A program made the translations under genes and the position numbers. The notes under the pieces are model-generated. The model was not told the origin of the DNA. It was given only the letters and a program-made list of their open reading frames with translations, and made no database searches. Below are positions 1-64,000 of a stretch of 64,000 nt of DNA, one piece after another (position 1 is the stretch's first letter; every line of letters starts with the position of its first letter). The stretch is from positions 1,061,684 to 1,125,683 of the forward strand of contig CP070701.1 of NCBI GenBank assembly GCA_020349885.1, given 5' to 3'. The stretch comes from Acidobacteriota bacterium. GTDB lineage: Bacteria > Acidobacteriota > G020349885.

Positions 1-32
1 GCCCTCTCAGCGGTCTTATTTTTGGAGGCGTT

Positions 33-2366
33 ATGCCCGTTAGTGAAATGTTGGAGCGACAATACAACATCACGGCCCGGCCGGGAGGCCCGAATGTAGA
101 ATGCCCCAAGTGCGGCAAAAAAACCTTCTCCGTCATGAAGGATGACCGCTTCGGACAGTGTTGGCGACCAGACTGTGGATACACCATACTCTCAAGGCAG
201 GGAGAGAATGGGGGAGGGGGTAGTGCCCCCCCTGAAAACACTGCAAACGTGCAATCGCAACCCGCTTACAGAGTAAAGAAGCGATTGCAAGGCGGGTGCA
301 AACGCAGTGCAAACGAGAGGCAATCGCAAGGCGGTTTAACGCTTGAGGAATACGCCGAAGCCAAGCACCTACCCGTTGATTTTCTGCGCCGGATAGAGTT
401 GAGCACCATCCCTAACTATTGCGACCAGAAGGCGCTTCGCATTCCCTACCTTGACGCCAGCTGCAGGGCTGTAGCTGTCCGCTTCCGGCTATCCCTTGTC
501 AAGTCCAGCGATGGCGATAACCGCTTTCGGTGGCGAAGGGGCGACAAACCCTGCCTCTATGGGCTGTGGCGGCTGAAACAAGCGCGTGAAAACGGGAGCG
601 TAGTTTTGGTGGAGGGCGAGTCGGATGCACAGACGCTATGGTTCTACGGCATTCCAGCCCTTGGCATTCCGGGGTCGAATACGTGGCAGGAACCATGGGC
701 CGAATACCTTAAGGGTATTCCCGTCATCTATGTGGTGCTTGAGCCGGACAGCGGCGGCGAAGCCGTGCGGAAATGGCTCGCCAAATCCTCGATCCGCGAC
801 AAGGTAAAGCTCATCACCCTCGAAGGAACAAAAGACCCGTCAGAGCTACACGTTGCTAATCCCAAAGGCTTTCTGGAAGCGTGGCAGAAGGCCGTGGACG
901 CGGCGAAGCCCTGGACGGAGTTAGAAAAGGCGGAAATCAAGGCACGCAGGAAAGAAGCATGGCAAAAGTGTGAAGCGCTGGCACGGGAACCGAATATCCT
1001 TGAGCGATTCGCCGAAGCGGTGACGCAGGCGGGTCTTGTAGGAGAAACCCGTGCGGCCAAGCTTCTCTACCTTGCCTGTACAAGCCGCTTTTTAGAAAGA
1101 CCCGTCTCTGTGGTCGTCAAAGGACCTTCCGGTGGTGGGAAATCCTTTTTGGTGCAGAAGGTCTTGAGTTTCTTCCCCCAAAGCGCTTCCTACGTCTTAA
1201 GCTCCATGAGCGATAAGACACTGGCGTTTTCCAAGGAACCCCTTTCGCACCGGATGCTAGTGCTTTATGAAGCCGTTGGACTTGGGCAGGACTGGACAAG
1301 CTATTTTGTGAGGACCCTTTTAAGCGAAGGTCATGTGCGGTATGAATTCGTAGACAAATCAAAAGGAGGGCTCAAGGCACGTCTTATCGAACGAGAGGGG
1401 CCAACCGGACTCATCACCACGACGACCGCAATCCGCCTCGATGGGGAGTTAGAGACACGCCTTTTCTCGGTAGAGATTACGGATACCCCGGAACAAACCT
1501 ACCGCATTCTTATGGAACTTAACGAAGACAGGAATGGCATGGTTGATTTCGCTCCGTGGCACGCCCTTCAGAAGTGGCTTGAGGTGGTTGAGCATCGCGT
1601 AACCGTTCCCTTTTGGAAGGCGTTGGCACAAAGGATTTCCCCGGCGGCTACACGGATGCGCCGAGACGGCGGGGCTATCTTGGGTCTCATAAAAGCCCAC
1701 GCCATCCTGCACCATGAAAGCAGGAAGCGTGATAAGGAAGGACGCGTTGAGGCAACCCTCAATGACTTTGCCGCAGTACGCGAGCTAGTAGTTGATTTGA
1801 TTTCCCAAGGACAGGGAAGCTCCGTTTCAACGGTTGTCCGAGAAACGGTCGAAGCTGTGAAGGAACTCCTAGAAGCGGGGGCCGACGAGGTTACGGTTAA
1901 GCAAGTTGCACATCAACTAGGCCGAGACGAGTCCACGACATGGCGGCGCGTAAAGAAGGCTCTTTTCGGGGGCTATCTAGAAAATCGCGAGATGAAACCA
2001 AGGCGACCTGCGCGGCTAGTCATTGGAGCCCACTTGCCAGACGACCAGCCCGTGTTGCCTCCCGTTGAGGCGTTGCGCGATTGCATGGGCGATTGCACAC
2101 CGATTGCAGAGGGCGATGCAAACGCTACTACAGAGGGAGATTCGGTGAGCGATTGCACGATTGCACCGATTGCAGAAGGTATACCTACCCCCCTCCCACC
2201 TAAACCCGACAACTGGCCCGAACCGTGGCGGTCATCCTTTCAGGGACTGGTCAAGCATTATTTGGAAAAAGGCATGGGCGAAGATGAAGCGAAGCAATTA
2301 GCCGAACGCAAGCTCCGCGACGAACACGACGGTGGCAATAATGGCAAAGGGAGCAAGAATGCCTAA
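33..2366 (+). CDS. Primase/helicase-like replication protein of the element (zinc ribbon, TOPRIM, P-loop ATPase)
   Basis: A 777-residue protein. The N-terminus has a zinc ribbon (C24, C27, C43, C48) like those of DnaG-type and phage primases. A TOPRIM-like segment follows at about residues 187-270, with the acidic motif VEGESD near residue 195 and EPD near 236. A P-loop (GPSGGGKS) sits near residue 364, with a possible Walker B strand (LVLYEA) near 410. Residues 615-660 look like a helix-turn-helix. The arrangement fits a primase fused to an ATPase/helicase that starts replication of a mobile element; the ATPase subfamily is not recognised. The ATG has GGAGG four bases upstream. The linker after the zinc ribbon and the segment near residues 680-715 are low-complexity and encode the repeated GCGATTGCA motif annotated separately. 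Confidence 0.8.
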   Translation: MPVSEMLERQYNITARPGGPNVECPKCGKKTFSVMKDDRFGQCWRPDCGYTILSRQGENGGGGSAPPENTANVQSQPAYRVKKRLQGGCKRSANERQSQGGLTLEEYAEAKHLPVDFLRRIELSTIPNYCDQKALRIPYLDASCRAVAVRFRLSLVKSSDGDNRFRWRRGDKPCLYGLWRLKQARENGSVVLVEGESDAQTLWFYGIPALGIPGSNTWQEPWAEYLKGIPVIYVVLEPDSGGEAVRKWLAKSSIRDKVKLITLEGTKDPSELHVANPKGFLEAWQKAVDAAKPWTELEKAEIKARRKEAWQKCEALAREPNILERFAEAVTQAGLVGETRAAKLLYLACTSRFLERPVSVVVKGPSGGGKSFLVQKVLSFFPQSASYVLSSMSDKTLAFSKEPLSHRMLVLYEAVGLGQDWTSYFVRTLLSEGHVRYEFVDKSKGGLKARLIEREGPTGLITTTTAIRLDGELETRLFSVEITDTPEQTYRILMELNEDRNGMVDFAPWHALQKWLEVVEHRVTVPFWKALAQRISPAATRMRRDGGAILGLIKAHAILHHESRKRDKEGRVEATLNDFAAVRELVVDLISQGQGSSVSTVVRETVEAVKELLEAGADEVTVKQVAHQLGRDESTTWRRVKKALFGGYLENREMKPRRPARLVIGAHLPDDQPVLPPVEALRDCMGDCTPIAEGDANATTEGDSVSDCTIAPIAEGIPTPLPPKPDNWPEPWRSSFQGLVKHYLEKGMGEDEAKQLAERKLRDEHDGGNNGKGSKNA
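242..327. repeat. Iteron-like cluster 1 inside the primase gene
   Basis: Six related short motifs lie within 86 bases: TGCAAACG at 242, 297 and 308, TGCAATCGC at 250, GCGATTGCA at 281 (inverted relative to the one at 250) and GCAATCGC at 320. The same core recurs near the 3' end of the gene in other reading frames. Conservation of the DNA rather than the peptide suggests protein-binding sites such as replication iterons. This is inference. Confidence 0.5.
2077..2174. repeat. Iteron-like cluster 2 inside the primase gene
   Basis: CGATTGCA occurs six times in 98 bases, beginning at 2078, 2090, 2101, 2150, 2158 and 2167; three copies are the full GCGATTGCA. A shortened GCGATGCAAACG lies at 2113. 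The first three copies are 12 and 11 bases apart, close to one helical turn; the last three are 8 and 9 apart. Some copies are read as GAT-TGC and others as CCG-ATT-GCA. Confidence 0.5.
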
Positions 2367-2592
2367 AGCCGGACTTGAAGTACTCTCCATCGCTATTTTG
2401 AAGCGGCTGAGGACGATTCCTCAACTGGTGGTTGAGTATCCTGGGCTCTGCCCGTCGGAGGATTCCCTTCGTTGGCGACTTCGAATGCTCAAGGCTGATA
2501 TCGGCCCCGACTTAAGGGTGTGCGGAGTGTATAGAGATAGGAGAAAAATTCTCATTGACCCAGCGGTGTTTTTCAAGGAAGTTCTCCAATGA
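2359..2592 (+). CDS. Small basic protein of the element, possible excisionase-like DNA-binding protein
   Basis: The protein has 77 residues if it starts at the ATG at 2359, which has GGGAG five bases upstream and overlaps the end of the primase gene. In-frame ATGs at 2332 and 2341 lack such a site. It is basic, with a helical N-terminal half (AILKRLRTIPQLV) and a segment (SEDSLRWRLRMLKADIG) that could form a winged helix or MerR/Xis-like fold. Position between a replication gene and the integrase module fits an accessory DNA-binding protein. No family is recognised with confidence. Confidence 0.55.
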   Translation: MPKAGLEVLSIAILKRLRTIPQLVVEYPGLCPSEDSLRWRLRMLKADIGPDLRVCGVYRDRRKILIDPAVFFKEVLQ

Positions 2593-2606
2593 AAGAGCTA
2601 ATTAAC

Positions 2607-2621
2607 GGGCACAGCGTGCCC
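2607..2621. repeat. Short inverted repeat between element genes
   Basis: GGGCAC, a three-base loop AGC, then GTGCCC form a perfect 6-bp hairpin 14 bases after the stop of the preceding gene and just before the GGGGAGG at 2627. It lacks a T-tract, so it is more likely an operator or mRNA structure than a terminator. Confidence 0.3.
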
Positions 2622-2632
2622 ATAAAGGGGAG

Positions 2633-3055
2633 GTGTTACCGGATAATATGTATAGATTGAGAGCGCTTCAGATACGAAGATGTAAGGGCATCAAAAAGGA
2701 TGGGGAGCCTTGTGGAGGTTGGGCTATGTGGGGGCATCCAGAGCAATTGTGCAATATGCATGCGGGAGTTTGGAAGAAAAGGGACCCCAAAGCCCCTCGC
2801 CCTCCACGGCGAGCCCGGTCGGTCATTTGCCGTTGTGAAGCGTATAACTGGCCCCACCGTCCCGGGGGTGGGCTGTGCCGGTGGCCCGATCCACCGTTGT
2901 GGAGGCACCCGACTCCGGCAGGAACGCACTCGCCACATCGCAGGCGGTCGTGGGAGGAAATGCTTGCGTGGTGGGCCCTCACTCCTAGGCAAAGGTGGGC
3001 GATAAGGGAGGCGCAAAAAAGGAAGCGAAGACGAAAATCTCATTTTCCCGCTTGA
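2633..3055 (+). CDS. Small zinc-binding, arginine-rich element protein
   Basis: The frame is 140 residues from a GTG at 2633, or 135 from the ATG at 2648. GGGGAGG at 2627-2633 overlaps the GTG and is rather far (14 bases) from the ATG, so the start is uncertain. The N-terminal part has the pattern C-x9-C-x13-C-x2-H (RRCKGIKKDGEPC ... LCNMH), typical of small phage-type zinc-binding proteins of unknown role. A second cysteine/proline-rich segment follows, and the C-terminus is highly basic. It precedes the promoter of the ribbon-helix-helix/integrase pair. The function is unknown; nucleic-acid binding is a guess from charge and zinc motif. Confidence 0.55.
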   Translation: MLPDNMYRLRALQIRRCKGIKKDGEPCGGWAMWGHPEQLCNMHAGVWKKRDPKAPRPPRRARSVICRCEAYNWPHRPGGGLCRWPDPPLWRHPTPAGTHSPHRRRSWEEMLAWWALTPRQRWAIREAQKRKRRRKSHFPA

Positions 3056-3080
3056 CAAATACTTCAATATGCATTACAAT
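3052..3080 (+). promoter_or_regulatory. Sigma-70-type promoter for the RHH-integrase pair
   Basis: TTGACA at 3052-3057, a 17-base spacer and TACAAT at 3075-3080 make a near-consensus promoter. The predicted start of transcription (about 3087) lies three bases before the ATG at 3090, and this rules out the upstream in-frame ATG at 3069, which would lie in the spacer. Confidence 0.8.
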
Positions 3081-3083
3081 GCA
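3070..3083. promoter_or_regulatory. Palindromic operator candidate over the -10 element
   Basis: TGCATT-AC-AATGCA is a perfect 14-bp inverted repeat that covers the whole -10 hexamer of the promoter above. A dimeric ribbon-helix-helix repressor encoded immediately downstream is the obvious candidate ligand, giving autoregulation of itself and the integrase. Confidence 0.55.
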
Positions 3084-3089
3084 GGGCAG

Positions 3090-3263
3090 ATGGCAAGACG
3101 AAAGAAGAAGATTCGAACAAAGGACGCGCAGATCACTCTGCGTTTGAGTAGCACCCTTAGGAAGGCGCTGGAAGAGAAGGCCCGCGCCCGTGAGATTGAT
3201 CTTACAACCTACTGCCGCATGCTCCTCAAGCTCGGGGTGGATAAAGAGAAAAAAGAGAGGTGA
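3090..3263 (+). CDS. Ribbon-helix-helix (CopG/Arc-type) DNA-binding protein
   Basis: A 57-residue protein with a very basic N-terminus (MARRKKKIRTK), then a short strand and two helices (QITLRLSSTLRKALEEKA, DLTTYCRMLLKLG), the length and pattern of a ribbon-helix-helix domain. Such proteins bind palindromic DNA as dimers through the strand residues. The start was chosen at 3090 because the promoter occupies the bases upstream. It shares a transcript with the integrase, whose start overlaps or lies six bases after its stop. The likely role is transcriptional repressor or recombination directionality factor of the element; which one cannot be told from sequence. Confidence 0.75.
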   Translation: MARRKKKIRTKDAQITLRLSSTLRKALEEKARAREIDLTTYCRMLLKLGVDKEKKER

Positions 3264-3268
3264 TCCCC

Positions 3269-4327
3269 ATGCCACTATGGAAATTCGGAAAAGTTTGGCA
3301 CTATCGCACTCAGCGCAACGGACGGCGCTTCAGCGTCTCCCTCAAGACGAATGACAAGGCAGAGGCGGAGCGCCGAGCAGCCAAGATGCTGCGAGAAATC
3401 GAGAGCGGGGAGTTTGACGTAACCCAGCGAGGCATCCCGCTTGCCAGCGCCGCCAAGCGTTTCCTGGAGCAAATGAAGCCTCGATGGCACCCTGAAACTT
3501 GCCGATACCATGCCCTTCATATCAAGCACCTGCTCGATTTCTTCGGTCCGAACCTCACACTGGAAGCTTTCAACCGTAGGACAACGGCTGATTACATTAA
3601 GCACCGCAAGGCCTCAATAACGCGCCCTTCAAACGCCACTATTAACAAAGAAATCGGCACACTCTATCAAATGCTACACCAAATGACGGGAAGAAGGCAC
3701 AGCATCGAAAAACTCCCTGTAGACCGGAAACCTCAACGCCACCTTAGCTCCCAGGAAGAAGCCGACCTGCTCAAGGCATGTAGGAACGGCCACAGGGTTT
3801 CTCCCGACCTCTACGACGCGGTTGTGGTGTGCCTGGACACCGGCTTGCGGAGAGGCGAGCTTTTCCGCATCACGCCTTGGCACCTTGACATAGAAAACAA
3901 GCAGCTTACCGTGCCGATCTCGAAGACTCACCGGTTCAGAGTAATTCCCTTAACCCCCAGAGCGTTCAGCATTCTCGTGAATCGCGCCAAGACAAGGAGG
4001 GCTGATAAACCGGTCTTCTCGCACGAGGACGGCACACCGCACGTTGAATACCTAAGGATGCCCCTGGAAAGGGCGTATAAGAGGGCAGGGCTACCATCGG
4101 CACGGCCTTGGTACACGCTCCGCCACACCTTTGCCAATAAGCTGCTAAGGAAGGGTGCACCAATCTACGAAGTAAGGCTCTTGATGGGCCACACCACAGT
4201 CACGACCACGGAAATCTACGCTAACTTGCAGCCTCAAAATCTCCATGGGACAATAGGGCTGATAGCCGAAGAAGAGAGCGAAAAGTCCGGGGCAGTGGTT
4301 GAAAAACGGTTGAAACTGGTAAAGTGA
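3269..4327 (+). CDS. int: Tyrosine recombinase / phage-type integrase
   Basis: The protein has 352 residues from the ATG at 3269, which follows AGAGGTGA at good spacing; a GTG at 3260 overlaps the previous stop and is an alternative. There is an N-terminal arm-type domain (about residues 5-60), a SAM-like core-binding domain (70-150) and a catalytic domain (155-325). Active-site residues visible are Arg194 (TGLRRGEL), a Lys near 222 (SKTHRFR), Arg285-His286 (YTLRHTFA), the GH of LLMGHTT, and nucleophile Tyr317 (EIYANL). The first histidine of the HxxR box is Tyr here, as in many family members. It should catalyse integration and excision of the element. It abuts the 5' side of the tRNA-Arg, an uncommon orientation. 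Confidence 0.93.
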   Translation: MPLWKFGKVWHYRTQRNGRRFSVSLKTNDKAEAERRAAKMLREIESGEFDVTQRGIPLASAAKRFLEQMKPRWHPETCRYHALHIKHLLDFFGPNLTLEAFNRRTTADYIKHRKASITRPSNATINKEIGTLYQMLHQMTGRRHSIEKLPVDRKPQRHLSSQEEADLLKACRNGHRVSPDLYDAVVVCLDTGLRRGELFRITPWHLDIENKQLTVPISKTHRFRVIPLTPRAFSILVNRAKTRRADKPVFSHEDGTPHVEYLRMPLERAYKRAGLPSARPWYTLRHTFANKLLRKGAPIYEVRLLMGHTTVTTTEIYANLQPQNLHGTIGLIAEEESEKSGAVVEKRLKLVK

Positions 4328-4369
4328 CTGTGAGCGGATTTTTAAAAAGCTCTTTATTTATAGGCACTT

Positions 4370-4443
4370 GCGCCTGTAGCTCAATCGGATAGAGCAGCGG
4401 TTTCCTAAACCGCAGGTTGGGGGTTCAATTCCCTCCAGGCGCG
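4370..4443 (+). tRNA. tRNA-Arg (anticodon CCT)
   Basis: A full cloverleaf: acceptor GCGCCTG/CAGGCGC, D-arm GCTC/GAGC, anticodon stem GCGGT/ACCGC with loop TTCCTAA (anticodon CCT, reads AGG), variable loop AGGTT, T-stem GGGGG/CCCTC with one G-T pair around TTCAATT, discriminator G. CCA is not encoded. The bases just upstream are AT-rich and part of the element, with a TTATAG seven bases before the tRNA that may act as a -10. The tRNA ends four bases before the stop of the convergent hflX gene. Confidence 0.95.
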
Positions 4444-4447
4444 CCCT

Positions 4448-5755
4448 TCATCCGTCGCCGGCCGACGCGTCCAGAATCTCCCGGATGCGCGCGTAGCGGC
4501 GAGGGCTCGTGCGGAACCTCAGGACGGCCTTTGAATCTTGAATGTTTTCGTCGAGCACGTGCGCGAGCTCGTGAATCGAGGCGCGCACCTTGGGCTCGCG
4601 GACGAGATTCACCTCGACCGTGTCCTCCTTGTAGCTTGCGGCCACTCGCCCAAGGAACGCCTCGCGCAGGGCGGCGATGCTTTTTTCCTCGCGCGCGCAG
4701 ACGAACAGGGCGTCGGGGCACAGCCTGCGGGCGCGCTCGAGATGGGCGTCCTCGGCCCGGTCGGTCTTGTTGAAGATGCGGAGGCGGGGCAGCTCGTGCA
4801 GGCGCAAGTCCGCCAAAATGCCTTCGGTCGTCTGCATCTGTTCCGCGAACCGCGGATGCGAGACGTCCACCACTTCGAGGAGAAGGTCGGCCTGGGCTAG
4901 TTCTTCGAGCGTGCTCTGGAACGACGCGACGAGGCGCGGCGGAAGTTTTCTCAAAAAACCCACCGTGTCGGTGAGGAGCATGGTTTCGCCGAAGGGGCCG
5001 CGCATGGAGCGCACCGTCGAATCAAGCGTCGCAAAGAGGCGGTCCTCGACGAACACGCGCGCCTTCGTGAGGGCGTTGAAGAGAGTGCTCTTGCCGGCGT
5101 TCGTGTAGCCGACGAAGGCGATCTGGAAAAACGCCTCGCGGGGCGCGCGGCGGACGGCGCGGGCGCGGGCGATTTTCTCAAGGTCGCGCCGCAGGCGCCG
5201 GATGCGGTCGCGCAGGATGCGCCGGTCGACCTCAATCTGGGTTTCGCCGGGCCCCGCGCGCGCCGAGAGACTTCCCCGCTGGCGCTCCAGGTGCGACCAG
5301 CGGCCCGCAACGTGCGAGAGGTAGTATTCCGACCGCGCAAGCTCCACCTGCGTCTTGGACTCGTGGGAGCGTGCGCGACGCGCGAAGATTTCCAAAATGA
5401 GAAGAGTGCGGTCCATGACCTCGACGCCCAGAAGGCGGGTCAGGTTGCGCTCCTGCGCCGGGGAAAGCTCGCAGTCGAAAATCACCTGCGTGGCCTGCTC
5501 GCGGCGCACGTGCTCGCCAAGCTCCTGCGCCTTGCCTTGGCCGAGGTAGGTGGCGGGGTCCGGGCGGCCGCGCTGCTGACTCACGCGGTCCACGACGATG
5601 CTCCCGAGCGTGTCGGCGAGCCGCGCAAGCTCGTCCAGCGAATCTTCCGCTTCCCAGTCGGCGCCGCCTTTAAGCGCGACGCTTACGAGGATCGCGCGCG
5701 CGGCGCTTTCGCTCCCGGCGGGAATGCTTTCCATGCGTTTCTTTTCTCGTTCCAT
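4448..5755 (-). CDS. hflX: GTPase HflX
   Basis: A 435-residue protein. The N-terminal HflX-specific domain (about residues 10-195) contains the family hallmarks YLGQGKAQEL and SPAQERNL and ends in a coiled segment with ARAGPGETQIEVDRR. The G domain follows with G1 GYTNAGKST (about residue 213), G3 DTVGFLRKLP and G4 FNKTDR. HflX binds 50S or 70S ribosomes and splits stalled ribosomes after stress. Length matches the usual 360-450. The ATG at 5755 begins MEREKKR; an ATG at 5734 is an alternative, since the 5755 ATG overlaps a TACAAT that may be a -10 element. The gene converges on the tRNA and diverges from the next gene. Confidence 0.93.
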   Translation of the reverse strand: MEREKKRMESIPAGSESAARAILVSVALKGGADWEAEDSLDELARLADTLGSIVVDRVSQQRGRPDPATYLGQGKAQELGEHVRREQATQVIFDCELSPAQERNLTRLLGVEVMDRTLLILEIFARRARSHESKTQVELARSEYYLSHVAGRWSHLERQRGSLSARAGPGETQIEVDRRILRDRIRRLRRDLEKIARARAVRRAPREAFFQIAFVGYTNAGKSTLFNALTKARVFVEDRLFATLDSTVRSMRGPFGETMLLTDTVGFLRKLPPRLVASFQSTLEELAQADLLLEVVDVSHPRFAEQMQTTEGILADLRLHELPRLRIFNKTDRAEDAHLERARRLCPDALFVCAREEKSIAALREAFLGRVAASYKEDTVEVNLVREPKVRASIHELAHVLDENIQDSKAVLRFRTSPRRYARIREILDASAGDG

Positions 5756-5804
5756 TGTAGCACATGGCCCCCGCCCCACATCCGCCGCGTCGGCGCGCCC
5801 TCGG

Positions 5805-5833
5805 TTGCTTTTGGGGTGCGCGGGAGGTAAAGT
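5805..5833 (+). promoter_or_regulatory. Possible promoter for the phosphatase-fold/TPR gene
   Basis: TTGCTT, a 17-base spacer and TAAAGT lie in the 102-base divergent gap with hflX, about 25 bases before the ATG at 5858. The match is moderate. Confidence 0.35.
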
Positions 5834-5857
5834 GCTTTTGCGGGAAACCGATACGTT

Positions 5858-7954
5858 ATGCTTATTAAAAGATTTTTGATTCTTTGCGCGGGGCTGGCGG
5901 TGGCCTCGGGAGGAATCGGATGCGGGGTGCAGGCTCGGCCGCTGCTTGTGGTGGCTCTCGACGGCGCGGACTGGAAAATTGTTCGCCGACTGGTGCAAGA
6001 GGGCTCGCTTCCGACGCTCGGCGCCTTCTTCAAGGATGGAGCCGCGGGCCGGCTTGAAGCCGAAAAACCCTACGCGGCGCGCATGCTTTGGGCGACGGCG
6101 CTCACGGGCGCCGAGCCCGAGAATCACCGGGTCTACGACGACGCCCACGATTATTTCCTCGAACCGCCGCCGCTTCCGAAGGAACCGCTTTCCTCACGCG
6201 TGCCCTATTTCTGGGAGCGCCTGCCGCGGGGTGTGCGCTTCGCCGTCGTGGGCTACGAGGATGCGAGCGCCGCGTCGAGGGCCGCAAATCCCGGAGCCGC
6301 GCGCTATGCCGTCAAGAAACTTTTTCACTGGGACTCCCTCCCCCTGATGCCGGACCTCGATGAACCGCCGCTCGCAGCCGTGTTCGGCTACGAGCGCTTT
6401 CCCTCGGAGGAATGCGAGGCGGCGACCGCGGAGGCCCTCCAGGTGACCGAGGCCGTCTTCGAGGAGGCCGGGCGACTCCTTGCCGAGGGGTCCTGGGACG
6501 GAGCGCTTGTTTTTCTGCCCGGGCTCGATACCGTATCCCATCATTTTATGCATTACGACTCGCCGCGCATGCCCCACATCGGGCACTTGGAGCATAGGCT
6601 CTATTACGACGGCGTGCTGAAATTTTTGCAATTCGTGGACGGGCGCTTGGAGAAATTGCTTTCGCATGCGACCGCAAGCTGGAACGTCGCGGTGGTTTCC
6701 GCCTACGGCTTCTGCCACGGTTTCGAACGGCCCTATGTGTCCACGGAGCACGCGCAACTGGGAAGCGTGGAGGCATGGCACTCGGCGGACGGTTTCTTTT
6801 TATTGAAGGGCCCCGATGTTCGCAAGGTGGAGCTCAAGGGGGCGTGGGTCTACGACGTCGCGCCCACGCTTCTTGCGTTTTTCGGCCGCCGGCCGGAAGG
6901 GCCCGGAAGAGTGCTCGACGAAATCTTGAAATTTCCGGCCGCGCCGCTTCGCCGCATCAAGCCGGCGCATCCGCGGCTCGGCCCGGCGCTCTCCCAAGGA
7001 AGCACCGCGGTGCGCGCGAGGCACCTTCTCGAAACGAGGCGGTACGCGCTGGCCGAGTCGCTTCTGCGCCCGCTCGCCGAAAGCGAAGAAGAATCCGTCT
7101 GGGCCTTTCTCATGGGCCGGAGCGCCCACCGGACGGGACGGCTCGAGGAGGCGGGCGATTGGCTCGAGCTTGCCTCCGGGCTGTGGCCGGAGGAGCTTTC
7201 CTCCATCATCGAGCTGAGCCGGGTGCGGGAAAAGCAGGGGCAGGCGGACGAGGCCCTCGAACTTTTGGGCGGGCTGGTTCAAATTTATCCGGAGCCCGAC
7301 GTCTACAACGCCATGGCCGATCTCTATTACAACTCCTTTTTCTGCGGGCAGGCCGAAATTTACTACCGCAGCGCGACTCAAATCCATATCGGGCAAGTGC
7401 TCCCCTACATGCGCATGGCCGAGTGCTTGTCTCGCGACGGGTACCTGGACGAAGCCCTGAACCTGTTGCTTGAGAGCCCGCTGCTCTACAGGGCGGGCTT
7501 CGCTTACCTGGCGGCGGGTGAAGCCTATTTGTTCCACGGGAAGTACGATCAGGCGCTTCAGGCCGCCGCCGACGCCCTCAAGCACGACCCGGACCTCTGG
7601 CGGGCGCACCTTGTGCGGGCGCGCGCGCTGTGGGCGCAGGGCAAGAAGGAGGATGCGGAAGCGGCTTTTGAAGAAGCCATGTCCATGGCCCCGCGCCGCC
7701 CCGAGCCGCTTTACCAAAAGGCGCTTCTTCTTCACGCCGCGCGAGAGAGCCAAGAAGCGTTCCGGCACATGATCGACATCGCCGAGCGCTTCCCGGAGTT
7801 TGTGCCTGCCCTGGTCAAGGCCGGTGTCTGGGCGGCGGAGAAGAACAAACGCTCGCTTGCCCGCGATATGCTTCAAGCCGCGCTCGTGCTCGAGCCTCGC
7901 AATATGGAGGCCCGGTACACCTTCGACGCGCACTTTTCAAAGAAAAACTCCTGA
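5858..7954 (+). CDS. Alkaline-phosphatase-superfamily domain fused to TPR repeats
   Basis: A 698-residue protein with an N-terminal export signal (hydrophobic residues 6-20, then GIGCG, a poor lipobox). Residues 28-350 follow the type I phosphodiesterase/alkaline-phosphatase fold: first metal Asp in VVALDGADW, PGLDTVSHH (D-x3-H), and WHSADGFFLLKGP near the end. The nucleophile region reads LWATALTG, with Ala aligned to the usual Thr, and the usual SDHG reads SAYG, so two metal ligands seem lost. Activity is doubtful. Residues 380-695 are helical TPR repeats (for example AEIYYRSATQI, KYDQALQAAADALKHDP). The stop is four bases before the next ORF, suggesting co-transcription with the membrane protein downstream. 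A periplasmic binding or scaffold role is inferred. Confidence 0.75.
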   Translation: MLIKRFLILCAGLAVASGGIGCGVQARPLLVVALDGADWKIVRRLVQEGSLPTLGAFFKDGAAGRLEAEKPYAARMLWATALTGAEPENHRVYDDAHDYFLEPPPLPKEPLSSRVPYFWERLPRGVRFAVVGYEDASAASRAANPGAARYAVKKLFHWDSLPLMPDLDEPPLAAVFGYERFPSEECEAATAEALQVTEAVFEEAGRLLAEGSWDGALVFLPGLDTVSHHFMHYDSPRMPHIGHLEHRLYYDGVLKFLQFVDGRLEKLLSHATASWNVAVVSAYGFCHGFERPYVSTEHAQLGSVEAWHSADGFFLLKGPDVRKVELKGAWVYDVAPTLLAFFGRRPEGPGRVLDEILKFPAAPLRRIKPAHPRLGPALSQGSTAVRARHLLETRRYALAESLLRPLAESEEESVWAFLMGRSAHRTGRLEEAGDWLELASGLWPEELSSIIELSRVREKQGQADEALELLGGLVQIYPEPDVYNAMADLYYNSFFCGQAEIYYRSATQIHIGQVLPYMRMAECLSRDGYLDEALNLLLESPLLYRAGFAYLAAGEAYLFHGKYDQALQAAADALKHDPDLWRAHLVRARALWAQGKKEDAEAAFEEAMSMAPRRPEPLYQKALLLHAARESQEAFRHMIDIAERFPEFVPALVKAGVWAAEKNKRSLARDMLQAALVLEPRNMEARYTFDAHFSKKNS

Positions 7955-7958
7955 GCCC

Positions 7959-10667
7959 ATGGCTGCCCCGCTTCGATTCGTGTCTTTGCCCAACCTTCGC
8001 TTTCTGCTGGGACTCCTGAGCGCGGGCTGGGCGTTCTCGTGGTTCAGCCTCCTCTACGCGCACACCGCCCTTCCGCTTTGGATAAGCGCCGTGCTCGCCG
8101 CGACGGCCGCGCTCGGATGGTGGCTCGGAGGGGCGCTCCGCCGCCTTCCGCCCGTGGTCCTGTGGTGGGCGGCGAGCGCCGGGGCGCTCCTTCCCTGGGT
8201 TCTTCTCGCACGCTACGAGACGCTGCCTCTCGCCCTTTACCGCGCCCTTGGAGAATCCCATGTTGCGGCCGCGGCGGCGCTCGCGTTCCTTGTCACCTTC
8301 GTGTCGTGGGTGCTGCTGGGAGCGGTGCTCCGAGGCGCCGTGGAGAGGCCGCCCTTTCTGGACCACGCGTGGGCGGGCGGGGTAATGACCTTCGCGCTCG
8401 CGGCGCAGTTTCTGGGCTTCGATACCGCGTGGCCCTGGCTGGTGGGATGCTCCGTGCTGGGCGCGGCAGGGGGGGCGGTGGCCGTCGGCGCTTCCAGGGA
8501 GCGCGCGGCCCCGCCCATAGCAGGAGGGGAAGCGGCGCATCTTCCCGCCAGGCCCCTCGATGAAGCGCTCATGTGGGCGCTTGGCGCGGCCTACGTCCTT
8601 GCGGTGCATCGGCAATTTTCCATGCAGATGGACGGTCTGGGGGCGGCGGCGCTTCCCATGGGAGCGGCCGTGGCCTTTTGGGCCGTCGCGGCGGCAAGAG
8701 TTCCTGCCGAAATGCAGAAAGTGCCGCTCACCGCGTTTGGAGCGAGCGTCGGGCTCTTGGGGCTAATTCTTTCACCCCTGCTTGGTGCGCCGCCGCGGAT
8801 TGCGCAGGCGGCGCCGTGGCTCGTGTGGGTGCTGCCGTTTGCCGTGGCGGTCGTTCTGACCGCCCCCATCGCTTGGCTTCGGGCGGGGCTTTCCCGCGTG
8901 CGGACGACGGGCGCGGCCGTCCTCGGCGGCATCCTCCTTGGCGCGCTGGGGGGATATGCGCTGGTCGCACTTCTTTCGTATCCCAGGCACATGTTCGTGC
9001 TTTTCAGCGCGGGCATGCTGCTCGGGCTGATGCGGGAAATCCGGCCCTCCGACGTTTCCCTGAACCGTGTCGTACTTGGATGGAGCGCCGCCGTTTTACT
9101 TGCGGTGGCGGTCTTCAGGGTGCTTCCCGACGATCCTTCCCGCTACCTGGTTCCCGTGGTGCGGAGCGACACGACGCCCCTCACGGTCGCCGTGCGGCGC
9201 GAGACAGCGCCCCTTCCAACCCGGCCTCTGGACGACCGGGGCGAATACGCGTACACCGTCGGTTTCGATGCCAAGCACCACATGCTTCTGCTCGTCTCGA
9301 ACGGTGCGTTTGAAGCCGTGCGTCCCCAGGCGCTGCGCGGCAGGCAACTCGCCGCGGCCCTCCTTGTCTTTCTCCGCCCGGACGCTCAGGCGGTGCTCCA
9401 TTTGGGCGAGGGTATGGGCTACGAGATGAGAGGATTGGGTCTGAACATAAACATGGAAACCGTGGATGTCGTCGCGCGCTCCAGACGCTTCCTGCCCTAC
9501 GCGAGACGCGAGAGCGCAGAGCCGTTTCAATGGGGCGTTCGCCATCCCGCGATTCGCTACCGGGTTGCGCCGGGCCGCTTCGCTCTCCATGGGAGCGACG
9601 TCGAAGCCTACGACATTGTCTGGCACAAAGCCGTGGAGCCGTGGAACGAGACCGAGCTTTACCATTCTTTCCGATTCCTCGCGGCGCTCAAGGACCGCCT
9701 GACGCCGCAGGGAATTGTGGCCACCCGCATCGACACGGCCTATGTCGGCCCCGACCTTCTGGGCGCGCTCCTTAAAACGTACGCCTCGGTTTTTCCCCGG
9801 CTCCAGGTTTGGGCCTTTGACGAAAGGATGGTGTATCTTTTGGCTTCCCCGTCCGGCCTGGTACCCGAGGCGGAGCGATTCTTTGTCCCTTTTCGTCTTC
9901 AAACAACTCCCGCCCGGTTTCTCCAAACCTACGGCGTTGACAATCCCCGCACGTTTCTATCCGGCTACCTGGGCGACGAGAAGCTGCTCGAGACGGTTTC
10001 CGCCTTTCGGCAGGCGACGGCGCTCTCGGAAGGGAGCGGTCGGCTGTCCCGCCTTCTCCCCCGGGCATGGACGGAAAACAACCCGGCGCCGGGGCCAAGC
10101 CTGTTTCCCTCCTCCGAGCCGGTGCGAATTTCCATCCCGGGCCTGGGGGTGCCCTATGCGGACGAAGTGGTCTTTCTCGAAATGCCGCTCGTGGTTAAAC
10201 CAAAGACGGCCTGGCAGGTGACGTCCGTCGGCTACGAATTTCGCACCGTGACGGTCGAGCCCTTCATGCGCTCCATGCATGCCGTGTTCCAGCTTCAGAG
10301 CGAGGACCGTCTGCGCTCCATCACCGTGTGGGAGGAGTTTCGCGAGAACGAGCTCGTCACGCTCGAACACATCGCGCGGAGGTTGAACGTAGGCGAGGAG
10401 CTCGGCCACGGGCAGGGGGCGATTACGAACCATCCCCTGCGCTGGTCGCTGAGCGAAGGCAAAGACATGTTCGCCTTCTCGTGGGCCTGGTACTGCCCGG
10501 AGAACGAAAAATTCTTCGCCGGCCGCTTCGAGGACCAGTTGCTTCCGGAAGGCGATTGGGAGGACATGCGCCGCGTCGTCGTCGAGCAGGTTTCCTGCCT
10601 TCACCCTCCCGCGGGCGAGCCCCAGGAACAGCCGGACGAGCCCGGCCAGCAGCCGGACGAGCCTTGA
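7959..10667 (+). CDS. Polytopic membrane protein with spermidine-synthase-like domain
   Basis: A 902-residue protein starting at the ATG four bases after the upstream stop. Residues 1-480 contain about a dozen hydrophobic membrane segments. Residues 500-690 resemble the Rossmann fold of spermidine synthase-like proteins found fused to membrane domains: HLGEGMGYEM aligns with the SAM-binding glycine motif. The acid after the second strand is replaced (VDVVARS) and the catalytic Asp region reads YDIVWHKA, so aminopropyl transfer is unlikely. The C-terminal 200 residues (about 700-900) are a separate, probably beta-rich domain ending in a low-complexity EQPDEPGQQPDEP tail. The true substrate is unknown. 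Pairing with the preceding phosphatase-fold/TPR protein suggests a shared envelope function. Confidence 0.7.
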   Translation: MAAPLRFVSLPNLRFLLGLLSAGWAFSWFSLLYAHTALPLWISAVLAATAALGWWLGGALRRLPPVVLWWAASAGALLPWVLLARYETLPLALYRALGESHVAAAAALAFLVTFVSWVLLGAVLRGAVERPPFLDHAWAGGVMTFALAAQFLGFDTAWPWLVGCSVLGAAGGAVAVGASRERAAPPIAGGEAAHLPARPLDEALMWALGAAYVLAVHRQFSMQMDGLGAAALPMGAAVAFWAVAAARVPAEMQKVPLTAFGASVGLLGLILSPLLGAPPRIAQAAPWLVWVLPFAVAVVLTAPIAWLRAGLSRVRTTGAAVLGGILLGALGGYALVALLSYPRHMFVLFSAGMLLGLMREIRPSDVSLNRVVLGWSAAVLLAVAVFRVLPDDPSRYLVPVVRSDTTPLTVAVRRETAPLPTRPLDDRGEYAYTVGFDAKHHMLLLVSNGAFEAVRPQALRGRQLAAALLVFLRPDAQAVLHLGEGMGYEMRGLGLNINMETVDVVARSRRFLPYARRESAEPFQWGVRHPAIRYRVAPGRFALHGSDVEAYDIVWHKAVEPWNETELYHSFRFLAALKDRLTPQGIVATRIDTAYVGPDLLGALLKTYASVFPRLQVWAFDERMVYLLASPSGLVPEAERFFVPFRLQTTPARFLQTYGVDNPRTFLSGYLGDEKLLETVSAFRQATALSEGSGRLSRLLPRAWTENNPAPGPSLFPSSEPVRISIPGLGVPYADEVVFLEMPLVVKPKTAWQVTSVGYEFRTVTVEPFMRSMHAVFQLQSEDRLRSITVWEEFRENELVTLEHIARRLNVGEELGHGQGAITNHPLRWSLSEGKDMFAFSWAWYCPENEKFFAGRFEDQLLPEGDWEDMRRVVVEQVSCLHPPAGEPQEQPDEPGQQPDEP

Positions 10668-10692
10668 GGCGGCGGCCATGCAAACAATTTGA

Positions 10693-10704
10693 GTACGTCC
10701 GTAC
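10693..10704. repeat. 12-bp palindrome upstream of the epimerase gene
   Basis: GTACG-TC-CGTAC is a perfect inverted repeat in the 86-base gap between the membrane protein and the epimerase. It could be an operator; no regulator is known. Confidence 0.25.
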
Positions 10705-10753
10705 GCCGAGCGGCCTCCGCAAATCATGATGAGGCCCATGCTTGTCGCCGGCC

Positions 10754-11782
10754 ATGAATTACCGCACGCGCACCGAGAGGCTCCGCACCCGCCATCCGTT
10801 CGGCATCTCGCGGAGCACGGAGCAAGAGTTCGCTTTCGCGTTCCTCGAAATTCCGGCGGGCGTGCACGTGGGCCTGGGCGAGGCCGCGCCCGCCTCCTAC
10901 TACGGCGGCGAGACGGAAGAAACGGCGCTCGCGTTCTTTGAGCGCCTGCGAGGCGTCGAGCTGGAGGATGAATTCTCGCCGGCCGAGTTCATGCGCCCGC
11001 TACGGGAGGCGACGGAATTCGACGGCGCCGCGAAGGCCGCCGTCGACATGGCGCTCTGGGACCTGTGGGGCAAGCGCTCGGGCGAGCCGGTCTTCGAGGG
11101 CCTGGGGCTTCCTCCCCCCCGGCCGAAAGCCACGTCCTTTACCGTAGGCATCGACTCGCCAGAGGCCATGGAGCGAAAAGTGCTCGAGGCCAAGGACTAC
11201 CCCGTCCTCAAGGTCAAAGTCGGCACGCCGAACGACGAGGAGAACCTGCAAAGGGTCCGCGCCCGCCACAAGGGCGCCCTGCGCGTGGACGCAAACGCCG
11301 CGTGGTCACCCGAGGAAGCCCCTCGACGCATCGAGCGCCTCGCGCGCTTCGACCTCGAGCTCGTCGAGCAGCCCATAGACCCAAAAGAAGGCCGCGAGGG
11401 CTGGCGCTACGTGAAAGATCGGGTGGCCGTCCCGCTCGTGGCCGACGAGAGCGCGCGCGTCGCCTCGGACCTGGCGGCGCTCGAAGGCGTCGCCGACGGC
11501 GTCAACATCAAGCTCATGAAGTGCGGCGGCCTGAGCGCCGCGCGCCGGATGGCGCGGGAAGCGAAAAAACGCGGCCTCAAGGTAATGCTCGGCTGCATGA
11601 TTGAAACGAGTCTCGCCATTACGGCGGCGTTTCACCTCTCATCGCTCGCCGACTGGCTCGACCTGGACGGCCATCTCCTCCTCGCGGACGACCCGTTCGA
11701 GGGCGTGAGGGAAGCGGGGCCGGGAGTGCTAGCAATGCCTCTGGGCGGCGTGGCGGGGCTTGGCGTCTCGGCGCGGCGGTGA
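10754..11782 (+). CDS. Dipeptide epimerase (L-Ala-D/L-Glu epimerase type, enolase superfamily)
   Basis: A 342-residue protein from the ATG at 10754; an in-frame TTG at 10742 is less likely. It has the muconate-lactonizing-enzyme-subgroup layout: an N-terminal capping domain (1-120) and a barrel. The catalytic KxK is in VLKVKVG, metal ligands lie in RVDANAAW (Asp), LVEQPID (Glu) and VADES (Asp), and the second base Lys in VNIKLMKCGG. The C-terminal signature GCMIETS and the DLDGHLLLADDPF segment match dipeptide epimerases, which recycle murein peptides by epimerising L-Ala-D-Glu. Exact dipeptide specificity cannot be read from sequence. No peptidoglycan-recycling genes are adjacent. Confidence 0.88.
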   Translation: MNYRTRTERLRTRHPFGISRSTEQEFAFAFLEIPAGVHVGLGEAAPASYYGGETEETALAFFERLRGVELEDEFSPAEFMRPLREATEFDGAAKAAVDMALWDLWGKRSGEPVFEGLGLPPPRPKATSFTVGIDSPEAMERKVLEAKDYPVLKVKVGTPNDEENLQRVRARHKGALRVDANAAWSPEEAPRRIERLARFDLELVEQPIDPKEGREGWRYVKDRVAVPLVADESARVASDLAALEGVADGVNIKLMKCGGLSAARRMAREAKKRGLKVMLGCMIETSLAITAAFHLSSLADWLDLDGHLLLADDPFEGVREAGPGVLAMPLGGVAGLGVSARR

Positions 11783-11792
11783 GGCGGAAGGG

Positions 11793-12863
11793 CTAGCGCC
11801 CCATGCGGAGGCGCTGAAGGACGGGGCTCTCACGAAGCTGCGGGGAAGCGGAAGCGTCGTCCGACGTGCCCAGTGGGGTGCCCAAAGGCTCGCAGAGGAA
11901 ACATTCCGTATCCCAGTCACACACTTCATCGCCAAGAGGATTGTCATTCCAGCCGCTCGTGCACAGCGCCTTGGAGGAGCAATCTTCAAGGGTTAGTGTT
12001 CCGGAACTTCCACCTGCAGAATTAATGGTTCCGTCAATGCTTGCGCACAGGACATCGTCCGTGCCTGAAAAAACTCCCGTGCTGCAATCAAGCGAGGCTG
12101 AAAAGACGTAGAAAAGATCTCCCGGGACCCCACCATAGGGAACGGGGGAAAGCAAGACCAAAATATCGGCCGTGTTGGTGTCCGTGTCTATCACCCCGGC
12201 AGGGTCCAGCACGACGCTCATGCCCCAGTCACCTTTGCCCCAGCAACAGCTTTCAGGCGCGGGGAAAGGACTGCACGTTAACGTTAAAGAGTAGCAATCG
12301 CAACAAGAGCCTGCCGTGGTATCCACAACGTTGAGCCAGGCGTTGGAGAGCGTGGTCGCTGTTCCTGGGCACTTGGCAGTATCCGTGGACACCTCAATGA
12401 TGTAGGCGCCGGCGCTGTGCGCATTATAGAAAGTCGTCACATCTTCTGCTATAAGGGTATTCGGCGAGAAGATGGTTCCGAAATTTAGAAGCAAGTACTC
12501 ATCATTGTTCGGGGCTATGAGCTTTACCTGTGAGCAATTCGTATTGTTGCCGGGTGAATTCACCAGTTCGTAAGCGAATACGATTAAATTCGCCCAACCC
12601 GTTTGCGTGGCAGGTAAAGTTGTCGTCTCAGGTATTGTCCCACCTGTAACGGTGCCTGTTTGCTGAACAAGCTCCGTACTTACAATCCCATCTTGCGAAG
12701 CAATGACGTAAGCGCCCAGAAAAGCGTTGCATGGCCCCGTTGCACCGGACCCCGTGCTTGACGACGGACTCCCCCCCTCGCAGGCGAGGGACGCGACAAG
12801 GAGGACTCCCACCAGGAACGCTGCAACGAAACCCCCGGCCGCGAACGAGATGCGCGAGCTCAT
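11793..12863 (-). CDS. Secreted lipoprotein of unknown function, cysteine-rich
   Basis: A 356-residue protein. The N-terminus has a basic start, a hydrophobic run (about residues 8-26) and SLAC, a fair lipobox, then a Ser/Gly-rich linker (EGGSPSSSTGSGA), as expected for a lipoprotein exported by Sec. The mature part has many cysteines (SCCDCYSLTLTC, ESCCWGKGDWG), probably disulfide-bonded, and no recognisable domain. It is preceded by a strong promoter whose -10 lies six bases before the ATG. Genes on either side are unrelated. Confidence 0.65.
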   Translation of the reverse strand: MSSRISFAAGGFVAAFLVGVLLVASLACEGGSPSSSTGSGATGPCNAFLGAYVIASQDGIVSTELVQQTGTVTGGTIPETTTLPATQTGWANLIVFAYELVNSPGNNTNCSQVKLIAPNNDEYLLLNFGTIFSPNTLIAEDVTTFYNAHSAGAYIIEVSTDTAKCPGTATTLSNAWLNVVDTTAGSCCDCYSLTLTCSPFPAPESCCWGKGDWGMSVVLDPAGVIDTDTNTADILVLLSPVPYGGVPGDLFYVFSASLDCSTGVFSGTDDVLCASIDGTINSAGGSSGTLTLEDCSSKALCTSGWNDNPLGDEVCDWDTECFLCEPLGTPLGTSDDASASPQLRESPVLQRLRMGR

Positions 12864-12869
12864 ACCTGA

Positions 12870-12898
12870 AGTGTAGGCCGGAGGGGGGGAATTGTCAA
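12870..12898 (-). promoter_or_regulatory. Strong promoter giving a leaderless lipoprotein mRNA
   Basis: On the minus strand TTGACA (12898-12893), 17 bases, TACACT (12875-12870), then six bases TCAGGT and the ATG at 12863. The predicted start of transcription falls on the start codon. Confidence 0.75.
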
Positions 12899-12955
12899 GA
12901 TAGGGTAGGGGCGAGTTGGTGCCTCACCCGCTTAGGGCAACCCGGCGGGTTGCCC

Positions 12956-14788
12956 TTACAGCTCTCCCTCCCTGAGCCACTTCACGACGGAGGCGAACGG
13001 CTCGTCCGCGTGCTCCCGCGTGCGGCCGAGCTCGGCGATGGTGCCGCTCGTGGAGGGAAGGTAGAAGTGGTCGAGGCCGTCGAGAAACCGGAGCGTGACG
13101 GGCGCGCCGGCTTCCTCAAGGGCCTCGTAGAGGCGGTTCGCGTGGTGGCGCAACACCTGGCGGTCGTGCTCGGCATGGAGGATGAGCACGGGAATCTTCA
13201 CCTTTTTCGCGGTCTCGGCGGGCGCGGTTTGAAAATGCTCTCGAAACCACTTCAAGTTGACCGACTGGCCGTGAAACTCCCCCGTATCGCCTCCATTTTC
13301 GACGAGGGCGAAAAGCTCGTCCTGCGCCTCGCGCGCGGCGCCGCGCAGCTCCCCCGCCGGGACAAGCTCCAATTGCTCGCGCAGCACATCCTTGAGCGAC
13401 GAGGAAGGCGTTCCCAGAAGAACGAGGCGGCTCAGTCCGGGCACCTTCTCCGCGGCAAGCAGGAGCGCCAGGATGCCGCCCTCGCTGTGGCCGATGAGCG
13501 TCAGGTCTTTTTCGTGGATGTCCTTGCGCGAGCGCAGGGAGCGAAGCGCCGCGCGGGCGTCGCCGACCAGGTCGATGAGCGACGCTTCCCTGAGGCTGCT
13601 GCCGCTTCCGCCAACGCCCCGGTCGTCGAAGCGGAGCGCCGCAAAACCCGCCTCGGCCAGCCGCTCTGCCATAAGGCGATAGAACGACGACTGGATGCCT
13701 CCGCTGCCGGGCGTGTTGCCGTCGCGGTCCTGGGCGCCGGAGCCCGAAAGAATGACCGCGGCGGGATATTTCTTTCCGCGCTTCTTTTTCCGCCCCCCGG
13801 ACGCACCGTCCTTCCCCGTCTCTTCCAAGGGCAGCGTGAGCGTTCCGGCGAGCGTGACGCTGCCGTTCGAAAAGGAGGCGGTCTCCTCGCGGAAACGCGG
13901 CTCCCGCTCGGGCTCGGAGGCGGCTTCTTCTTTGTCTTTCATGAGAAGCGGAACGGGCACGGGCTTGTAGTTGGAGCGCACGGCCGCGGCCTGCTGCAAG
14001 GGAACGGTAATTTTCACGGGCTCCCGCCTGGCGTCGTAGTAGACGTTGACGCCGACCGTTCCCGCGATGTTCACGAAAATCTTGTGAAGGGGAACGGAGA
14101 CGCCGTTTATTTCCGCCGCTTCGATCCCTTCCTTCTCCACGATGGCCTCGACCAGCGAGAGCGTCTGCGGGACGTAGACGAAAGCAAGCAGGCGATCCCT
14201 GTCCGCGGCGTGGAACTGGTGCACAAGATAGAAGTAGTGGGAGAAAAAGTTATTATCGAGTATGAAAGGACGCTCGTCGTAGGGCTCGGTGCGCTCCTGC
14301 GGGGGCTCACCGGCCGCCCCCGACGCGCGTGCCGGGACAAGCTCGACGCGCGCCCGCAGTTCCTTGTCGTCGAACTCGACCGCAATGCGCTGCTGCACAG
14401 CCCCGCCGCTCACCGCATCAAGCGTGTAGCGCAGCGGCTCGCCCCTGTCGCCGGTTTCAAGGAGAGCCTCAAGCGAAGCGCTCTTGCCGCCCATGGGGAG
14501 CGCCACCTCCGAGCGGTGCGTCCAGCCGTCCGGGGTCTTCGTCATGGAGAACGTCTCCTCACCCGCCGCTTTGTCGGCAAGGAAAATTTTCCACGCGCCC
14601 CACCCGAGGGCAAGGTCAGGCTTGCCCTCGACAAGTCGGGGCTTATCCGCTTCGGCGGGCCTGCCTTCGGCCTGTCGGGGCTTCGCTTCCTCGGAAGCCG
14701 GCGCCTCTTGTGAAAATCCCGAAAATACCGGGACGAGCGCGGCAATCCCGAAAATCGTCGTCAGAAAAAACGGGCGAAGGAACGGCAT
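12956..14788 (-). CDS. Secreted alpha/beta hydrolase with large N-terminal domain
   Basis: A 610-residue protein with a signal peptide (residues 1-26, ending FSGFSQ) and a Glu/Ala-rich linker. Residues 60-290 form a domain found ahead of some serine hydrolases, without known activity. Residues 300-610 are an alpha/beta hydrolase: oxyanion strand VILSGSGAQDRDG, nucleophile elbow GHSEGG (Ser about 435), acid in LHAEHDRQV (about 540) and His in DGLDHFYL (about 575). The catalytic triad appears complete. It probably acts on an ester or peptide in the periplasm; the substrate is unknown. Paralogs of this kind are often annotated as prolyl-oligopeptidase-like or acyl-transferring hydrolases. Confidence 0.85.
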   Translation of the reverse strand: MPFLRPFFLTTIFGIAALVPVFSGFSQEAPASEEAKPRQAEGRPAEADKPRLVEGKPDLALGWGAWKIFLADKAAGEETFSMTKTPDGWTHRSEVALPMGGKSASLEALLETGDRGEPLRYTLDAVSGGAVQQRIAVEFDDKELRARVELVPARASGAAGEPPQERTEPYDERPFILDNNFFSHYFYLVHQFHAADRDRLLAFVYVPQTLSLVEAIVEKEGIEAAEINGVSVPLHKIFVNIAGTVGVNVYYDARREPVKITVPLQQAAAVRSNYKPVPVPLLMKDKEEAASEPEREPRFREETASFSNGSVTLAGTLTLPLEETGKDGASGGRKKKRGKKYPAAVILSGSGAQDRDGNTPGSGGIQSSFYRLMAERLAEAGFAALRFDDRGVGGSGSSLREASLIDLVGDARAALRSLRSRKDIHEKDLTLIGHSEGGILALLLAAEKVPGLSRLVLLGTPSSSLKDVLREQLELVPAGELRGAAREAQDELFALVENGGDTGEFHGQSVNLKWFREHFQTAPAETAKKVKIPVLILHAEHDRQVLRHHANRLYEALEEAGAPVTLRFLDGLDHFYLPSTSGTIAELGRTREHADEPFASVVKWLREGEL

Positions 14789-14836
14789 GGCAAAACGGCG
14801 GAAATTATTATGCCTGAAGCCCCGGAGAATTTCATC

Positions 14837-16501
14837 CTATTCGCTGCTTTGTTCCCGCAACTCTTCGATGCCGTCGCGGAGCTTTTCCAACTGCTCCCGG
14901 TAGGCCGGCTTCATGGGATAGAGGCGGTGCGCGGTCTCGAAATCCGAAAGCGCGTCTCTTCCGTTTCCAAGACGCAGGTGGGCGCGACCGCGCACGTCGT
15001 AGTAGAACGGCGTCCGGGGATTGAGCGCGACGGCGCGGTCGGCGTCGCGCAGGGCCCGCTGCACGGCAGACGCGTGCGGCGCAGGCCCGAGCAGGCGGAT
15101 CTGGGCGCGGTAGACGGGGATTTCGGCCTTGAGGGGATACAGGCGTTCGCCCCGATCGAGGTACCGAAGGGCTTTCTTGCTCTCTCCGGCCCGGTACGCA
15201 AACTCCGCCTCCTCGTAGAGGCGCGTTCCGCCATAGACGAAAAGGGCCGCCAGAAGCGCCGCGCCGAGCAGCGCCGCCGATGCGGCGTGCTCGAGGCGCG
15301 GCATGGACGGAGCTCCGCGCGGGGCGGGGGCCGCGGTTTCGCGCATGCGCCATGCCATGCCCGCGAGCATGAAAAAGGGGTAGGCGACGCCCGGCTCGTA
15401 GAACGTGAAGTCCACCGCGTTGTGAAGAAGAAACGCGAGGCACGCCGCCTCGACCGCGAGGGCGGACGGCCCGCGAGAACGAAATATTTTTCGAAACCAC
15501 CCCCACAAGAGCCATCCCAAAAGCGCCGCGCCCGCGAGGCCGCCTTCCGTGAGGTGCTGAAGGTAGGTATTGTGCGCGTAAAGGGTCTCGTTCATGCCGG
15601 GACGGCGGAAGCGGGGATACTCGAGGCCGTAGCCTCCGAAGCCCTTCCCAAGAAAAGGGCTTTCTTTCCACATCTCCATGGCGGCTTGCCAGTTGGCGAG
15701 GCGGAGCGCCACCGGCGACGCGCTCCGCCGCTCCTCGATTCGTGCCGCCGCCACGCCCCAGGCGAGGGCGAGGGCGAGGGCGGCGAGAATAAGCCACCCC
15801 GTGACGCGGCGCGTGCGACCGGCCGCTGCGGCCGCGGCCCCGGCCAGCGCCAGAGCGAGCATCGCCCCCGCGGAGAGCGTGAGAGCGAGGTTGGCGGCAA
15901 GGAGCGCCAAAAGCGCCCAGAGGAGGACGTCCCGCCACGCGGGGCGGCGCCCGGTCAGGGTTGCGCCGACGGCGATGGGAAGCGCCATCGCCAAAAATCC
16001 GGCGTAGGCCGTGGGAAGGGGAAAGCGCGCGAAGATACGGCCCGATTCTAACCGTTCCAGGATTTCGGGCGGCACGGCATCCATGCGCGCCCGCGCGAGC
16101 TCCGCGCTGCGCTCAAGCCCGAAGCCCCACTGGTAGAGTCCGTAAAGCGCCGCCGCAGCGCTGAGCACCAGGAGCGCCGTTCGAAAGCGGCTATGGTCTT
16201 GCGGTGGAAGGCGGTACGAAAGCCAGGCGGTGGCCGCGTAGGAGAGGAAAAGAAGGCCGTGCTCGAGCGACAGGGCGCGGTAGCTCGCCGCCGCCCAGGC
16301 GTTTAGAGAAAAAAAAGCGGCAAGGATCCAGACGGCGCGCGGCAGGGCATTCCCCCGCGCCACGGCGTAGAGGCCTCCCCCCAAACTGAGCGCCATAGCC
16401 GCCCCCCAGCCGCCCGTGTGGACGCCGGGAGGCCAGAGAACGCTTACGCAAAGAAGGGCAAGGACAGTAAGAAGCGGTATCAATGAATGGTGCACACGCA
16501 T
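14837..16501 (-). CDS. O-antigen ligase / Wzy-like membrane protein with C-terminal TPRs
   Basis: A 554-residue protein with about ten to twelve hydrophobic membrane segments (residues 8-425) and a large periplasmic loop that includes KGFGGYGLEYPRFR and LYAHNTYLQHLTEGGL. The H-N-x-Y/L-Q pattern in that loop is the hallmark of the O-antigen ligase (Wzy_C) family. Residues 440-550 carry TPR-like helices (KALRYLDRGERLYP, LRDADRAVALNP, ALSDFETAHRLYP). It would join or polymerise O-antigen or a related glycan at the periplasmic face. The ATG at 16501 sits right against GAGGGGG; a GTG at 16495 has better spacing and may be the true start. Confidence 0.82.
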   Translation of the reverse strand: MRVHHSLIPLLTVLALLCVSVLWPPGVHTGGWGAAMALSLGGGLYAVARGNALPRAVWILAAFFSLNAWAAASYRALSLEHGLLFLSYAATAWLSYRLPPQDHSRFRTALLVLSAAAALYGLYQWGFGLERSAELARARMDAVPPEILERLESGRIFARFPLPTAYAGFLAMALPIAVGATLTGRRPAWRDVLLWALLALLAANLALTLSAGAMLALALAGAAAAAAGRTRRVTGWLILAALALALAWGVAAARIEERRSASPVALRLANWQAAMEMWKESPFLGKGFGGYGLEYPRFRRPGMNETLYAHNTYLQHLTEGGLAGAALLGWLLWGWFRKIFRSRGPSALAVEAACLAFLLHNAVDFTFYEPGVAYPFFMLAGMAWRMRETAAPAPRGAPSMPRLEHAASAALLGAALLAALFVYGGTRLYEEAEFAYRAGESKKALRYLDRGERLYPLKAEIPVYRAQIRLLGPAPHASAVQRALRDADRAVALNPRTPFYYDVRGRAHLRLGNGRDALSDFETAHRLYPMKPAYREQLEKLRDGIEELREQSSE

Positions 16502-16588
16502 TCCCCCTCTTGGCGGGACTGGAACCCGCCCGCCGATCCCGACAAGTCGAGGACAGGTTGGCGGGTGGGGCTTGCGCTACAAGAAACC

Positions 16589-16625
16589 AAAAAAACGCGG
16601 GGGCTCTTTTGCGAGCCCCCGCGTT
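16589..16625 (-). terminator. Rho-independent terminator of the pilin-like gene
   Basis: A 13-bp perfect stem (AACGCGGGGGCTC with its complement, 16594-16625, loop TTTTGC) followed on the minus strand by seven T (complement of 16595-16589). It lies 38 bases after the stop of the pilin-like gene. Confidence 0.92.
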
Positions 16626-16662
16626 AAACGCGTTTTATGTCAACTGTCGCAGGACACGCGGA

Positions 16663-17223
16663 TCAACTGCTCTTTGACCCGGTTGCAGTGGTTGAATTGC
16701 AGCCGCCGAAAAAGAACTGACCGTCTGCAAAAGCGATGTCGCATTCCCACCTTCGGCTTGTTCGATCGGCGAAGTGAGTGCCCGTCACGGGATCAGTCAG
16801 CAAGTCAGCCGGGGCCGCTAATCCTTTGTCTGCAGGGCCGTCCGAGCCGCCGGAACCCAACCCATAGATCGCCGGGTTCGGGGTAGCGCCTCGGTTGCCA
16901 TACTGAATAGGCATTCCCCAGCCGTCCACGGCCGGCGGGTTATCGAGGTAGCCCAAGGCGTCGAGGAAGGCATTGAGCCCGGTGGAGGGTGTGCCAACGT
17001 CCTCCGGGCCGCCGCCCACATCGACCGACACGCCGAAGTTGTCGATTTTGTACGACTCGACGCCAGTGCCGAGCGTACGGATGTCGCCCGACGTCGCCTT
17101 GTGGCGAGAGCGGTTCATTGCATCGAGCAGATTCGGGATGGCTATCGCGGCAATGATGCCGATGATGGCCACCACGATGAGCAGCTCGACAAGCGTGAAA
17201 CCTTTGCTCTTTTTTGTTCTCAT
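16663..17223 (-). CDS. Type IV pilin / type II secretion pseudopilin (GspG-like)
   Basis: A 186-residue protein with the prepilin leader MRTKKSKG, cleavage before FTLVE (Glu+5 present) and a hydrophobic N-terminal helix (LLIVVAIIGIIAAIAIP). The C-terminal part is Gly/Pro/Ser-rich, with the DGWGMPIQY strand common to GspG-like major pseudopilins, and ends CNSTTATGSKSS. It is processed by PilD-type peptidase and assembled into a pilus or pseudopilus. No other secretion or pilus assembly gene is adjacent; pilT is 13 kb away. Expression appears to depend on sigma-54, with a strong terminator after the gene, so it is monocistronic and probably highly expressed. Confidence 0.92.
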   Translation of the reverse strand: MRTKKSKGFTLVELLIVVAIIGIIAAIAIPNLLDAMNRSRHKATSGDIRTLGTGVESYKIDNFGVSVDVGGGPEDVGTPSTGLNAFLDALGYLDNPPAVDGWGMPIQYGNRGATPNPAIYGLGSGGSDGPADKGLAAPADLLTDPVTGTHFADRTSRRWECDIAFADGQFFFGGCNSTTATGSKSS

Positions 17224-17279
17224 GTTTCGTTATTCTCCTTTACGTAAAGTGAGAGTTGTTGCATCTCATTATAGAATTA

Positions 17280-17295
17280 TGCAAGCTCTGTGCCA
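17280..17295 (-). promoter_or_regulatory. Sigma-54 (-24/-12) promoter of the pilin-like gene
   Basis: On the minus strand the bases read TGGCACA-GAGC-TTGCA, a complete match to the sigma-54 consensus TGGCACR-N4-TTGCW. It lies about 57 bases before the pilin start; transcription would begin near 17268. AAAGGAG precedes the ATG by 11 bases. The rest of 17296-17505 shows no gene or clear site; an NtrC-type activator site could lie there. Confidence 0.85.
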
Positions 17296-17505
17296 ACAGA
17301 AGTGAAGAATTTCCTGTGAAATTCAGCCGAAAAATGGCTGTTTTTCCATTGAAGGGAAGGGTGCTTGGCAATTTTTGTCATAATTTAACGACAATTTTTG
17401 TCGGGTGCCGATTCCGCCAAAGGCAGGGTTGGGCATTCTCGTCCCGACGCAAGCCTCGGAAGGAACCAATCTCAACGTTGTCGGAACAAGTCCGATTTTT
17501 CGGAA

Positions 17506-18669
17506 TTACCATAGCAGGTCCTTCACCCGCTTGAAAAGGCTCTTTCCGCCCACAGTCGCCTCTTCCTTGCGCAGTTCGGCCAAGCGCTCGTAGAGGTCGC
17601 GTTCCTCCTTGGAAAGGTCGGTCGGAACGTGCACGTTGACCGTGATGTACTGGCTGCCGCGCTTTCTTGCGGGACCCCGGGAGCCTTCGAGGGAGGGAAT
17701 GCCGCGCCTCTTCCACTCGAAGGTCTCGCCGGGCTGGGTGCCGGGCGGAACGGTGAGCTCGCCTTCCTTGCCCTCGAGGGTCGGAACCTTAACGAGGGTG
17801 CCCAGGGCGGCCTGCGGTGCGGAGAGGGTCACTTCGCACCAGATGTCGCCGCCGCGGCGTTCGAAAACGGGATGCTCGCGCTCATGGACTACGACGTAGA
17901 GGTCGCCGTTTGGACCGCCGTGTCGGCCGGCCTCACCCTTGCCCTGGAGGCGGAGCTGGCAGCCGTCCGAGACGCCCGCGGGCAGGCTTACACGCACCGT
18001 TTCCTCCTTCACGGTTTGTCCCGTGCCGTCGCAAATGCGGCACGCCTCGCGCACCACGCGTCCTTCGCCCCGGCACTTGGGACACGTTTGCACCATGGAG
18101 AAGAATCCTCGCTGGTACACTACCTTGCCCTGACCGTCGCAGGACGAGCAGGAGACGACGCCGTCCCGGTCCGCGGCGCCCGTGCCCCGACAGGAGGGGC
18201 ATGTGGTGCGCTTCGAAAGGGAAAGCTCTTTTTCGACGCCTGCCGCGGCTTCCTCAAGCGTAATCTCGAGGTCGTAACGGAGGTCGGCCCCGCGCTCGCT
18301 CCGGCCGCGCCCGCGCTGGCGCCTGCGGCCCAGGAGGTCGCCGAATCCAAACATCTCGGAAAACACATCCTCGAGTCCGCCGCCGAAGATGTCTTCAAAG
18401 TCGCGGAAAATACTCGCGTCGAAGCCCCCACCGGCTTCCGCGCCCGGGCGCACACCGGCATGGCCGTAGCGGTCGTAGAGCGCGCGCTTCTTGTCGTCTC
18501 CCAAGACGCTGTAGGCCTCGGAAGCTTCCTTGAAGCGTGCCTCGGCATCGCTGTCGCCTGAGTTGCGGTCGGGGTGGTACTTTAAGGCCAGCCGCCGGTA
18601 GGCTTTCTTAATCTCGGCTTTCGACGCGTCCCGCGAAACGCCCAGAATTTCGTAGTAGTCTTCCGCCAT
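17506..18669 (-). CDS. dnaJ: Chaperone protein DnaJ
   Basis: A 387-residue type I J-protein. It has a J domain at residues 1-68 with HPD (LKYHPDRN), a Gly/Phe-rich segment with FGFGDLLGRRR, four zinc-finger repeats (CPSCRGTG, CSSCDGQG, CPKCRGEG, CRICDGTG) at about 150-215, and the C-terminal substrate-binding domains. It stimulates DnaK ATPase and delivers unfolded proteins. Reading could extend upstream to 18759, but MAEDYYEILG is the canonical start and a TATAAT lies six bases before it. dnaK and grpE are not in the window. Confidence 0.96.
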   Translation of the reverse strand: MAEDYYEILGVSRDASKAEIKKAYRRLALKYHPDRNSGDSDAEARFKEASEAYSVLGDDKKRALYDRYGHAGVRPGAEAGGGFDASIFRDFEDIFGGGLEDVFSEMFGFGDLLGRRRQRGRGRSERGADLRYDLEITLEEAAAGVEKELSLSKRTTCPSCRGTGAADRDGVVSCSSCDGQGKVVYQRGFFSMVQTCPKCRGEGRVVREACRICDGTGQTVKEETVRVSLPAGVSDGCQLRLQGKGEAGRHGGPNGDLYVVVHEREHPVFERRGGDIWCEVTLSAPQAALGTLVKVPTLEGKEGELTVPPGTQPGETFEWKRRGIPSLEGSRGPARKRGSQYITVNVHVPTDLSKEERDLYERLAELRKEEATVGGKSLFKRVKDLLW

Positions 18670-18675
18670 GTGCGA

Positions 18676-18684
18676 ATTATAGCA
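18676..18684 (-). promoter_or_regulatory. Extended -10 promoter, leaderless dnaJ
   Basis: On the minus strand TGC-TATAAT (18684-18676) and six bases to the ATG. No good -35 is seen, which the extended TGn motif can compensate. No CIRCE element is visible. Confidence 0.6.
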
Positions 18685-18785
18685 TACGCCCAGCGCCGGA
18701 CTTGTTCGGAGCCACTTACCCGTGGGCCCACGGAAGGGCATGGCGGAAATCTCGGGCATGCAGATGTCCGCCCCAAACCGCGTCG

Positions 18786-18814
18786 TTGACGCGGTGATTC
18801 GCCGAGAGTATCCT
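18786..18814 (+). promoter_or_regulatory. Promoter of the first TMTC-like gene
   Basis: TTGACG, 17 bases, TATCCT; the -10 ends 11 bases before the ATG at 18826, giving a leader of only a few bases. Confidence 0.6.
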
Positions 18815-18825
18815 GCTCCTATTTC

Positions 18826-20757
18826 ATGGGCAAGAAAAGCCGAATCAAAAAATCTCGCACAACCCCGAAAGCCCCCGGTGCGGCGCCGAGGCCCGTCGGG
18901 GAGGAAGCCCTCGCGGAAAGCTGGGCCATCCCCCTCTGGGTTGCGCTTGTCGTCCTGGTCGTCTTGCCTTCCATTCTTTATTTTAATTCCTTATCCAACC
19001 CTTTCCTCTACGACGATTCTCATAGCCTTGTGAAAAATTCCCACGTCCGCAGCCTCGAAAACATCCCCTCCTTTTTCACCAGCGCCCGGACCACCAGCAT
19101 CCACTCCGACAAGGGCCACTACCGCCCCGTCCTCTTCTCCACCTACGCCCTCAGCTACGCCCTCGGCGGCTACGACTACGACCCCAAGGTCTTCCGCCTC
19201 GCGAACCTCGTCCTTCATACCCTCAACGGCCTGTTGGTCTTCGCCGTGTTTCGACGCCTTTCCGGGAAGACAGCCCTTGCGTTTTTCGCAGCGCTCTTGT
19301 TTGCCGTGCATCCCCTGAACGCCGAGAGCGTCAACTACATCAGCTGCCGTTCGAACGTGCTGGCGACGACGTTTTACCTGGCGAGCGTGGGGCTGTTCGT
19401 GGGCTATGCGGGCGGCGCCTCGATGCGGCGGCGGGCGGCTTTCTACGCGGGCTCGCTTCTTTGCTTCGTGCTGGGGCTGCTGTCGAAGGAGATTGCGGTG
19501 ACGCTGCCGGTGATGTTGGTTCTGCTGGACGTGCTAGCGCTAAGTCCGTGGAAGGGAAACGTAGAGGTGAAGAAACTGGTTCGCCGGCACGCGGCGTTTT
19601 TCGTCGTGACGGCGTTGTACGGGGGGCTGCTGGTGGGCAAGATGCTGGTGCCGAGTTACGAGAAGCGGGACGTGCTTTCGAATCTGATTATCCAGACGAA
19701 GGCGATGGCGTATTATCTGAAGCTTCTGGTGTTTCCCCGGGGGCTGAGCATCTCCCACGGCTTTGATACGGAGGGCTTGCTGAATCTGGCCTTCAGCGTC
19801 TCGTTGCTTGTCATCGGCGCCAGCTTGTTCCTGGCCTGGAAGCTGCGCGGGCGCTGCGGTCTCCTGAGCTTCGCCATCCTATGGTATTTCATCACCCTGC
19901 TTCCGACTTCGAGTGTTATCGCCCTGTATGTTCCCGTCAACGAGCACCGAGTCTATCTTCCCGGAATAGGGTTTGCCGCGGCGATTGGATTCGCGATGAA
20001 TTACGGAAGGCGCCGCCTCCCCCTCCCTGCGGCCAGGTTCGTCGCGCCGCTCTTTTTGGTCGTCATGGCTGTTTTTTCCATCATAGTCGTTGCACGAAAT
20101 CGAGTGTGGCAAACGCCCGATGCCCTCTGGGAAGACGCCGCTCGGAAATATCCTCACAATGCCCATGCCCATGAGGCCCTGGCGAACAGCTATGCGCGGC
20201 AGGGGTACTTGGAAAAAGCCAAAAGGGAATACGAACTCGCCGTACGGTACGCCGGGAAGGAAGGCGTGTCGTTGTCGCTCAACCTGATCAACCTGATCAA
20301 CGAGGCGGGCGACTACCGGGGCGCCTTGAAAGCTTACGAGGAGCGCTTGCGGATAGAAGAAGAGGCGGGAAATCGGGCCGGCGTGGCCCTAGCGCTCACG
20401 AACATCGGGATTGTCCACGGCAACTTGGGCGACTTCACGAAAGCGCTGGAGCATTTTGAAAAAAGCCTTGAAATCGAGCAGGAGCTGGGCAACAAGAAGA
20501 CGATGTCGCGCCTGTACACCAATATCGGTGCGACCTACGGCAGGCTGGGCGACTCGGCCCAGGCGATCCGGCATTTTGAAAAAGCGGTAGAGATGGAGCC
20601 GAGGACAGCGGAAGCGTACATCAATCTGGCGCATGCGTACCTTCAGGTACCGAGGGTGAAGGAGGCCGAGGCCGTCTGCGAAAAGATGAAGAATCGCGGC
20701 TTTCACGTGCCTGAGGATTTAAGGAAGCGTCTGGAAGCCGCCGTGGAAAATCCGTGA
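18826..20757 (+). CDS. TMTC-like membrane glycosyltransferase with TPRs, copy 1
   Basis: A 643-residue protein with a basic cytosolic tail (MGKKSRIKKSR), then about ten or more membrane helices (residues 35-420). The first periplasmic loop has FLYDD, the acidic pair typical of GT-C glycosyltransferases, followed by HYRPVLFSTY. Later come FAVHPLNAESVNYISCRSN and the VNEHRVYLPG loop. All align in order with eukaryotic TMTC O-mannosyltransferases and their bacterial relatives. Residues 435-640 are TPR repeats (FTKALEHFEKSLEIEQELG, AQAIRHFEKAVEMEP). It probably transfers a sugar from a lipid carrier in the periplasm; acceptor and sugar are unknown. It is first of three tandem paralogs and shares a 98-base identical run with copy 3. 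Confidence 0.78.
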   Translation: MGKKSRIKKSRTTPKAPGAAPRPVGEEALAESWAIPLWVALVVLVVLPSILYFNSLSNPFLYDDSHSLVKNSHVRSLENIPSFFTSARTTSIHSDKGHYRPVLFSTYALSYALGGYDYDPKVFRLANLVLHTLNGLLVFAVFRRLSGKTALAFFAALLFAVHPLNAESVNYISCRSNVLATTFYLASVGLFVGYAGGASMRRRAAFYAGSLLCFVLGLLSKEIAVTLPVMLVLLDVLALSPWKGNVEVKKLVRRHAAFFVVTALYGGLLVGKMLVPSYEKRDVLSNLIIQTKAMAYYLKLLVFPRGLSISHGFDTEGLLNLAFSVSLLVIGASLFLAWKLRGRCGLLSFAILWYFITLLPTSSVIALYVPVNEHRVYLPGIGFAAAIGFAMNYGRRRLPLPAARFVAPLFLVVMAVFSIIVVARNRVWQTPDALWEDAARKYPHNAHAHEALANSYARQGYLEKAKREYELAVRYAGKEGVSLSLNLINLINEAGDYRGALKAYEERLRIEEEAGNRAGVALALTNIGIVHGNLGDFTKALEHFEKSLEIEQELGNKKTMSRLYTNIGATYGRLGDSAQAIRHFEKAVEMEPRTAEAYINLAHAYLQVPRVKEAEAVCEKMKNRGFHVPEDLRKRLEAAVENP

Positions 20758-20830
20758 GGCTTCTCGACACGCGTAGAAACCGTTCCTAAAATGGGATAGT
20801 TGACACTCCTTGAATAAGTAGCTATCGCTC
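20758..20830 (+). repeat. Duplicated spacer between TMTC-like genes, first unit
   Basis: The 73 bases between copies 1 and 2 are almost identical to 22736-22807 between copies 2 and 3 (one-base deletion and one or two substitutions). Both contain TTGACA (20800-20805 here). This marks tandem duplication of a gene plus its upstream spacer. Confidence 0.85.
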
Positions 20831-22735
20831 ATGGGCAAGAAAAGCCGAAGCAAAAAATCTCGCACAGCCCCGAAAGGCCCCGGTGCGGCGCCGAGGCCCG
20901 TCGGGGAGGAGGCCCTCGCGGAAAGCTGGGCCATTCCCCTCTGGGTTGCGCTTGTCGTCCTGGTCGTCTTGCCTTCCATTCTTTATTTCAGCTCTCTAAC
21001 CAACCCTTTCCTTTACGACGATGTCCACAGCCTCGTGGACAATCCACACGTCCGCGGCCTCCAAAACATCCCCTCTTTCTTTACCACCACCACAACCACC
21101 AGCGTCTTTTCCGACAAAGGGCACTATCGCCCCGTCCTCTTTTCGACCTACGCCCTAAGCTACGCCCTCGGCGGCTACGATTACGATCCCGGGATGTTTC
21201 GGGTGTTCAACCTTGTCTTTCACGTCTTGAACAGCCTGTTGGTCTTTGCCGTGTTTCGGTCCATCCTCCGCAGTAGCACGGCTACGGAGGACGGGCGCAT
21301 TTTCGGGAAAACGGCGGCGGCGTTCTTTGCGGCGCTTTTGTTTGCCGTTCATCCTCTGAACACGGAGAGCGTCAACTACATCAGCTGCCGCTCGAACGTG
21401 CTGGCGACGACGTTTTACCTGGCCGGCGTGGGGCTGTTCGTGGGGTATGCGGGAAGCGCCATGATGCGGCGCCGGACGGCTCTCTACGCGGGCTCGCTTC
21501 TTTGTTTCGTGCTGGGGCTTTTGACCAAAGAAATCGTGATTACCCTTCCTGTGATTTTGATGCTTTTGGATATTTTGATTCTTAGTCCTGACGCGAAAGT
21601 CTTTGATCTCAAGACTCTATTTCGCCGCCACGTGATGTTCTGGGTGATCGCGGGGGCTCATCTATTTCTGATTTTCGCCGTGAGCCTTAAACCCGCTTAC
21701 GAAAGGCGCGGCGTCCTTTCCAACCTTCTCATCCAGACCAAAGCAGTGGTATTCTACTTGCGGCTTTTGGTGTTTCCGCGGGGTTTGAGCGTGTCGCACG
21801 GTTTCGAGTGGCAGGGCACGGCAAACGCGGCGTTTTTCCTATCGCTTGCGGTTCTCGGGATTCTTGTGTTCGCAGCCTGGCGTATGCGCGAACGCATGGC
21901 CCATATGAGTTTTGGCGTTTCTTGGTATTTCATCACGTTACTTCCGACGTCGAGCTTCTTGCCTCTGAACATTCCCGTGAACGAGCACCGAGCCTATCTT
22001 CCGGCGGTAGGGTTTGCAGCGGCCGTAGCGTTCTTGTTGGAGCTTGCCCGTGGCATGTCGGTACCTATCCAGAGTAAGTCGGTAGAGGCGCGCACCCGTC
22101 TCCGGCCAGCCCCGACGCTTGGGCGTCTCGGGCAGGCCCTTTCGAAGCTCGCCGTGCCGCTCTTTGTGGTCGTCGTAGGAATCTTTTCCGTCGCGGTCTA
22201 TGCGCGGAATCAAGTCTGGAAGACGCCCGTCGCTCTCTGGGAGGATGCCGTGAAGAAGTATCCTAACAACGTCCACGCGCACGAAACGCTGGGCCTCGAA
22301 TACGAGAAGATCGGAGATTTGGAAAAAGCCGAGCAGGAGTTTCTGTTCGCGGTTCGGCACGGCGGGACCGATGAAACGCTGGCAAAGTCCCATAACGGAC
22401 TGGGCATAATTTACGCAAAGAGAAAAGAGTACGAAAGCGCCATCGAGCACTTTACGCTTTCCGTTGAGCTGACCCCGAGCGCCTGGCATCCGAACCACAA
22501 TCTGGGCATCGCTTATGTGGCGCAAGGGCACAACGAAAAGGCCCTGAAATACCTTCAGAAAGCCGTGGAGCTGAACCCGCATGATGAGCAGCCTTACCGT
22601 TATCTTGCGAAAGTCTACCTTGCCCTCGGCAAGATCGACGAGGCAGGAGGCGTCCTTCAGGAAATGAAGAAGCTCGGCTTTAGTGTCCCGGAAGATTTGC
22701 GAGAACGTCTCGAAACCGCTATGGAAAATCCATGA
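20831..22735 (+). CDS. TMTC-like membrane glycosyltransferase with TPRs, copy 2
   Basis: A 634-residue paralog of the preceding gene. The first 40 residues are nearly the same (MGKKSRSKKSRTAPKGPG), FLYDD and HYRPVLFSTY are kept, and FAVHPLNTESVNYISCRSN matches copy 3 almost exactly. The middle (about 240-420) differs from both neighbours: LFRRHVMFWVIAGAHLFLIF replaces the segment shared by copies 1 and 3. TPRs occupy about 470-630 (YESAIEHFTLSVELTP, NEKALKYLQKAVELNP) and have their own sequence. Same fold and likely reaction as copy 1, but the divergent middle and TPRs suggest another acceptor. It is preceded by the repeated spacer and followed by another copy of it. Confidence 0.78.
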   Translation: MGKKSRSKKSRTAPKGPGAAPRPVGEEALAESWAIPLWVALVVLVVLPSILYFSSLTNPFLYDDVHSLVDNPHVRGLQNIPSFFTTTTTTSVFSDKGHYRPVLFSTYALSYALGGYDYDPGMFRVFNLVFHVLNSLLVFAVFRSILRSSTATEDGRIFGKTAAAFFAALLFAVHPLNTESVNYISCRSNVLATTFYLAGVGLFVGYAGSAMMRRRTALYAGSLLCFVLGLLTKEIVITLPVILMLLDILILSPDAKVFDLKTLFRRHVMFWVIAGAHLFLIFAVSLKPAYERRGVLSNLLIQTKAVVFYLRLLVFPRGLSVSHGFEWQGTANAAFFLSLAVLGILVFAAWRMRERMAHMSFGVSWYFITLLPTSSFLPLNIPVNEHRAYLPAVGFAAAVAFLLELARGMSVPIQSKSVEARTRLRPAPTLGRLGQALSKLAVPLFVVVVGIFSVAVYARNQVWKTPVALWEDAVKKYPNNVHAHETLGLEYEKIGDLEKAEQEFLFAVRHGGTDETLAKSHNGLGIIYAKRKEYESAIEHFTLSVELTPSAWHPNHNLGIAYVAQGHNEKALKYLQKAVELNPHDEQPYRYLAKVYLALGKIDEAGGVLQEMKKLGFSVPEDLRERLETAMENP

Positions 22736-22807
22736 GGCTTCTCGACACGCGTAGAAACCGTTCCTAAAATGGATAGTTGACATTCCTTGAATAAGTAGCT
22801 ATCGCTC
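22736..22807 (+). repeat. Duplicated spacer between TMTC-like genes, second unit
   Basis: A near-identical copy of 20758-20830. It keeps GAGGCTTCTCGACACGCG at the left and AAGTAGCTATCGCTC just before the start codon. Confidence 0.85.
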
Positions 22808-24823
22808 ATGGGCAAGAAGAGTCGAAGGAAAAAATCTCGCACAGCCCCGAAAGCCCCCGGTGCGGCGCCGAGGCCCGTCGAGAAGGAGGCCCTCGCGGAG
22901 GGTAGGGCCATCCCCCTCTGGGTTGCGATTGTCGTCCTGGCCGTCCTGCCTCCCGTTCTTTATTTCAATTCCCTGAATAATGAGTTCCTCTACGACGATT
23001 TCCATAGCCTCATAGACAACCCCAACATACGAAAGCTCGAGAACATCCCTTCTTTCTTCGCCAGCGCCCGAACCACCAGCCTCCACTCCGACAAGGGCCA
23101 CTACCGCCCCGTCCTCTTTTCGACCTATGCGCTCAGCTACGCCCTCGGCGGCTACGATTACAAACCCGAGGTCTTCCGCCTTGCGAACATTATCCTTCAC
23201 GTCTTGAACGGCCTGCTGGTCTTTGCGGTGTTGCGATCCCTCCTCCGAAGTCCCGCTTCGAGCGTGACGGGGGACGGGCGGGTGTCCGGAAACACGGCGG
23301 CGGCGTTCTTTGCGGCGCTTTTGTTTGCCGTTCATCCTCTGAACACGGAGAGCGTCAACTACATCAGCTGCCGCTCGAGCGTGCTGGCGACGACGTTTTA
23401 CCTGGCCGGCGTGTGGCTGTTCGTGGGCTATGCGGGCAGCGCCTTGATGCGGCGCCGGATGGCTCTCTACGCGGGCTCGCTTCTTTGTTTTGCGTTGGGG
23501 CTGCTGTCGAAGGAGATCGTGGTGACGCTGCCGGTGATGTTGGTTCTGTTGGACGTGCTGGCGCTTCCCGGCGAAATCGGTGTCCCGATTTCACGTTGGG
23601 GCAAGCCCTGGGATACGGTGAAGGCGCTCGTTCGTCGGCACGCGGCGTTTTTTGTCGTGACAGCGTTGTACGGGGGGCTGCTGGTGGGCAAGATGCTGGT
23701 GCCGAGTTACGAGAAGCGGGACGTGCTTTCGAATCTGATTATCCAGACGAAGGCGATGGCTTTTTACTTGCGGCTTCTGGTGTTTCCGTGGGGCCTGAGC
23801 ATCTCCCACGGCTTTGATACTGAGGGCCTGCTGAATCTAACCTTCAGCGTTTCGCTGCTTGTCATCGGCGCCGGCTTGTTCCTGTCTTGGAAGCTGTGCA
23901 GGCGCTACGGCCTTCTGAGTTTCGCTGTTTTGTGGTATTTCATCACCCTGCTTCCGACCTCAAGCGTTATCGCCCTGAGGGTTCCCGTCAACGAGCACCG
24001 AGTCTATCTTCCCGGAATAGGCTTTGCCGTGGCGGTGGGCTTTCTGGTGGATTACGCTGGCCGACGGGCCCGGACGGGGCGGCGCCTTGCGCCCCCTCTA
24101 TCCAGGCTAATCGTGCCCGCCTTCCTTGCGGTCACGGTCGTTTTTTCGATATCGGTCATGGTGCGGAACCAGACTTGGAAAACTTCCAAGAGGGTGTGGG
24201 AGGACGCGGCCAAGAAGTACCCGCGAAACAGCCTTCCGCATGAGGCCTTGGCCAATATTTACGAAAGGCAAGGGTACTTGGAAAAATCCAAAAGGGAGCG
24301 CCAGCTGGCCCTCCGGTACGCGGGAAAAGAAGGTGTGCCCGTATCCCTCAGCAATGTAGCAGCGTTCCACGACGCAAGCGACTACCGGAACGTCGTGAAG
24401 GCCTACGAGGAGCGCTTGCGGATCGAGGAAAAGGCGGGAAATCGTGCCGCCATGGCTGAAGCGTTCATGAACATCGGGATTGCCCACGGTAACTTGGGCG
24501 ACTTCACGAAAGCGCTGGAGTATTTGGAAAAAAGCCTCGAAATCGAGCAGGAACTGGGCGGCGGTGGATTGTCGCGTTTGTACAACAATATGGGAACGGC
24601 TCACGGCCAGCTGGGCGACTCGGCGAAGGCCCTGCAGTATTTTGAGAAAGCGGTGGAGTTGGAGCCGAAGACGGCGGAAGTGTACATCAACCTGGCCCGT
24701 GCGTATCTGAGCGAATCGAGGCCCCACGAGGCAAAGATTGTGTGTGAGAAAATGAAAAAGCTCGGCCTTAATGTTCCGGAGGATTTGCGGAAGCGCCTCG
24801 AAGCCGCCGCGAACAATCCGTGA
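22808..24823 (+). CDS. TMTC-like membrane glycosyltransferase with TPRs, copy 3 (mosaic)
   Basis: A 671-residue third paralog. The N-terminal tail and FLYDD region match the other two. Around residues 160-205 it matches copy 2 at DNA level with one difference in about 120 bases. From LVRRHAAFFVVTALYGG on it follows copy 1, including 98 identical bases (23663-23760 against 19612-19709). It therefore reads as a chimera of copies 1 and 2. TPRs at 470-665 resemble copy 1 (FTKALEYLEKSLEIEQELG). An insertion (LPGEIGVPISRWGKPWDTVK) is unique to this copy. Predicted role as for copy 1: periplasmic lipid-linked sugar transfer, not proven. Confidence 0.78.
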   Translation: MGKKSRRKKSRTAPKAPGAAPRPVEKEALAEGRAIPLWVAIVVLAVLPPVLYFNSLNNEFLYDDFHSLIDNPNIRKLENIPSFFASARTTSLHSDKGHYRPVLFSTYALSYALGGYDYKPEVFRLANIILHVLNGLLVFAVLRSLLRSPASSVTGDGRVSGNTAAAFFAALLFAVHPLNTESVNYISCRSSVLATTFYLAGVWLFVGYAGSALMRRRMALYAGSLLCFALGLLSKEIVVTLPVMLVLLDVLALPGEIGVPISRWGKPWDTVKALVRRHAAFFVVTALYGGLLVGKMLVPSYEKRDVLSNLIIQTKAMAFYLRLLVFPWGLSISHGFDTEGLLNLTFSVSLLVIGAGLFLSWKLCRRYGLLSFAVLWYFITLLPTSSVIALRVPVNEHRVYLPGIGFAVAVGFLVDYAGRRARTGRRLAPPLSRLIVPAFLAVTVVFSISVMVRNQTWKTSKRVWEDAAKKYPRNSLPHEALANIYERQGYLEKSKRERQLALRYAGKEGVPVSLSNVAAFHDASDYRNVVKAYEERLRIEEKAGNRAAMAEAFMNIGIAHGNLGDFTKALEYLEKSLEIEQELGGGGLSRLYNNMGTAHGQLGDSAKALQYFEKAVELEPKTAEVYINLARAYLSESRPHEAKIVCEKMKKLGLNVPEDLRKRLEAAANNP

Positions 24824-24950
24824 GGCTTCATGGCGGGTGGTAGCCGTATTTTTCCTTCTCTTTCTTGATTTTCCTTCTCCGATTGACTCTTGCGCGGTTT
24901 GCAGGGGACAGCGAATTTAAGGTAAAACATGGGGGAAGGATTCTACCGTC

Positions 24951-27900
24951 ATGACGTGCCCATCCTGCCATCAAGAAAACGCCGAAGGCCTCAAATTCTG
25001 CGGCCACTGCGGCACGCGCCTCTCCCGCACCACGGCCTGCTCCAAGTGCGGTTTCGACAATCCAGACTTTCACAAGTTCTGCGGCGAGTGCGGCACGCCC
25101 CTTTCGCCGGCGGCTGCCCCGGCGCCTGCGCCGCCACCCGCTCCCGCACCTGCCGCCGCGACTCCCCCGCAACCGAGCGAGGAACCGGTCACCCCCACCT
25201 CCCTCGCCGCTTCCCGAATGACGGGAGAGCGGCGGCAGGTGGCCGTCCTTTTTGCGGATGTCGTCGGATTTACGGCCATGAGCGAGAGCATGGACCCGGA
25301 GAACGTGACCGACATCATGAACCGCTGCTTCGAGCGCCTCGAAAAGGACATCAAGCGCTACGACGGCACGATTGACAAGTACATGGGCGACTGCGTGCTC
25401 GCGGTGTTCGGCGCGCCCATCTCCCACGAAAACGACGTGGAGCTTGGGCTCCGCGCCGCACTCCAGATGCGCGACTCGCTCGAGGTTCTGAATAAAGGCC
25501 TTGAGGTCAAGTTGAACCTTTCGCTTGGCATCACGGCCGGCGAGGTCATCGCGGGCCAGGTGGGCGGCAAGGAAAGCAAGTCCTACACCGTGATGGGGGA
25601 TACGGTCAACGTGGCGCAGCGCCTCCAAGGCGCGGCCGCCCCGGGGGAGATCCTGGTGTCAGCGGCCGCGCAGCGCCTCACGCGCCACCTCTTTGAGTTC
25701 GAGCAGCGCGAGCCCGTGCGCGTCAAGGGCAAGGCCGAGCCGGTGCCCGCCTACGCGCTGCAGGCCGTGCAGACGACCGTGCTGACGGAGAGCACTCTCC
25801 CTCCCCTCATCGGGCGCACGCGCGAGTGGAACACCCTGCGCGGCTGGACCGAAGAGGTCATCGAGACGCGCAAAGGCAAACTGGTGTCCATTGTGGGTGA
25901 AGCGGGCATCGGGAAGTCTCGCCTCAAATACGAGCTGAAGCAGTGGCTGCGCGAAAAAAACATTCCCCTCCCCGAAGGCCGCGCGGAGCGCAGGGGCGAA
26001 GCCCGCAGCTACGCCCCGTTCGTGGACATGCTCCGGCAAATTTTTTCCATCCAGCCCGAGGACAGCAAGGCCACCACCAAGGAGTGCCTCGAGAAGGAGG
26101 GCGCCGCGATGGGGCTTCATTCCGTCGAGATTCAATCGATCGGGGAGCTCCTTGCAGTCGAATTCGAAGAGGCGACGTTCAGCCACCTCGACGCCAAGGG
26201 GCGCAAGACGACGACGTTTCTCGCCGTGCGCAAAATCGTAAACCATCTCGCCGCGCAGGGGCCGCACGTGTTTATTTTCGAGGACCTGCAATCCCTTGAC
26301 AAGCTGTCGTTCGATCTTCTGGAGTTCCTGCTGCCCCTGGTCGAAACGCAACCCATCCTCGTTGTATGCCTTTATCGTCCCACGTTCACGCACACGTGGG
26401 GCCGTTACGAATTTTACCAGCGCATATATCTGAAGGAGCTTTCGCCCGCGGACACCGACGCCCTGGTCGAGCACCACGCCAAGGCGAAAATCCACGCCGA
26501 GATCAAGGCCATGATACGCGAGAAGACGCAGGGCAATCCCCTCTACGTCGAAGAGGTGGTGCGCACGCTCCGGGAGGAAATTCCCGATTTCGCGGAAAGC
26601 TCTCCCGAAAAACTCAAGCGCCTCATCACACAGCGCGTGCCGACCTCGGTGCAGGGCATTGTCGCCGCGCGCATGGACCGCCTCTCGCCGGACGTGAAGT
26701 TTGCGCTGCAGGCGGCTTCGGTGATCGGGCGGGAGTTTTCGCACAAACTCCTCCTGCGGCTTCTTCCGGTGCAGGACGCGCTCGAGGACTGGCTGGCCAT
26801 CCTGGCCGAGCGCGGCTTCATCTACGAGCGCCCCGGAGCCAAGGAGCGCGAGTTCGTCTTCAAACACACCTTCGTCCAGGACGTGGCCTACCGGATGCTT
26901 CTTCAGAAGCACCGGGCGGAACTCCACAGTGCCATCGCCGAGTCCATCGAAGACCTTTACAAGGAGCAGCTCGAGGAATATTACGAGCGGCTCGCCCACC
27001 ATTGCCAGGAAGGCGGGCAGCCCCTCAACGCGGCCGCCTACTGGCTCAAGTCCGGCGACCGCTCGCGGGGGCTCTACGATAACGAGCGTGCCACCACTCA
27101 CTACAACCGCGCACTGGCGCTCCTCGAGAAAGCGGAGTCGAAAGGAGACGCGTCGTGGACCAAGCGGTGCGCCCAAGCCCTGCTGGGGCGCGGGCTTTCC
27201 CATCAGCTGCTCGGGCACTACGATGACGCCGCGCGGGACTACGAAAAGGCCGGCGCCCTGGCGCGCGAAGTAGGCGACTCGACCCTGCTCGTTGACGTGC
27301 TCGACCGCCACGCCGAGGCGCACCATTTCATGGGAGCTTTCAACCAGGCCATCGTCCTCGGGCAGCAGGGGCTGGAGGAGGCAAGGCGAACGGACTACAA
27401 GCTCGGCATCGCCCGATGCCTCCGGGTCATCGGCATCGCCTATCACGGCCTGGGCGACGCCGAGAAGTCGCAGCAGTACCAGCAGGAAGCACGCACCATC
27501 TTTGAGGACTCGGGCAACAAGTACGAACTCGCGAGCGTGCTCAGCAACCTGGGCGTGCTGTTCACCGACCGGGGCGAGTACCTTGAGGCGCTCGCCTATT
27601 TGACGGAGTCGTTGCACATCCTCGACGAGCTTCAGGACAAGCTGGGACTCGCCTCGTGCTACAACAACATCGCGAGTCTGCACCGGTTCCTGGAAAATTT
27701 CGAGGACGCCGTTCAGAACTTCGAAGAGTCCCATGCCCTGAGCCTTGAGACCGGCTCCGCTTACGGCATCGCCCGCAACCTCATCGACATGGGGGAGCTG
27801 TACCTCGCCATGGGGGAGAAGGAGCAGGCCGAGCATGCGCTTGCCGAGGCGCTTCGCATGGCGCGCGAAGACAACCTCAAGCCGCTCGTGGCCGACGCCA

Positions 27901-28208
27901 TGGTGCTTCACGGCGTCGTGCGCGCCCAAGCGGGCGAGCGCAACGCCGTGACCGACATCTTGGAGGGCATCCACCTCGCCGAGACCCTGATGAAGCCCAA
28001 CACCACGCTCTGGGCCAAATACTACCTGGGCGAGCTCTACCGCGAGTGGGGAGACACGGAGAAGGCAAGCCGCCTCCTGGCGGAAGCCGCCGAGCTGGCG
28101 CAGAAGATCCACATGCTTCACTACGAGAACAAAAGTCGCGAGGCGCTCGCGGCCATGGGGGCGGCTAAGGCGACGTCCTATGCGGCGCCGTCCGCCGGGC
28201 AGGAGTAG
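24951..28208 (+). CDS. Class III nucleotidyl cyclase fused to STAND-type ATPase and TPRs
   Basis: A 1085-residue protein. Two zinc ribbons lead (CPSCHQENAEGLKFCGHCG and CSKCGFDNPDFHKFCGECG, residues 3-45), then a Pro/Ala linker. The cyclase domain (about 90-260) has both metal Asp (LFADVVGF, YMGDCVLAVFG), the base-selecting Lys in DKYMGD and Asp in VMGDTVN, and the transition-state Asn/Arg pair (VNVAQR), so adenylate cyclase activity is likely. A P-loop ATPase follows (GEAGIGKS at about 310; Walker B IFEDLQSLD) and then TPRs at 680-1070. This is the architecture of large signal-sensing cyclases. GGGGGAAGGA precedes the ATG. No input partner is adjacent; it follows the TMTC cluster by 127 bases. 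Confidence 0.9.
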   Translation: MTCPSCHQENAEGLKFCGHCGTRLSRTTACSKCGFDNPDFHKFCGECGTPLSPAAAPAPAPPPAPAPAAATPPQPSEEPVTPTSLAASRMTGERRQVAVLFADVVGFTAMSESMDPENVTDIMNRCFERLEKDIKRYDGTIDKYMGDCVLAVFGAPISHENDVELGLRAALQMRDSLEVLNKGLEVKLNLSLGITAGEVIAGQVGGKESKSYTVMGDTVNVAQRLQGAAAPGEILVSAAAQRLTRHLFEFEQREPVRVKGKAEPVPAYALQAVQTTVLTESTLPPLIGRTREWNTLRGWTEEVIETRKGKLVSIVGEAGIGKSRLKYELKQWLREKNIPLPEGRAERRGEARSYAPFVDMLRQIFSIQPEDSKATTKECLEKEGAAMGLHSVEIQSIGELLAVEFEEATFSHLDAKGRKTTTFLAVRKIVNHLAAQGPHVFIFEDLQSLDKLSFDLLEFLLPLVETQPILVVCLYRPTFTHTWGRYEFYQRIYLKELSPADTDALVEHHAKAKIHAEIKAMIREKTQGNPLYVEEVVRTLREEIPDFAESSPEKLKRLITQRVPTSVQGIVAARMDRLSPDVKFALQAASVIGREFSHKLLLRLLPVQDALEDWLAILAERGFIYERPGAKEREFVFKHTFVQDVAYRMLLQKHRAELHSAIAESIEDLYKEQLEEYYERLAHHCQEGGQPLNAAAYWLKSGDRSRGLYDNERATTHYNRALALLEKAESKGDASWTKRCAQALLGRGLSHQLLGHYDDAARDYEKAGALAREVGDSTLLVDVLDRHAEAHHFMGAFNQAIVLGQQGLEEARRTDYKLGIARCLRVIGIAYHGLGDAEKSQQYQQEARTIFEDSGNKYELASVLSNLGVLFTDRGEYLEALAYLTESLHILDELQDKLGLASCYNNIASLHRFLENFEDAVQNFEESHALSLETGSAYGIARNLIDMGELYLAMGEKEQAEHALAEALRMAREDNLKPLVADAMVLHGVVRAQAGERNAVTDILEGIHLAETLMKPNTTLWAKYYLGELYREWGDTEKASRLLAEAAELAQKIHMLHYENKSREALAAMGAAKATSYAAPSAGQE

Positions 28209-28312
28209 GCTCATGGAACCGCCGACCGCCACTCCCCGATAATGCCGGGGCAAGGGTGTTTGATTAAAGTCTGGGATCGGCTCTTCTTCATTACCGCCCG
28301 TCAGAAAAAACC

Positions 28313-29461
28313 ATGAGCTATCTCCTTGAGGAGATTCGTCGGGAATTTCCCCTTACGAAAGAGTGCACCTACCTTAACGCGGCGAGCGAAGCCCCGGCGC
28401 CCCTTGGGGCTCTGCGCGTGATGCTGGAAATTTTGGAGCGGCGGAAGAACCCGTCCCGCTTCAAGGTCGCGGAATATTTCGACGTTCCCCGGCGGGCGCG
28501 CGAGGCGGCGGCGCGCCTCTTGGGAGTTTCTTCGGAGACCGTTTCCCTGACGTCGTGCACGGGCTACGGCATCAACATGGCCGCGCAGGGCGTAGCGCTT
28601 AGGCCCGGCGACGAGATCCTGCTGGTCGAGGGGCAATTCCCCGCGAACGTCTATCCCTGGCTTCATGCGGCGCGTGCAGCGGCGGCGACGGTGCGATTCG
28701 TCCCCGCTCCAAGCGATGTGCTGAGCGCCGGCGCCTTCGAGCAGGCCGTGACGCCGCGCACGCGGGTGCTCGCCTTCGACTGGGTGCAGTTCTCGACGGG
28801 CGTCCGCGCCGACACCGAAGGCATCATCGCCATGGCTCGAAGGCACAGCGTCTTTACCGTCGTGGACGCGGCGCAGGGCCTGGGCGCTCTTGAGTGGCGG
28901 GGGCCCCTGCCGGACGTCCTGGCCGCTCCGGGACACAAGTGGCTTCTCTCGCCCATGGGCACGGGAGTGCTCTACGTGTCCGACGAGGCGCGAAAACACC
29001 TGCGCCCACCCCTCGCGGGGTGGAGGGCGTTTCTGAAGGAGGATTCGTTCGACGACCTGACGCGCTACGATTACGCGCCGCCTTTTGATGGACGCGCCTT
29101 CGAGGTCGGCTCGCCGCCCCTCGATCATTTCGCGGCCTTTGCCTCATCGCTCGAATACCTCCGGTCCGTAGGCATCCCCGCCATAGAGGCCCATATCAAG
29201 CAAATCGTGAAGCCCATTCTTGAGCGGCTCCGTGAGGCCGGCTTCAAGGTGTGCGGCGCGGAGGATGTTGAAGAACGCTCGGCCATCGTATCGTTCGAGC
29301 GGCCGGGGGAAGACCTCAAACCGCTCTACCGCCGCCTTCTCGGGGCGGGCGTCGTCTGCGCCTTTCGCGAGGGACGCATTCGCCTGGCGCCGCACCTCTA
29401 CAACGGCGAGGACGACTTGGCGCGCACGATGGAGGTCTTGTTTGGCGCGGCCGGCAGTTGA
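28313..29461 (+). CDS. Class-V aminotransferase (cysteine-desulfurase/selenocysteine-lyase-like)
   Basis: A 382-residue PLP enzyme of fold type I. The PLP lysine is Lys209 in APGHKWLLSPMG, preceded by the Asp of VVDAAQGLG, and the N-terminal segment TYLNAASEAPAP matches the substrate-entry motif of the family. No catalytic loop cysteine typical of IscS is obvious, so it may act as an aminotransferase, cysteine desulfurase or kynureninase-like enzyme. The stop codon overlaps the promoter of the next gene, ilvE. The 104 bases before it hold only a weak hairpin (28234-28250). Confidence 0.82.
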   Translation: MSYLLEEIRREFPLTKECTYLNAASEAPAPLGALRVMLEILERRKNPSRFKVAEYFDVPRRAREAAARLLGVSSETVSLTSCTGYGINMAAQGVALRPGDEILLVEGQFPANVYPWLHAARAAAATVRFVPAPSDVLSAGAFEQAVTPRTRVLAFDWVQFSTGVRADTEGIIAMARRHSVFTVVDAAQGLGALEWRGPLPDVLAAPGHKWLLSPMGTGVLYVSDEARKHLRPPLAGWRAFLKEDSFDDLTRYDYAPPFDGRAFEVGSPPLDHFAAFASSLEYLRSVGIPAIEAHIKQIVKPILERLREAGFKVCGAEDVEERSAIVSFERPGEDLKPLYRRLLGAGVVCAFREGRIRLAPHLYNGEDDLARTMEVLFGAAGS

Positions 29462-29486
29462 CGTATGTCTCACCGCTACGTATAAT
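29458..29486 (+). promoter_or_regulatory. Promoter of ilvE
   Basis: TTGACG, exactly 17 bases, TATAAT. The -35 overlaps the stop codon of the preceding gene. The leader to the ATG at 29528 is about 35 bases and lacks a strong Shine-Dalgarno sequence. Confidence 0.8.
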
Positions 29487-29527
29487 GCCGACGGGCGCTT
29501 ATAAGGGAATCCATAACCGAGAAGCCT

Positions 29528-30457
29528 ATGTCAGCATTCGTAGAAAAAGGGAAAATCTGGTTCAACGGGAAGTTCGTGGACTGGAAGGACGCGAAAATCC
29601 ACGTCCTTTCCCATGCGCTGCACTACGCCTCCTCCATGTTCGAAGGCGCCCGCTGCTACAACACGGCCAAGGGCCCAGCGGCCTTCCGCCTCGACGCCCA
29701 CATCCGCCGCCTTTTCGACTCGTGCAAGATTTACCGCATGCCCGTTCCCTATTCCGAGGAGGAATTCTCGCAGGCCGTCCTCGAAACCATCCGCGTCAAC
29801 GAGCTCAAGGAGTGCTACATTCGTCCCATCATTTTCCGGGGCTACCACAGCCTCGGCGTCAATCCTTTTCCGTGTCCCGTCGAGTGCGTCATCGCCGTGT
29901 GGGAATGGGGCGCCTATCTGGGGCAGGAGGCGCTCGAGAAGGGGGTCGACGTGATGGTTTCCTCTTGGAACCGCATGGCCCCGAACACATTCCCGGCCAT
30001 GGCCAAATGCAGCGCGAATTATATCAACTCGCAGCTCATCAAAATCGAGTCGATGGAGAACGGCTTCGCCGAGGGCATCGCGCTCGATCCGGACGGCTGC
30101 GTGAGCGAGGGAAGCGGCGAAAACATTTTCGCGGTGAAGGACCGGAAGATCTTCACCCCGCCCCTGTCGTCCTCCATCCTGCCGGGCATCACGCGCGATA
30201 CGGTCATCACGCTTGCCCGGGACCTCGGCTACGAGGTGCAGACCATGCGCATACCGCGCGAGATGCTCTACATCGCCGACGAAGTCTTCTTCACGGGAAC
30301 GGCCACCGAGATTGCCCCCATCCGCTCGATTGACCGAATTCCCATCGGCTCGAACGGCCGCGGCCCCGTCACCGAGCACCTTCAGAAGGAGTTTTTTGGA
30401 ATCCTGCGCGGGGAACGCCCCGACCGGCACAAATGGCTTGCGTACGTGTACGCGTAG
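29528..30457 (+). CDS. ilvE: Branched-chain amino acid aminotransferase
   Basis: A 309-residue PLP enzyme of fold type IV. Start [19 protein letters not shown] and [16 protein letters not shown] are typical of IlvE. The PLP lysine is Lys172 (SQLIKIES), with [10 protein letters not shown] (about 193-202) and the phosphate-binding [13 protein letters not shown]. The TGTATEI segment closes the active site. It catalyses the last step of Leu, Ile and Val synthesis (and the reverse) with glutamate. No other branched-chain synthesis gene is nearby. Confidence 0.93.
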
Positions 30458-30503
30458 CATGGACGTTTTTTTCGCTTGCAGGCATGAGGGCCCAAAGAAG
30501 GAT

Positions 30504-30532
30504 TTGATAACCCGCGGGCCGCAGTGTATCAT
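30504..30532 (+). promoter_or_regulatory. Promoter of the pilT-recX cluster
   Basis: TTGATA, 17 bases, TATCAT; leader about 20 bases containing AAAGGGAG ahead of the ATG at 30559. Confidence 0.75.
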
Positions 30533-30558
30533 GGTACCTCGAAAGGGAGATAGAACCG

Positions 30559-31734
30559 ATGCAGATTAACGAAATCATCAAGACCGCCGTCGAACGGGGC
30601 GCCTCGGACCTTCACCTGAAGGTCGGCAGCCATCCCATCATTCGCATCAACGGGAAACTCTCCCCGATGGCCGACATGAAGCGCCTCATGCAGGAGAACA
30701 CCATCGCGATGGCGTTCTCCGTCATGAACTCGAAGCAGAAGCAGAAGTTCAAGAAGAATCACGAGATTGACATCGCCTACAGCGTTCCCGGGGTCGGCCG
30801 CTTTCGCTGCAACATCTTCCAGCAGCGCGGCACCATCGGGCTCGTGCTGCGCGTCATCCCCGTGAAAATCCTGAGCTTCCGCGAGCTGCTGCTTCCTCCG
30901 GTGCTCGCCCAAATCTCCGAGGAAACCCGCGGCCTCATCCTCTGCACGGGGACGACGGGATCGGGCAAGTCCACGACGCTCGCAGCCATGATCGACTACG
31001 TCAATTCGACGCGCGTCGAGCACATCATCACCATCGAGGACCCCATCGAATTCCTGCACCGCGACAAGAAGAGCATCATTAACCAGCGGGAGGTGGAGGT
31101 CGACACGAAGAGCTTTTCGGGCGCCCTGCGCTCCGCGCTGCGCCAGGACCCGGACGTGATTCTCGTGGGCGAGATGCGCGATTACGAAACCATAGAAACG
31201 GCCCTCACCGCGGCCGAGACGGGCCACCTCGTGCTTTCGACGCTCCACACGGTCGACGCCACGGAAACCATCAACCGCATCATCTCGGTCTTCCCGCCGC
31301 ACCAGCAGAAGCAAATACGGCTCCAGCTCGCCGGCATCATCAAGTCCATCATCTCGCTGCGCCTGCTTCCCAAAGCCGACGGCGCCGGCCGCGTGCCCGC
31401 CGTCGAGGTCATGCGCTCCACGGCCTACATGCGCGACTGCATCATCACGCCGGAAAAAACCAACATGATACGCGACGCCATCGCGGCCGGCGTTTCCCAG
31501 TACAGCATGCAGACCTTCGACCAGTCGCTCTTCCGCCTGTACTCCGATAACCTCATCACCCTCGACACGGCGATGCGCTACGCGTCGAACGCCGACGAGT
31601 TCAAGCTCAAGATCCAGGGCATCGAGTCGTCGGCCGACAAGGCGCGGGAGGAAATGGAAAAGGAGATGAAGACGGGGACTCAGGAAGAGGACGTGTTCGG
31701 CGATGACTCGCCCTTCCAGTTCTCGAAGCTTTGA
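30559..31734 (+). CDS. pilT: Type IV pilus retraction ATPase PilT
   Basis: A 391-residue secretion ATPase. N-terminal domain residues 1-110, then Walker A GTTGSGKSTT (about 132), Asp box EDPIEFLH, Walker B DPDVILVGEMRD (about 198), His box ETGHLVLSTLHT. The AIRLQLAGI-type segment of PilT (QIRLQLAGIIKSI) is kept, which separates it from PilB. It powers pilus retraction and twitching. The C-terminus carries an extra tail ending EDVFGDDSPFQFSKL. It overlaps recX by four bases. Confidence 0.95.
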   Translation: MQINEIIKTAVERGASDLHLKVGSHPIIRINGKLSPMADMKRLMQENTIAMAFSVMNSKQKQKFKKNHEIDIAYSVPGVGRFRCNIFQQRGTIGLVLRVIPVKILSFRELLLPPVLAQISEETRGLILCTGTTGSGKSTTLAAMIDYVNSTRVEHIITIEDPIEFLHRDKKSIINQREVEVDTKSFSGALRSALRQDPDVILVGEMRDYETIETALTAAETGHLVLSTLHTVDATETINRIISVFPPHQQKQIRLQLAGIIKSIISLRLLPKADGAGRVPAVEVMRSTAYMRDCIITPEKTNMIRDAIAAGVSQYSMQTFDQSLFRLYSDNLITLDTAMRYASNADEFKLKIQGIESSADKAREEMEKEMKTGTQEEDVFGDDSPFQFSKL

Positions 31735-32258
31735 CGGCGCTCCGCGTCTCCAAGGGCAACCGCGGTAAAACACAAACGCCCGGCCCCGCGCGTCTGGACG
31801 CGTCCCCACAAGCCCAGGCGAGGAACTACGTTCTCCGCGCTCTCGCGCGAAGGGACCATCCCCGCGCGGCGCTCGCTCGAAAATTGCGCGAGAGGGGCTT
31901 TCCGAAAGCCGTCGTCCGTCGCGTGCTGGACGAATGCGTTCGGCAGAAGCTGCTCGACGACCGGCGCTTCGCCGCACGCTACGTCCACACGGCGCTCACG
32001 CTCCGGGGGTACGCCCCGGCGCGCATTCGCCGGGAGCTTCTCCGGAAGGGAATCTCCAACCCCATTGCTTCCCAGGCCCTTGAGGGCATAGACGAGGAGG
32101 CGGAGGCGGAAGCACTCCGGCGGGCCGTCGAGCGTCGCGTCCGTACCCTGGCCCCTCCCCGCACGCCGGAGGCGCGCCGCCGGTGGATAGCGTACCTGCG
32201 GCGCATGGGATTCCGCCCCTTGCGCATCCGCGAAGCGCTCGACTCCCTCGAAAAGTGA
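31731..32258 (+). CDS. recX: Regulatory protein RecX
   Basis: A 175-residue protein of three-helix RecX repeats: RRDHPRAALARKLRERGF, DDRRFAARYVHTALTLRGYAPARI and FRPLRIREALD. RecX inhibits or trims RecA filaments. The TTG start overlaps the pilT stop (TTGA); the next upstream-compatible start is not evident, and the first 25 residues are not conserved. recA is not in the window, so recX is separated from its usual partner. Confidence 0.85.
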   Translation: MTALRVSKGNRGKTQTPGPARLDASPQAQARNYVLRALARRDHPRAALARKLRERGFPKAVVRRVLDECVRQKLLDDRRFAARYVHTALTLRGYAPARIRRELLRKGISNPIASQALEGIDEEAEAEALRRAVERRVRTLAPPRTPEARRRWIAYLRRMGFRPLRIREALDSLEK

Positions 32259-32370
32259 GAGGCCGACGAGACTTGCCGCTCCCGGGGTGCTCGAAAAAAA
32301 TCCTTATCTCTTGAGGCATTGCTTTCCAATCCTATTTTTCCATGCCGGGATCGGGGAGAGGGGGCACAAT

Positions 32371-32398
32371 TTGCGCTTTTTCTCAGGGCTGGTATCAT
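32371..32398 (+). promoter_or_regulatory. Promoter of DUF4390-ntrYX, leaderless
   Basis: TTGCGC, 16 bases, TATCAT (32393-32398), then seven bases to the ATG at 32406. The -10 overlaps an earlier in-frame ATG (32397), so that codon is unlikely to be used if this promoter is active. Confidence 0.55.
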
Positions 32399-32405
32399 GG
32401 TAAAA

Positions 32406-32957
32406 ATGAGACACTCGATAATACCTAAAGGTATCATGGGTGGAGTTGTTGGACTGATTGTTGCGAACGTTGCCTACGCCGATCCCGGGCCCCGGATCGC
32501 GGACCTTACGATGCGCGAGCAGGGCGGCGGCGTCGAGGTGTCGTTCCATGTCCTCAACGCCTTCACGGACGAGGTGCGGAAAAGGATCGAAAGCGGTATT
32601 CCCGTTTCCTTCACGCACCACATCCAGGCCATAAATCCGCGATGGTGGTGGTGGAATCGCAAGGTGGTCGCGCGGGCGGTCGTGACGACGGTGCGCTTCG
32701 ACCCGCTCACGCACCAGTACCATCTCACGCGCGAGCAGGACGAACGCACGGTGGACGAATGGTCCACGGACGAATTCCAGGAGGTCACGCTCTGGATGAC
32801 GCGGCTTGAGAACGTTCAGCTTGAAATTCCGCCCGAGGAGCGCGGCCGCATTACACACATTCGGGTGCGCACGGAGATTCTGGGGCGGCGCCTCCTCCAC
32901 GTGCTTCCCTGGCCGATCGAAACGCCCTGGGCGCAAATTCGGCTTTCCAAACCATGA
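32406..32957 (+). CDS. DUF4390-family secreted protein
   Basis: A 183-residue protein with a signal peptide (hydrophobic IMGGVVGLIVANVAYA, cleavage likely before DPGP). The mature part is a beta-rich domain with VEVSFHVLNAFTDEVRKRIESG and VARAVVTTVRFD, the pattern of DUF4390, a family commonly encoded beside NtrY-type kinases. Its function is not established; a periplasmic input role for the kinase is inferred from position. The stop overlaps the start of ntrY (ATGA). ATGs at 32397 or further up give longer versions. Confidence 0.8.
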   Translation: MRHSIIPKGIMGGVVGLIVANVAYADPGPRIADLTMREQGGGVEVSFHVLNAFTDEVRKRIESGIPVSFTHHIQAINPRWWWWNRKVVARAVVTTVRFDPLTHQYHLTREQDERTVDEWSTDEFQEVTLWMTRLENVQLEIPPEERGRITHIRVRTEILGRRLLHVLPWPIETPWAQIRLSKP

Positions 32958-35176
32958 GCGCGGAAGAATCCGTCCGGAAAGAAGATCTCGAGGAGCGGCG
33001 CCGCCGGCAGAGGCTCGCCTATCGCATAGCAACGCTTGGCATCGCTCTGCTCCTCGCGGTGGCCCTGGTGTTCGGCGGACTGGTGCGCTCGCACCCCGAG
33101 TGGTTCGAGGCGCTGTCTTCGGAAGGGATTCTGCTCTACGCCGTCACCTCCCTGAACATCATCCTCATCGCCGCGCTTCTCTTTATTCTCTTTCGCAATC
33201 TTGTCAAACTTGCCGTCGAACGGAAGCGGGGCATCCTCGGCGCGCACTTTAGAACGAAGCTCCTGTGGGCCTTCCTGCTCATTGCCATGGTGCCGTCGAT
33301 CGGGCTTTTCTGGGTGGCGCGTGACCTCATAGGGAAAAACATCGAGAGCCTTTTCAACCCCCCGATGGAATCGGTGCTCTCGAACGCGTTCCACATTGCG
33401 GAGTCTTACTATGAACAGGCCAAGCACATGGCCGTCGCTGAAAGCGAACGCCTGAGCGCCGAGCTGGCGGGCCCGCTCGCGCGGGGTGACCGCTCGGCCC
33501 TCCGGAAAGCGCTCCGGCGGGAGCAAAGCTTTCCCGGAGTGCGCCGCGCCGCGGTGTACAAGCCTTCGGGAGACGTCTCCGCTTCATGGCTTGCCGAGGG
33601 AGAATCCGACGTGCTTCTTTTGAGCAAGGATATCGAGAAGCTCCGCCGCGGCGAGCGCGTCGTGCGCTGGAGCGAGCCGGACCGAAATCGCCTCCTCGTG
33701 CTCACCCCCATCCGCCGCGGCGGCGCGCTCCGGGGCGTTCTGGCGTTTGAGACCGCCATGGCGGGAAACCTTTCCCGGAAGGCCGTCCTCCTGGGCGAGC
33801 AGTACAAAGCCTACAAGCAGCTGAGCCTCCGCAAGCGCACCATCAAGCACAGCCGCGTCTGGACGTACGGCACGATATATCTTCTGATTATTTTTTCCGC
33901 CTGCTGGCTGGGTCTCTACCTGGCCCGGGTCATCACGAAGCCCATCGAGGCCCTCCTTGAGGGCACGCATGCCGTTTCCACGGGACGTTTCGACTATCGC
34001 GTGGAGGTGGAGGCGGCCGACGAGCTGGGTCTCCTGGTGCAGTCGTTCAACGAGATGACGCGTGAGGTCGCTTCTTCGAGAGAGGCGCTTGAGCGTTCCA
34101 AAGAGAGCCTTGAGCAGGCGAACGTTGAGCTCGAGGCGCGCCGGCGAAACATCGCGGCCATACTGGAAAACATTCCAACGGGCGTCATCTCCATAAGCGC
34201 GGACCGCTCGATCCTCTCGGCCAACGGGGCGGCGCGTGAAATTTTAGACCTGAATCCCTCGGAGCCCATCGAAGGCATGGCGGCCGAGTTCCTGTTCCGC
34301 CGGCTGGGCGTGAAAGAAATCTGGCATGCGCTCGAAGACTTTATCAAAAACCCCGCCCAGCCCTTCCAGCGCCATCTTGCCCTTGTCCTTCCCGCGCGCA
34401 CGGTGCGGGTGATCCTGAGCGCCGTGGCCTCCCAGACGCTTCAGCGTGGGGATAGGTCCGCGGGCGCCATCTTGGTGCTCGAGGACGTGACCGAACTCAG
34501 CCGGGCCCAGAAAATGGCCGCCTGGCAGGAGGTGGCCCAGCGGATGGCGCATGAGGTGAAAAATCCGCTCACACCCATCCACCTTTCGGCGCAGCGCATT
34601 CTTAAAAATTACCGCCCCAACGACGCGGATTACGAGCGCCTCGTGCGCGAATGCGTCGCGTGCATCGTCGAGGAAGTGAACGCCCTCAAAGCCTTGGTGG
34701 ACGAGTTCTCCCGCTTCGCACGGCTTCCCGCCCCCCAGCCGGTGGACATGAATCTGGAGGAATGCATCGATTCGGCGCTCGTTCTCTACGAAGGGCACCA
34801 CGAAAACCTCTCGTTTGAAAAGCGCGTTCCGAAGAATCTTCCCCTGGTGAAGGGGGACCCCGAGCAGTTCAAGCGCGCCCTCGTGAATCTTCTGGAAAAC
34901 GCCGTCGAGGCCACCAACAGGCGGGGAGCGATCACGGTGACTGCTTCCTTTGACGAGGAGCACCACATCGTGCGCGTCGAAGTGCGGGACACGGGACGCG
35001 GCGTTTCTCCCGAGGAGCGCGAAAAACTCTTCCTTCCCTACTTCTCCACGAAGGCGAAAGGCATGGGCTTGGGGCTTGCCATCGTAAGCCGCATCGTCTC
35101 GGACCACAGCGGCCGCATCACCGTATCGGAAAACGTTCCTCAGGGGAGCGTCTTCACCGTGGAGATTCCCGCGTAG
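32954..35176 (+). CDS. ntrY: NtrY-type membrane sensor histidine kinase
   Basis: A 740-residue kinase with three or four membrane segments (about 25-45, 58-78, 95-120, 310-330) around a periplasmic region, HAMP (ARVITKPIEALLEGT, about 322-375), coiled coil, PAS (about 400-490), HisKA with phosphorylated His533 (MAHEVKNPLTP) and HATPase_c (N box LLENAVEATN, DTGRGVSPEE, GMGLGLAIV). NtrY/NtrX pairs govern nitrogen, redox and envelope functions. It is coupled to the DUF4390 gene by an ATGA overlap and to the regulator by a 12-base gap. Confidence 0.92.
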   Translation: MSAEESVRKEDLEERRRRQRLAYRIATLGIALLLAVALVFGGLVRSHPEWFEALSSEGILLYAVTSLNIILIAALLFILFRNLVKLAVERKRGILGAHFRTKLLWAFLLIAMVPSIGLFWVARDLIGKNIESLFNPPMESVLSNAFHIAESYYEQAKHMAVAESERLSAELAGPLARGDRSALRKALRREQSFPGVRRAAVYKPSGDVSASWLAEGESDVLLLSKDIEKLRRGERVVRWSEPDRNRLLVLTPIRRGGALRGVLAFETAMAGNLSRKAVLLGEQYKAYKQLSLRKRTIKHSRVWTYGTIYLLIIFSACWLGLYLARVITKPIEALLEGTHAVSTGRFDYRVEVEAADELGLLVQSFNEMTREVASSREALERSKESLEQANVELEARRRNIAAILENIPTGVISISADRSILSANGAAREILDLNPSEPIEGMAAEFLFRRLGVKEIWHALEDFIKNPAQPFQRHLALVLPARTVRVILSAVASQTLQRGDRSAGAILVLEDVTELSRAQKMAAWQEVAQRMAHEVKNPLTPIHLSAQRILKNYRPNDADYERLVRECVACIVEEVNALKALVDEFSRFARLPAPQPVDMNLEECIDSALVLYEGHHENLSFEKRVPKNLPLVKGDPEQFKRALVNLLENAVEATNRRGAITVTASFDEEHHIVRVEVRDTGRGVSPEEREKLFLPYFSTKAKGMGLGLAIVSRIVSDHSGRITVSENVPQGSVFTVEIPA

Positions 35177-35188
35177 AGGTTTCCTCCG

Positions 35189-36565
35189 ATGCCACAGCGC
35201 GAACGCATTCTCATCGTGGACGACGAAAAGGGCATTCAAACGTCCCTGCTCGGCGTCCTCCGGGACGAAGGCTACCGGGCCGAGGCCGTCGGTTCGGGGG
35301 AGGAATGCCTCGAGCGCTTGAAGGAGCACGCCTACGACGCTATCGTCCTCGACGTCTGGCTTCCCAAGATGAGCGGACTCGACGTGCTCGAACACCTCCA
35401 CAGGGATTCGTTCGAGGGCGCCGTCCTGATGATCTCGGGCCACGGCTCGATCGAGATGGCCGTCAAGGCCACGCGCATGGGCGCCTGCGATTTCATCGAA
35501 AAGCCTTTCTCGGTCGAGAAGACGCTGCTCGCCATCCACAACGCCATTATGCACAACCGGCTCGTGCGGGAGCACCGCTCGCTTCGCAGACGCTACGCCG
35601 CCGAGCCTTGCCTTGTCGGCGAAAGCGAGAGTATGCAGCGCCTGCGCCGCGACCTGGAGCGCGCCGCGGCCTCCTCGGCGAGCGTGCTCCTTACGGGCGA
35701 AAGCGGCACGGGCAAAGAACTCGCGGCCCGCCTGCTCCACGCCCAGAGCGACCGCAAGGACGGCTCCTTCGTGGAGCTGAACTGCGCTGCGCTTCCCGAC
35801 GAGCTCATAGAGAGCGAGCTCTTCGGTTACGTCAAGGGCGCCTTTACGGGAGCCACGACGCACAAGCCGGGGAAGCTCGAAGCGGCCGACGGCGGCACGT
35901 TGTTCCTCGACGAGGTGGGCGACATGAGTCTTAAAACGCAGGCCAAGGCGCTCCGCGCCATCGAGGAGCGGCGCTTTATGCGCGTGGGCGGCGCGCGCTT
36001 CATCGAGGTGGACGTGCGCGTGCTCGCCGCGACCAACAAGAATCTCCTCGATGAGATCCGGGCCGAGCGCTTCCGCGAGGACCTGTACTTCCGCCTGAAC
36101 GTTATTCCCATTTCCCTTCCCCCCCTCCGCCAGCACACGCAGGATATTCCCCTGCTGGCGCGCCATTTCATGGAAACGCTCGCGCGGGAATACGGCCGCC
36201 CGCCCAAGGCGTTCTCCGAGGAGGCGCTCGCGCGCATGAAGCGTTACCGCTGGCCGGGCAACGTCCGGGAGCTCCGAAACGCCATCGAGCGCCTTCTCAT
36301 CATGGCACCCGGGGACGCGGTGGAGGCCTCCGATCTTCCGGCCGCCGTGCAAGGGAGCCCCGCGGACGGGGCGGATACCTTTTATGACTCGAACCTTTCG
36401 CTGCGCGAGGCGCGCGCCGCGTTCGAGAAGGCGCTCATTTCGGCGCGCCTCGAAAAATGCGGCGGAAACGTCAGCCTCACGGCCTCGCGACTCGGCGTGG
36501 AGAGAAGCCATCTTTACCGCAAGCTTCGCGCCTACGGGATTTCACCAAACGAGCAGCCGGAGTAG
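35189..36565 (+). CDS. ntrX: NtrX-type sigma-54-dependent response regulator
   Basis: A 458-residue protein. Receiver domain 1-120 with phosphoacceptor Asp55 (VLDVWLP) and Lys in EKPFS; sigma-54 AAA+ domain about 145-375 with GESGTGKE, the sigma-54 contact loop GAFTGA at 217-222, GGTLFLDEVGDM and RFREDLYFRLNV; C-terminal Fis-type helix-turn-helix (SLTASRLGVERSHLYRKL). It activates sigma-54 promoters, such as the one before the pilin-like gene in this window, though a link between them is only inferred. Confidence 0.94.
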   Translation: MPQRERILIVDDEKGIQTSLLGVLRDEGYRAEAVGSGEECLERLKEHAYDAIVLDVWLPKMSGLDVLEHLHRDSFEGAVLMISGHGSIEMAVKATRMGACDFIEKPFSVEKTLLAIHNAIMHNRLVREHRSLRRRYAAEPCLVGESESMQRLRRDLERAAASSASVLLTGESGTGKELAARLLHAQSDRKDGSFVELNCAALPDELIESELFGYVKGAFTGATTHKPGKLEAADGGTLFLDEVGDMSLKTQAKALRAIEERRFMRVGGARFIEVDVRVLAATNKNLLDEIRAERFREDLYFRLNVIPISLPPLRQHTQDIPLLARHFMETLAREYGRPPKAFSEEALARMKRYRWPGNVRELRNAIERLLIMAPGDAVEASDLPAAVQGSPADGADTFYDSNLSLREARAAFEKALISARLEKCGGNVSLTASRLGVERSHLYRKLRAYGISPNEQPE

Positions 36566-36579
36566 CCAGAAGACGCGCC

Positions 36580-38097
36580 ATGGTTTTCATCAACTACACA
36601 ATGAAGCAGCTTGCCGCGAAGATTGTCTACTTCGGCCCGGGCCTGAGCGGCAAGACCACCAACCTCAAGCAGGTTTACCTCAAGACTGCGCCCGCCTCCC
36701 GAGGAGAGCTCGTGAGCCTCGAGACGGACGCCGACCGGACGCTCTTCTTTGACCTTCTTCCCATCGAGGTAGGCATCATCGGGGGCTTTCAGACCAAGTT
36801 CCAGCTCTACACGGTGCCCGGCCAGGTGCACTACGAAAGCACGCGAAACCTCGTCTTGAAGGGTGTGGACGGACTGGTGTTCGTCGCGGATTCGCAGAGG
36901 GAGATGCTCGAGGCGAACAAGGAAAATCTCGGAAAGCTCTATCGGAGCCTGGCGCAGGTGGACATCGACTCGAACGAAGTCCCGATGGTGTTCCAGTACA
37001 ACAAACGCGATTTGCCGAACCTCCTTTCGGTCGACGAGCTGAACGCCGAACTAAATCCGCGGGGATGCCCATACTTCGAAGCGGTCGCCGAGCAGGGAAA
37101 GGGCGTCTTTGAGACCCTCAAAGGCATCACGAAGCTGACGCTCAAGTCCGTCAAGGCGAAGCTCGCGGCGCCGTCGGCCGCCCAGGCAAAACCGAAGCCC
37201 GCTGCGGCGGCGCCTCCGCCGCCCCCTCCGCCGCCCGAGGAAGCGCCCGCGCCGAAGGAGCGCGAGCGAGTGCCGCTTACCATGCTGCGCGACGTGCCCG
37301 ACGAGCAGCTTGAGCAGCACCGCGAGGCGTCGTTTCCAAGCGAAGCGGACGGGGTGGTAAGCGCCGCGGAAGAAGAGCTCGCCGAGGAGGAAGAAGGACT
37401 CTCCGAGAAAACCTCAGCCGGGCCGGCGGAAGAAAAAGAATTCGAGAAGAAGCAGGAGGAGGAGCTTTTTTCGGACTTCTTTAAGAAGGAAGGAGCTGGC
37501 GAAGCACAGGAGGAAACCGCCGTGGAGGAGGAGGAAGAAGAGGCAGGTGAAAAGAAGGAAGATGTGGAATTCGCCGAGCTTGACGAAGGCGCCATGCTCG
37601 AAGAGCCGGAGTTCTCGCCCCAGGTGGATGAGGACTTCGTGACCGTGCACTTCGAGCAGGCCCGGGGAAAACAGGCCAGGCCGCCCAAGGCAAAAGCCGA
37701 GGATCTGGACCCCGACATGGGGCTTCCGGTGCGGCACGTTGCGGTGGATCGTACGACCGACATCCAAAAGACGCTCGAAGAGCTTGTTCAGATGGCCGTG
37801 GGGCCGTCCCGTTCGCGCAAGGGCAAGCGCGCCGGAAGCGCCCGCCGCCGACCGCGCGGAAAGCGGAAGACCAAACCTGCCCGGACGAAGAAAATCGATG
37901 GGGATTTCGACATCACCGTTCCGCGGCAGAGGTTCGACGGGACCAAATACCTGCGCTTCGACATCGTCTTCGACGGGGAGCGCCCCATGCGCGTCCGGGA
38001 TGCCTTCGTCGTCGATGTGGACGAAATCGAGGGGGTGCGCAACCTCCTCCTGCGCCTGAACGTGGACATCAAGGCGAAGAAGAAAAAGAAGAGATAG
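36580..38097 (+). CDS. MglA-like small GTPase with long acidic C-terminal extension
   Basis: The protein has 505 residues from the ATG at 36580. Residues 1-195 are a complete MglA-type GTPase: GPGLSGKTTNL, TLFFDLLP, YTVPGQVHY, NKRDLP and VAEQGKGVFETLK. MglA is usually about 195 residues. Here the domain continues into a Pro-rich linker (PPPPPPPPEE), a long Glu-rich stretch with mixed charge (230-375), a Lys/Arg-rich segment (SRKGKRAGSARRRPRGKRK) and a short beta-rich end domain (ITVPRQRFDGTKYLRFDIVFD) before KAKKKKKR. MglA sets cell polarity for gliding and pili. No mglB (GAP) lies next to it. It ends the pilT-to-ntrX gene run. Confidence 0.85.
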   Translation: MVFINYTMKQLAAKIVYFGPGLSGKTTNLKQVYLKTAPASRGELVSLETDADRTLFFDLLPIEVGIIGGFQTKFQLYTVPGQVHYESTRNLVLKGVDGLVFVADSQREMLEANKENLGKLYRSLAQVDIDSNEVPMVFQYNKRDLPNLLSVDELNAELNPRGCPYFEAVAEQGKGVFETLKGITKLTLKSVKAKLAAPSAAQAKPKPAAAAPPPPPPPPEEAPAPKERERVPLTMLRDVPDEQLEQHREASFPSEADGVVSAAEEELAEEEEGLSEKTSAGPAEEKEFEKKQEEELFSDFFKKEGAGEAQEETAVEEEEEEAGEKKEDVEFAELDEGAMLEEPEFSPQVDEDFVTVHFEQARGKQARPPKAKAEDLDPDMGLPVRHVAVDRTTDIQKTLEELVQMAVGPSRSRKGKRAGSARRRPRGKRKTKPARTKKIDGDFDITVPRQRFDGTKYLRFDIVFDGERPMRVRDAFVVDVDEIEGVRNLLLRLNVDIKAKKKKKR

Positions 38098-38102
38098 TAG
38101 TA

Positions 38103-38189
38103 GGGCGGAAAGAGCAAAAACCGGTCGCGGCGATTTTTTCCGCCCGAACGGCTTCGGGGGAAAGCGGCCGGTGCGTGTCTACCGGCCGC
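38103..38189. terminator. Two hairpins between convergent genes
   Basis: GGGCGGAAA (38103-38111) pairs perfectly with TTTCCGCCC (38137-38145) across a 25-base loop, and GCGGCCGGT (38164-38172) with ACCGGCCGC (38181-38189) across eight bases. They lie between the convergent mglA-like and minus-strand genes. There is no long T-tract after either stem. Confidence 0.4.
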
Positions 38190-38202
38190 CCGTGCTATTG
38201 TC

Positions 38203-38829
38203 CTAACGACGCCGCTTGCGCTTCGGAGGCTGTGGCACGTCGTAAGGAAACGCCAGGTGAAAACTCTCGCCGCCCAGATGAAGCCAGGCGCAGTTCACTA
38301 CAGCGCTCTTCGTTTTTTTCGTAGGAAGCGGCTCGAACACCAAAAGGCGCGAGGAGGCGCTGCCCGGCGGGAGCGTCTCCGGCTGAAGCCAGAAATGCTT
38401 TTCGAGCAGGGGCTGGGCGTCAGCGAGCGCCTGCGGGCGCGCCCTGAGGAGCATATAGAGGTCGGCGTAGTCGAGGGGCTTGATGCCTCCGATGCGGTTG
38501 GTCTTGATCGTGATGAAGCCGGGATTGAAAACCAGGGACGCCTGCGAGTGATTCTGGAGCGTGAGTGCGAACAGGAGGAAGAACGACGAGGTACCGTCGG
38601 GAGAGAACAAGAGTTGCCGCCGCCCCGTGCACTCTTCGAAGAAGGCGGCTTCCTCGCTGGGCATGACCTGGCGGAGGGTGGCGCGAACGCCGAGAGCTTC
38701 ATAAACGATGACGCGCCCCTCGACCCGGTAGGGGGCCGCGACCGGTGCGGGAACGAGGGGCTCCGTTCCCTTGGGTTGCGCAAGCAGGATCGCCCCCGTC
38801 CAAAGCACGCAGACCGCCGCGGAAATCAT
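38203..38829 (-). CDS. Secreted protein of unknown function
   Basis: A 208-residue protein with a short signal-like N-terminus (MISAAVCVLWTGAILLA). The body is probably beta-rich (RVIVYEALGVRATLRQV, SFFLLFALTLQNHSQASLVFNPG, IKTNRIGGIKPLDYADLY) and the end is basic (PPKRKRRR). The pattern of a single exported domain handling hydrophobic strands suggests an envelope protein, but no family is recognised. It has its own promoter with leaderless geometry. Confidence 0.65.
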   Translation of the reverse strand: MISAAVCVLWTGAILLAQPKGTEPLVPAPVAAPYRVEGRVIVYEALGVRATLRQVMPSEEAAFFEECTGRRQLLFSPDGTSSFFLLFALTLQNHSQASLVFNPGFITIKTNRIGGIKPLDYADLYMLLRARPQALADAQPLLEKHFWLQPETLPPGSASSRLLVFEPLPTKKTKSAVVNCAWLHLGGESFHLAFPYDVPQPPKRKRRR

Positions 38830-38835
38830 GGAAGT

Positions 38836-38863
38836 AGAATACCTTTCATTAAGCCCGCGTCAA
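38836..38863 (-). promoter_or_regulatory. Promoter of the secreted protein gene, leaderless
   Basis: Minus strand: TTGACG (38863-38858), 16 bases, TATTCT (38841-38836), six bases ACTTCC, then the ATG at 38829. Confidence 0.65.
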
Positions 38864-38923
38864 GGCCGCGCCAGCCGGAATCGTCCCCGCGGCGCGGTCC
38901 ACCGAGTGGTTTGCGGAAAGAAG

Positions 38924-39601
38924 TCAAGATTTTTCGTCGGCGAAAACCTTGCCGTCCCGCAGACGGACGATGCGGCGGGCGCGGCGGGCTATTTCCTCCT
39001 CATGGGTCACGACGATGAGCGTGTTGCCCCGGGAGTGGAGGGTGTCGAAGAGTGCCAGAATCTCTCGGCCCGTCGCCGTATCGAGGTTCCCGGTCGGCTC
39101 GTCGGCGAGCAGGAGGGACGGGCGGTTGACGAGAGCGCGCGCGATGGCCACGCGCTGGCACTGTCCCCCCGAAAGCTCCGAGGGGCGGTGCCTCATGCGG
39201 TCGGCGAGCCCGACCTGCGCGAGCGCCGCTTCGGCGAGCGCGCGGCGCTTGCGGAGCGGCACCTTGGCGTAGATGAGCGGAAGCTCCACGTTGGCGAGCG
39301 CGGCCGCGCGCGCCAGGAGGTTGTAGGTCTGGAAGACGAAGCCGATCTCGCGGTTGCGAATCTCGGAGCGCTCGTCCTCCGTGAGCTCGGTCACCTCGGT
39401 GCCGTTGAGAACGTACCGGCCGGCGGTGGGCGTGTCGAGGCAGCCGATGAGATTCATGAGCGTGCTCTTTCCCGAGCCCGACGGGCCCATGATGGCCACG
39501 TAGTCGCCCCGGTCGATCTGGAGGCTCACGCCGTCCACGGCGCGGACGACCGTCGCGCCCATCGCGTAGTGCTTGACGAGGTTTTCGATGGCAATCAGCA
39601 C
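38924..39601 (-). CDS. ABC transporter ATP-binding protein (MacB/LolD class)
   Basis: A 225-residue ATPase with Walker [11 protein letters not shown]-loop FVFQTYNLL, signature [15 protein letters not shown], Walker [14 protein letters not shown] and switch His VVTHEEE. Sequence class is that of MacB, LolD and FtsE ATPases. The start is GTG at 39601, with TATAAT six bases upstream and no Shine-Dalgarno. It is divergent from the adaptor and permease genes it most likely serves. It powers export of a drug, lipid or peptide by mechanotransmission across the periplasm. Confidence 0.92.
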
Positions 39602-39607
39602 GGGTAG

Positions 39608-39677
39608 ATTATACCGCGGCCGAAAGGGCGGCGGGACTTTGGGCCGCCTCGCGCGTTTCAGTATAGATTGATATAAT
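39608..39677. promoter_or_regulatory. Divergent -10 elements for the exporter genes
   Basis: Minus strand TATAAT (39613-39608) lies six bases before the GTG of the ATPase gene; plus strand TATAAT (39672-39677) lies seven bases before the ATG of the adaptor gene. Good -35 hexamers are not seen, so activators or weak promoters are possible. Both mRNAs would be leaderless. Confidence 0.6.
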
Positions 39678-39684
39678 TGAGCAA

Positions 39685-40887
39685 ATGACGTCGCGAACGA
39701 GAAAGCGTATCGGGCTTTACGGGACGGCGGCCCTGGCGGCCGGCGTTCTCGTATGGGTTTCCGTTTTCCATTGGATGGGCGATTCCATTTCGGAGAACTA
39801 CAAGGACGCCGTCGCGGTCGACCGGGGCGAGGTGGCGCTGACGCTGCGCGAGACGGGCACCGTCGAGGCGCGCACGAGCGTGGACGTGCGCTCCAAGGTT
39901 TCGGGAAAAATCAAGGGGCTCCGGGTCGAGGAGGGGCAGCCGGTCGCGGAAGGGCAGGTGCTTGCGGTGGTCGAGCCGAGCGTCGAGGAAGCGCTCGGGC
40001 TGATCGAGCGCCGCAAGCGCGCGGACGACCTCCGGAAGGACCTGGAGCAGCGCGAACGCGACGTGGAGCGCCTCCGCATGCTTCACGAGCAGGGTTTCAT
40101 CGCGCGGCAGGCGCTCGAGGAGGCGGAGCTTGAGCACGGAAACGCCAAGCGGAGCTACGAGTTGGAGAAAGTGTGGCTCGAAGCCTTGGAGCAGGAATAT
40201 CAATTGCCCCCGGGGGGCGGGAATCCCCACGGCATGCTAGCAGACCATCCCGTGGTGTCATCCATGGCGGGCGTCGTCACCGCGATTCCCGTCAAGGAGG
40301 GTGAGCTCGTTACCTCGGGCACGACGGGTCTTGCGCGCGAAGGCTCTCTCCTGATGCAGATCGCCGACGTCACGGAAATGGACGTCTCGTGCACAGTGAG
40401 CGAGGTGGACGTGGCCAAGCTTCATGAGGGCACTGCCGTCTCGGTGTATCTGCCGCCGGAGCCCGAGCGCGAGTTCCCCGGCCGCGTGGACCGCGTCTCG
40501 CCGTCGGGCGTACTCGACGACAAGGGGCTCGTGCGCTTCGAGCTGACGGTTCGCCTCGACGAGGCGAGCCATCCCCTCCTCAGGCCCGGCATGTCATGCA
40601 CCGTGGACGTCTCCGCCGAACGGGTCGAGGATGCTCTCCGGATTCCCGTTGTTGCGTTCCGCGAGGACGAGGAGGACGAGGCGAAGACGTGGGTGCAGAT
40701 GGTTCCCGCCGAGGAGGACGAGGAACCGGAGAAGCGCTACGTCGAGCTCGGACTGCGGGGCGACCGCTTCGCGGAGGTTCTCTCGGGGCTTAAAGTTGGT
40801 GAGCTCATTCTGGAGCACCCGTCAGGAGGGGAAGGGGAGGAAGAAGAGGACGCGGCTAGGCGGCGGCGGAGACGTCACCGCCACTAG
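39685..40887 (+). CDS. Periplasmic adaptor subunit (MacA/HlyD family)
   Basis: A 400-residue membrane-fusion protein. One N-terminal membrane anchor (residues 9-28), a lipoyl half ([22 protein letters not shown]), a coiled-coil hairpin (about 95-160: [18 protein letters not shown]), second lipoyl half ([20 protein letters not shown]), then beta-barrel and membrane-proximal domains. The C-terminus is acidic and then basic ([18 protein letters not shown]). It bridges the inner-membrane permease to an outer-membrane channel. It precedes the permease by 14 bases. Confidence 0.9.
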
Positions 40888-40901
40888 GGCTCCGAACCGT
40901 C

Positions 40902-42164
40902 GTGGGACAAATCGTCGAAGCCGTTCGCCAGGGATTCGGCCAGCTCGTCGCCCACAAGCTGCGCAGCGCGCTGACGCTCCTGGGCATCTTCATCGGCATC
41001 GCTGCCATCATCGGAAGCTCCACGCTCCTCGACGCGGTGAACCGCATGGTCATCGGGATGTTCGAGCGGTACGGGAAGCTGAACGTCATGGCCGTCGAGG
41101 CCGCGTTCGGCGTCTACCGGAACGGCCGGTGGCACCGGCACGCGAAAATGTATCCCCTCGACGAAAACGACGGCCATGCCCTGCGGGAAGCCTTTCCCGA
41201 AATCATGGACCTGAGCCTTGCGAGGAGGGAGCACGACACGCTCTCCTACGGCGGAACGAGCTATCCCGATACCACCATCCAGGGCGTTTCCGAACGCTTC
41301 GGCGCGATGAACAACCTCACAGTCAAGCGGGGGCGCTTCCTCACGGAGAACGACACCGCCCAGTGGGCGCGGGCGGCGGTTCTGAGCGCCCGTCTGGAAG
41401 AGGACCTCTTCAGCGGCCGCAACCCTATCGGGGAAGAGCTGCTCATAGGAAAGCAGCGCTTCAACGTGGTTGGCGTTCTCAGTCCTCTTGGCAGCGACAC
41501 GAGCGAGGAACGCGCCGTCGTCTACATCCCCTACACAACCCACATCCACCGCCTATATGGAAAACGGGGTTTTATGGGCTTCGATTGGGGTCTGGACATC
41601 TACATGCAGGTGGAGGACGCGGACGAAATCGAAAAACTCCAGGTGAACGTCAAGCATTTTCTCAAGCGCCGCCACCGGGGCTCCACGCTAGACCATTTCA
41701 GAACCTGGAGCGTGGGCGAGTGGCAGGCGGAGGCTCTCGACAACATCAAGGTTCAGGGGTACATCCTCTACGCCGTGGCGGTGCTCTGCCTTCTCACGGG
41801 CGGCATCGGCATCATGAACATCATGCTGGTCTCTGTGAGCGAGCGCACTCGCGAAATCGGCCTCCGCAAGGCGGTGGGGGCTAAGAACCGCGACATTCTC
41901 GCCCAGTTCCTCATTGAGGCCGTCGTGCTGAGCCTCGTGGGAGGGGTTCTCGGCATCGGGGGCGGCTGGGGCGTCGGGGAGTTCCTGTCCAACATCCTGA
42001 AAGCCACGATGGAGGAGGAAGCGTCCCTCCTGAGCGTCCGGCTTAACCTGAGCACCATCGCCGTGGCGCTCGGCACGGCCTCCGGCGTCGCGCTCGTATT
42101 CGGCATCTTTCCCGCGCTGAAGGCCGCGCGCCTCAATCCCATCGACGCCCTGCGGTACGAGTAG
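40902..42164 (+). CDS. ABC transporter permease (MacB/FtsX family)
   Basis: A 420-residue permease from the GTG at 40902. Four membrane helices: one near the N-terminus (LTLLGIFIGIAAIIGSSTLL) and three near the C-terminus (about 285-415), with a large periplasmic domain between, the MacB_PCD plus FtsX layout. The cytosolic loop SVSERTREIGLRKAVGAKNRDI is the ATPase contact of the family. It lacks a fused ATPase; the separate divergent gene supplies it. Confidence 0.92.
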   Translation: MGQIVEAVRQGFGQLVAHKLRSALTLLGIFIGIAAIIGSSTLLDAVNRMVIGMFERYGKLNVMAVEAAFGVYRNGRWHRHAKMYPLDENDGHALREAFPEIMDLSLARREHDTLSYGGTSYPDTTIQGVSERFGAMNNLTVKRGRFLTENDTAQWARAAVLSARLEEDLFSGRNPIGEELLIGKQRFNVVGVLSPLGSDTSEERAVVYIPYTTHIHRLYGKRGFMGFDWGLDIYMQVEDADEIEKLQVNVKHFLKRRHRGSTLDHFRTWSVGEWQAEALDNIKVQGYILYAVAVLCLLTGGIGIMNIMLVSVSERTREIGLRKAVGAKNRDILAQFLIEAVVLSLVGGVLGIGGGWGVGEFLSNILKATMEEEASLLSVRLNLSTIAVALGTASGVALVFGIFPALKAARLNPIDALRYE

Positions 42165-42220
42165 TCGGCGGGATCTCTTCCGTTTTTGAAAGGGCAGGGC
42201 GCCGCGCTTCTGAAATTCCC

Positions 42221-42249
42221 TTGACTTCGCGCCGCCCATCGTCTATCGT
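42221..42249 (+). promoter_or_regulatory. Promoter of rpsT
   Basis: TTGACT, 17 bases, TATCGT, then 15 bases to the ATG at 42265. Confidence 0.65.
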
Positions 42250-42264
42250 TTCTCTCAGAAAGCC

Positions 42265-42537
42265 ATGCCCACTACGAAGACCGCGAAGAAGGAGCTTCGA
42301 AAGACAAAGCGGCAGACGGAAGTCAACCGCCGCAACCGGACGCGCCTGCGCTCGGCGATTAAGAAGCTCCGCGCCCTCATTGCGGCGGGCGAGTCGGAAA
42401 AAGCGCGCGCCCTTTGGCCCGAGGTGATGTCCGTCATCGACACCTCGGCCAAGAAAGGCGTCATCCATCACCGCACCGCCGCGCGCCAGAAGTCGCGCCT
42501 CTCGGCGGCGCTCGCGCGTCCCACAAAAGCCGCCTGA
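42265..42537 (+). CDS. rpsT: 30S ribosomal protein S20
   Basis: A 90-residue, very basic, three-helix protein. The N-terminus TAKKELRKTKRQTEVNRRNRTRLRSAIKKLR and the C-terminal KGVIHHRTAARQKSRL segment (S20 signature) fit the family and its length. It binds 16S rRNA in early 30S assembly. It has its own promoter and converges on mutS; the 62-base gap holds GC-rich inverted sequence but no clear terminator. Confidence 0.96.
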   Translation: MPTTKTAKKELRKTKRQTEVNRRNRTRLRSAIKKLRALIAAGESEKARALWPEVMSVIDTSAKKGVIHHRTAARQKSRLSAALARPTKAA

Positions 42538-42599
42538 CGTTTTTCGCGGCCGGGAGCTTTCCTACCGGCTAGCGGCCCCTGGTTACCGCTCTCCTGCCC

Positions 42600-45221
42600 C
42601 TAACCTTTTTTCCGTCGGTTCGGAAGCCCGTCCCTCAGCTTCGCCAAAAACGCAAGCGCCTCCACGGGCGTCATCTCCTCGACGTTCGCCTTGCGGAGCG
42701 CCTCGAGCGCGTCCGTCTCGACCTCCTGGAAAAGCGACGGTTGCTCCGTGCGCGCCGCGGCGGGGCGGTGCTCACCCTGAAGAAGCGCGGGGCTTCCGTC
42801 GAGCAGGAAGGCCCCTTCCTCAAGGTTGCGAAGCACCTCCCGCGCGCGGGCGACCGCGCTCTCGGGAAGGCCCGCAAGCTGGGCCACGTGGATGCCGTAG
42901 CTCCGGTCGGCCGCGCCGGGCTCCACCTTGCGAAGGAAGATCACCCGGTCCCGCCACTCCTTGGCGGTGAAGTGCGCGTTCTGCACGCGCGGCAGAACCC
43001 TGGCGAGCTCCGTGAGCTCGAGGTAGTGCGTGGCGAAGAGCGTCTTCGCCGCAACGCCCGGGGTCTCGTGAAGGTGTTCCACGATGGCCCACGCGAGGCT
43101 CACGCCGTCGAAGGTGCTCGTGCCGCGCCCGACCTCGTCGAGCACGATGAGGCTCCGGGTCGTGGCGCTTCGCAGAATGTTCGCCGTCTCGCTCATCTCC
43201 ACCATGAACGTGCTCTGGCCGCGCGCGAGGTTGTCCGAGGCGCCGACGCGCGTAAAGACACGGTCGACCAGGCCCACCTCGGCCTCCTGCGCGGCCACGA
43301 AGGAGCCCATCTGGGCCATGAGCACCAGGAGCGCCGCCTGGCGCAGGTAAGTGCTCTTTCCGCCCATGTTCGGGCCGGTGATGAGAAGGATCTGGCGCGA
43401 GTCGTTGTCGAGCTTGAGGTCGTTCGGGACGAAGCCGTCGCGCGCCGCGATGCGCTCGACCACGGGATGGCGCCCGGCGCGCACCTCGAGGCGCGAGTCT
43501 TCCGTGATGCGCGGCCGCACGTAGCCGAAGCGGTGCGCCGCGTCCGCGAGCGCCGCGAGGGCGTCGAGCGCGGCAAGCGCCCTCGCGGTGCGCAGGAGGC
43601 GCTCGGCGTGGCGGGCCGCCTCGGCGCGAAGAGAGCAGAAAAGCTCGTACTCGCGCTCGCGGCTCCAGTCCTCCGCGCCCAGAAGCTTCGCCTCGTATTC
43701 CTTGAGCTCCGGGGTTATGTAACGCTCGGCGTTGACGAGGGTCTGCCGGCGCTCGTAGTGCGGGGGCGCCTTCGCGGCGCGCGCCTTCGTGATTTCGATG
43801 TAATAGCCATGGACGCGGTTGTAGCCTACGCGCAGGGTGTCGATGCCCGTGGCCCGCCGCTCGCGCGCTTCGAGGTCGGAGAGGTATTTTTTTGCGTCGC
43901 GCTGGAGGGTGCGCCGCTCGTCGAGCCCGGCGTCGTAGCCCTCGCGGATGAGACCGCCCTCCCGGAGCGCGACGGGCGGCTCGTCCACCAGGGCACGGCC
44001 GAGCAGGGCGTGCACGTCTTCGAGAGGATCGAGCGCATCGCGGAGCGTCTCCACGAGGGACGACCGGAAGGGCGCGAGCATGGCGCGCAGGGGGCCGACG
44101 GCCTCGAGCGAAACGCGAAGCGCCGCGAGATCCCGCGCGTTCGCCGTGCTCATGGCGATGCGGCCCGTAAGGCGCTCGATGTCGAGGATTCTTTCCAGGC
44201 GCTCGCGGAATGCGCCGCGCTCGGTGGGTTTTTTTAGGAATTCCTCGACCGCGTCGAGGCGCGCCTCGATCTCGCGCTTGTGCGCGAGCGGGCGGACCGT
44301 CCACTGCCGGAGGAGGCGCCCGCCCATGGCCGTCTCCGTCCGGTCGAGCACCGAAAAGAGCGTCCCCGCCGTTCCCCCGTCTTGAAGGTTGCGGAAAATT
44401 TCCAGGTTGCGCTGCGTGGTCGAGTCTAGGACCACCGCGGCGCCCTCGAGCACGTGCACTTCGCGCAGGTGCGGAAGCGGGCGCTTCTGCGTACGGCGCA
44501 GGTAGCTCAGGAGCGCCCCGGCGGCCTGAACGGCGAGCGGCCGCTTGACGACGCCGCTCGCCTCGAGCGCCGCCGGGTCCTCGAACTGCTCCCTCATGGA
44601 GCGCTCGGCGTCCTTCAGGCGGAAGAGATCCGGAGGAAGCGGCGTGTAGGCCGGGTCGTCCTCGCCTTCGAGCGTAAGGCGGCAGGGGGAGTCTTCCGGG
44701 TAAAGAATTTCCTTCGGGGCGAACTGGGCCACCGCGTCCAGAAGCTCCTGCATCTCGCGCGCTTCGAGCACGTGGAACTCGCCCGTCGAGACGTCCACGA
44801 AGGCCGCCCCGTAGCCCTTCTTCGTCGAATAGATGCTCGCCAGGAACGCGTTCGCCTTGGGCTCGAGGAGCGCGTCTTCGGTCGCCGTGCCGGGGGTGAC
44901 GATGCGCACGACGTCTCGGTCCACGGGGCCGCGGGATTCCTTCGGGTCGCTCAGCTGCTCGCAGATGGCCACGCGGTGGCCGCGCTTGACGAGGCGCTGG
45001 ATGTACGAGTCGGCCGCCTTGGCGGGAAAGCCGCACATGGGCGTCTCGTTCGGCGTTCCCCGGTGACGTGCCGTGAGGGCGAGCTCGAGCTCGCGCGCGC
45101 CGAGCTCGGCGTCCTCGTAGAACATCTCGTAGAAATCGCCCAGGCGGAAAAGGAGAATCGCGTCTTTGTGGCGGCTCTTGATTTCGTGGTACTGGCGCAG
45201 GATGGGCGTAAGCTCCGACAT
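42600..45221 (-). CDS. mutS: DNA mismatch repair protein MutS
   Basis: An 873-residue protein. Mismatch-binding domain with the F-x-E motif (GDFYEMF, residue about 30), connector, core/lever and clamp domains, ATPase domain with ITGPNMGGKSTYLRQ, SFVAAQEAEVGLVDRVFTRVGASDNL and LDEVGRGTSTFDG, and the helix-turn-helix end. Length is usual for MutS1. The ATG at 45221 starts MSELTPILRQYHEIK; the frame is open to 45272 but the family start is here. mutL is not adjacent. Confidence 0.97.
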   Translation of the reverse strand: MSELTPILRQYHEIKSRHKDAILLFRLGDFYEMFYEDAELGARELELALTARHRGTPNETPMCGFPAKAADSYIQRLVKRGHRVAICEQLSDPKESRGPVDRDVVRIVTPGTATEDALLEPKANAFLASIYSTKKGYGAAFVDVSTGEFHVLEAREMQELLDAVAQFAPKEILYPEDSPCRLTLEGEDDPAYTPLPPDLFRLKDAERSMREQFEDPAALEASGVVKRPLAVQAAGALLSYLRRTQKRPLPHLREVHVLEGAAVVLDSTTQRNLEIFRNLQDGGTAGTLFSVLDRTETAMGGRLLRQWTVRPLAHKREIEARLDAVEEFLKKPTERGAFRERLERILDIERLTGRIAMSTANARDLAALRVSLEAVGPLRAMLAPFRSSLVETLRDALDPLEDVHALLGRALVDEPPVALREGGLIREGYDAGLDERRTLQRDAKKYLSDLEARERRATGIDTLRVGYNRVHGYYIEITKARAAKAPPHYERRQTLVNAERYITPELKEYEAKLLGAEDWSREREYELFCSLRAEAARHAERLLRTARALAALDALAALADAAHRFGYVRPRITEDSRLEVRAGRHPVVERIAARDGFVPNDLKLDNDSRQILLITGPNMGGKSTYLRQAALLVLMAQMGSFVAAQEAEVGLVDRVFTRVGASDNLARGQSTFMVEMSETANILRSATTRSLIVLDEVGRGTSTFDGVSLAWAIVEHLHETPGVAAKTLFATHYLELTELARVLPRVQNAHFTAKEWRDRVIFLRKVEPGAADRSYGIHVAQLAGLPESAVARAREVLRNLEEGAFLLDGSPALLQGEHRPAAARTEQPSLFQEVETDALEALRKANVEEMTPVEALAFLAKLRDGLPNRRKKG

Positions 45222-45230
45222 CGCGAAAGC

Positions 45231-45318
45231 ATGATAGCAGACGCCGCATCCGGGGCGAAGCGGCAGGCTCACCCCAGGCCCGCGTTCCCTTTATTCTTAC
45301 CGCTTCCTCGTCTATACT
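45231..45318. promoter_or_regulatory. Divergent -10 elements for mutS and the phosphoesterase gene
   Basis: Minus strand TATCAT (45236-45231) is nine bases before the mutS ATG; plus strand TATACT (45313-45318) is 17 bases before the ATG at 45336. The -35 regions are poor. Confidence 0.45.
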
Positions 45319-45335
45319 GGCGGTTGCAAACACGC

Positions 45336-46130
45336 ATGAGACTTCTTCTTATCGGCGACATCATGGGCCGCCCGGGGCGGCGCGCGGTGCGCGAAGTTCT
45401 TCCCGGCCTCATCAAGGAGCGGGGCGTCGATTTCGTCACCGCGAACGCAGAGAACCTCGCGGGCGGCGTGGGCACGACGCGCGAGACCGCCGAAGAGATG
45501 TTCTCCGCCGGCGTGGACGTCCTCACGTCGGGCAACCACATCTGGGACAACAAGGAAGTTTTCGACTACATTCGCCAGGAGCCCCGTCTTCTGCGCCCCG
45601 TGAACTACCCCGCCGTCCAGCCGGGAGGGGGTAGCCTCGTTGCCCCGGCCCGAAACGGCGCGAAAGTGGCGGTCGTCTCCGCCTCCGGGCGCGTCTTCAT
45701 GGGGCCGGCGCACTGTCCCTTCGAGACGCTCCCGCCGCTCGTGGCCGAGCTTCGAAAGGAGACGCCGCTCGTCGTGGTCGATTTTCATGGAGAGGCCACT
45801 TCGGAAAAGCGCGCCCTGGGCTGGCACCTTGCGGGCACCGTCACGGCGGTGGTGGGCACGCACACCCACGTGCCCACGGCCGACGAGGAGATTCTCGAAG
45901 GCGGCACGGCCTACGTGACGGACCTGGGGATGGCGGGCGCCTACGATTCGGTCATCGGGATTCGCAAGGAGGATTCGCTGGCCCGCTTCCGGACGGGACT
46001 TCCCGCGGCGTACCATACGGCCAAGGGCGACGTGCGCTTCTGCGCCCTCCTCGTCGAGGCGGATGAGTCGTCAGGCAAGGCGCTCTCCGTGGAGCGCATG
46101 TGCCTGCGTCTTGAAGAGCCTTTAACGTAA
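45336..46130 (+). CDS. ymdB: YmdB-family metallophosphoesterase (cyclic-nucleotide phosphodiesterase type)
   Basis: A 264-residue protein. Metal ligands lie in GDIMGRPGRRAV (Asp8), ANAENLAGG (Asn/Glu), TSGNHIWDNKE (His), VDFHGEATSEKRA (His) and GTHTHVPTADE (two His), the TIGR00282 pattern. Bacillus YmdB cleaves 2',3'-cyclic nucleotides; by family the same is expected here. The gene is followed 12 bases later by xseA, probably one transcript. The usual neighbour rny is absent. Confidence 0.92.
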   Translation: MRLLLIGDIMGRPGRRAVREVLPGLIKERGVDFVTANAENLAGGVGTTRETAEEMFSAGVDVLTSGNHIWDNKEVFDYIRQEPRLLRPVNYPAVQPGGGSLVAPARNGAKVAVVSASGRVFMGPAHCPFETLPPLVAELRKETPLVVVDFHGEATSEKRALGWHLAGTVTAVVGTHTHVPTADEEILEGGTAYVTDLGMAGAYDSVIGIRKEDSLARFRTGLPAAYHTAKGDVRFCALLVEADESSGKALSVERMCLRLEEPLT

Positions 46131-46142
46131 CGGCGCTCTCCC

Positions 46143-47543
46143 ATGGACGAAACTGGTTTCCTGCTCGATTCCCCGTCCCCGGAGCGTGCGGGCGCCCCCG
46201 CTTCCGAGCGCCGCGTCTTTACGGTAAGCGAGATCTGCGCCGCCCTCAAAGCTACGCTTCGGGAGACCTTTCGCGACATCTGGGTGCGGGGAGAAATTTC
46301 GGGCTACAAGGTCTACGGCTCCGGCCACGGCTACTTCACGCTGAAGGACAAGGACTCCTGCCTCAAGGCGGTGGTGTTTCAGCGCACGAGGACGCGGCTC
46401 ACCTTCGAGCCTGAGGAAGGCATGGAGGTGCTCGTGCGCGGCTCGCTCGACATGTACGCCCCGCGCGGCGACGCGCAGATAATCGTCGAGGAGATGGAGG
46501 TCCGGGGCGCCGGCGCCCTCCTGGCCGCCTTCGAGCAACTGAAGGTGCGCCTCGCTGCGGAGGGCCTTTTCGACCCGGCGCGAAAGAAGGCCATTCCCTA
46601 TCTTCCGCAAACGATCGGCGTCGTCACCTCGCCCGACGGGGCGGCGCTCCGGGATTTCCTTCGTGTGGCCCACCGCCGCAACCCGAACCTGCGCGTCATC
46701 GTCTCGCCCACGCGCGTGCAGGGCCCCGAAGCGAAGGGTGAAATCGTAAGGGCGCTCGACCGCCTCGAAGAGCTGGCGAAAACGACGCCCCTCGACGTCG
46801 TGGTCCTCGCGCGCGGGGGAGGCTCCCTGGAGGACCTGTGGCCTTTTAACGAGGAGGCCGTGGCGCGGCGCGTTGCGGCCTGCGCGATTCCCACGGTGAG
46901 CGCCGTGGGGCACGAGGTGGATTTTACCATTGCGGACTTTGTGGCCGACCTGCGCGCGGCGACGCCCTCCGCCGCGGCGGAGCGCCTGGCGCCCGAGCGC
47001 GCCGCCGTCCTCAACACGCTCGAGAGCTGGGCGCGCCGCCTGGCCCACGGCGCGCGCGCCGTCTTCCACGAGTGCGCGTCCCGCTACGAGCACGCCTTGG
47101 CGAGCCGCGGCTTCGACTCGGTGCGCAGCCGCACGGAGGAGGAAATGCAGCGGGTAGACGACCTGGAGAGAGGGCTGCGCGAGAGCCAGCGCGCCCGCAC
47201 GCATGCCCTGGGCGAGCGCGTGCGCGACGCGCTGCTGAACCTACAGCGAAGCCGACCGGAAGGACGCGCGGCCGAGGCCAAGGAGCGCCTGAGTCAGCTT
47301 GCGCTGCGACTCGCCCGGGCGGCGCGCAACGGGCCGGCGAAACACGGCGAGCGCCTCGAGCGCCACGCGGCAAGCCTCAACAACCTGAACCCGCTCGCCG
47401 TCCTCGGGCGCGGCTACAGCATCTGCACGGCCGAGGACCGCCGCACCGTGCTCCGCGACACCGCCCGCGTGCGCCTGCTGGACCGCGTCTACGTGCGCCT
47501 ACACAGGGGAACGCTCGGCTGCGACGTGAGGGAGAAAGAGTAA
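46143..47543 (+). CDS. xseA: Exodeoxyribonuclease VII large subunit
   Basis: A 466-residue protein. Residues 24-125 form the OB-fold (FTVSEICAALKATLRETF, WVRGEISGYKVYGSGHGYFTLKD). The catalytic domain follows, with IGVVTSPDGAALRDFL, VVLARGGGSLEDLWPFNEE and TVSAVGHEVDFTIADFVAD, then a long helical coiled coil rich in Arg and a C-terminal NPLAVLGRGYSI segment. It degrades single-stranded DNA with XseB. No xseB follows; the next gene is on the other strand. Confidence 0.95.
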   Translation: MDETGFLLDSPSPERAGAPASERRVFTVSEICAALKATLRETFRDIWVRGEISGYKVYGSGHGYFTLKDKDSCLKAVVFQRTRTRLTFEPEEGMEVLVRGSLDMYAPRGDAQIIVEEMEVRGAGALLAAFEQLKVRLAAEGLFDPARKKAIPYLPQTIGVVTSPDGAALRDFLRVAHRRNPNLRVIVSPTRVQGPEAKGEIVRALDRLEELAKTTPLDVVVLARGGGSLEDLWPFNEEAVARRVAACAIPTVSAVGHEVDFTIADFVADLRAATPSAAAERLAPERAAVLNTLESWARRLAHGARAVFHECASRYEHALASRGFDSVRSRTEEEMQRVDDLERGLRESQRARTHALGERVRDALLNLQRSRPEGRAAEAKERLSQLALRLARAARNGPAKHGERLERHAASLNNLNPLAVLGRGYSICTAEDRRTVLRDTARVRLLDRVYVRLHRGTLGCDVREKE

Positions 47544-47634
47544 ATATCGCAGTTCGGGACCTCGGACGATTCGTCCCCGTCCCGATTCACGCGTCGCGGC
47601 AAGGCGGGCGGCCGTCGGCCTCCCCTTCACCTAT

Positions 47635-48822
47635 TTAGGTTGGAAAGGACCAGCCCGTTTTCCGGGTCGCCTTGACCCGAAGCCCCCGCTTCTTCATGTG
47701 CTTGAAGAAGACATCCGGCGACATCGCGCGTTCTGGAGGCAGCACGCCCGCCCCCGTGATCTCTTTCCTGGCTATCATCTGCGCTGCGACGGAGGGCGGC
47801 GAGCCGGTGTCGATGTCCACGCCGATGCCCCACGCCGGCATGCCGGACGTGAAGCCGTCCATGACCCACGTCACTTTCTTACCGTTCTCCGTGCCTTTCA
47901 CGATGGCACGCGAGTTTCTGTATTCCCTGCGTTTGCCGACGGGCCGGGGTGGCGCCTGGTCCATGATCACCTGGTTCACGACGTCGACCGGCCGGACTAT
48001 AGTGTTACCCACTTGGATGGGAGTGTAGGAGCCGAGACCCACGTTGCGTAAAAGCACCATCCGCTCGATGAAATCGCGTTCGAACGAAAGCTTGTAAGTC
48101 ACCTCCTTCACGCCCTTTGGCCGGTAAGTGATGGGAAGCGTCGCGATTTCCGAGTGTATGGTGTAGATGAGATGACGTTCGCCGACGGGCGGGGGGAAGC
48201 GATACGGCTCGTAGCCGGACAGGGGCTCAATGAACTTGAACTTGCCCTTGGTGTAGATGGTGGATCTGCGGGAAAACTCGTCCATCACGGTATAGAAGGA
48301 GAACGCTGCCCTCAGGTACGGGCGGCGGTGGTAGCGAGTGTTATCGCGGAAGCCCCGGCGAATGTGGATTTCGCGCACCTTCTCCATCCGGTCAGCGGCG
48401 TCGCGAACCAGAAGGTTGGTGACCCCGGGAGCCGCTCCAATGCCGACGATGGCCAGGCGCTTGATGGCTTTGAAGTGTTTGTGGAGCTTGAGCTGCTTGC
48501 GCGTCATGTGGAAGAGCCCGCCCATATCCACGTAGTGGATCTGGGCCGCAAGCGCCGCCTCCATGACGAGAAGGTTATATTGGAAAGGAACGGCGTTGAT
48601 GACGGCGAAGGCGCCCCGCAAGGCCTTGACGGTCGAGGCGACGTCTTTGACGTCGATCCCCATCGCCCTGACGCGCCGGTTGCGGTACGAACTCGCCACC
48701 TCCTTGGCCCTGGCGCGGTCGAAATCCGCGATGATTATCTTGTCGGAAGGCGGACAGGTCTTGACGAGGTCCCTGATCGCTATCTGTCCCATACTGCCTA
48801 CACCAAGCACTACGTACTTCAT
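47635..48822 (-). CDS. Saccharopine-dehydrogenase-like oxidoreductase
   Basis: A 395-residue protein with an N-terminal NAD(P)-binding Rossmann motif (VVLGVGSMGQIAIRDLV) and acidic end of strand 2 (IIIADFDRARAKEV), then AVINAVPFQYNLLVMEAAL and HYVDMGG, as in saccharopine dehydrogenases. The next segment GIGAAPGVTNLLVRDAADRM is also typical. The C-terminal domain is family-like but the substrate cannot be assigned: lysine degradation, carboxynorspermidine synthesis or another reductive condensation are possible. GCGGAG lies eight bases before the ATG. It converges on xseA. Confidence 0.82.
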   Translation of the reverse strand: MKYVVLGVGSMGQIAIRDLVKTCPPSDKIIIADFDRARAKEVASSYRNRRVRAMGIDVKDVASTVKALRGAFAVINAVPFQYNLLVMEAALAAQIHYVDMGGLFHMTRKQLKLHKHFKAIKRLAIVGIGAAPGVTNLLVRDAADRMEKVREIHIRRGFRDNTRYHRRPYLRAAFSFYTVMDEFSRRSTIYTKGKFKFIEPLSGYEPYRFPPPVGERHLIYTIHSEIATLPITYRPKGVKEVTYKLSFERDFIERMVLLRNVGLGSYTPIQVGNTIVRPVDVVNQVIMDQAPPRPVGKRREYRNSRAIVKGTENGKKVTWVMDGFTSGMPAWGIGVDIDTGSPPSVAAQMIARKEITGAGVLPPERAMSPDVFFKHMKKRGLRVKATRKTGWSFPT

Positions 48823-49055
48823 AGGTTGTCTCCGCTTTCGCTCTCTCTGTTTCTGTTTCCAACCTGCAGTCCCGCTCGAGCCACCGCTGTTACTTTCGCA
48901 TCGGTTGTTCTCCCAGGTTTGGCAGGCACTCTCATAGAGGGAAGTTTACCCGAAACATCTTATCCTGTCAAAAATCCGTGATTCCCCCCTCTTCCGGCAT
49001 AGGAAAGGGACGGGGGAGGCGAGGCAGCGCCGGCCGCCTGCCCCGACGGCCTAAT

Positions 49056-49085
49056 TTTACCGCCCGCGCCCCTGTGTGCTATCCT
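49056..49085 (+). promoter_or_regulatory. Promoter of the S55 peptidase gene, leaderless
   Basis: TTTACC, 18 bases, TATCCT (49080-49085), then six bases to the GTG at 49092. It lies in the 269-base divergent gap after the saccharopine-dehydrogenase-like gene; the rest of that gap holds no evident gene. Confidence 0.55.
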
Positions 49086-49091
49086 TTCTTT

Positions 49092-50918
49092 GTGCGCTGG
49101 CTAAGCATCATTTTTTCACTGGCTTCCGTCGCGGTGTGGAGCGCAGCAGAAGGGCTTTGGGCGCAGGAGGCCGTTCCGTCCTCTCTTCCTGCCCCCGAAG
49201 AGTCCGTGCTCGCGCTCGACGCCCTGTCCCCGGGTATGCGCGGCTACGGCAAGACGGTTTTTGAAGGTACCCGGGTGGAAACCTTCGACGTGGAAATACT
49301 GGGAATTCTGCGCAACGTGGGCCCGAAGCAGAATCTCATCGTGGCCCGCCTGAGCGGCCCCGAGGCGATCGAGCGCGGCGGCATCTACCAGGGCATGAGT
49401 GGAAGCCCCGTCTACGTGGACGGCAAGCTCGTGGGCGCGGTCGCCCGCACCTGGCTCTTCGCGCGCGAGCCCATCGCCGGCCTCACGCCGGCCGAGGAAA
49501 TGGTCGGGCTCCTGGAGCGGGTCGTTCCCGCGCTTCCGGAGACCCCGAAAGAACCCGCGGCGACGTACACCTTCAACGACTTCCTGGAGCACAAGCCGTT
49601 TCCCAGGGAGTCCCTTCGGGCGGTCCCGCCCGCGGGTGGAGCGGGAGCGTTCGAGTCGATGCGCGTCCCCCTCATCTTTCGCGGCTTCGATGCGCGCTAC
49701 ATAAACGAGATGGCCGCGGAGTGGGAAAAGGCAGGGTTTCTCCCGCTTCAGGGCGTCTCTGGAGCCACCGCGCCGGCCGCCGACGAGCCCGAACCACGGC
49801 CCCTCGAGCCGGGCATGCCCGTCGGCGTGCAGCTTATGCGCGGCGACATGGAAATCACGGGCAGCGGAACGCTCACCTATCGCAAAGGCGACCGCATCCT
49901 GGCTTTCGGGCACCCCGTCTTTCAGCTCGGCGTGGCCCCGATGCCGCTCGTCGCGGCCCGGGTGGAAGCGCTGATGCCGAGCGACCTCATGTCGACTCGC
50001 ATGACCTCGACGCTCCAGCCGGTCGGCGCGATGGTGCGCGACGCCGACGCGGGCATCGTCGGTCTTCTGAACCGCGATGCGCCGATGCTTCCCTTGCGCC
50101 TGCGCGTGGAAACCTCGGAGGGCCATGCGCGCTCCTACGCGTTCGAGGTGATTCTGCACAACCTGCTCTCGCCGTTTCTGGCCGCGGCGGGAGTCGGAAG
50201 CGCCCTGGCAAGCGTCGAGAAATCGGTTGGCCCCCAAACGCTCGACATCGAAGGCACCATCGCGCTCGAAGGCTACCCGGAGGTGCGCATCCGCGACCTG
50301 ATCGCGGGAGACGACGCGACTTTCGAAACAGCGAGCATCGTGGCGGCCTACGTCGGGCTTCTCCTCAACAGCGGCCTCGAGGTTCCCACCGTCAAGCAAA
50401 TCTCGCTCTCCATCGCGATGGACGACCGCGCGCGCAACGCATGGCTTACGAGCGCCCGTGTTCCCACGACGGAAGTCAAGGCGGGGAAGACGCTGCCTGT
50501 CGAAATCGACTACCGCCCGCGCTCGGGCCCGATTCAGACGACCCGCGTGGACGTGGACGTTCCCGTGCGCCTTCGCGGTCGCAAGCTCGTGCTCCTTGTA
50601 GCAGACAGCATGCACATGACGCGGTACGAGACGCCGCGAGACTTCTTCTTCCCCAAGAATTTGAAGGAGCTGATCCGCCTGATGAACCGCGTCCGTGACA
50701 ATCGCTTCATCTACGTGCACCTCGCCGAACGGCGGACTTCCTACGTGGTCGGAGGGCGCGTGGTGAGCGACTTGCCCTCCGATCTGCGGGCCCTTCACCG
50801 AACGCCCGCGCATCAGGGGAACGTCGGGACTCTTCCCCTGACCCTGCTCACGTCCGCCGCAGTGCCCACCGATTACCACATTCAGGGGTTTTTCCACATT
50901 CCCCTGGAGGTGAAATGA
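49092..50918 (+). CDS. SpoIVB-type S55 family serine peptidase
   Basis: The protein has 608 residues from GTG at 49092; the frame is open upstream to 48978 but that part lacks signal-peptide features and overlaps the promoter. The start is a signal peptide or membrane anchor (VRWLSIIFSLASVAVW). Residues 35-250 match the S55 peptidase domain: LSPGMRGYGKTVFEG, LSGPEAIERGGIYQGMSGSPVYVDG (nucleophile Ser103 in GMSGSP) and AFGHPVFQLG at about 280. SpoIVB cleaves SpoIVFA during sporulation, but relatives occur in non-sporulating diderms with unknown substrates. No PDZ domain is obvious. The C-terminal 250 residues are beta-rich. Its stop overlaps the start of the beta-propeller gene (ATGA), so the two are translationally coupled. 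Confidence 0.8.
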   Translation: MRWLSIIFSLASVAVWSAAEGLWAQEAVPSSLPAPEESVLALDALSPGMRGYGKTVFEGTRVETFDVEILGILRNVGPKQNLIVARLSGPEAIERGGIYQGMSGSPVYVDGKLVGAVARTWLFAREPIAGLTPAEEMVGLLERVVPALPETPKEPAATYTFNDFLEHKPFPRESLRAVPPAGGAGAFESMRVPLIFRGFDARYINEMAAEWEKAGFLPLQGVSGATAPAADEPEPRPLEPGMPVGVQLMRGDMEITGSGTLTYRKGDRILAFGHPVFQLGVAPMPLVAARVEALMPSDLMSTRMTSTLQPVGAMVRDADAGIVGLLNRDAPMLPLRLRVETSEGHARSYAFEVILHNLLSPFLAAAGVGSALASVEKSVGPQTLDIEGTIALEGYPEVRIRDLIAGDDATFETASIVAAYVGLLLNSGLEVPTVKQISLSIAMDDRARNAWLTSARVPTTEVKAGKTLPVEIDYRPRSGPIQTTRVDVDVPVRLRGRKLVLLVADSMHMTRYETPRDFFFPKNLKELIRLMNRVRDNRFIYVHLAERRTSYVVGGRVVSDLPSDLRALHRTPAHQGNVGTLPLTLLTSAAVPTDYHIQGFFHIPLEVK

Positions 50919-53098
50919 GCCGCCCTGGGCCCCTGCTTCCGGCGCTCGTCACCGGAGCGCTTATGCTGGTCTCGACGGGAAGCGCGTGGAGCGCCGCGAC
51001 GGCCCGCTGGCACACCCAGGGGCAGACGGCCTTCGAGAAGGGCGAGCTCGACGGCACCCTCGTTTCCTCCGAAGGCTATGTCGCACTGGCCCCGGTGTTT
51101 GAAAAGGTGCACGAGGCCGAGTCCTCGATCCTTTTGAGCCTTGCGCCCTCTCCGGACAAGAAACATCTCTTCTACGGGGACGGAGACACGGGAAGCGTCT
51201 TCCGGCTCGACCTCGCGACGGGCAAGGCCGAAGAGTGGTTCGCCTCGGACGAGGTGTACGCCAAAGCGTTGGTTTCAACGCCCGACGCCCTGTTCATGGC
51301 CACCGCGCCCGAGGGCAGGGTGTACCGCGTCCTGGGCCCCGACGAGGCCGAAGCCTGGTTCACCCCGGAGGAGGACTATCTCTGGAGCCTGGCGCGGGGA
51401 CGGGACGGAACCCTCTACGCCGGCGTGGGGGCACCGGGCCGCATTTACCGACTGGACGGCGAGGGGAACGCGACGATGCTCTTCGAGACCGCCGACGCCT
51501 ACGTGACGGCGCTTTCGGTGCCGGGCAGCGACACGCTTTACGCGGGCACCTACAACGAGGCCATTACGCTGCGTCTCGACCGCGACGGCGGGGCGTTCGC
51601 CCTCTACGACTCCGAGCTGGCCCAGGTGACGGCCATCCGGGAGGCTTCCGACAAGGCGCTCTACATCGCTGCGGCCTCGGTCGAGGAGCCCGTGCAGCAG
51701 ATTGTCATGAGCGAGGCCTCTTCCGGAGAGTCCGAGTCTCCGCGAGAGCAAGAGAAAGAGGACGAGACGGTCGTCACGGTTCGCGCCACGCCCGCGGCCA
51801 AGCGGAAGATGGAAAGCCACGTCTACCGCATCACTCCGGACGGCTCGGTGACGCAGATGGCCGATTTTCCGGACGCTACCGCCTACGACATCGCGCTCGC
51901 CACCGACGGCGCCCTGTGGGTAGCCACCGGAGACCCGGCGCGCCTTTACGACCTGCGCCACATCCCGGGGCGGAAAAGCGCCAAGTCCCTGGTTGCGGAA
52001 TTCGAGGCCGGCCAAGTGAGCGCCCTTGCGTACGTGGACAAGGCTCTCTACGCGGTCACGAGCCACCCCGGAGCCATCTACCGCGCCACGAAGGGCTCGC
52101 GCGCCGAGGGAATCTACACCTCGGAGGTGCACGACATGGGCGCGCTCGTTCGATGGGGCGAGATTTCATGGATCGCCGAGACGGCGAAGGGGACGGAGCT
52201 TCAGCTCTTCGTGCGGTGCGGCAACGTGAGCGAACCCGACGCCACCTGGAGCGAGTGGCTGGGTCCCTACGCGCGGAAAGAGGGCGTCGCCACGGCATGT
52301 CCTCCGAGCCGTTTCGCCCAATGGAAGGCGCAGCTTAAAGGCGAGAGCGCGGCGCGCTCGCCGCTCCTCAAGGGCGTGACGCTCACGGCGCTTCCTTTCA
52401 ACGCCATGCCCGAGGTAACCTACGTTCAAATCCACGATCCCGGTGTCATTTTCGCGCCGCCCCAGACCGTGGAAGACCCGGTGGACAAATTCCTTTCGGG
52501 CGACGAAACGACCCTTCTCAAGGGCAAGAATCAGAAGAACAAAACGGCCACGGGACGGAAGCTCTTCAAGCGTGGCATGCGCACGCTTCAGTGGTACGCC
52601 AAGGACACGGACGGCGACGCGCTCGCGTTTCAAGTATTCTACCGCCGCGAGGAAACGCATGAGTGGCTCCCGCTGAAGGACGAGCTCGACGAGACGACGT
52701 TTGCGTGGGACACCCTGTCCGTGGCCGATGGCCTCTATCAGGTCAAAGTGACGGCGAGCGACGCGCCCTCCAATTTTCTGGGCCTTGCCCGGGAGGGCGA
52801 GAACATAAGCGACTTTTTCGTCGTGGACAACACGCCGCCGAAAGTCAAGGTGAAGGAAACCGCCCCCACGGCGCTCCGTTTTAGCGTGCGCGACGAATGG
52901 TCGCCCCTCGATGAAGTGCAGGTGGCCTTCGAGCCGGGCGAATGGCAGGCGGTGCCGTCGCAGGACGGCGTCCTGGACGGTCTGGAAGAATCGTTCGACG
53001 TGGAGCTTTCTTCGGACCGCGCCTTCCCCACCATCGGGATTAAGGCCATTGACAAATCGAACAACATTGAAACGCTTTACGTGCCGCTCTCCAAGTGA
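50915..53098 (+). CDS. Secreted beta-propeller protein
   Basis: A 727-residue protein with a signal peptide (LLPALVTGALMLVSTGSAWSA). Residues 60-440 contain repeated blades (HLFYGDGDTGSVFRLDLATG, TLYAGVGAPGRIYRLDGEG, ALWVATGDPARLYDL, ALYAVTSHPGAIYRATKG), like NHL or Kelch-type propellers. A Glu-rich loop (SGESESPREQEKEDE) interrupts one blade. Residues 560-727 look like Ig-like strand domains (DGLYQVKVTASDAPSN, SDFFVVDNTPPKVKVKE). Likely a periplasmic or surface binding protein paired with the S55 peptidase, perhaps its substrate or adaptor; this is inferred only from gene coupling. Confidence 0.72.
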   Translation: MSRPGPLLPALVTGALMLVSTGSAWSAATARWHTQGQTAFEKGELDGTLVSSEGYVALAPVFEKVHEAESSILLSLAPSPDKKHLFYGDGDTGSVFRLDLATGKAEEWFASDEVYAKALVSTPDALFMATAPEGRVYRVLGPDEAEAWFTPEEDYLWSLARGRDGTLYAGVGAPGRIYRLDGEGNATMLFETADAYVTALSVPGSDTLYAGTYNEAITLRLDRDGGAFALYDSELAQVTAIREASDKALYIAAASVEEPVQQIVMSEASSGESESPREQEKEDETVVTVRATPAAKRKMESHVYRITPDGSVTQMADFPDATAYDIALATDGALWVATGDPARLYDLRHIPGRKSAKSLVAEFEAGQVSALAYVDKALYAVTSHPGAIYRATKGSRAEGIYTSEVHDMGALVRWGEISWIAETAKGTELQLFVRCGNVSEPDATWSEWLGPYARKEGVATACPPSRFAQWKAQLKGESAARSPLLKGVTLTALPFNAMPEVTYVQIHDPGVIFAPPQTVEDPVDKFLSGDETTLLKGKNQKNKTATGRKLFKRGMRTLQWYAKDTDGDALAFQVFYRREETHEWLPLKDELDETTFAWDTLSVADGLYQVKVTASDAPSNFLGLAREGENISDFFVVDNTPPKVKVKETAPTALRFSVRDEWSPLDEVQVAFEPGEWQAVPSQDGVLDGLEESFDVELSSDRAFPTIGIKAIDKSNNIETLYVPLSK

Positions 53099-53183
53099 CG
53101 GGGCCGGGGGAGCCGTACTCGCCCTGGATGCGCTTGCCGGGGCCGCGGTGCGGCGCGCCGGGTTCGGGGCGTAGGGGTGTGCC

Positions 53184-53438
53184 GTGGGTCCGTTGGGATT
53201 TCAGGAACTCTTGTTGATCACCGCGGTGGTGCTCCTGGTGTTCGGCCCCAAGAGGCTGCCCGAGGTGGCGCGCACGCTGGGGCGTTGCCTTTCGCTTCTG
53301 CGCGAAGCGACGGACGACGTGAAGGAAACGTTCACGCGTGAGGTGAAAGAAATAGAAACGTTGCCCCCGCCGCCACTGCCGCCCAAAAAAACATTACCCG
53401 ACCCCGCGTCGCCCTCGGACGCCAAGGAGCGTTCCTGA
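53184..53438 (+). CDS. tatB: Sec-independent translocase protein TatB/TatA-like
   Basis: An 84-residue protein from GTG at 53184: one membrane helix (ELLLITAVVLLVF), the hinge FGPKRLPEVARTLG, an amphipathic helix, then a Pro-rich charged tail. The Pro-Lys hinge and REATDDVKETFTREVKE fit TatB more than TatA. It precedes tatC by 72 bases. Only one TatA/B gene is seen here, so it may do both jobs or a tatA lies elsewhere. Confidence 0.85.
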   Translation: MGPLGFQELLLITAVVLLVFGPKRLPEVARTLGRCLSLLREATDDVKETFTREVKEIETLPPPPLPPKKTLPDPASPSDAKERS

Positions 53439-53510
53439 CATGATGTGCGCCGAGCTGCCGAGGGCGGCGGCCCCGTCGCTCGCCGCCTAGGAGGCGCAAG
53501 GCTTGCCGCC

Positions 53511-54239
53511 ATGGCTGCCTCGAAAGAAATGACGTTCCTCGAGCACCTCGGTGAGCTGCGCCGCCGCCTCACGTACTCGCTCATCGCCGTCGCCGTGTTC
53601 TTCCTGGTTTCGTGGTGCTTCGCCCGCCCGCTCTTTCGATTCCTGGAATTACCCATCAGGCCTTACCTTTCCGCGGAACAGCCCACGTTCGTCTTCACGG
53701 AGCTTGCGACGCCGTTCGTCACCTATCTGAAAGTGGCGCTCTTGTTCGGAGTCCTGTTCGCCTCGCCCGTGATATTGTGGCAGGTCTGGAGATTCATTTC
53801 GCCGGGGCTGTACGCGACCGAGCGCCTCGCGGCGCTTCCGTTCCTCTTTGGAACGACGGTGTTCTTTGCCCTCGGGTGCGCCTTCGGCTACGCGGTGGCC
53901 TTCCCGCGGGTGTGCGAATTTCTCCTCTCCGTCGGCGCCGACTTTCGCCCAATGCTTACCGTGGACAAATATTTGAGTCTCATGAGCAAGATCGTGCTCG
54001 GCCTGGGGCTGGTGTTCGAGATTCCGGTGCTCACGTATTTCCTGGCGCGCCTGGGCATCGTCACCTCCGGGTTCCTGGTGCACTGGTGGCGCTTCGTGGT
54101 GGTGGGAATCTTTCTTACGGCGGCCGTTCTGACGCCCACGCCGGACATTGCGACGCAGCTCGTCTTCGCCGTGCCCATGCTCATCCTCTACGCGCTGAGC
54201 ATCGGCATCGCCTGGTTCTGCCAAAAAAGGAGTTCATAG
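53511..54239 (+). CDS. tatC: Sec-independent translocase protein TatC
   Basis: A 242-residue protein with six membrane helices and the conserved N-terminus FLEHLGELRRRL. P-loop-like ELATPFVTYLKVAL and FPLFAFGY-type AVAFPRVCEFLL regions follow, with TPTPDIATQLVFAVPMLILY at the end. It is the twin-arginine receptor. The ATG at 53511 has AGGAGG 17 to 22 bases upstream; an in-frame frame extension to 53445 is not typical. Confidence 0.95.
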   Translation: MAASKEMTFLEHLGELRRRLTYSLIAVAVFFLVSWCFARPLFRFLELPIRPYLSAEQPTFVFTELATPFVTYLKVALLFGVLFASPVILWQVWRFISPGLYATERLAALPFLFGTTVFFALGCAFGYAVAFPRVCEFLLSVGADFRPMLTVDKYLSLMSKIVLGLGLVFEIPVLTYFLARLGIVTSGFLVHWWRFVVVGIFLTAAVLTPTPDIATQLVFAVPMLILYALSIGIAWFCQKRSS

Positions 54240-54255
54240 CCCGGAAGCCCGCGCC

Positions 54256-55023
54256 ATGCCCCCCACGCTGTCCGTAATCGTTCTAACGCGCAACGAAGAG
54301 GAAAACATCGAGGCATGCCTCCGGTCGGCGGGCGACGCGGCCGACGAGACGGTCGTCGTCGATTCGCTCAGCACCGACCGCACGGCGGAGATTGCCGAGC
54401 GCCTGGGGGCGCGGGTTTTGAAGAACCCGTTTGAGAATTATTCCCGCCAGCGCAACTGGGCGCTCGAAGAGGTTTCTTCGGAATGGGTCTTCTTCCTCGA
54501 CGCCGACGAGCGCCTCACCCCGGCGCTCGGGGAGGAGATTCGACGCACGCTGGATGAGTCTCCGGCGTACGGCGGCTACTGGGTTCGGCGCGAGACGTTC
54601 TTCCGGGGCCGCCGCGTGCGCTGCTGGAGCGGGGACACGATGCTACGGCTCTTCCGACGCGACCGGGGTCGCTACGGCGACAAGCTCGTGCACGAGGAGG
54701 TCGAGCTGCGTGGAAAAGCCGGGCGCCTGCGGGCACCGCTCGAGCACCACACCTTCCGCTCGTTCGCGCAGTACCTTCCCAAGATGCACCACTTCACGGC
54801 GCTCGCCGCGGAGGACGCCTTCCGGCGGGGCCGCCGCGCATCGTGGCTCGGACTCGCGTTGCGGCCGCTCGGTCATTTTGCGAAAATGTACATCGTCAAG
54901 AGAGGTTTTCTGGACGGCGTGCCGGGTCTTTTGATTGCATGGCTATCTGCTTATTCAACGTACCTGAAATACGCGAAGCTCTGGGAGCGTCAGACCGCGG
55001 CGCGGCGTGATGGCGGGCGATAG
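54256..55023 (+). CDS. Family 2 glycosyltransferase, WaaE/KdtX-like
   Basis: A 255-residue GT-A enzyme with LSVIVLTRNEEENIEACLRS, VVDSLSTDRTAEIAE, the metal-binding FLDADERLTPAL, and the C-terminal LVHEEVELRGKAGRLRAPLEHHTF. These features match lipopolysaccharide core glucosyl- or glycosyltransferases of the WaaE group. It overlaps the next glycosyltransferase by 14 bases. The start is 17 bases after tatC. Confidence 0.88.
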   Translation: MPPTLSVIVLTRNEEENIEACLRSAGDAADETVVVDSLSTDRTAEIAERLGARVLKNPFENYSRQRNWALEEVSSEWVFFLDADERLTPALGEEIRRTLDESPAYGGYWVRRETFFRGRRVRCWSGDTMLRLFRRDRGRYGDKLVHEEVELRGKAGRLRAPLEHHTFRSFAQYLPKMHHFTALAAEDAFRRGRRASWLGLALRPLGHFAKMYIVKRGFLDGVPGLLIAWLSAYSTYLKYAKLWERQTAARRDGGR

Positions 55024-56128
55024 GCTCACGGTTCTTCACATCAACACCGAACGCAGCTTCCGCGGCGGCGAGGTGCAGACCGTCCTTCTCGCGCGGGAGC
55101 TCGCAAAGCGCGGCCATCGAAACACCGTCTTTGCGCAGGCGCACGCGCCCCTGGCGCACCGCGCCCGAGAGGAAGGGCTCTCGGCCGTGGAGCTCTCGAT
55201 GCGCGGCGAGTGGGACGCACTCGCGGCCTGGCACCTGCGGACGGCCATCCGGCGCCTTCGCCCCGATGTGCTTCACGCACATACGCCTCACGCGGGCGCC
55301 GTCGCTCTTTTGGCCCGGTTCCCGAAGAAACACCCCGCGGTCGTTCTCTCCCGTCGAGTCTCGTTCCCCATTCGGAAAAATTTCCTGAGCGCGTACAAAT
55401 ACCGCTCGGTCGACGCCGTGCTGGCCGTCTCCCATGCGGTGGCCGACGAGCTTGTCGAACAGGGCCTCGACGAGGAGCGAATCCATGTGGCGGAGGACGG
55501 GACGGATTTCGCGCCCTTCCAAGCGATGCGTCCCCGCGGGGACGTTCGCGCGGAGCTCGGCATTCCTCCGCAGGCGTTCGTGGTCGGAAACGTCGGCTAC
55601 TTTGACCGGAACAAGGGGCAACGGGCGCTCATCGACGTTTTTCTGGACCTTGCGTCGCTGCACCTGGATCGGCCCATGGTTCTGCTCCTGGTGGGCGGCG
55701 GGCCGCTGCTCCGGGCATGCAAGCACAGCGCCCACCGCCGCAACCTCGCCGACCGCGTCGTGTTCACGGGCGAGCGCCGCAACGTCGCCGACCTGTACGG
55801 GGCGATGGACGTCTTCTTCCTTTCGACCCTAACCATGCTCGAGGGCTGGTCGGGCGTCTTGACCGAAGCGATGGCGGCCGGACTGCCGGCCGTGGCGACG
55901 CGCCGCCCCGTGACGCTCGAGCGCATCCGCGACGGCGAAAGCGGCCTTCTCGTCTCGGCAAGGCACCGCGAGGAGTGGCTCAAGGCGATTGACGCGCTGT
56001 ACCGGGACCCGGGCCTGCGCGCTCGCCTCGGGGCGGAAGGAAAAAAACACGCGCTCCAATTCACGCCCGAGCGCCTGGCGGACAAGACCGAGGCCTGCTA
56101 CCGGGCGGCCCTGGACGCACGGCCGTGA
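55010..56128 (+). CDS. Family 4 (GT-B) glycosyltransferase
   Basis: A 372-residue GT-B enzyme from ATG at 55010 (GTG at 55007 also possible). The N-terminal domain holds VLHINTERSFRGGEVQ and HAHTPHAG; the C-terminal donor domain holds VGNVGYFDRNKGQRALIDVF, LVGGGPLL and EGWSGVLTEAMAAGLPAVAT (the EX7E motif). It would transfer a sugar from a nucleotide donor, probably in LPS core assembly given its neighbours. Confidence 0.88.
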   Translation: MAGDRLTVLHINTERSFRGGEVQTVLLARELAKRGHRNTVFAQAHAPLAHRAREEGLSAVELSMRGEWDALAAWHLRTAIRRLRPDVLHAHTPHAGAVALLARFPKKHPAVVLSRRVSFPIRKNFLSAYKYRSVDAVLAVSHAVADELVEQGLDEERIHVAEDGTDFAPFQAMRPRGDVRAELGIPPQAFVVGNVGYFDRNKGQRALIDVFLDLASLHLDRPMVLLLVGGGPLLRACKHSAHRRNLADRVVFTGERRNVADLYGAMDVFFLSTLTMLEGWSGVLTEAMAAGLPAVATRRPVTLERIRDGESGLLVSARHREEWLKAIDALYRDPGLRARLGAEGKKHALQFTPERLADKTEACYRAALDARP

Positions 56129-56994
56129 AGGAACCTTTCGCGGACGATTCGCCGCCGGCGGGCTACGCGCACCGGCAGGAAGGGCCGACGCACCTGGTGT
56201 GCGTTGCCGAGTGGAAGGAATTTCAGAGAATCCTGATGGAGCAGGATTTCGACTCTCTGCCGCTCTGGGAGGGGGCGAAAGGCCGGGCGCCGCTCCGCCG
56301 CCTCGCTCTTTCCGGGAGAAGCGACGCGCTGGTTCGCGCCGTCCGCCGGGGCGGGCTTCTCCGACGCTGGCGCGGCGAGACGTTCGGGCGTACCGGGAGA
56401 TTCTTGAAGGAACTCGAAGCCAGCGAGCGCCTGCACGCCGGGGGGCTTCGCACGCCGCGCATCCTGGCACTGAAGCTGGAAAAAACGGCCCGGGGCGCGC
56501 TTCGCCGCCCCGGATGGAGGGCGTGGACGGTCCTCGAACCCGTGGCGGGGGCCGAGCCGCTGCGGGAGGCGCTCCTTCTTGTTCGTGCAAGCGAGTCGAG
56601 CGCGCCGGAGCGTGGCGAGGCGCTCGCGGAGCAGGCGGCGCACCTTTTGTGGGGCATGCACGAGGCCGGGGTGGTTCACGCCGACCCCCACGTCGGAAAT
56701 TTCCTCGCGAACCGCGAAGGGGTCTGGCTGCTGGACCTCGACAAAGCGCGGCTTCCTTCCCGCGTCGGCCTCCTGCCGCGCGTCGGCAATCTCCTGCGCT
56801 TCGTCCGCTCGCTCGAGAAAGCGCGCGCCCAGGGATTCTCCCTTTCCCCGGGGCTCGAGCGGCATTTTCTCGATTCCTACGCGGCGCGCATGAAGAGCAC
56901 GCGTTTTTCCGTGCTGCTCGACGGCCTAGCCGCGCTCCACGGCCTTCTCCGGCCGGCGCGCGTCGCTTGGTGGCGCGCGACGGGGACCGCGTAG
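56125..56994 (+). CDS. Lipopolysaccharide (Kdo) kinase-like protein, InaA family
   Basis: A 289-residue protein-kinase-fold protein from GTG at 56125, which overlaps the preceding stop. The catalytic loop GVVHADPHVGNFL and the metal motif LLDLDKARLP are intact, and the Lys strand appears in LKLEKTARG or nearby. It matches the InaA/KdkA family that phosphorylates LPS core heptose or Kdo. Its position after two glycosyltransferases supports an LPS role. Confidence 0.85.
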   Translation: MKEPFADDSPPAGYAHRQEGPTHLVCVAEWKEFQRILMEQDFDSLPLWEGAKGRAPLRRLALSGRSDALVRAVRRGGLLRRWRGETFGRTGRFLKELEASERLHAGGLRTPRILALKLEKTARGALRRPGWRAWTVLEPVAGAEPLREALLLVRASESSAPERGEALAEQAAHLLWGMHEAGVVHADPHVGNFLANREGVWLLDLDKARLPSRVGLLPRVGNLLRFVRSLEKARAQGFSLSPGLERHFLDSYAARMKSTRFSVLLDGLAALHGLLRPARVAWWRATGTA

Positions 56995-57058
56995 CACCGC
57001 GAAAACCCATACGCGCGGCGCGGGCTGCTTGAGGGGGATGCTTCAGCGGCGAGCCGCC

Positions 57059-57087
57059 TTTACATAGTTTACCCCCGGTGGTATCCT
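57059..57087 (+). promoter_or_regulatory. Promoter of rpiB, leaderless
   Basis: TTTACA, 17 bases, TATCCT, then five bases to the ATG at 57093, with no room for a ribosome binding site. Confidence 0.6.
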
Positions 57088-57092
57088 TCCTT

Positions 57093-57521
57093 ATGAAAAT
57101 TGCGATTGCCTCCGATCACGCCGGCTTTGCCCTTAAGGAGCATCTCAAAAAAGTCTTGATCCATCTTTCGCACGAAGCGATTGACTGCGGCACCGACTCG
57201 ACGGAGTCGGTCGATTATCCCGACTACGCCGCGCGGGCCGCACGGGCGCTGTCGGACGGCGAGTGCGAGCGCGCGGTGCTCGTTTGCGGCTCGGGGATAG
57301 GCATGAGCATCGCGGCCAACCGGTTTCCACGGGTTCGCGCCGCGCTTTGCCGGAGCGTCGAGGACGCCGAGGTGTCCCGGCGCCATAACGACTCGAACGC
57401 CCTTGCCCTGGGCGAGCGTTTCACGCGGGCCGAGGAGGCGGAGCGAATTCTCCACGCGTGGCTCGACACGCCTTTCGAGGGGGGGCGGCATGTCCGCCGC
57501 GTGGAAAAGATTGATTCGTAG
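57093..57521 (+). CDS. rpiB: Ribose-5-phosphate isomerase B
   Basis: A 142-residue protein with the RpiB motifs IASDHAGFALKEHL, DCGTDSTESVDYPDYA, VCGSGIGMSIAANR (with the active-site Cys) and RRHNDSNALALGERF. It interconverts ribulose and ribose 5-phosphate. Length is standard. rpiB and glyA are neighbours in many genomes; here a membrane sulfatase-like gene lies between. Confidence 0.95.
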   Translation: MKIAIASDHAGFALKEHLKKVLIHLSHEAIDCGTDSTESVDYPDYAARAARALSDGECERAVLVCGSGIGMSIAANRFPRVRAALCRSVEDAEVSRRHNDSNALALGERFTRAEEAERILHAWLDTPFEGGRHVRRVEKIDS

Positions 57522-57543
57522 CAAAAGCATCTTTCTTTTTTAA

Positions 57544-59622
57544 ATGCTTGCTCAGCACGGCAACCCACAGAGCGGTGTATTTGTCCCGGCCCTTATGGCC
57601 GGAGGTCTAAGCGCATATTTCGACTGCTCCGCCGGACAGCTGATCCAGGTCGGCTACTCTCATTACTCACCCCTGAAAATGTTAGGGGTTGAGATCCTGT
57701 CCTTGGCGGCCCATGGTATGCTGGCCCTCCTCGTTGTCGCGGGCTTTCTGTGCCTGGGACGCTCTCTCGAGAAACTCATCCCGGTGAAGAAAATCTGTTT
57801 TTCGAGGCTCGGCGCCTGCGCCTATCTCGCCATGGTGTTCTTCGGATACTTGGTATGGCTTGAGCCCTCGCGGCGTCTCTTGGGTCTCCATGGTCTCCTG
57901 GCTCTTGCGGCGGGGGGTCTTCTGGGTCTCCTCTCCCATCGCATGGCTCTCGTCTCGCACAGAACATGGCAGGTGATGGTGTACGGCCTTGGCGTGCTTC
58001 TTGCGTATCAAAACCTTTGGATGTGGGCTACGTGGCATTTCGTGGTTTCGGCAAGGAAAGCACTTCTGGTCTTCGTCGTCCTCGTTGCGCTCCATGGGGG
58101 TGTCTGGCGAGGAATGCGGCGCTTCCTGTCGCCACTCGTTTTTCGCCTGGCTCATGGGATATTTCTCTTCGCTCTTTACTTCTTACCCTTGTTTCTGCCC
58201 GCTCGCCCCGTGGCCGAACTTTTACCGACTCGGAACCATCCGGCGCTGCGACCTCCGGCCTCTACGCATAACGTCCTGCTCATTACGGTGGATACGCTTC
58301 GGGCCGACGCCGTTGGCGTCTATGGCTGGCACTCGGATACACCCAATATGGACCGTCTCGGCAGGGAAGGAACGTGGTTCACGGACGCGCAGGCGCCAAG
58401 CTGCCACACGCTTCCTTCGATGACGGCCATGTTCTCTTGCCTGCATCCTTCCGTTCTGGCCCACGGGCGGCACTCCTACGCCGTACCCGGCGAGGAATGG
58501 ACGCTCGCTGAAAAACTGCGCAGCGTGGGCTATACAACGGCCGCGTTCGTCGGAAACCAGATTTTGGGGGTCTCGTCCGGCATGCTTCAAGGATTCGACG
58601 AGGCGTCGATATGGCCTGTATCGTATCAGACCGCGGCTTTCTCCTACCTGCCCGTGTTGGGTAGTGCCTACCACGAAGCGGCGGAGCGGCTGGGCTTCAT
58701 GGGACGCCATCCCGATCTCACGCAGCGCGTTACGGAGCACGCTCTCGGCTTTCTTGCTGACCATCAGGACGAGCCTTTTTTCCTGTGGCTGCACTACTTC
58801 GACCCGCACGCACCATACACCCCTCCGGCGCCCTTCCATCCGGGCACTCCTCCCGCGGGGCGACTTCAAGAAGATTGGGATGAGTATGCTCACACTTTCC
58901 CGCACCTGTACCAGCAGTCTTTTCCGGAATTACTTGCCCGTCTCAAGGCGCTCTACCGCGGGGAGGTGCGATACGTGGACGAGAAAATTGGCGAGATCCT
59001 GAAAGCTCTCGATTCCGCAGGCCTGTCGGAAAAAACTCTCGTGGTTCTCACGTCGGACCACGGCGAAGAATTTTACGAGCATCAGGGCTATCTCCATGGC
59101 CACAGTTTCTACGAGGAGCTCGTGCGCGTGCCGCTCATCCTTCGCGGCCCGGGCATTCCACGCGGCAAGCGGGTTGCAGCCGTCGTACAACTGATGGGCG
59201 TCATTCCTGTCCTGGAGGAAGCCCTGGGGCTCGACCCGCATCCCTTTCCGCGACAGGGAGAGAGTTTCTGGCCACTCGTTCAGCCAGGGGACGCGGAAGG
59301 AGACGACGTGGCCTGGCAGGAAGAAGCCTTTTCCGAGGGAAATGTTTATCGTCGGCCGGCTCGGATGTTCCGTGTGGCGAATTGGAAGCTGATTGAAAAA
59401 ACGTTTTCGGGAGACCATGAGCTTTACGATATAATGAACGATCCCAGCGAAATCCAGAACCTTGCAGCATGCCGTGCTGACATCGTTGCACGGTTGCAGG
59501 AGCGCCTTTCGCAAACGCAGGCGCGGAACGAGGCGCTCAGGGGGACGTTTCCCACAGAGCCGAAGGAGCATCTTGAGGAGGACGTTCGATACCATCTTCA
59601 AGCCTTAGGGTACGTGCTATGA
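57544..59622 (+). CDS. Membrane-anchored sulfatase-superfamily protein
   Basis: A 692-residue protein. About five to six membrane helices fill residues 10-230. The sulfatase/alkaline-phosphatase-fold domain follows from [19 protein letters not shown], with [34 protein letters not shown] and ENPKWKLI-like [10 protein letters not shown]. At the active-site position the sequence reads [11 protein letters not shown] rather than C/S-x-P-x-R; Thr seems to be the nucleophile and the Arg is absent. It is therefore not a formylglycine sulfatase and may transfer a phospho-group to an envelope glycan. The stop overlaps glyA (ATGA). No clear ribosome binding site precedes the ATG at 57544. Confidence 0.82.
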
Positions 59623-60869
59623 GTGCCGAAAAAACACGCCCTCTCGAAAAAACCGACCCTGAGATTTTCGGTGCCATCGAAGACGAGCGCCGCCGGCAAA
59701 ACGAGGGCATCGAGCTCATCGCGTCCGAGAACTTCGTCTCGCCCGCCGTTCTGGAAGCCGTGGGCTCCGTCATGACGAACAAGTACGCCGAAGGCTATCC
59801 CGGGCGTCGCTACTATGGGGGCTGCGAGTTTGTGGACGTGGCCGAATCGCTCGCCCGGGAGCGCGCCAAGGCGCTTTTCGGCGCCGAGCACGCCAACGTG
59901 CAGCCGCATTCGGGAACGCAGGCGAACAGCGCCGTCTACTTCGCCGCCCTGAAGCCCGGCGATACGCTCTTGGGCATGGACCTCTCCTGCGGCGGTCATC
60001 TCACGCACGGCCATCCGCTTTCCATTGCAGGAAAATACTTCAACGTCGCGGCCTACGGCGTGAACCGGGAGACCGAAAGAATCGATTTCGACGAAGTGCG
60101 CGCGCTCGCGAAGAAGCACCGCCCAAAGATCATCGTCGTGGGCGCGAGCGCCTACTCGCGCATCATCGATTTCGAAAAATTCCGGGCCGCCACCGACGAG
60201 GTCGGCGCGCTCGTCATGGCGGACATCGCGCACATCGCGGGCCTCGTGGCCACGGGCCTCCACCCGAGCCCCGTGCCCTTCGCCGAGTTCGTCACGACCA
60301 CCACCCACAAGACGCTTCGCGGCCCGCGCGGCGGCATGGTTTTGTGCCGGGAGTCCTGGGCGAAGGAGATCGACCGCGCCGTCTTCCCCGGCCTCCAGGG
60401 CGGCCCCCTGATGCACGTCATCGCGGCGAAGGCCGTTTGCTTCAAGGAGGCCGCCGCGCCCGAATTCCGGGCCTATCAGGAACAAATCCTGAAAAACGCC
60501 CGCGCCATGGCGGCCGTTTTCGCGGAGAACGGCTTCCGCATCGTCTCGGGAGGAACCGACAACCATCTCTTCTTGGTCGACGTGTTCAAGAAAGGCGTCA
60601 CGGGCAAGGATGCCGAAGCGTGGCTCGGCGCCGCGCACATCACCGTCAACAAGAACACCGTTCCCTACGACACGCAGAAGCCCTTCGTCGCGAGCGGCAT
60701 CCGTGTCGGCTCGCCCGCCATCACGACGCGCGGCATGAAGGAGCCGGAGGCCCGGCAGATCGCCTCGTGGATGTGCGAGGTGCTCGACTCCAAGGGCGAC
60801 GCCGGCGTCGCCGAGCGCGTCGGCGCGAGCGTCAAGGAGTTGGCGCGGGCGTTTCCGATCTATCCGTAG
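59619..60869 (+). CDS. glyA: Serine hydroxymethyltransferase
   Basis: A 416-residue PLP enzyme with [43 protein letters not shown], the PLP lysine Lys231 in [14 protein letters not shown] and [15 protein letters not shown]. It converts serine and tetrahydrofolate to glycine and methylene-tetrahydrofolate. Its start overlaps the preceding stop, which couples it to the sulfatase-like gene. A hairpin follows 57 bases after the stop. Confidence 0.97.
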
Positions 60870-60925
60870 CGAGGCGGGCGCCCGGGGCTGGATGCCTTGA
60901 CGGCGCCGTCGCCCACCCTTAAACG

Positions 60926-60953
60926 CCGAAGGGACTCATACGAGCCCCTTCGG
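60926..60953. terminator. Probable terminator between glyA and the surface-protein gene
   Basis: CCGAAGGG and CCCTTCGG form an 8-bp perfect stem with a 12-base loop. AAATATTTTGG follows on the plus strand, a weak T-tract. It may serve both convergent genes. Confidence 0.55.
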
Positions 60954-60978
60954 AAATATTTTGGTTATCTTCTTCGGA

Positions 60979-63900
60979 TTACGGCCCGCACATCACCCAT
61001 GTGTTGGTCGAGGTCCGCTCCACCGCCGCGCTGTCGAAGCCGACCGTCGACTCGCTTCCCGCAGCACTGCTCGCCGCCGTTATCAGGAACCAGGCGTTGT
61101 CCGCCAGCGGGTAGTTCATATCCGCCGTGCCGTCGCCGTTGTCCTGTACGTCCAATGCCGGTCCAACCTGAAGGAAGCACGTGGTTCCTACCACCGCGCC
61201 GTTGTCGTACTTGTCGTCCGCCGACGGCAGGCCGAAGGAAGCTATCGGGTTCGTGTACACGTTGTATTGTGTCGCTCCCGCTACCATTTCCACGAGCCAC
61301 AGGTCACCGTCTTTATTCAGCGCCTCCAGCGGCGGCCCGGTAATCGGATTCGGCTCCGGCAGCTGTCCGCTGCAGGGACACGTGTTGAATATAGGCGACG
61401 TGCCGGAGCATCCGGCCGCGTCTGTCACCGTCACGGAGTACAGCCCCGTGCTGCACGGCACGGAAATCGTCTGCGTCGTCGCTCCCGTGCTCCACAGGAA
61501 CGTGTACGGAGGCGTTCCGCCCGACGGGTCGGCGTCGAGCACCGAAGTCGGATCTCCGCAGGTCTCCGCAATCGTCGTCGCCGGGCTCGGATTCACAGTG
61601 ACCGTCTCGTTGCTACCCGCCGCGCAGCCGATCGCGTCCGTCACCGTCACGCTGTAGGCCGTCGTCACCGCGGGCGACACGTTGATCGTCTGCGACTGGG
61701 TACCCCCCGGGCTCCACAGGAACGTGTACGGAGGCGTCCCGCCCCACGGATTCGCATCCAGGACCTGGGAGTCGCCCGGGCAAATAACGGGGCCGTCGGG
61801 CTGAATGTTCGTAGCCGGATACTCTCCTACCGTCACGCTGGCTGAATGAGTGTCCGTGCATCCGATGGTATCCGCCACGGTCAACGTCACTATGTACGTG
61901 CCCGGATCGTCGTATAGGTAAGACGGATCCTCTATCCCGTTCGACGGGCAGTCGGGCACCAGCGGGCAGCCGGGATTCTGGTAGGGCTCGTCTCCCGCAG
62001 GGTCCGACGGCGACGCGATGCACCAGTCCTCGCTCGAGTTGCGGTCCGCGCTCGAATCGTCGCGCGAGAGACTCTCACCCACGTTGGCGGGCGCCGGCAG
62101 CACGCTCACCTCAACCCAGGCCGTTCCCGACGGGGGCGGTGTTGCGTCCCCTTTCCACCGCACGAAGTCCACGCCGACGGCGTTCTCGTCAGACAGGGAC
62201 GCCGACCCGCCCCGGCTCTCGTCCCACGCTATGCTGTCACCAAGGTAGATGTGGGTCGAGTCATTGCTGCCGCTTCCTTCAACGAGCTGTACATACGCTC
62301 CCGGAGCCAGGAGAAACACCGGCAGCAGGAAACTGCCCGAGTCGGGCAGCGTGTCCGTCCACGCCAGCTCCCAGTCGTCTAGGTCCACCGTCGTGCTCCC
62401 GCTGTTGTAGAGCTCGACGTAGGCGGTGCCCACGCCGACCTCGTTAATCCTTACCCCGTAGCTGCATCCGCCCTGCAGGCACTCCTCCACGGCAGGACAG
62501 TCCAAGTTCTGAACGGGCTCCAGCATCACGTCGTTCGTCGACACCTGTAGGCACCAATCGTCGCTGCTGTTCTTGTCCGTGCTCGAATCGTCTCGCGAAA
62601 GGCTCTCACCGTCGTCCAGCGGTGAGGGAAGCACGCTCGGCTCCACCCACGACGTTCCGCCGGGGGGCGTCGTCATGTCCCCTTCCCATCGTACGAAATC
62701 CACGCCGATTCCGGCGTCGTCGAGCAATGCCGCTGAGCCACCCCGCGGATAAAACCACGTGATGCCGCTGCCGAGATATATGTGGGTCGCGTCGTCTGGA
62801 TTGGTATTGTTGACGAGCTGGACGTAGGCGCCAGGGTGCAGCTCGAAGCTCGGCAGAACGTAGAAGCCCGAGGCGGGAAGCGTGTCCGTCCAGAAAAGCA
62901 TCCAGCCTTGGAGGTTCACGCTCATGCTTCCGCTGTTGTATAGCTCCACGGAAGCGGGCTCGCCGACGCTCACCTCGTTGATTATCACCGTGTAGCGGCA
63001 GCCCGCCCCAGAGCACTCGCGAACGTCGGGGCAGTTCGAGTTCTGCACGGGCTCCGCAGGCGCTGCGTTCGTCGGCGCCTGGATGCACCAGTCCTCGCTG
63101 CTGTCGCGGTCCGTGCTCGAATCGTCCCGCGAAAGGCTCTCACCGACGTTCCGCGGCGTCGTGAGCACGCTCGCCTCGCCCCACGACGTCCCCGGCGGCG
63201 GCGGCGTAACGTCCCCACCCCAGCGTACGAAATCAACGCATTTTCCATTAATGTCGTTCAAGGCCGCCGACCCTCCGCGGGCCTCGTCCCAAGGAATGGC
63301 TTCCCCGATATAGATGTGCGTGGCGTCGTCCACCCCGGGGCCATCAACGATCTGAACGTACTTCCCTGGCCCCAGGATAAACGTTGTTGCAACCAAAAAG
63401 CTCCCGCTGGTCGGAAGCGTGTCCGTCCACGCAAACTCCCAGTCCTCCAGGTCTACGTCCGTGCTCCCGCTGTTGTAGAGCTCGACGTAGGCCGGGCTGC
63501 CGACGTTCACCTCGTTGATCACAACGCCGTAGTTGCAGTTTTCTCCGAAATCCCATTCGTAGAAATCGTTTCCTGAAGGAGCGTCGAAGTTGACGGGATC
63601 CCCGACGCACACGGGCTCGTTGCTCGTCCACGTAGCATCCACCTCTCCAAGGTAAAACGGCCCCCACGAGACGTAGTCTGTGTCCCAGTTGCCGGCGTTG
63701 TCCACCGAGCGGATGTTGAAGTAGTAGGGAAACTCGGAAGCCGCGAGCGTTTCCGTGTAGGTCGTGACATCCTCGATGTCCTTGACGGCGGGGGGCAAGA
63801 CGGGTGCGGTGCTCCATGAGATGCCGTAGCCGTCAACTCCGCAGTGGGCGTCCGTCGCTGCCGTCCACGTCATCGTGACGGAGAGATTGGTGGAGCACTC

Positions 63901-64000
63901 GTTCAGCGTGTGGTTGATGCTGTCGAGGTTGGTTACGTTCGCCGGGGCGACGTCGTCTAGATAGAACGGCCCCCACCAGACGTAGTCCGTGTCCCAGTTT
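60979..64000 (-). CDS. Giant surface protein with Fn3-like, PKD, lamin-tail and SprB-like repeats (partial)
   Basis: The frame is open to the right edge, so the start and signal peptide are not seen; about 1006 residues are visible. From the edge inward: repeats ending NWDTDYVxWGPFYL (two copies), the first half of a PKD domain (VNFDAPSGNDFYEWDFGE), three lamin-tail (LTD) repeats of about 178 residues (INEV ... VELYNSGS ... SLSRDDSSxDRxSSEDWC), the second half of the PKD (EDPSYLYDDPGTYIVTLTV), two SprB-like modules (GGTPPYTFLWS ... YSVTVTDAxGC) and a C-terminal domain that ends STNTWVMCGP. It should be exported and sit on the cell surface or be shed, with a possible role in adhesion. A type IX-type C-terminal sorting motif is not obvious. 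Confidence 0.82.
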   Translation of the reverse strand, partial: NWDTDYVWWGPFYLDDVAPANVTNLDSINHTLNECSTNLSVTMTWTAATDAHCGVDGYGISWSTAPVLPPAVKDIEDVTTYTETLAASEFPYYFNIRSVDNAGNWDTDYVSWGPFYLGEVDATWTSNEPVCVGDPVNFDAPSGNDFYEWDFGENCNYGVVINEVNVGSPAYVELYNSGSTDVDLEDWEFAWTDTLPTSGSFLVATTFILGPGKYVQIVDGPGVDDATHIYIGEAIPWDEARGGSAALNDINGKCVDFVRWGGDVTPPPPGTSWGEASVLTTPRNVGESLSRDDSSTDRDSSEDWCIQAPTNAAPAEPVQNSNCPDVRECSGAGCRYTVIINEVSVGEPASVELYNSGSMSVNLQGWMLFWTDTLPASGFYVLPSFELHPGAYVQLVNNTNPDDATHIYLGSGITWFYPRGGSAALLDDAGIGVDFVRWEGDMTTPPGGTSWVEPSVLPSPLDDGESLSRDDSSTDKNSSDDWCLQVSTNDVMLEPVQNLDCPAVEECLQGGCSYGVRINEVGVGTAYVELYNSGSTTVDLDDWELAWTDTLPDSGSFLLPVFLLAPGAYVQLVEGSGSNDSTHIYLGDSIAWDESRGGSASLSDENAVGVDFVRWKGDATPPPSGTAWVEVSVLPAPANVGESLSRDDSSADRNSSEDWCIASPSDPAGDEPYQNPGCPLVPDCPSNGIEDPSYLYDDPGTYIVTLTVADTIGCTDTHSASVTVGEYPATNIQPDGPVICPGDSQVLDANPWGGTPPYTFLWSPGGTQSQTINVSPAVTTAYSVTVTDAIGCAAGSNETVTVNPSPATTIAETCGDPTSVLDADPSGGTPPYTFLWSTGATTQTISVPCSTGLYSVTVTDAAGCSGTSPIFNTCPCSGQLPEPNPITGPPLEALNKDGDLWLVEMVAGATQYNVYTNPIASFGLPSADDKYDNGAVVGTTCFLQVGPALDVQDNGDGTADMNYPLADNAWFLITAASSAAGSESTVGFDSAAVERTSTNTWVMCGP
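61940..63545 (-). repeat. Three tandem lamin-tail-domain repeats at DNA level
   Basis: The same landmarks recur at steps of 534-537 bases: CTCGTT at 63511, 62974 and 62440, and CTCGAATCGT at 63116, 62582 and 62051 (steps 534 and 531). Each unit begins with a Cys-containing NYG/YT/YGV-INEV start and ends with a Cys-Pro. High DNA similarity between units suggests recent duplication. Confidence 0.85.

Follow-up and report, generated by a model that had tools for sequence, protein, structure and literature searches.

Satellite phage P4 encodes an alpha protein that is primase, helicase and initiator at once; its iterons are found at two separate sites (ori and crr), and an origin lies inside the alpha gene. 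The domain order of P4 alpha differs from that of the protein studied here, and the likeness we draw is to the general description of that system. In lambda, the origin sits midway along gene O, and additional iterons there bring additional residues into the O protein (PMC7466680). In PICIs and SaPIs, two sets of iterons stand on either side of an AT-rich region directly 3' of rep (PMC6092414), and the Streptomyces plasmid pWTY27 carries 7–8 bp repeats, in both orientations, that are recognised by Rep and lie beside a primase/polymerase gene (PMC3583192).

The locus compared here with these systems lies in a 64-kb stretch of an Acidobacteriota genome, all of which was analysed (hereafter the window). 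Its rep gene (33–2366, + strand) encodes a 777-aa protein with a zinc ribbon, a TOPRIM primase, a P-loop ATPase and a C-terminal winged helix, identified from the open reading frame, phage primase/helicase families, DnaG/T7 primase folds and winged-helix profile matches. The protein matches are to TOPRIM primase families, and the TOPRIM/primase part covers residues about 103–290 (339–902, + strand), as indicated by alignment and by a fold like that of DnaG/T7 primase. The winged-helix (wHTH) segment (residues 618–652; 1884–1988, + strand), which we propose as the reader of the repeats described below, shows MarR-like profile matches, correlates with the repeat letters and is ordered in the structure model (AlphaFold2), a shallow one (six sequences, mean pLDDT 63).

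The 2.3-kb rep gene is followed by a CopG-like small regulator (3069–3263, + strand; Pfam match below cut-off, E 3.6e-5), the tyrosine integrase of the element (3260–4327, + strand; Pfam Phage_integrase, E 5e-20) and a tRNA-Arg(CCT) found by ARAGORN (4369–4446, + strand), in the border region of the element. Exactly 100 N adjoin the left edge of the window (L007:14901–15000), a scaffold gap in a genome whose listing gives a single contig. Because the window begins at this gap, the left part of the element is missing from the assembly. The 36 kb upstream showed no att repeats of the tRNA, and an Rfam search returned the tRNA only, with no family matching the modules described below.

Two opposed repeat modules inside rep

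Two short clusters of an 8-bp repeat lie within rep, as the preliminary description had reported, and each is bordered by an outer G/C block that had escaped it. Read from the outside inwards, a G-rich block comes first, in most cases followed by a C-run; after a spacer of about 8–20 bp stand two to three tandem 8-bp repeats with the core TGCAA, which in the modules of the window take the form TGCAAnCG. On the left, the block GGGGGAGGGGGTAGTGCCCCCCC (210–232, + strand), which aligns with the blocks of relatives, precedes cluster 1 (242–327, − strand), whose repeats lie at 242−, 250−, 282+, 297−, 308− and, as GCAATCGC, 320−, and read mainly TGCAAnCG on the + strand. On the right, cluster 2 (2078–2174, + strand) has repeats at 2078+, 2090+, 2101+, 2117−, 2150+, 2158+ and 2167+, mainly CGATTGCA on the + strand, and is followed by a block (2179–2197, − strand; the GGTATACCTACCCCCCTCCC region, GGGAGGGGGGTAGGTATACC on the other strand) that is the mirror image of the left one in the block alignment. 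In net orientation, cluster 2 is inverted relative to cluster 1, which had also been missed, and the modules point towards each other, separated by ~1.75 kb encoding TOPRIM, ATPase and wHTH. An inverted pairing as good as this arose in 2 of 2000 synonymous shuffles. Within a pair, the spacers between block and repeats differ, as do the repeat numbers (6 vs 7 in the window).

The places originally assigned to the clusters hold: one module lies between the zinc ribbon and TOPRIM, and the other near the C-terminus, after the winged helix. The peptides that they encode (residues about 70–99 and 682–714) are of low complexity, as had been claimed, and fall in or at stretches that are disordered in the model (residues 28–98 and 686–723, pLDDT <50). 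No AT-rich melting region adjoins the clusters; GC content is 0.53–0.61 around both, and the lowest-GC stretches lie elsewhere.

The exact octamer (CGATTGCA/TGCAATCG) is present at eight sites (250−, 282+, 2078+, 2090+, 2101+, 2150+, 2158+ and 2167+), all inside rep and none elsewhere in the 64-kb window. Together with GCAATCGC at 320, which keeps seven of the eight letters, these make up the roughly nine copies counted in the preliminary description, while four more sites, with CGTTTGCA (242−, 297−, 308− and 2117−), had gone unnoticed. The synonymous-codon shuffling of rep that it had proposed (n = 2000) yields a mean of 0.56 CGATTGCA sites (maximum 3) against the 8 observed, and 0.87 sites of CGWTTGCA (maximum 4) against 12. 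Outside rep, CGWTTGCA has a single site in the window, at 18085. Nor is the motif common in the host, because GCGATTGCA has 15 sites in 2.4 Mb and five of these are within rep. A lone CGATTGCA ~19 kb upstream is a single copy with no cluster around it.

The repeat copies occupy all three codon phases, and the readings given earlier (CGA-TTG-CA, CGC-GAT-TGC and CCG-ATT-GCA) are correct; the 8-bp period alone suffices to rotate the reading frame. That protein coding does not explain the motif is borne out by the codon shuffles, the use of three frames, the disordered peptides and the retention of module and position across phyla (see below). As such, a function of the clusters at the DNA level rather than the protein level is strongly supported.

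As in lambda and lambdoid phages, the repeats are embedded in the stretch that encodes the initiator; there they have been shown to bind it, and here binding is predicted. Lambda O (PMC7466680) was indeed an apt precedent for embedded iterons, and it also differs from this locus in several ways. Lambda has a single cluster of longer iterons in mid-O, beside an AT-rich tract, and O is not a primase-helicase, whereas this rep has two opposed modules with 8-bp repeats and a G/C block, and no AT-rich tract. The likeness to PICIs and SaPIs lies in the integrative element with int, xis and a primase/rep gene and in the two iteron sets, but the sets here are inside rep, where they flank its catalytic part, and have no AT-rich region. 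In pWTY27, the repeats lie in non-coding DNA beside the rep genes, in contrast to their position inside rep here. Embedding is common to this locus and lambda, and two sets are common to it and PICIs; the repeats lie in coding sequence, and their letters vary among relatives while the layout is kept, with one weak exception (L049). We class the locus as one that would work like an embedded iteron origin and place it in neither family, because the AT-rich region of lambda and PICIs is missing and the repeats are not located as in PICIs.

The module in relatives and phages

Relatives were sought by genome searches, in which single-sequence queries found none and a two-sequence alignment did. They are few, come mostly from metagenome assemblies, belong to several phyla and show 36–52% protein identity; in the alignment, the values against the window protein are 36–51%. 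The paired layout recurs among them with repeat letters specific to each element, L049 excepted. For example, L017/L050 (Acidobacteria UBA2161) has a G-block followed by ACGAACACTCGAACACC in the linker; beyond the wHTH the arrangement returns as its mirror image, and the inverted match spans 51 columns. In L131, from the same phylum, the linker consists of the block plus TGCAACCG TGCAACGC, and the tail of GGTTGCAG GGTTGCAA plus the block. L048 (FCPU426) carries CACTGCAACTGTGCAAC in the linker, where the block is only a short GGGGAATCCCC. The exact inverse of CACTGCAACTGTGCAAC, 17 bp long, stands at the N-terminal end of the gene, and there is no tail module. L047 (Actinobacteria) shows the left module only, because the contig ends before the tail, and L049 (Proteobacteria) has only a weak tail pair.

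When regions picked after the pattern was seen were shuffled synonymously, a pairing as good arose in 0 of 2000 shuffles for L017 and for L048, 17 of 2000 for L131 and 1476 of 2000 for L049. The L049 pair is not significant, and the paired-layout rule therefore has one exception. Counts of 7- and 8-mers in the relatives have low power, with few copies each, and a whole-gene test of the longest repeat is significant for L048 only and borderline for L017. No module is present in 68 viral primase relatives of other architecture, whose linker–tail pairs score ≤11. Conservation in close relatives, on which the preliminary description would have had the motif stand or fall, speaks for it in an altered form: the relatives have lost the exact octamer but retain the class of module, its positions and the inverted pairing, except in L049.

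Two relatives encode the zinc ribbon in an ORF of its own (L047:4691–4990 and L049:4649–4993), which runs into the beginning of the TOPRIM-ATPase ORF; in L047 the junction between the two is a G-tract, GGGGGGGAGGGGG.

Searches with DNA patterns only are independent of the choice of regions made for the shuffle tests. The first pattern, GGGGAGGGGN{12,40}TGCAANNNTGCAA, is derived from the modules of the family, contains no protein information and has 11 matches in viral contigs. One of these, L140, adds a full-length member to the family, at 44% identity, and its linker and tail modules match inversely over 50 columns. A second pattern retrieved L140 again and another full-length member, L159, with an inverted linker–tail match of 38 columns. 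In 396 Acidobacteriota genomes, the first pattern has one match, in this rep gene, and the reversed control pattern has none. Core pairs spaced by 8 bp are found in the L140 (15.6 kb) and L159 (11.2 kb) records at the linker and tail modules only, and both records carry terminase large-subunit genes.

The second pattern also identified five independent phage contexts (G545, G547, G548, G549 and G551) with a very similar module between genes or at their edges, and phage copies occur singly. The module of G545 has an O-like replication initiation gene ~0.5 kb away on one side and terminase genes on the opposite side, and those of L164 and L166 are near terminase small-subunit genes. The module-bearing phage records, which may be fragments, yielded no member of the Rep family, and a 51-bp module had no BLAST match among annotated phages. 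In phage contigs without the Rep family, the module (G/C block plus TGCAAC) lies at L150:90–133, L164:3141, L165:6202, L166:866 and L167:13027, close to terminase or an O-like initiator gene. Two other matches to the second pattern (L151 and L154) look like terminator hairpins or chance. In L139, a phage DNA methylase-like ORF (1673–2744) contains an in-frame repeat, GINRQIPHLGNKGR, beside a likely chance pattern match.

Candidate functions of the modules

The best reading of the clusters is that of iterons embedded in an initiator gene. Because distant relatives keep the places of the modules while the repeat letters change, these are probably the replication origin of the element or a binding site of its initiator, set in floppy parts of the protein. 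We favour, as reasonably probable, a reading in which two opposed modules of G/C block and TGCAA iterons, located in the initiator gene of an integrative element, are bound by Rep, which would assemble the primase-helicase after excision. Specifically, we infer that Rep would bind the iterons of both modules, most likely via its C-terminal winged helix, and that following excision this binding would assemble the primase-helicase on circular DNA; assembly at the modules would then initiate the replication of this excised DNA, or hold it back. The opposed orientation may serve two-directional loading, or bridging of the modules for copy control, and the G/C block may act as a strand signal or a structure. 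Because the modules are placed at disordered linkers, their DNA would be free to diverge together with the DNA-binding domain and leave the enzyme unharmed. Counting against the embedded origin are the lack of an AT-rich region at the modules, the weak pair in L049, the location of some phage copies near terminase genes and the 1.75-kb spacing between the modules, which is wider than in known paired iteron sets.

The modules may instead be operators for autoregulation or copy number, through which Rep or an element repressor blocks or loops rep transcription, with the origin elsewhere, e.g. in the part lost to the gap. Sites that flank the gene body in opposite orientation do resemble looping operators, and both the absence of an AT-rich region and the missing left end of the element fit this explanation. 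However, operators are expected near the promoter rather than in the tail, and the L140 and L159 records have no other repeat pair to serve as origin, though an origin need not share these repeats; overall, we consider operators unlikely.

The proximity of phage copies to terminase small-subunit genes in L164 and L166, and the terminase large-subunit genes in the L140 and L159 records, are what would be seen at a packaging (pac/cos) site, or at another phage site read by terminase or a host protein. Such a site is improbable here, since one copy suffices for it and an inverted pair locked into rep is not needed, the repeat letters vary by element, and the G545 copy is near an O-like initiator gene.

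As inverted copies, the modules are necessarily complementary, and a long-range helix, of RNA or single-stranded DNA, that joins a 5' portion of the rep transcript to a 3' portion could control its translation or decay. We regard this as very improbable, as the spacers and repeat numbers differ within a pair, phages carry single copies, no Rfam family matches, and local folding is unremarkable, with strong block hairpins only in L131. Finally, a functionless expansion by slippage in tolerant linker DNA, which would suit low-complexity, disordered peptides where repeats are tolerated, is scarcely credible and contradicted by the comparative evidence, i.e. the same module, orientation and position with different letters in relatives at 36–52% identity, and the retrieval of the gene family by a DNA pattern alone.

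Repeat recognition and other embedded arrays

Returning to the embedded origin, repeat similarity correlates more closely with the identity of the wHTH segment (rho 0.70) than with that of the protein body (rho 0.46) among seven proteins compared in non-independent pairs, and these values become 0.48 and −0.20, respectively, without L017. In L017, a deviant repeat core (TCGAACAC) occurs together with a deviant helix. With so few proteins and pairs of this kind, the correlation is a lead, not proof, that the winged helix reads the repeats. The pattern suggests a family of related recognition domains, in which the core is kept, the other letters vary and the L017 core is altered.

More tentatively, the locus could represent a distinct class of bipartite origin, with opposed modules in the two disordered linkers of a zinc ribbon–TOPRIM–ATPase–wHTH initiator. 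In such a class, gene and origin would form one unit, iteron letters and wHTH would diverge together, and the module would be common to phages without the gene. If the modules are indeed embedded origins, the low-complexity linkers of such replication proteins would be explained as control DNA read as protein, and the sequence signature may allow origin and initiator specificity to be predicted for uncharacterised integrative elements of uncultured phyla. The family would also offer a natural series of initiator–iteron pairs for the study of specificity.

Viral proteins (L046, L051 and L052) share the TOPRIM half, at 47–49% identity; in L046 another helicase half follows it, a case of domain shuffling behind TOPRIM. 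Further TOPRIM-helicase genes of the phylum have repeat arrays of other kinds in the C-terminal tail: CGATTTCC/GGAAATCG with a CCCCCCAGGGGG block in L043 (tail of ORF 958–3093), and GAGGTTCC-type repeats in L041 (tail of ORF 1039–3234). These arrays suggest that embedded repeats are more general than this gene.

Follow-up and report, generated by a model that had tools for sequence, protein, structure and literature searches.

Three neighbouring genes in a 64,000-nucleotide stretch of an Acidobacteriota genome (hereafter the window, meaning the whole stretch analyzed) raise the question of how closely they resemble the animal TMTC O-mannosyltransferases, and what such bacterial enzymes might modify. 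The genes and their spacers are as follows:

18826..20757, plus strand: T1, 643 amino acids, GT-C domain (residues about 34-430) with C-terminal TPRs of class A
20758..20830, plus strand: T1-T2 spacer, 73 bp
20831..22735, plus strand: T2, 634 amino acids, same family, a mosaic gene with TPRs of class B
22736..22807, plus strand: T2-T3 spacer, 72 bp
22808..24823, plus strand: T3, 671 amino acids, GT-C domain with TPRs of class A

Motifs, fold and relatives of the tandem genes

The initial annotation described three tandem genes carrying the YDD, HYRP, FAVHPxNxESV and NEHRxYLP motifs followed by TPRs, and we found all four motifs in this order in each of the three proteins: YDD at position 62 and HYRP at 98 in T1, T2 and T3, FAVHPLN[AT]ESV at 159, 171 and 173, and NEHR[VA]YLP at 372, 384 and 395, respectively, with TPRs detected by Pfam C-terminal to them. 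The T2 and T3 proteins were 62% and 77% identical to T1, and the two spacers were alike except for one base and a 1-base gap. When a profile was built from all six family copies of the window's genome, it matched 74 of the 119 genomes searched in the phylum (the first 22 genomes and 52 further ones, the window's own included); thus, the motif set is not a product of chance. Among the matches listed, the 52 further genomes had at least 107 homologue places, spread over 41 of them; in a separate listing, two split pieces of genes already present (G008:C97:59074 and G029:C231:2615) were left out before the counts, and 60 places remained. Two or more copies were present at 32 of 75 named homologous loci, some of which may come from the window's own phylum, so the tandem expansion that had been singled out in one bacterium is not special to it. 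The GT-C/TPR family is widespread in bacteria, and Pfam mostly detects just the TPRs of these enzymes. In the open-access literature searched, no assigned substrate was found for bacterial TMTC relatives.

Structure comparison was based on T1 alone among the three, whose AlphaFold2 model had a pLDDT of 90.9. Residues 34-440 aligned with OST/STT3, Pmt4, Pmt1-Pmt2 and ArnT with Z scores of 20-22 over 325-363 residues (20.6 and 20.3 for the ArnT structures), although the Foldseek list was dominated by TPR proteins and the GT-C matches emerged on a second look. The helix pattern of the model was consistent with the GT-C topology and, assigned by hand, fitted 11 membrane spans. The acidic pair D63-D64 in the first periplasmic loop was retained in all six paralogues of the genome, and conservation among 50 aligned homologues was nearly complete for D63 (49), D64 (48), H131 (50), H162 (48), R175 (49), K221 (50) and Y377 (49). 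Neither of the two outcomes named beforehand as refuting the initial reading, a placement outside GT-C or a loss of the acidic catalytic pair, was observed. Because the T1 model aligns with GT-C enzymes at this level, T1-T3 are predicted to be GT-C glycosyltransferases with a TMTC-like architecture.

ArnT, PMT/Pmt4 and STT3/AglB/PglB share the fold over about 320-365 residues (Z 18-22), at 9-15% identity to T1. To our knowledge, ArnT, PMT and STT3 lack the TPR tail that is present in T1-T3. Animal TMTC1-4 (GT105) share the layout, in which a GT-C membrane half precedes TPRs at the C terminus, together with the loop-1 DD, YRP, FAVHP, loop-3 KE and loop-5 E..Y elements. As had been proposed, the motifs followed the order given by Eisenhaber et al. 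(2021; PMC7801869, Table 4), with departures: DD (M1), the end of YRP (M2), KE (M4) and the E and Y of M7 were present, whereas the beginning of M2 and the M7 arginine were shifted or changed (ERxxY reads EHRxY), the T/Q of M4 was I, and two donor-site motifs differed, RxD (M3) being RSN or RSS and DW (M5) being SHGF. In addition, PF08409 (TMTC_DUF1736, the loop-4 segment) had no match at E <= 10 in the whole genome of the window; the same search gave matches in 5 of 14 control genomes, above the cut-off in none of the 14. Because this segment is absent and the two donor-site motifs differ, T1-T3 are not shown to be members of TMTC (GT105): the label TMTC-like stands for the layout and not for TMTC proper. 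Besides their bacterial origin, they also differ from animal TMTC1-4 in that their paralogues recombine.

Recombination between paralogues

A second three-gene cluster of the same family lies in the window's genome, which comprises 2.40 Mb in one scaffold, bringing the total to six copies (T1-T6). T6 is cut by a 100-N-type assembly gap and its TPRs are therefore incomplete. Remnants near C1:881.5k also adjoin a 100-N gap, and for this reason they may be assembly debris.

T2 proved to be a mosaic: its 5' end resembled T1 and T3, its middle part was nearer the second cluster than T1 or T3, and its class B TPRs resembled those of T5 in the second cluster. Topology tests on unrooted trees gave opposite answers for the two ends. 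Residues 1-120 rejected a grouping of T2 with T5 (log-likelihood 139.8 worse, p-AU 5.8e-5), whereas the TPR part rejected the alternatives to that grouping (25.8 worse, p-AU 3.2e-4 and 3.7e-4). Residues 201-430 favored no single placement of T2 (p-AU 0.35, 0.07 and 0.71 for the three trees). An assembly chimera was considered and rejected because T2 is identical to neither parent, with 81-97% identity to T1 in the front windows and 60-88% identity to T5 in those of the TPR part.

Fourfold sites gave 160/206 for T1-T3 and 147/173 for T4-T5 in the GT part vs 34/63 and 35/58, respectively, in the TPR part. The paralogues recombine: at synonymous sites the catalytic halves of one cluster have become homogenized, whereas the three TPR classes are retained or change locus. 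Several TPR domains in the cluster had been anticipated, and the similar catalytic halves do indeed carry distinct TPR modules. Elsewhere, 10 same-locus pairs were drawn from 65, among the most similar; a significant drop outside the GT part was found in four (both L056 pairs, L063 and L098), to which TPR misalignment could add, and no significant drop in the other six, so homogenization is not universal.

Gene neighbourhood and linkage to type IV pilins

The following features surround T1-T3 in the window:

14837..16501, minus strand: TPR-bearing Wzy_C protein (O-antigen ligase / PglL-like; Pfam), directly downstream of the pilin
16663..17223, minus strand: type IV pilin-like protein (N_methyl, T2SSG; Pfam), candidate acceptor
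24951-28208: cyclase/TPR gene with Guanylate_cyc, AAA_16 and TPR domains (Pfam)
30559..31734, plus strand: PilT/PilU family type 4a pilus ATPase (469 bits, cut-off 319)

The pilin and PilT genes had gone unremarked in the initial annotation. The pilin was the best-scoring N_methyl match of the genome and had seven Ser/Thr among its last 20 residues, and the PilT/PilU gene is a sign of a pilus neighbourhood. The pilin lies 1.6 kb from T1-T3 on the opposite strand, with dnaJ between them, and has its own Wzy_C neighbour, which is a separate candidate pilin oligosaccharyltransferase. T1-T3 themselves had no Wzy_C match at E <= 0.01 in the Pfam search, in contrast to ligases of the PglL/TfpO type. 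The adjoining cyclase/TPR gene is real; its proposed role as part of the system, however, is not supported, as the adjacency is single and no cyclase was seen among the listed flanking ORFs of the second cluster, which were read by eye.

Across the family, as opposed to T1-T3 in particular, homologues were close to type IV pilin genes more often than expected. Among 150 pilin matches listed in each set, 16 in the first 22 genomes had a listed homologue within 5 kb vs 0.96 expected, and 8 in the 52 further genomes vs 0.83 expected; the control PF00534 (GT1) gave 0 of 150 listed matches vs 1.05 expected in the first 22 genomes. Poisson values for these counts are guides only, as they assume independence and neither genomes nor pilins are independent. 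At least 15 of the 74 genomes (9/22 and 6/52) had a listed pilin and a listed homologue separated by no more than 5 kb, two of the six further-genome cases being at contig ends. In the named loci, an ad hoc prepilin pattern, used in place of a profile, found nine ORFs within 500 bp of the family genes in 86 kb of flank vs seven in the 691 kb further out. In seven of the nine close cases, which come from records of Acidobacteria and deltaproteobacteria, the pilin was upstream on the same strand with gaps of 59-321 bp. The pattern had no match near the second cluster and none near the remnant. For the best listed pilin, a Wzy_C gene was within 5 kb in 6 of 22 genomes and a GT-C/TPR gene likewise in 6 of 22. 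Strict mutual exclusion of the two was tried and rejected (one overlap vs about 1.6 by chance, not significant). That homologues lie unusually often near type IV pilus genes suggests that these enzymes may glycosylate pili or surface proteins of a similar kind.

Proposed function and competing explanations

We infer that each gene would encode an inner-membrane GT-C glycosyltransferase. Its membrane half, with the loop-1 Asp-Asp, loop-3 Lys-Glu and loop-5 Glu/Tyr, would move a sugar from a periplasmic polyprenyl-phosphate donor onto an exported protein, which the TPR half, also on the periplasmic side, would hold. Because recombination keeps the catalytic halves of a cluster alike, with the TPR classes retained or relocated, a single glycosylation chemistry would be combined with several ends that bind acceptors. 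T1-T3 would accordingly be periplasmic protein O-glycosyltransferases whose TPRs choose the acceptors, with pilins as the best candidates, a reading that we consider somewhat probable. Speaking against it are the place of the window's pilin behind dnaJ on the other strand and beside its own Wzy_C gene, the absence of prepilin matches near the second cluster, the minority of genomes with a close listed pilin, the altered M3 and M5, the lack of a GtrA flippase match at E <= 0.001 in the genome search, and the homogenization seen in some same-locus pairs but not in others. Two described systems offer parallels. TfpW of Pseudomonas, an arabinosyltransferase, is a GT-C pilin glycosyltransferase (PMC11841053), although the window genes do not directly adjoin the pilin gene. 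In FlmG of Caulobacter, a TPR domain fused to a glycosyltransferase binds the flagellins that the enzyme modifies (PMC7591256), but FlmG is a cytoplasmic GT-B enzyme whereas T1-T3 are predicted membrane GT-C proteins.

The donor bears on two other explanations. A dolichyl/undecaprenyl-phosphate-mannose synthase had been suggested as a check, and the genome does contain a polyprenyl-phosphate sugar synthase, which supports the favored reading; it is of the ArnC/GtrB type and scores better against ArnC and GtrB than against DPM synthase. This score argues against true bacterial TMTC orthologues acting as mannosyltransferases on undecaprenyl-phosphate-mannose, as do the absence of PF08409 and the altered RxD and DW; despite the common layout, the order of most motifs and the mention of prokaryotic TMTC homologues by Eisenhaber et al. 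(PMC7801869), we regard such orthology, which would be compatible with the favored explanation, as quite unlikely. The synthase may also serve not T1-T3 but a membrane protein with a weak PMT_2 match (23.7 bits, under its cut-off), encoded two genes upstream of it. That possibility, and the rank of ArnT among the best-matching folds, would fit GT-C transferases that add sugar to a surface or lipid-linked polysaccharide, in the manner of ArnT with lipid A, with TPRs docking other envelope proteins. However, the protein-modifying STT3 and PMT match the T1 model as well as ArnT does, and pilins, in contrast to PF00534 genes, are enriched near homologues, so that this seems unlikely.

It is also conceivable, though rather doubtful, that the pilin linkage reflects hitchhiking in generic envelope or motility islands without any enzyme-substrate relation. 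Pilins cluster, the genomes are related, Poisson values overstate independence, and most homologue-bearing genomes have no listed pilin close by; on the other hand, the short gaps with an upstream pilin on the same strand, and the lack of PF00534 enrichment among the matches listed in the first 22 genomes, speak for a closer relation.

Returning to protein O-glycosylation with TPR-guided acceptor choice, we tentatively propose that the GT-C/TPR family might form a second class of O-glycosyltransferases for type IV pilins and exported proteins beside Wzy_C, diversifying by recombination, in which gene conversion keeps one catalytic half among clustered copies and TPRs are exchanged. Pilin glycans shield Pseudomonas from pilus-specific phages (PMC11841053). 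T2 and T5, with a common TPR class on different fronts, and T1 and T2, with a common front and different TPRs, are natural experiments, and these mosaic genes make the role of TPRs in acceptor choice directly testable. The pilin linkage thus offers a concrete, testable acceptor for bacterial relatives of the animal O-mannosylation family.

Predicted fold and conserved residues of the tandem proteins

The three tandem genes encode related proteins, T2 and T3 sharing 62% and 77% identity, respectively, with the T1 protein:

18826-20757, + strand: T1, ORF of 643 residues
20831-22735, + strand: T2, ORF of 634 residues
22808-24823, + strand: T3, ORF of 671 residues

Their spacers of 73 bp (T1-T2) and 72 bp (T2-T3) differ from each other by one base and one 1-base gap. 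By eye, TTGACA was seen in both spacers, and promoter-like TTGACx and TATCxx boxes before T1 (18760-18825) and before T4, a paralogue in the second cluster of this genome (locus L009, upstream of 7718). The four motifs claimed in the initial annotation were found in all three proteins and in the order given there. At E <= 0.01, the best stretch of every Pfam match began at residue 446 or later, in the C-terminal TPR part, so routine annotation would say 'TPR protein'.

An AlphaFold2 model of T1, built on a 50-protein alignment, had a mean pLDDT of 90.9 and a pTM of 0.89. Its helices were compatible with 11 membrane spans, assigned by hand (37-51, 120-146, 149-161, 172-196, 200-220, 222-239, 248-272, 321-340, 345-364, 379-397 and 406-427); in this assignment the first loop is long, loop 4 contains a helix at 283-302, and the TPR helices start at 431. 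The structural aligner matched model residues ~34-440 to oligosaccharyltransferase, AglB, Pmt4, Pmt1-Pmt2 and ArnT (Z 20-22, identity 9-14%); thus, the predicted fold of T1 is GT-C, in agreement with the glycosyltransferase assignment of the initial annotation. With the fold taken from the T1 model, T1-T3 showed the GT-C features tested, and they are very probably GT-C enzymes.

The acidic pair was retained among the 50 aligned homologues (D63 in 49, D64 in 48), and H131 (50), H162 (48), R175 (49), K221 (50) and Y377 (49) were also near-invariant. Position 222 was E in 17 homologues and P, S or V in 24, and position 373 was E in 24 and D in 22. Based on this variation, the family seems to split into at least two subgroups, with the window proteins apparently in the KE/EHR subgroup. 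The M5 site of TMTC, the animal O-mannosyltransferases, reads S310-H311 in the window proteins versus D-W in TMTC; position 311 was H in 17 homologues and Y in 25. ArnT uses a histidine close to the M5-equivalent position, so the metal site of the window proteins may possibly be altered and not dead.

According to PMC6801728, TMTCs have 11 spans and a luminal C-terminal domain. Using our hand-assigned spans, the motif residues sit in the same loops as the TMTC motifs located by Eisenhaber et al. 2021 (PMC7801869), who also mention prokaryotic homologues of TMTC. The earlier description of T1-T3 as TMTC-like holds for layout, but membership is not supported: we do not class them as TMTC because PF08409 was not found in a profile search of the window's genome and two motifs are changed.

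Copy number and mosaic genes

The window's own genome (2,398,617 bases) carries a second cluster, preceded by a short C-terminal gene tail; homologue fragments at 881.5 kb of the same scaffold (C1) adjoin a 100-N gap.

C1:1903.7-1910.2 kb: second cluster (L009), three paralogues, T4, T5 and T6

Beside this cluster, L009 15175-17712 (-) encodes an 845-residue protein with N-terminal TPRs and no further Pfam domain at E <= 0.001, and an ORF with repeated PAEEP units (14191-14700, -) spans another 100-N gap, the one that cuts T6. Counting the own genome, homologues occurred in 22 of 40 genomes and in 74 of 119 phylum genomes. Record titles for the best 80 of 146 relatives (identity at most 38% in the best segment) named Nitrospirae, Nitrospina groups, deltaproteobacterial groups, Gemmatimonadetes, Omnitrophota, Peribacteria, Acidobacteria, Planctomycetes, Hydrogenedentes and one gammaproteobacterium. 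An ORF of at least 350 residues matching at 1e-8 was present in 75 of these 80 named loci, and in 32 of the 75 the stretch retrieved contained at least two such ORFs; thus, clustered copies are common in the family.

Nucleotide trees of residues 1-120 separated T1-T3 from T4-T6 (support 100), whereas trees of the TPR part joined T2 with T5 and T4 with T6 (support 100 each). In topology tests, T2+T5 was 139.8 log units worse for residues 1-120 (p-AU 5.8e-5), both alternatives to T2+T5 were 25.8 worse for the TPR part (p-AU 3.2e-4 and 3.7e-4), and trees were not discriminated for residues 201-430. T2 and T1 shared 97% nucleotide identity at the 5' end but 32-63% in TPR windows, where T2-T5 identity was 60-88%; across residues 210-299, T2-T4 identity was 76-87% versus 51-69% for T2-T1. 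Judged from these conflicting trees and identity switches, T2 is a recombinant gene. The TPR parts form three classes: A (T1, T3), B (T2, T5) and C (T4, T6).

Agreement at fourfold-degenerate sites (33-34% predicted from composition alone) dropped from the glycosyltransferase (GT) part to the TPR part in T1-T3 (160/206 versus 34/63, P 3.9e-4), T1-T2 (116/174 versus 14/34, P 6.6e-3) and T4-T5 (147/173 versus 35/58, P 1.6e-4), and stayed level in T4-T6, of one TPR class (157/193 versus 43/53, P 1.0). Between clusters, 85/160 sites agreed in the T1-T5 GT part, so the 54% for the T1-T3 TPRs is not above between-cluster level. Such sequence patterns indicate homogenisation of the catalytic halves inside a cluster, with the TPR halves affected much less. 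The drop was significant in four of ten chosen named-locus pairs (two pairs at L056 and one each at L063 and L098) and not significant in the other six.

Linkage to pilin genes

Genes noted around T1-T3 are:

14837-16501, - strand: Wzy_C ligase-like gene with TPRs (Pfam), adjoining the pilin
16663-17223, - strand: pilin-like gene, best-scoring N_methyl match of the genome
24951-28208, + strand: zinc-ribbon, adenylate/guanylate cyclase, AAA, TPR protein (Pfam)
30559-31734, + strand: PilT/PilU family type 4a pilus ATPase, over the curated NCBIfam cut-off
32954-36565, + strand: pair of a sensor kinase and a sigma-54-type response regulator (475 bits to NtrX for the regulator, below the cut-off of 600)
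36457-38097, + strand: ORF whose N-terminal part presumably resembles MglA-type GTPases

The last ORF has a long charged tail and no NCBIfam match at E <= 1e-20; the 24951-28208 protein is TOMM kinase/cyclase-like, below cut-off. The pilin lies 1.6 kb from T1, with dnaJ in between. It has seven Ser/Thr among its last 20 residues and is followed by the Wzy_C/TPR ligase-like gene (14837-17223, -), an order recalling Pseudomonas pilA-tfpO.

In 22 genomes, 60 homologue places were compared with the first 150 listed PF07963 matches. Sixteen of the 150 listed pilins lay within 5 kb of a homologue (0.96 expected), in nine genomes, and the best listed pilin did so in six of the 22 (own counted). The control family PF00534, covering these 22 genomes, gave 0/150 near homologues among matches listed (1.05 expected). 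Wzy_C genes lay near homologues at 2/106 places (0.75 expected), and at 10/106 places (0.28 expected), in six genomes, the best listed pilin was at most 5 kb away; only in the window's genome did that pilin have both a homologue and a Wzy_C gene so close. Across 52 further phylum genomes, 8/150 listed pilins were within 5 kb (0.83 expected), in six genomes; three of these belong to one family, and two of the cases lie at contig ends. Among the named loci, 10 contained ORFs matching our own prepilin pattern, 16 in all, of which nine were at most 500 bp from a homologue (86 kb of flank) versus seven in the remaining 691 kb (binomial 1.4e-5); seven of the nine preceded the homologue in the same orientation, separated from it by 59-321 bp. 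Since pilins and genomes were treated as independent though they are not, these P values are guides, and the argument for linkage rests on its reappearance in different families and on the negative control.

Candidate donor synthase and proposed acceptors

The window's genome has 15 GT2 matches, and GtrA flippase was not found there at E <= 0.001. With regard to the polyprenyl-phosphate-mannose synthase sought after the initial annotation, an ArnC/GtrB-like synthase was present (C1:148.1 kb; ArnC 7e-64, GtrB 4e-48, dolichol-phosphate-mannose synthase 4e-26), but its best match was ArnC rather than dolichol-phosphate-mannose synthase, and it reached the curated cut-off of none of the listed NCBIfam models. 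Two genes upstream lies a weak PMT_2-like membrane protein, below cut-off, which may be the synthase's own partner.

In the titles and abstract starts listed from an open-access library, no function was given to bacterial TPR-tailed GT-C proteins and none was tied to pilins. A GT-C enzyme that glycosylates pilin has a precedent in TfpW (PMC11841053), and TPR-guided acceptor binding has one in FlmG (PMC7591256). The rival explanations are not all mutually exclusive. Fold, motifs, TPRs and pilin linkage are best fitted by a transferase acting on exported proteins. That protein acceptors are chosen through the TPRs appears somewhat probable, and pilin as the acceptor of T1-T3 in particular is a more tentative suggestion. 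On the best-fitting reading, T1-T3 would be periplasmic GT-C transferases whose TPR half holds the exported proteins that they modify.
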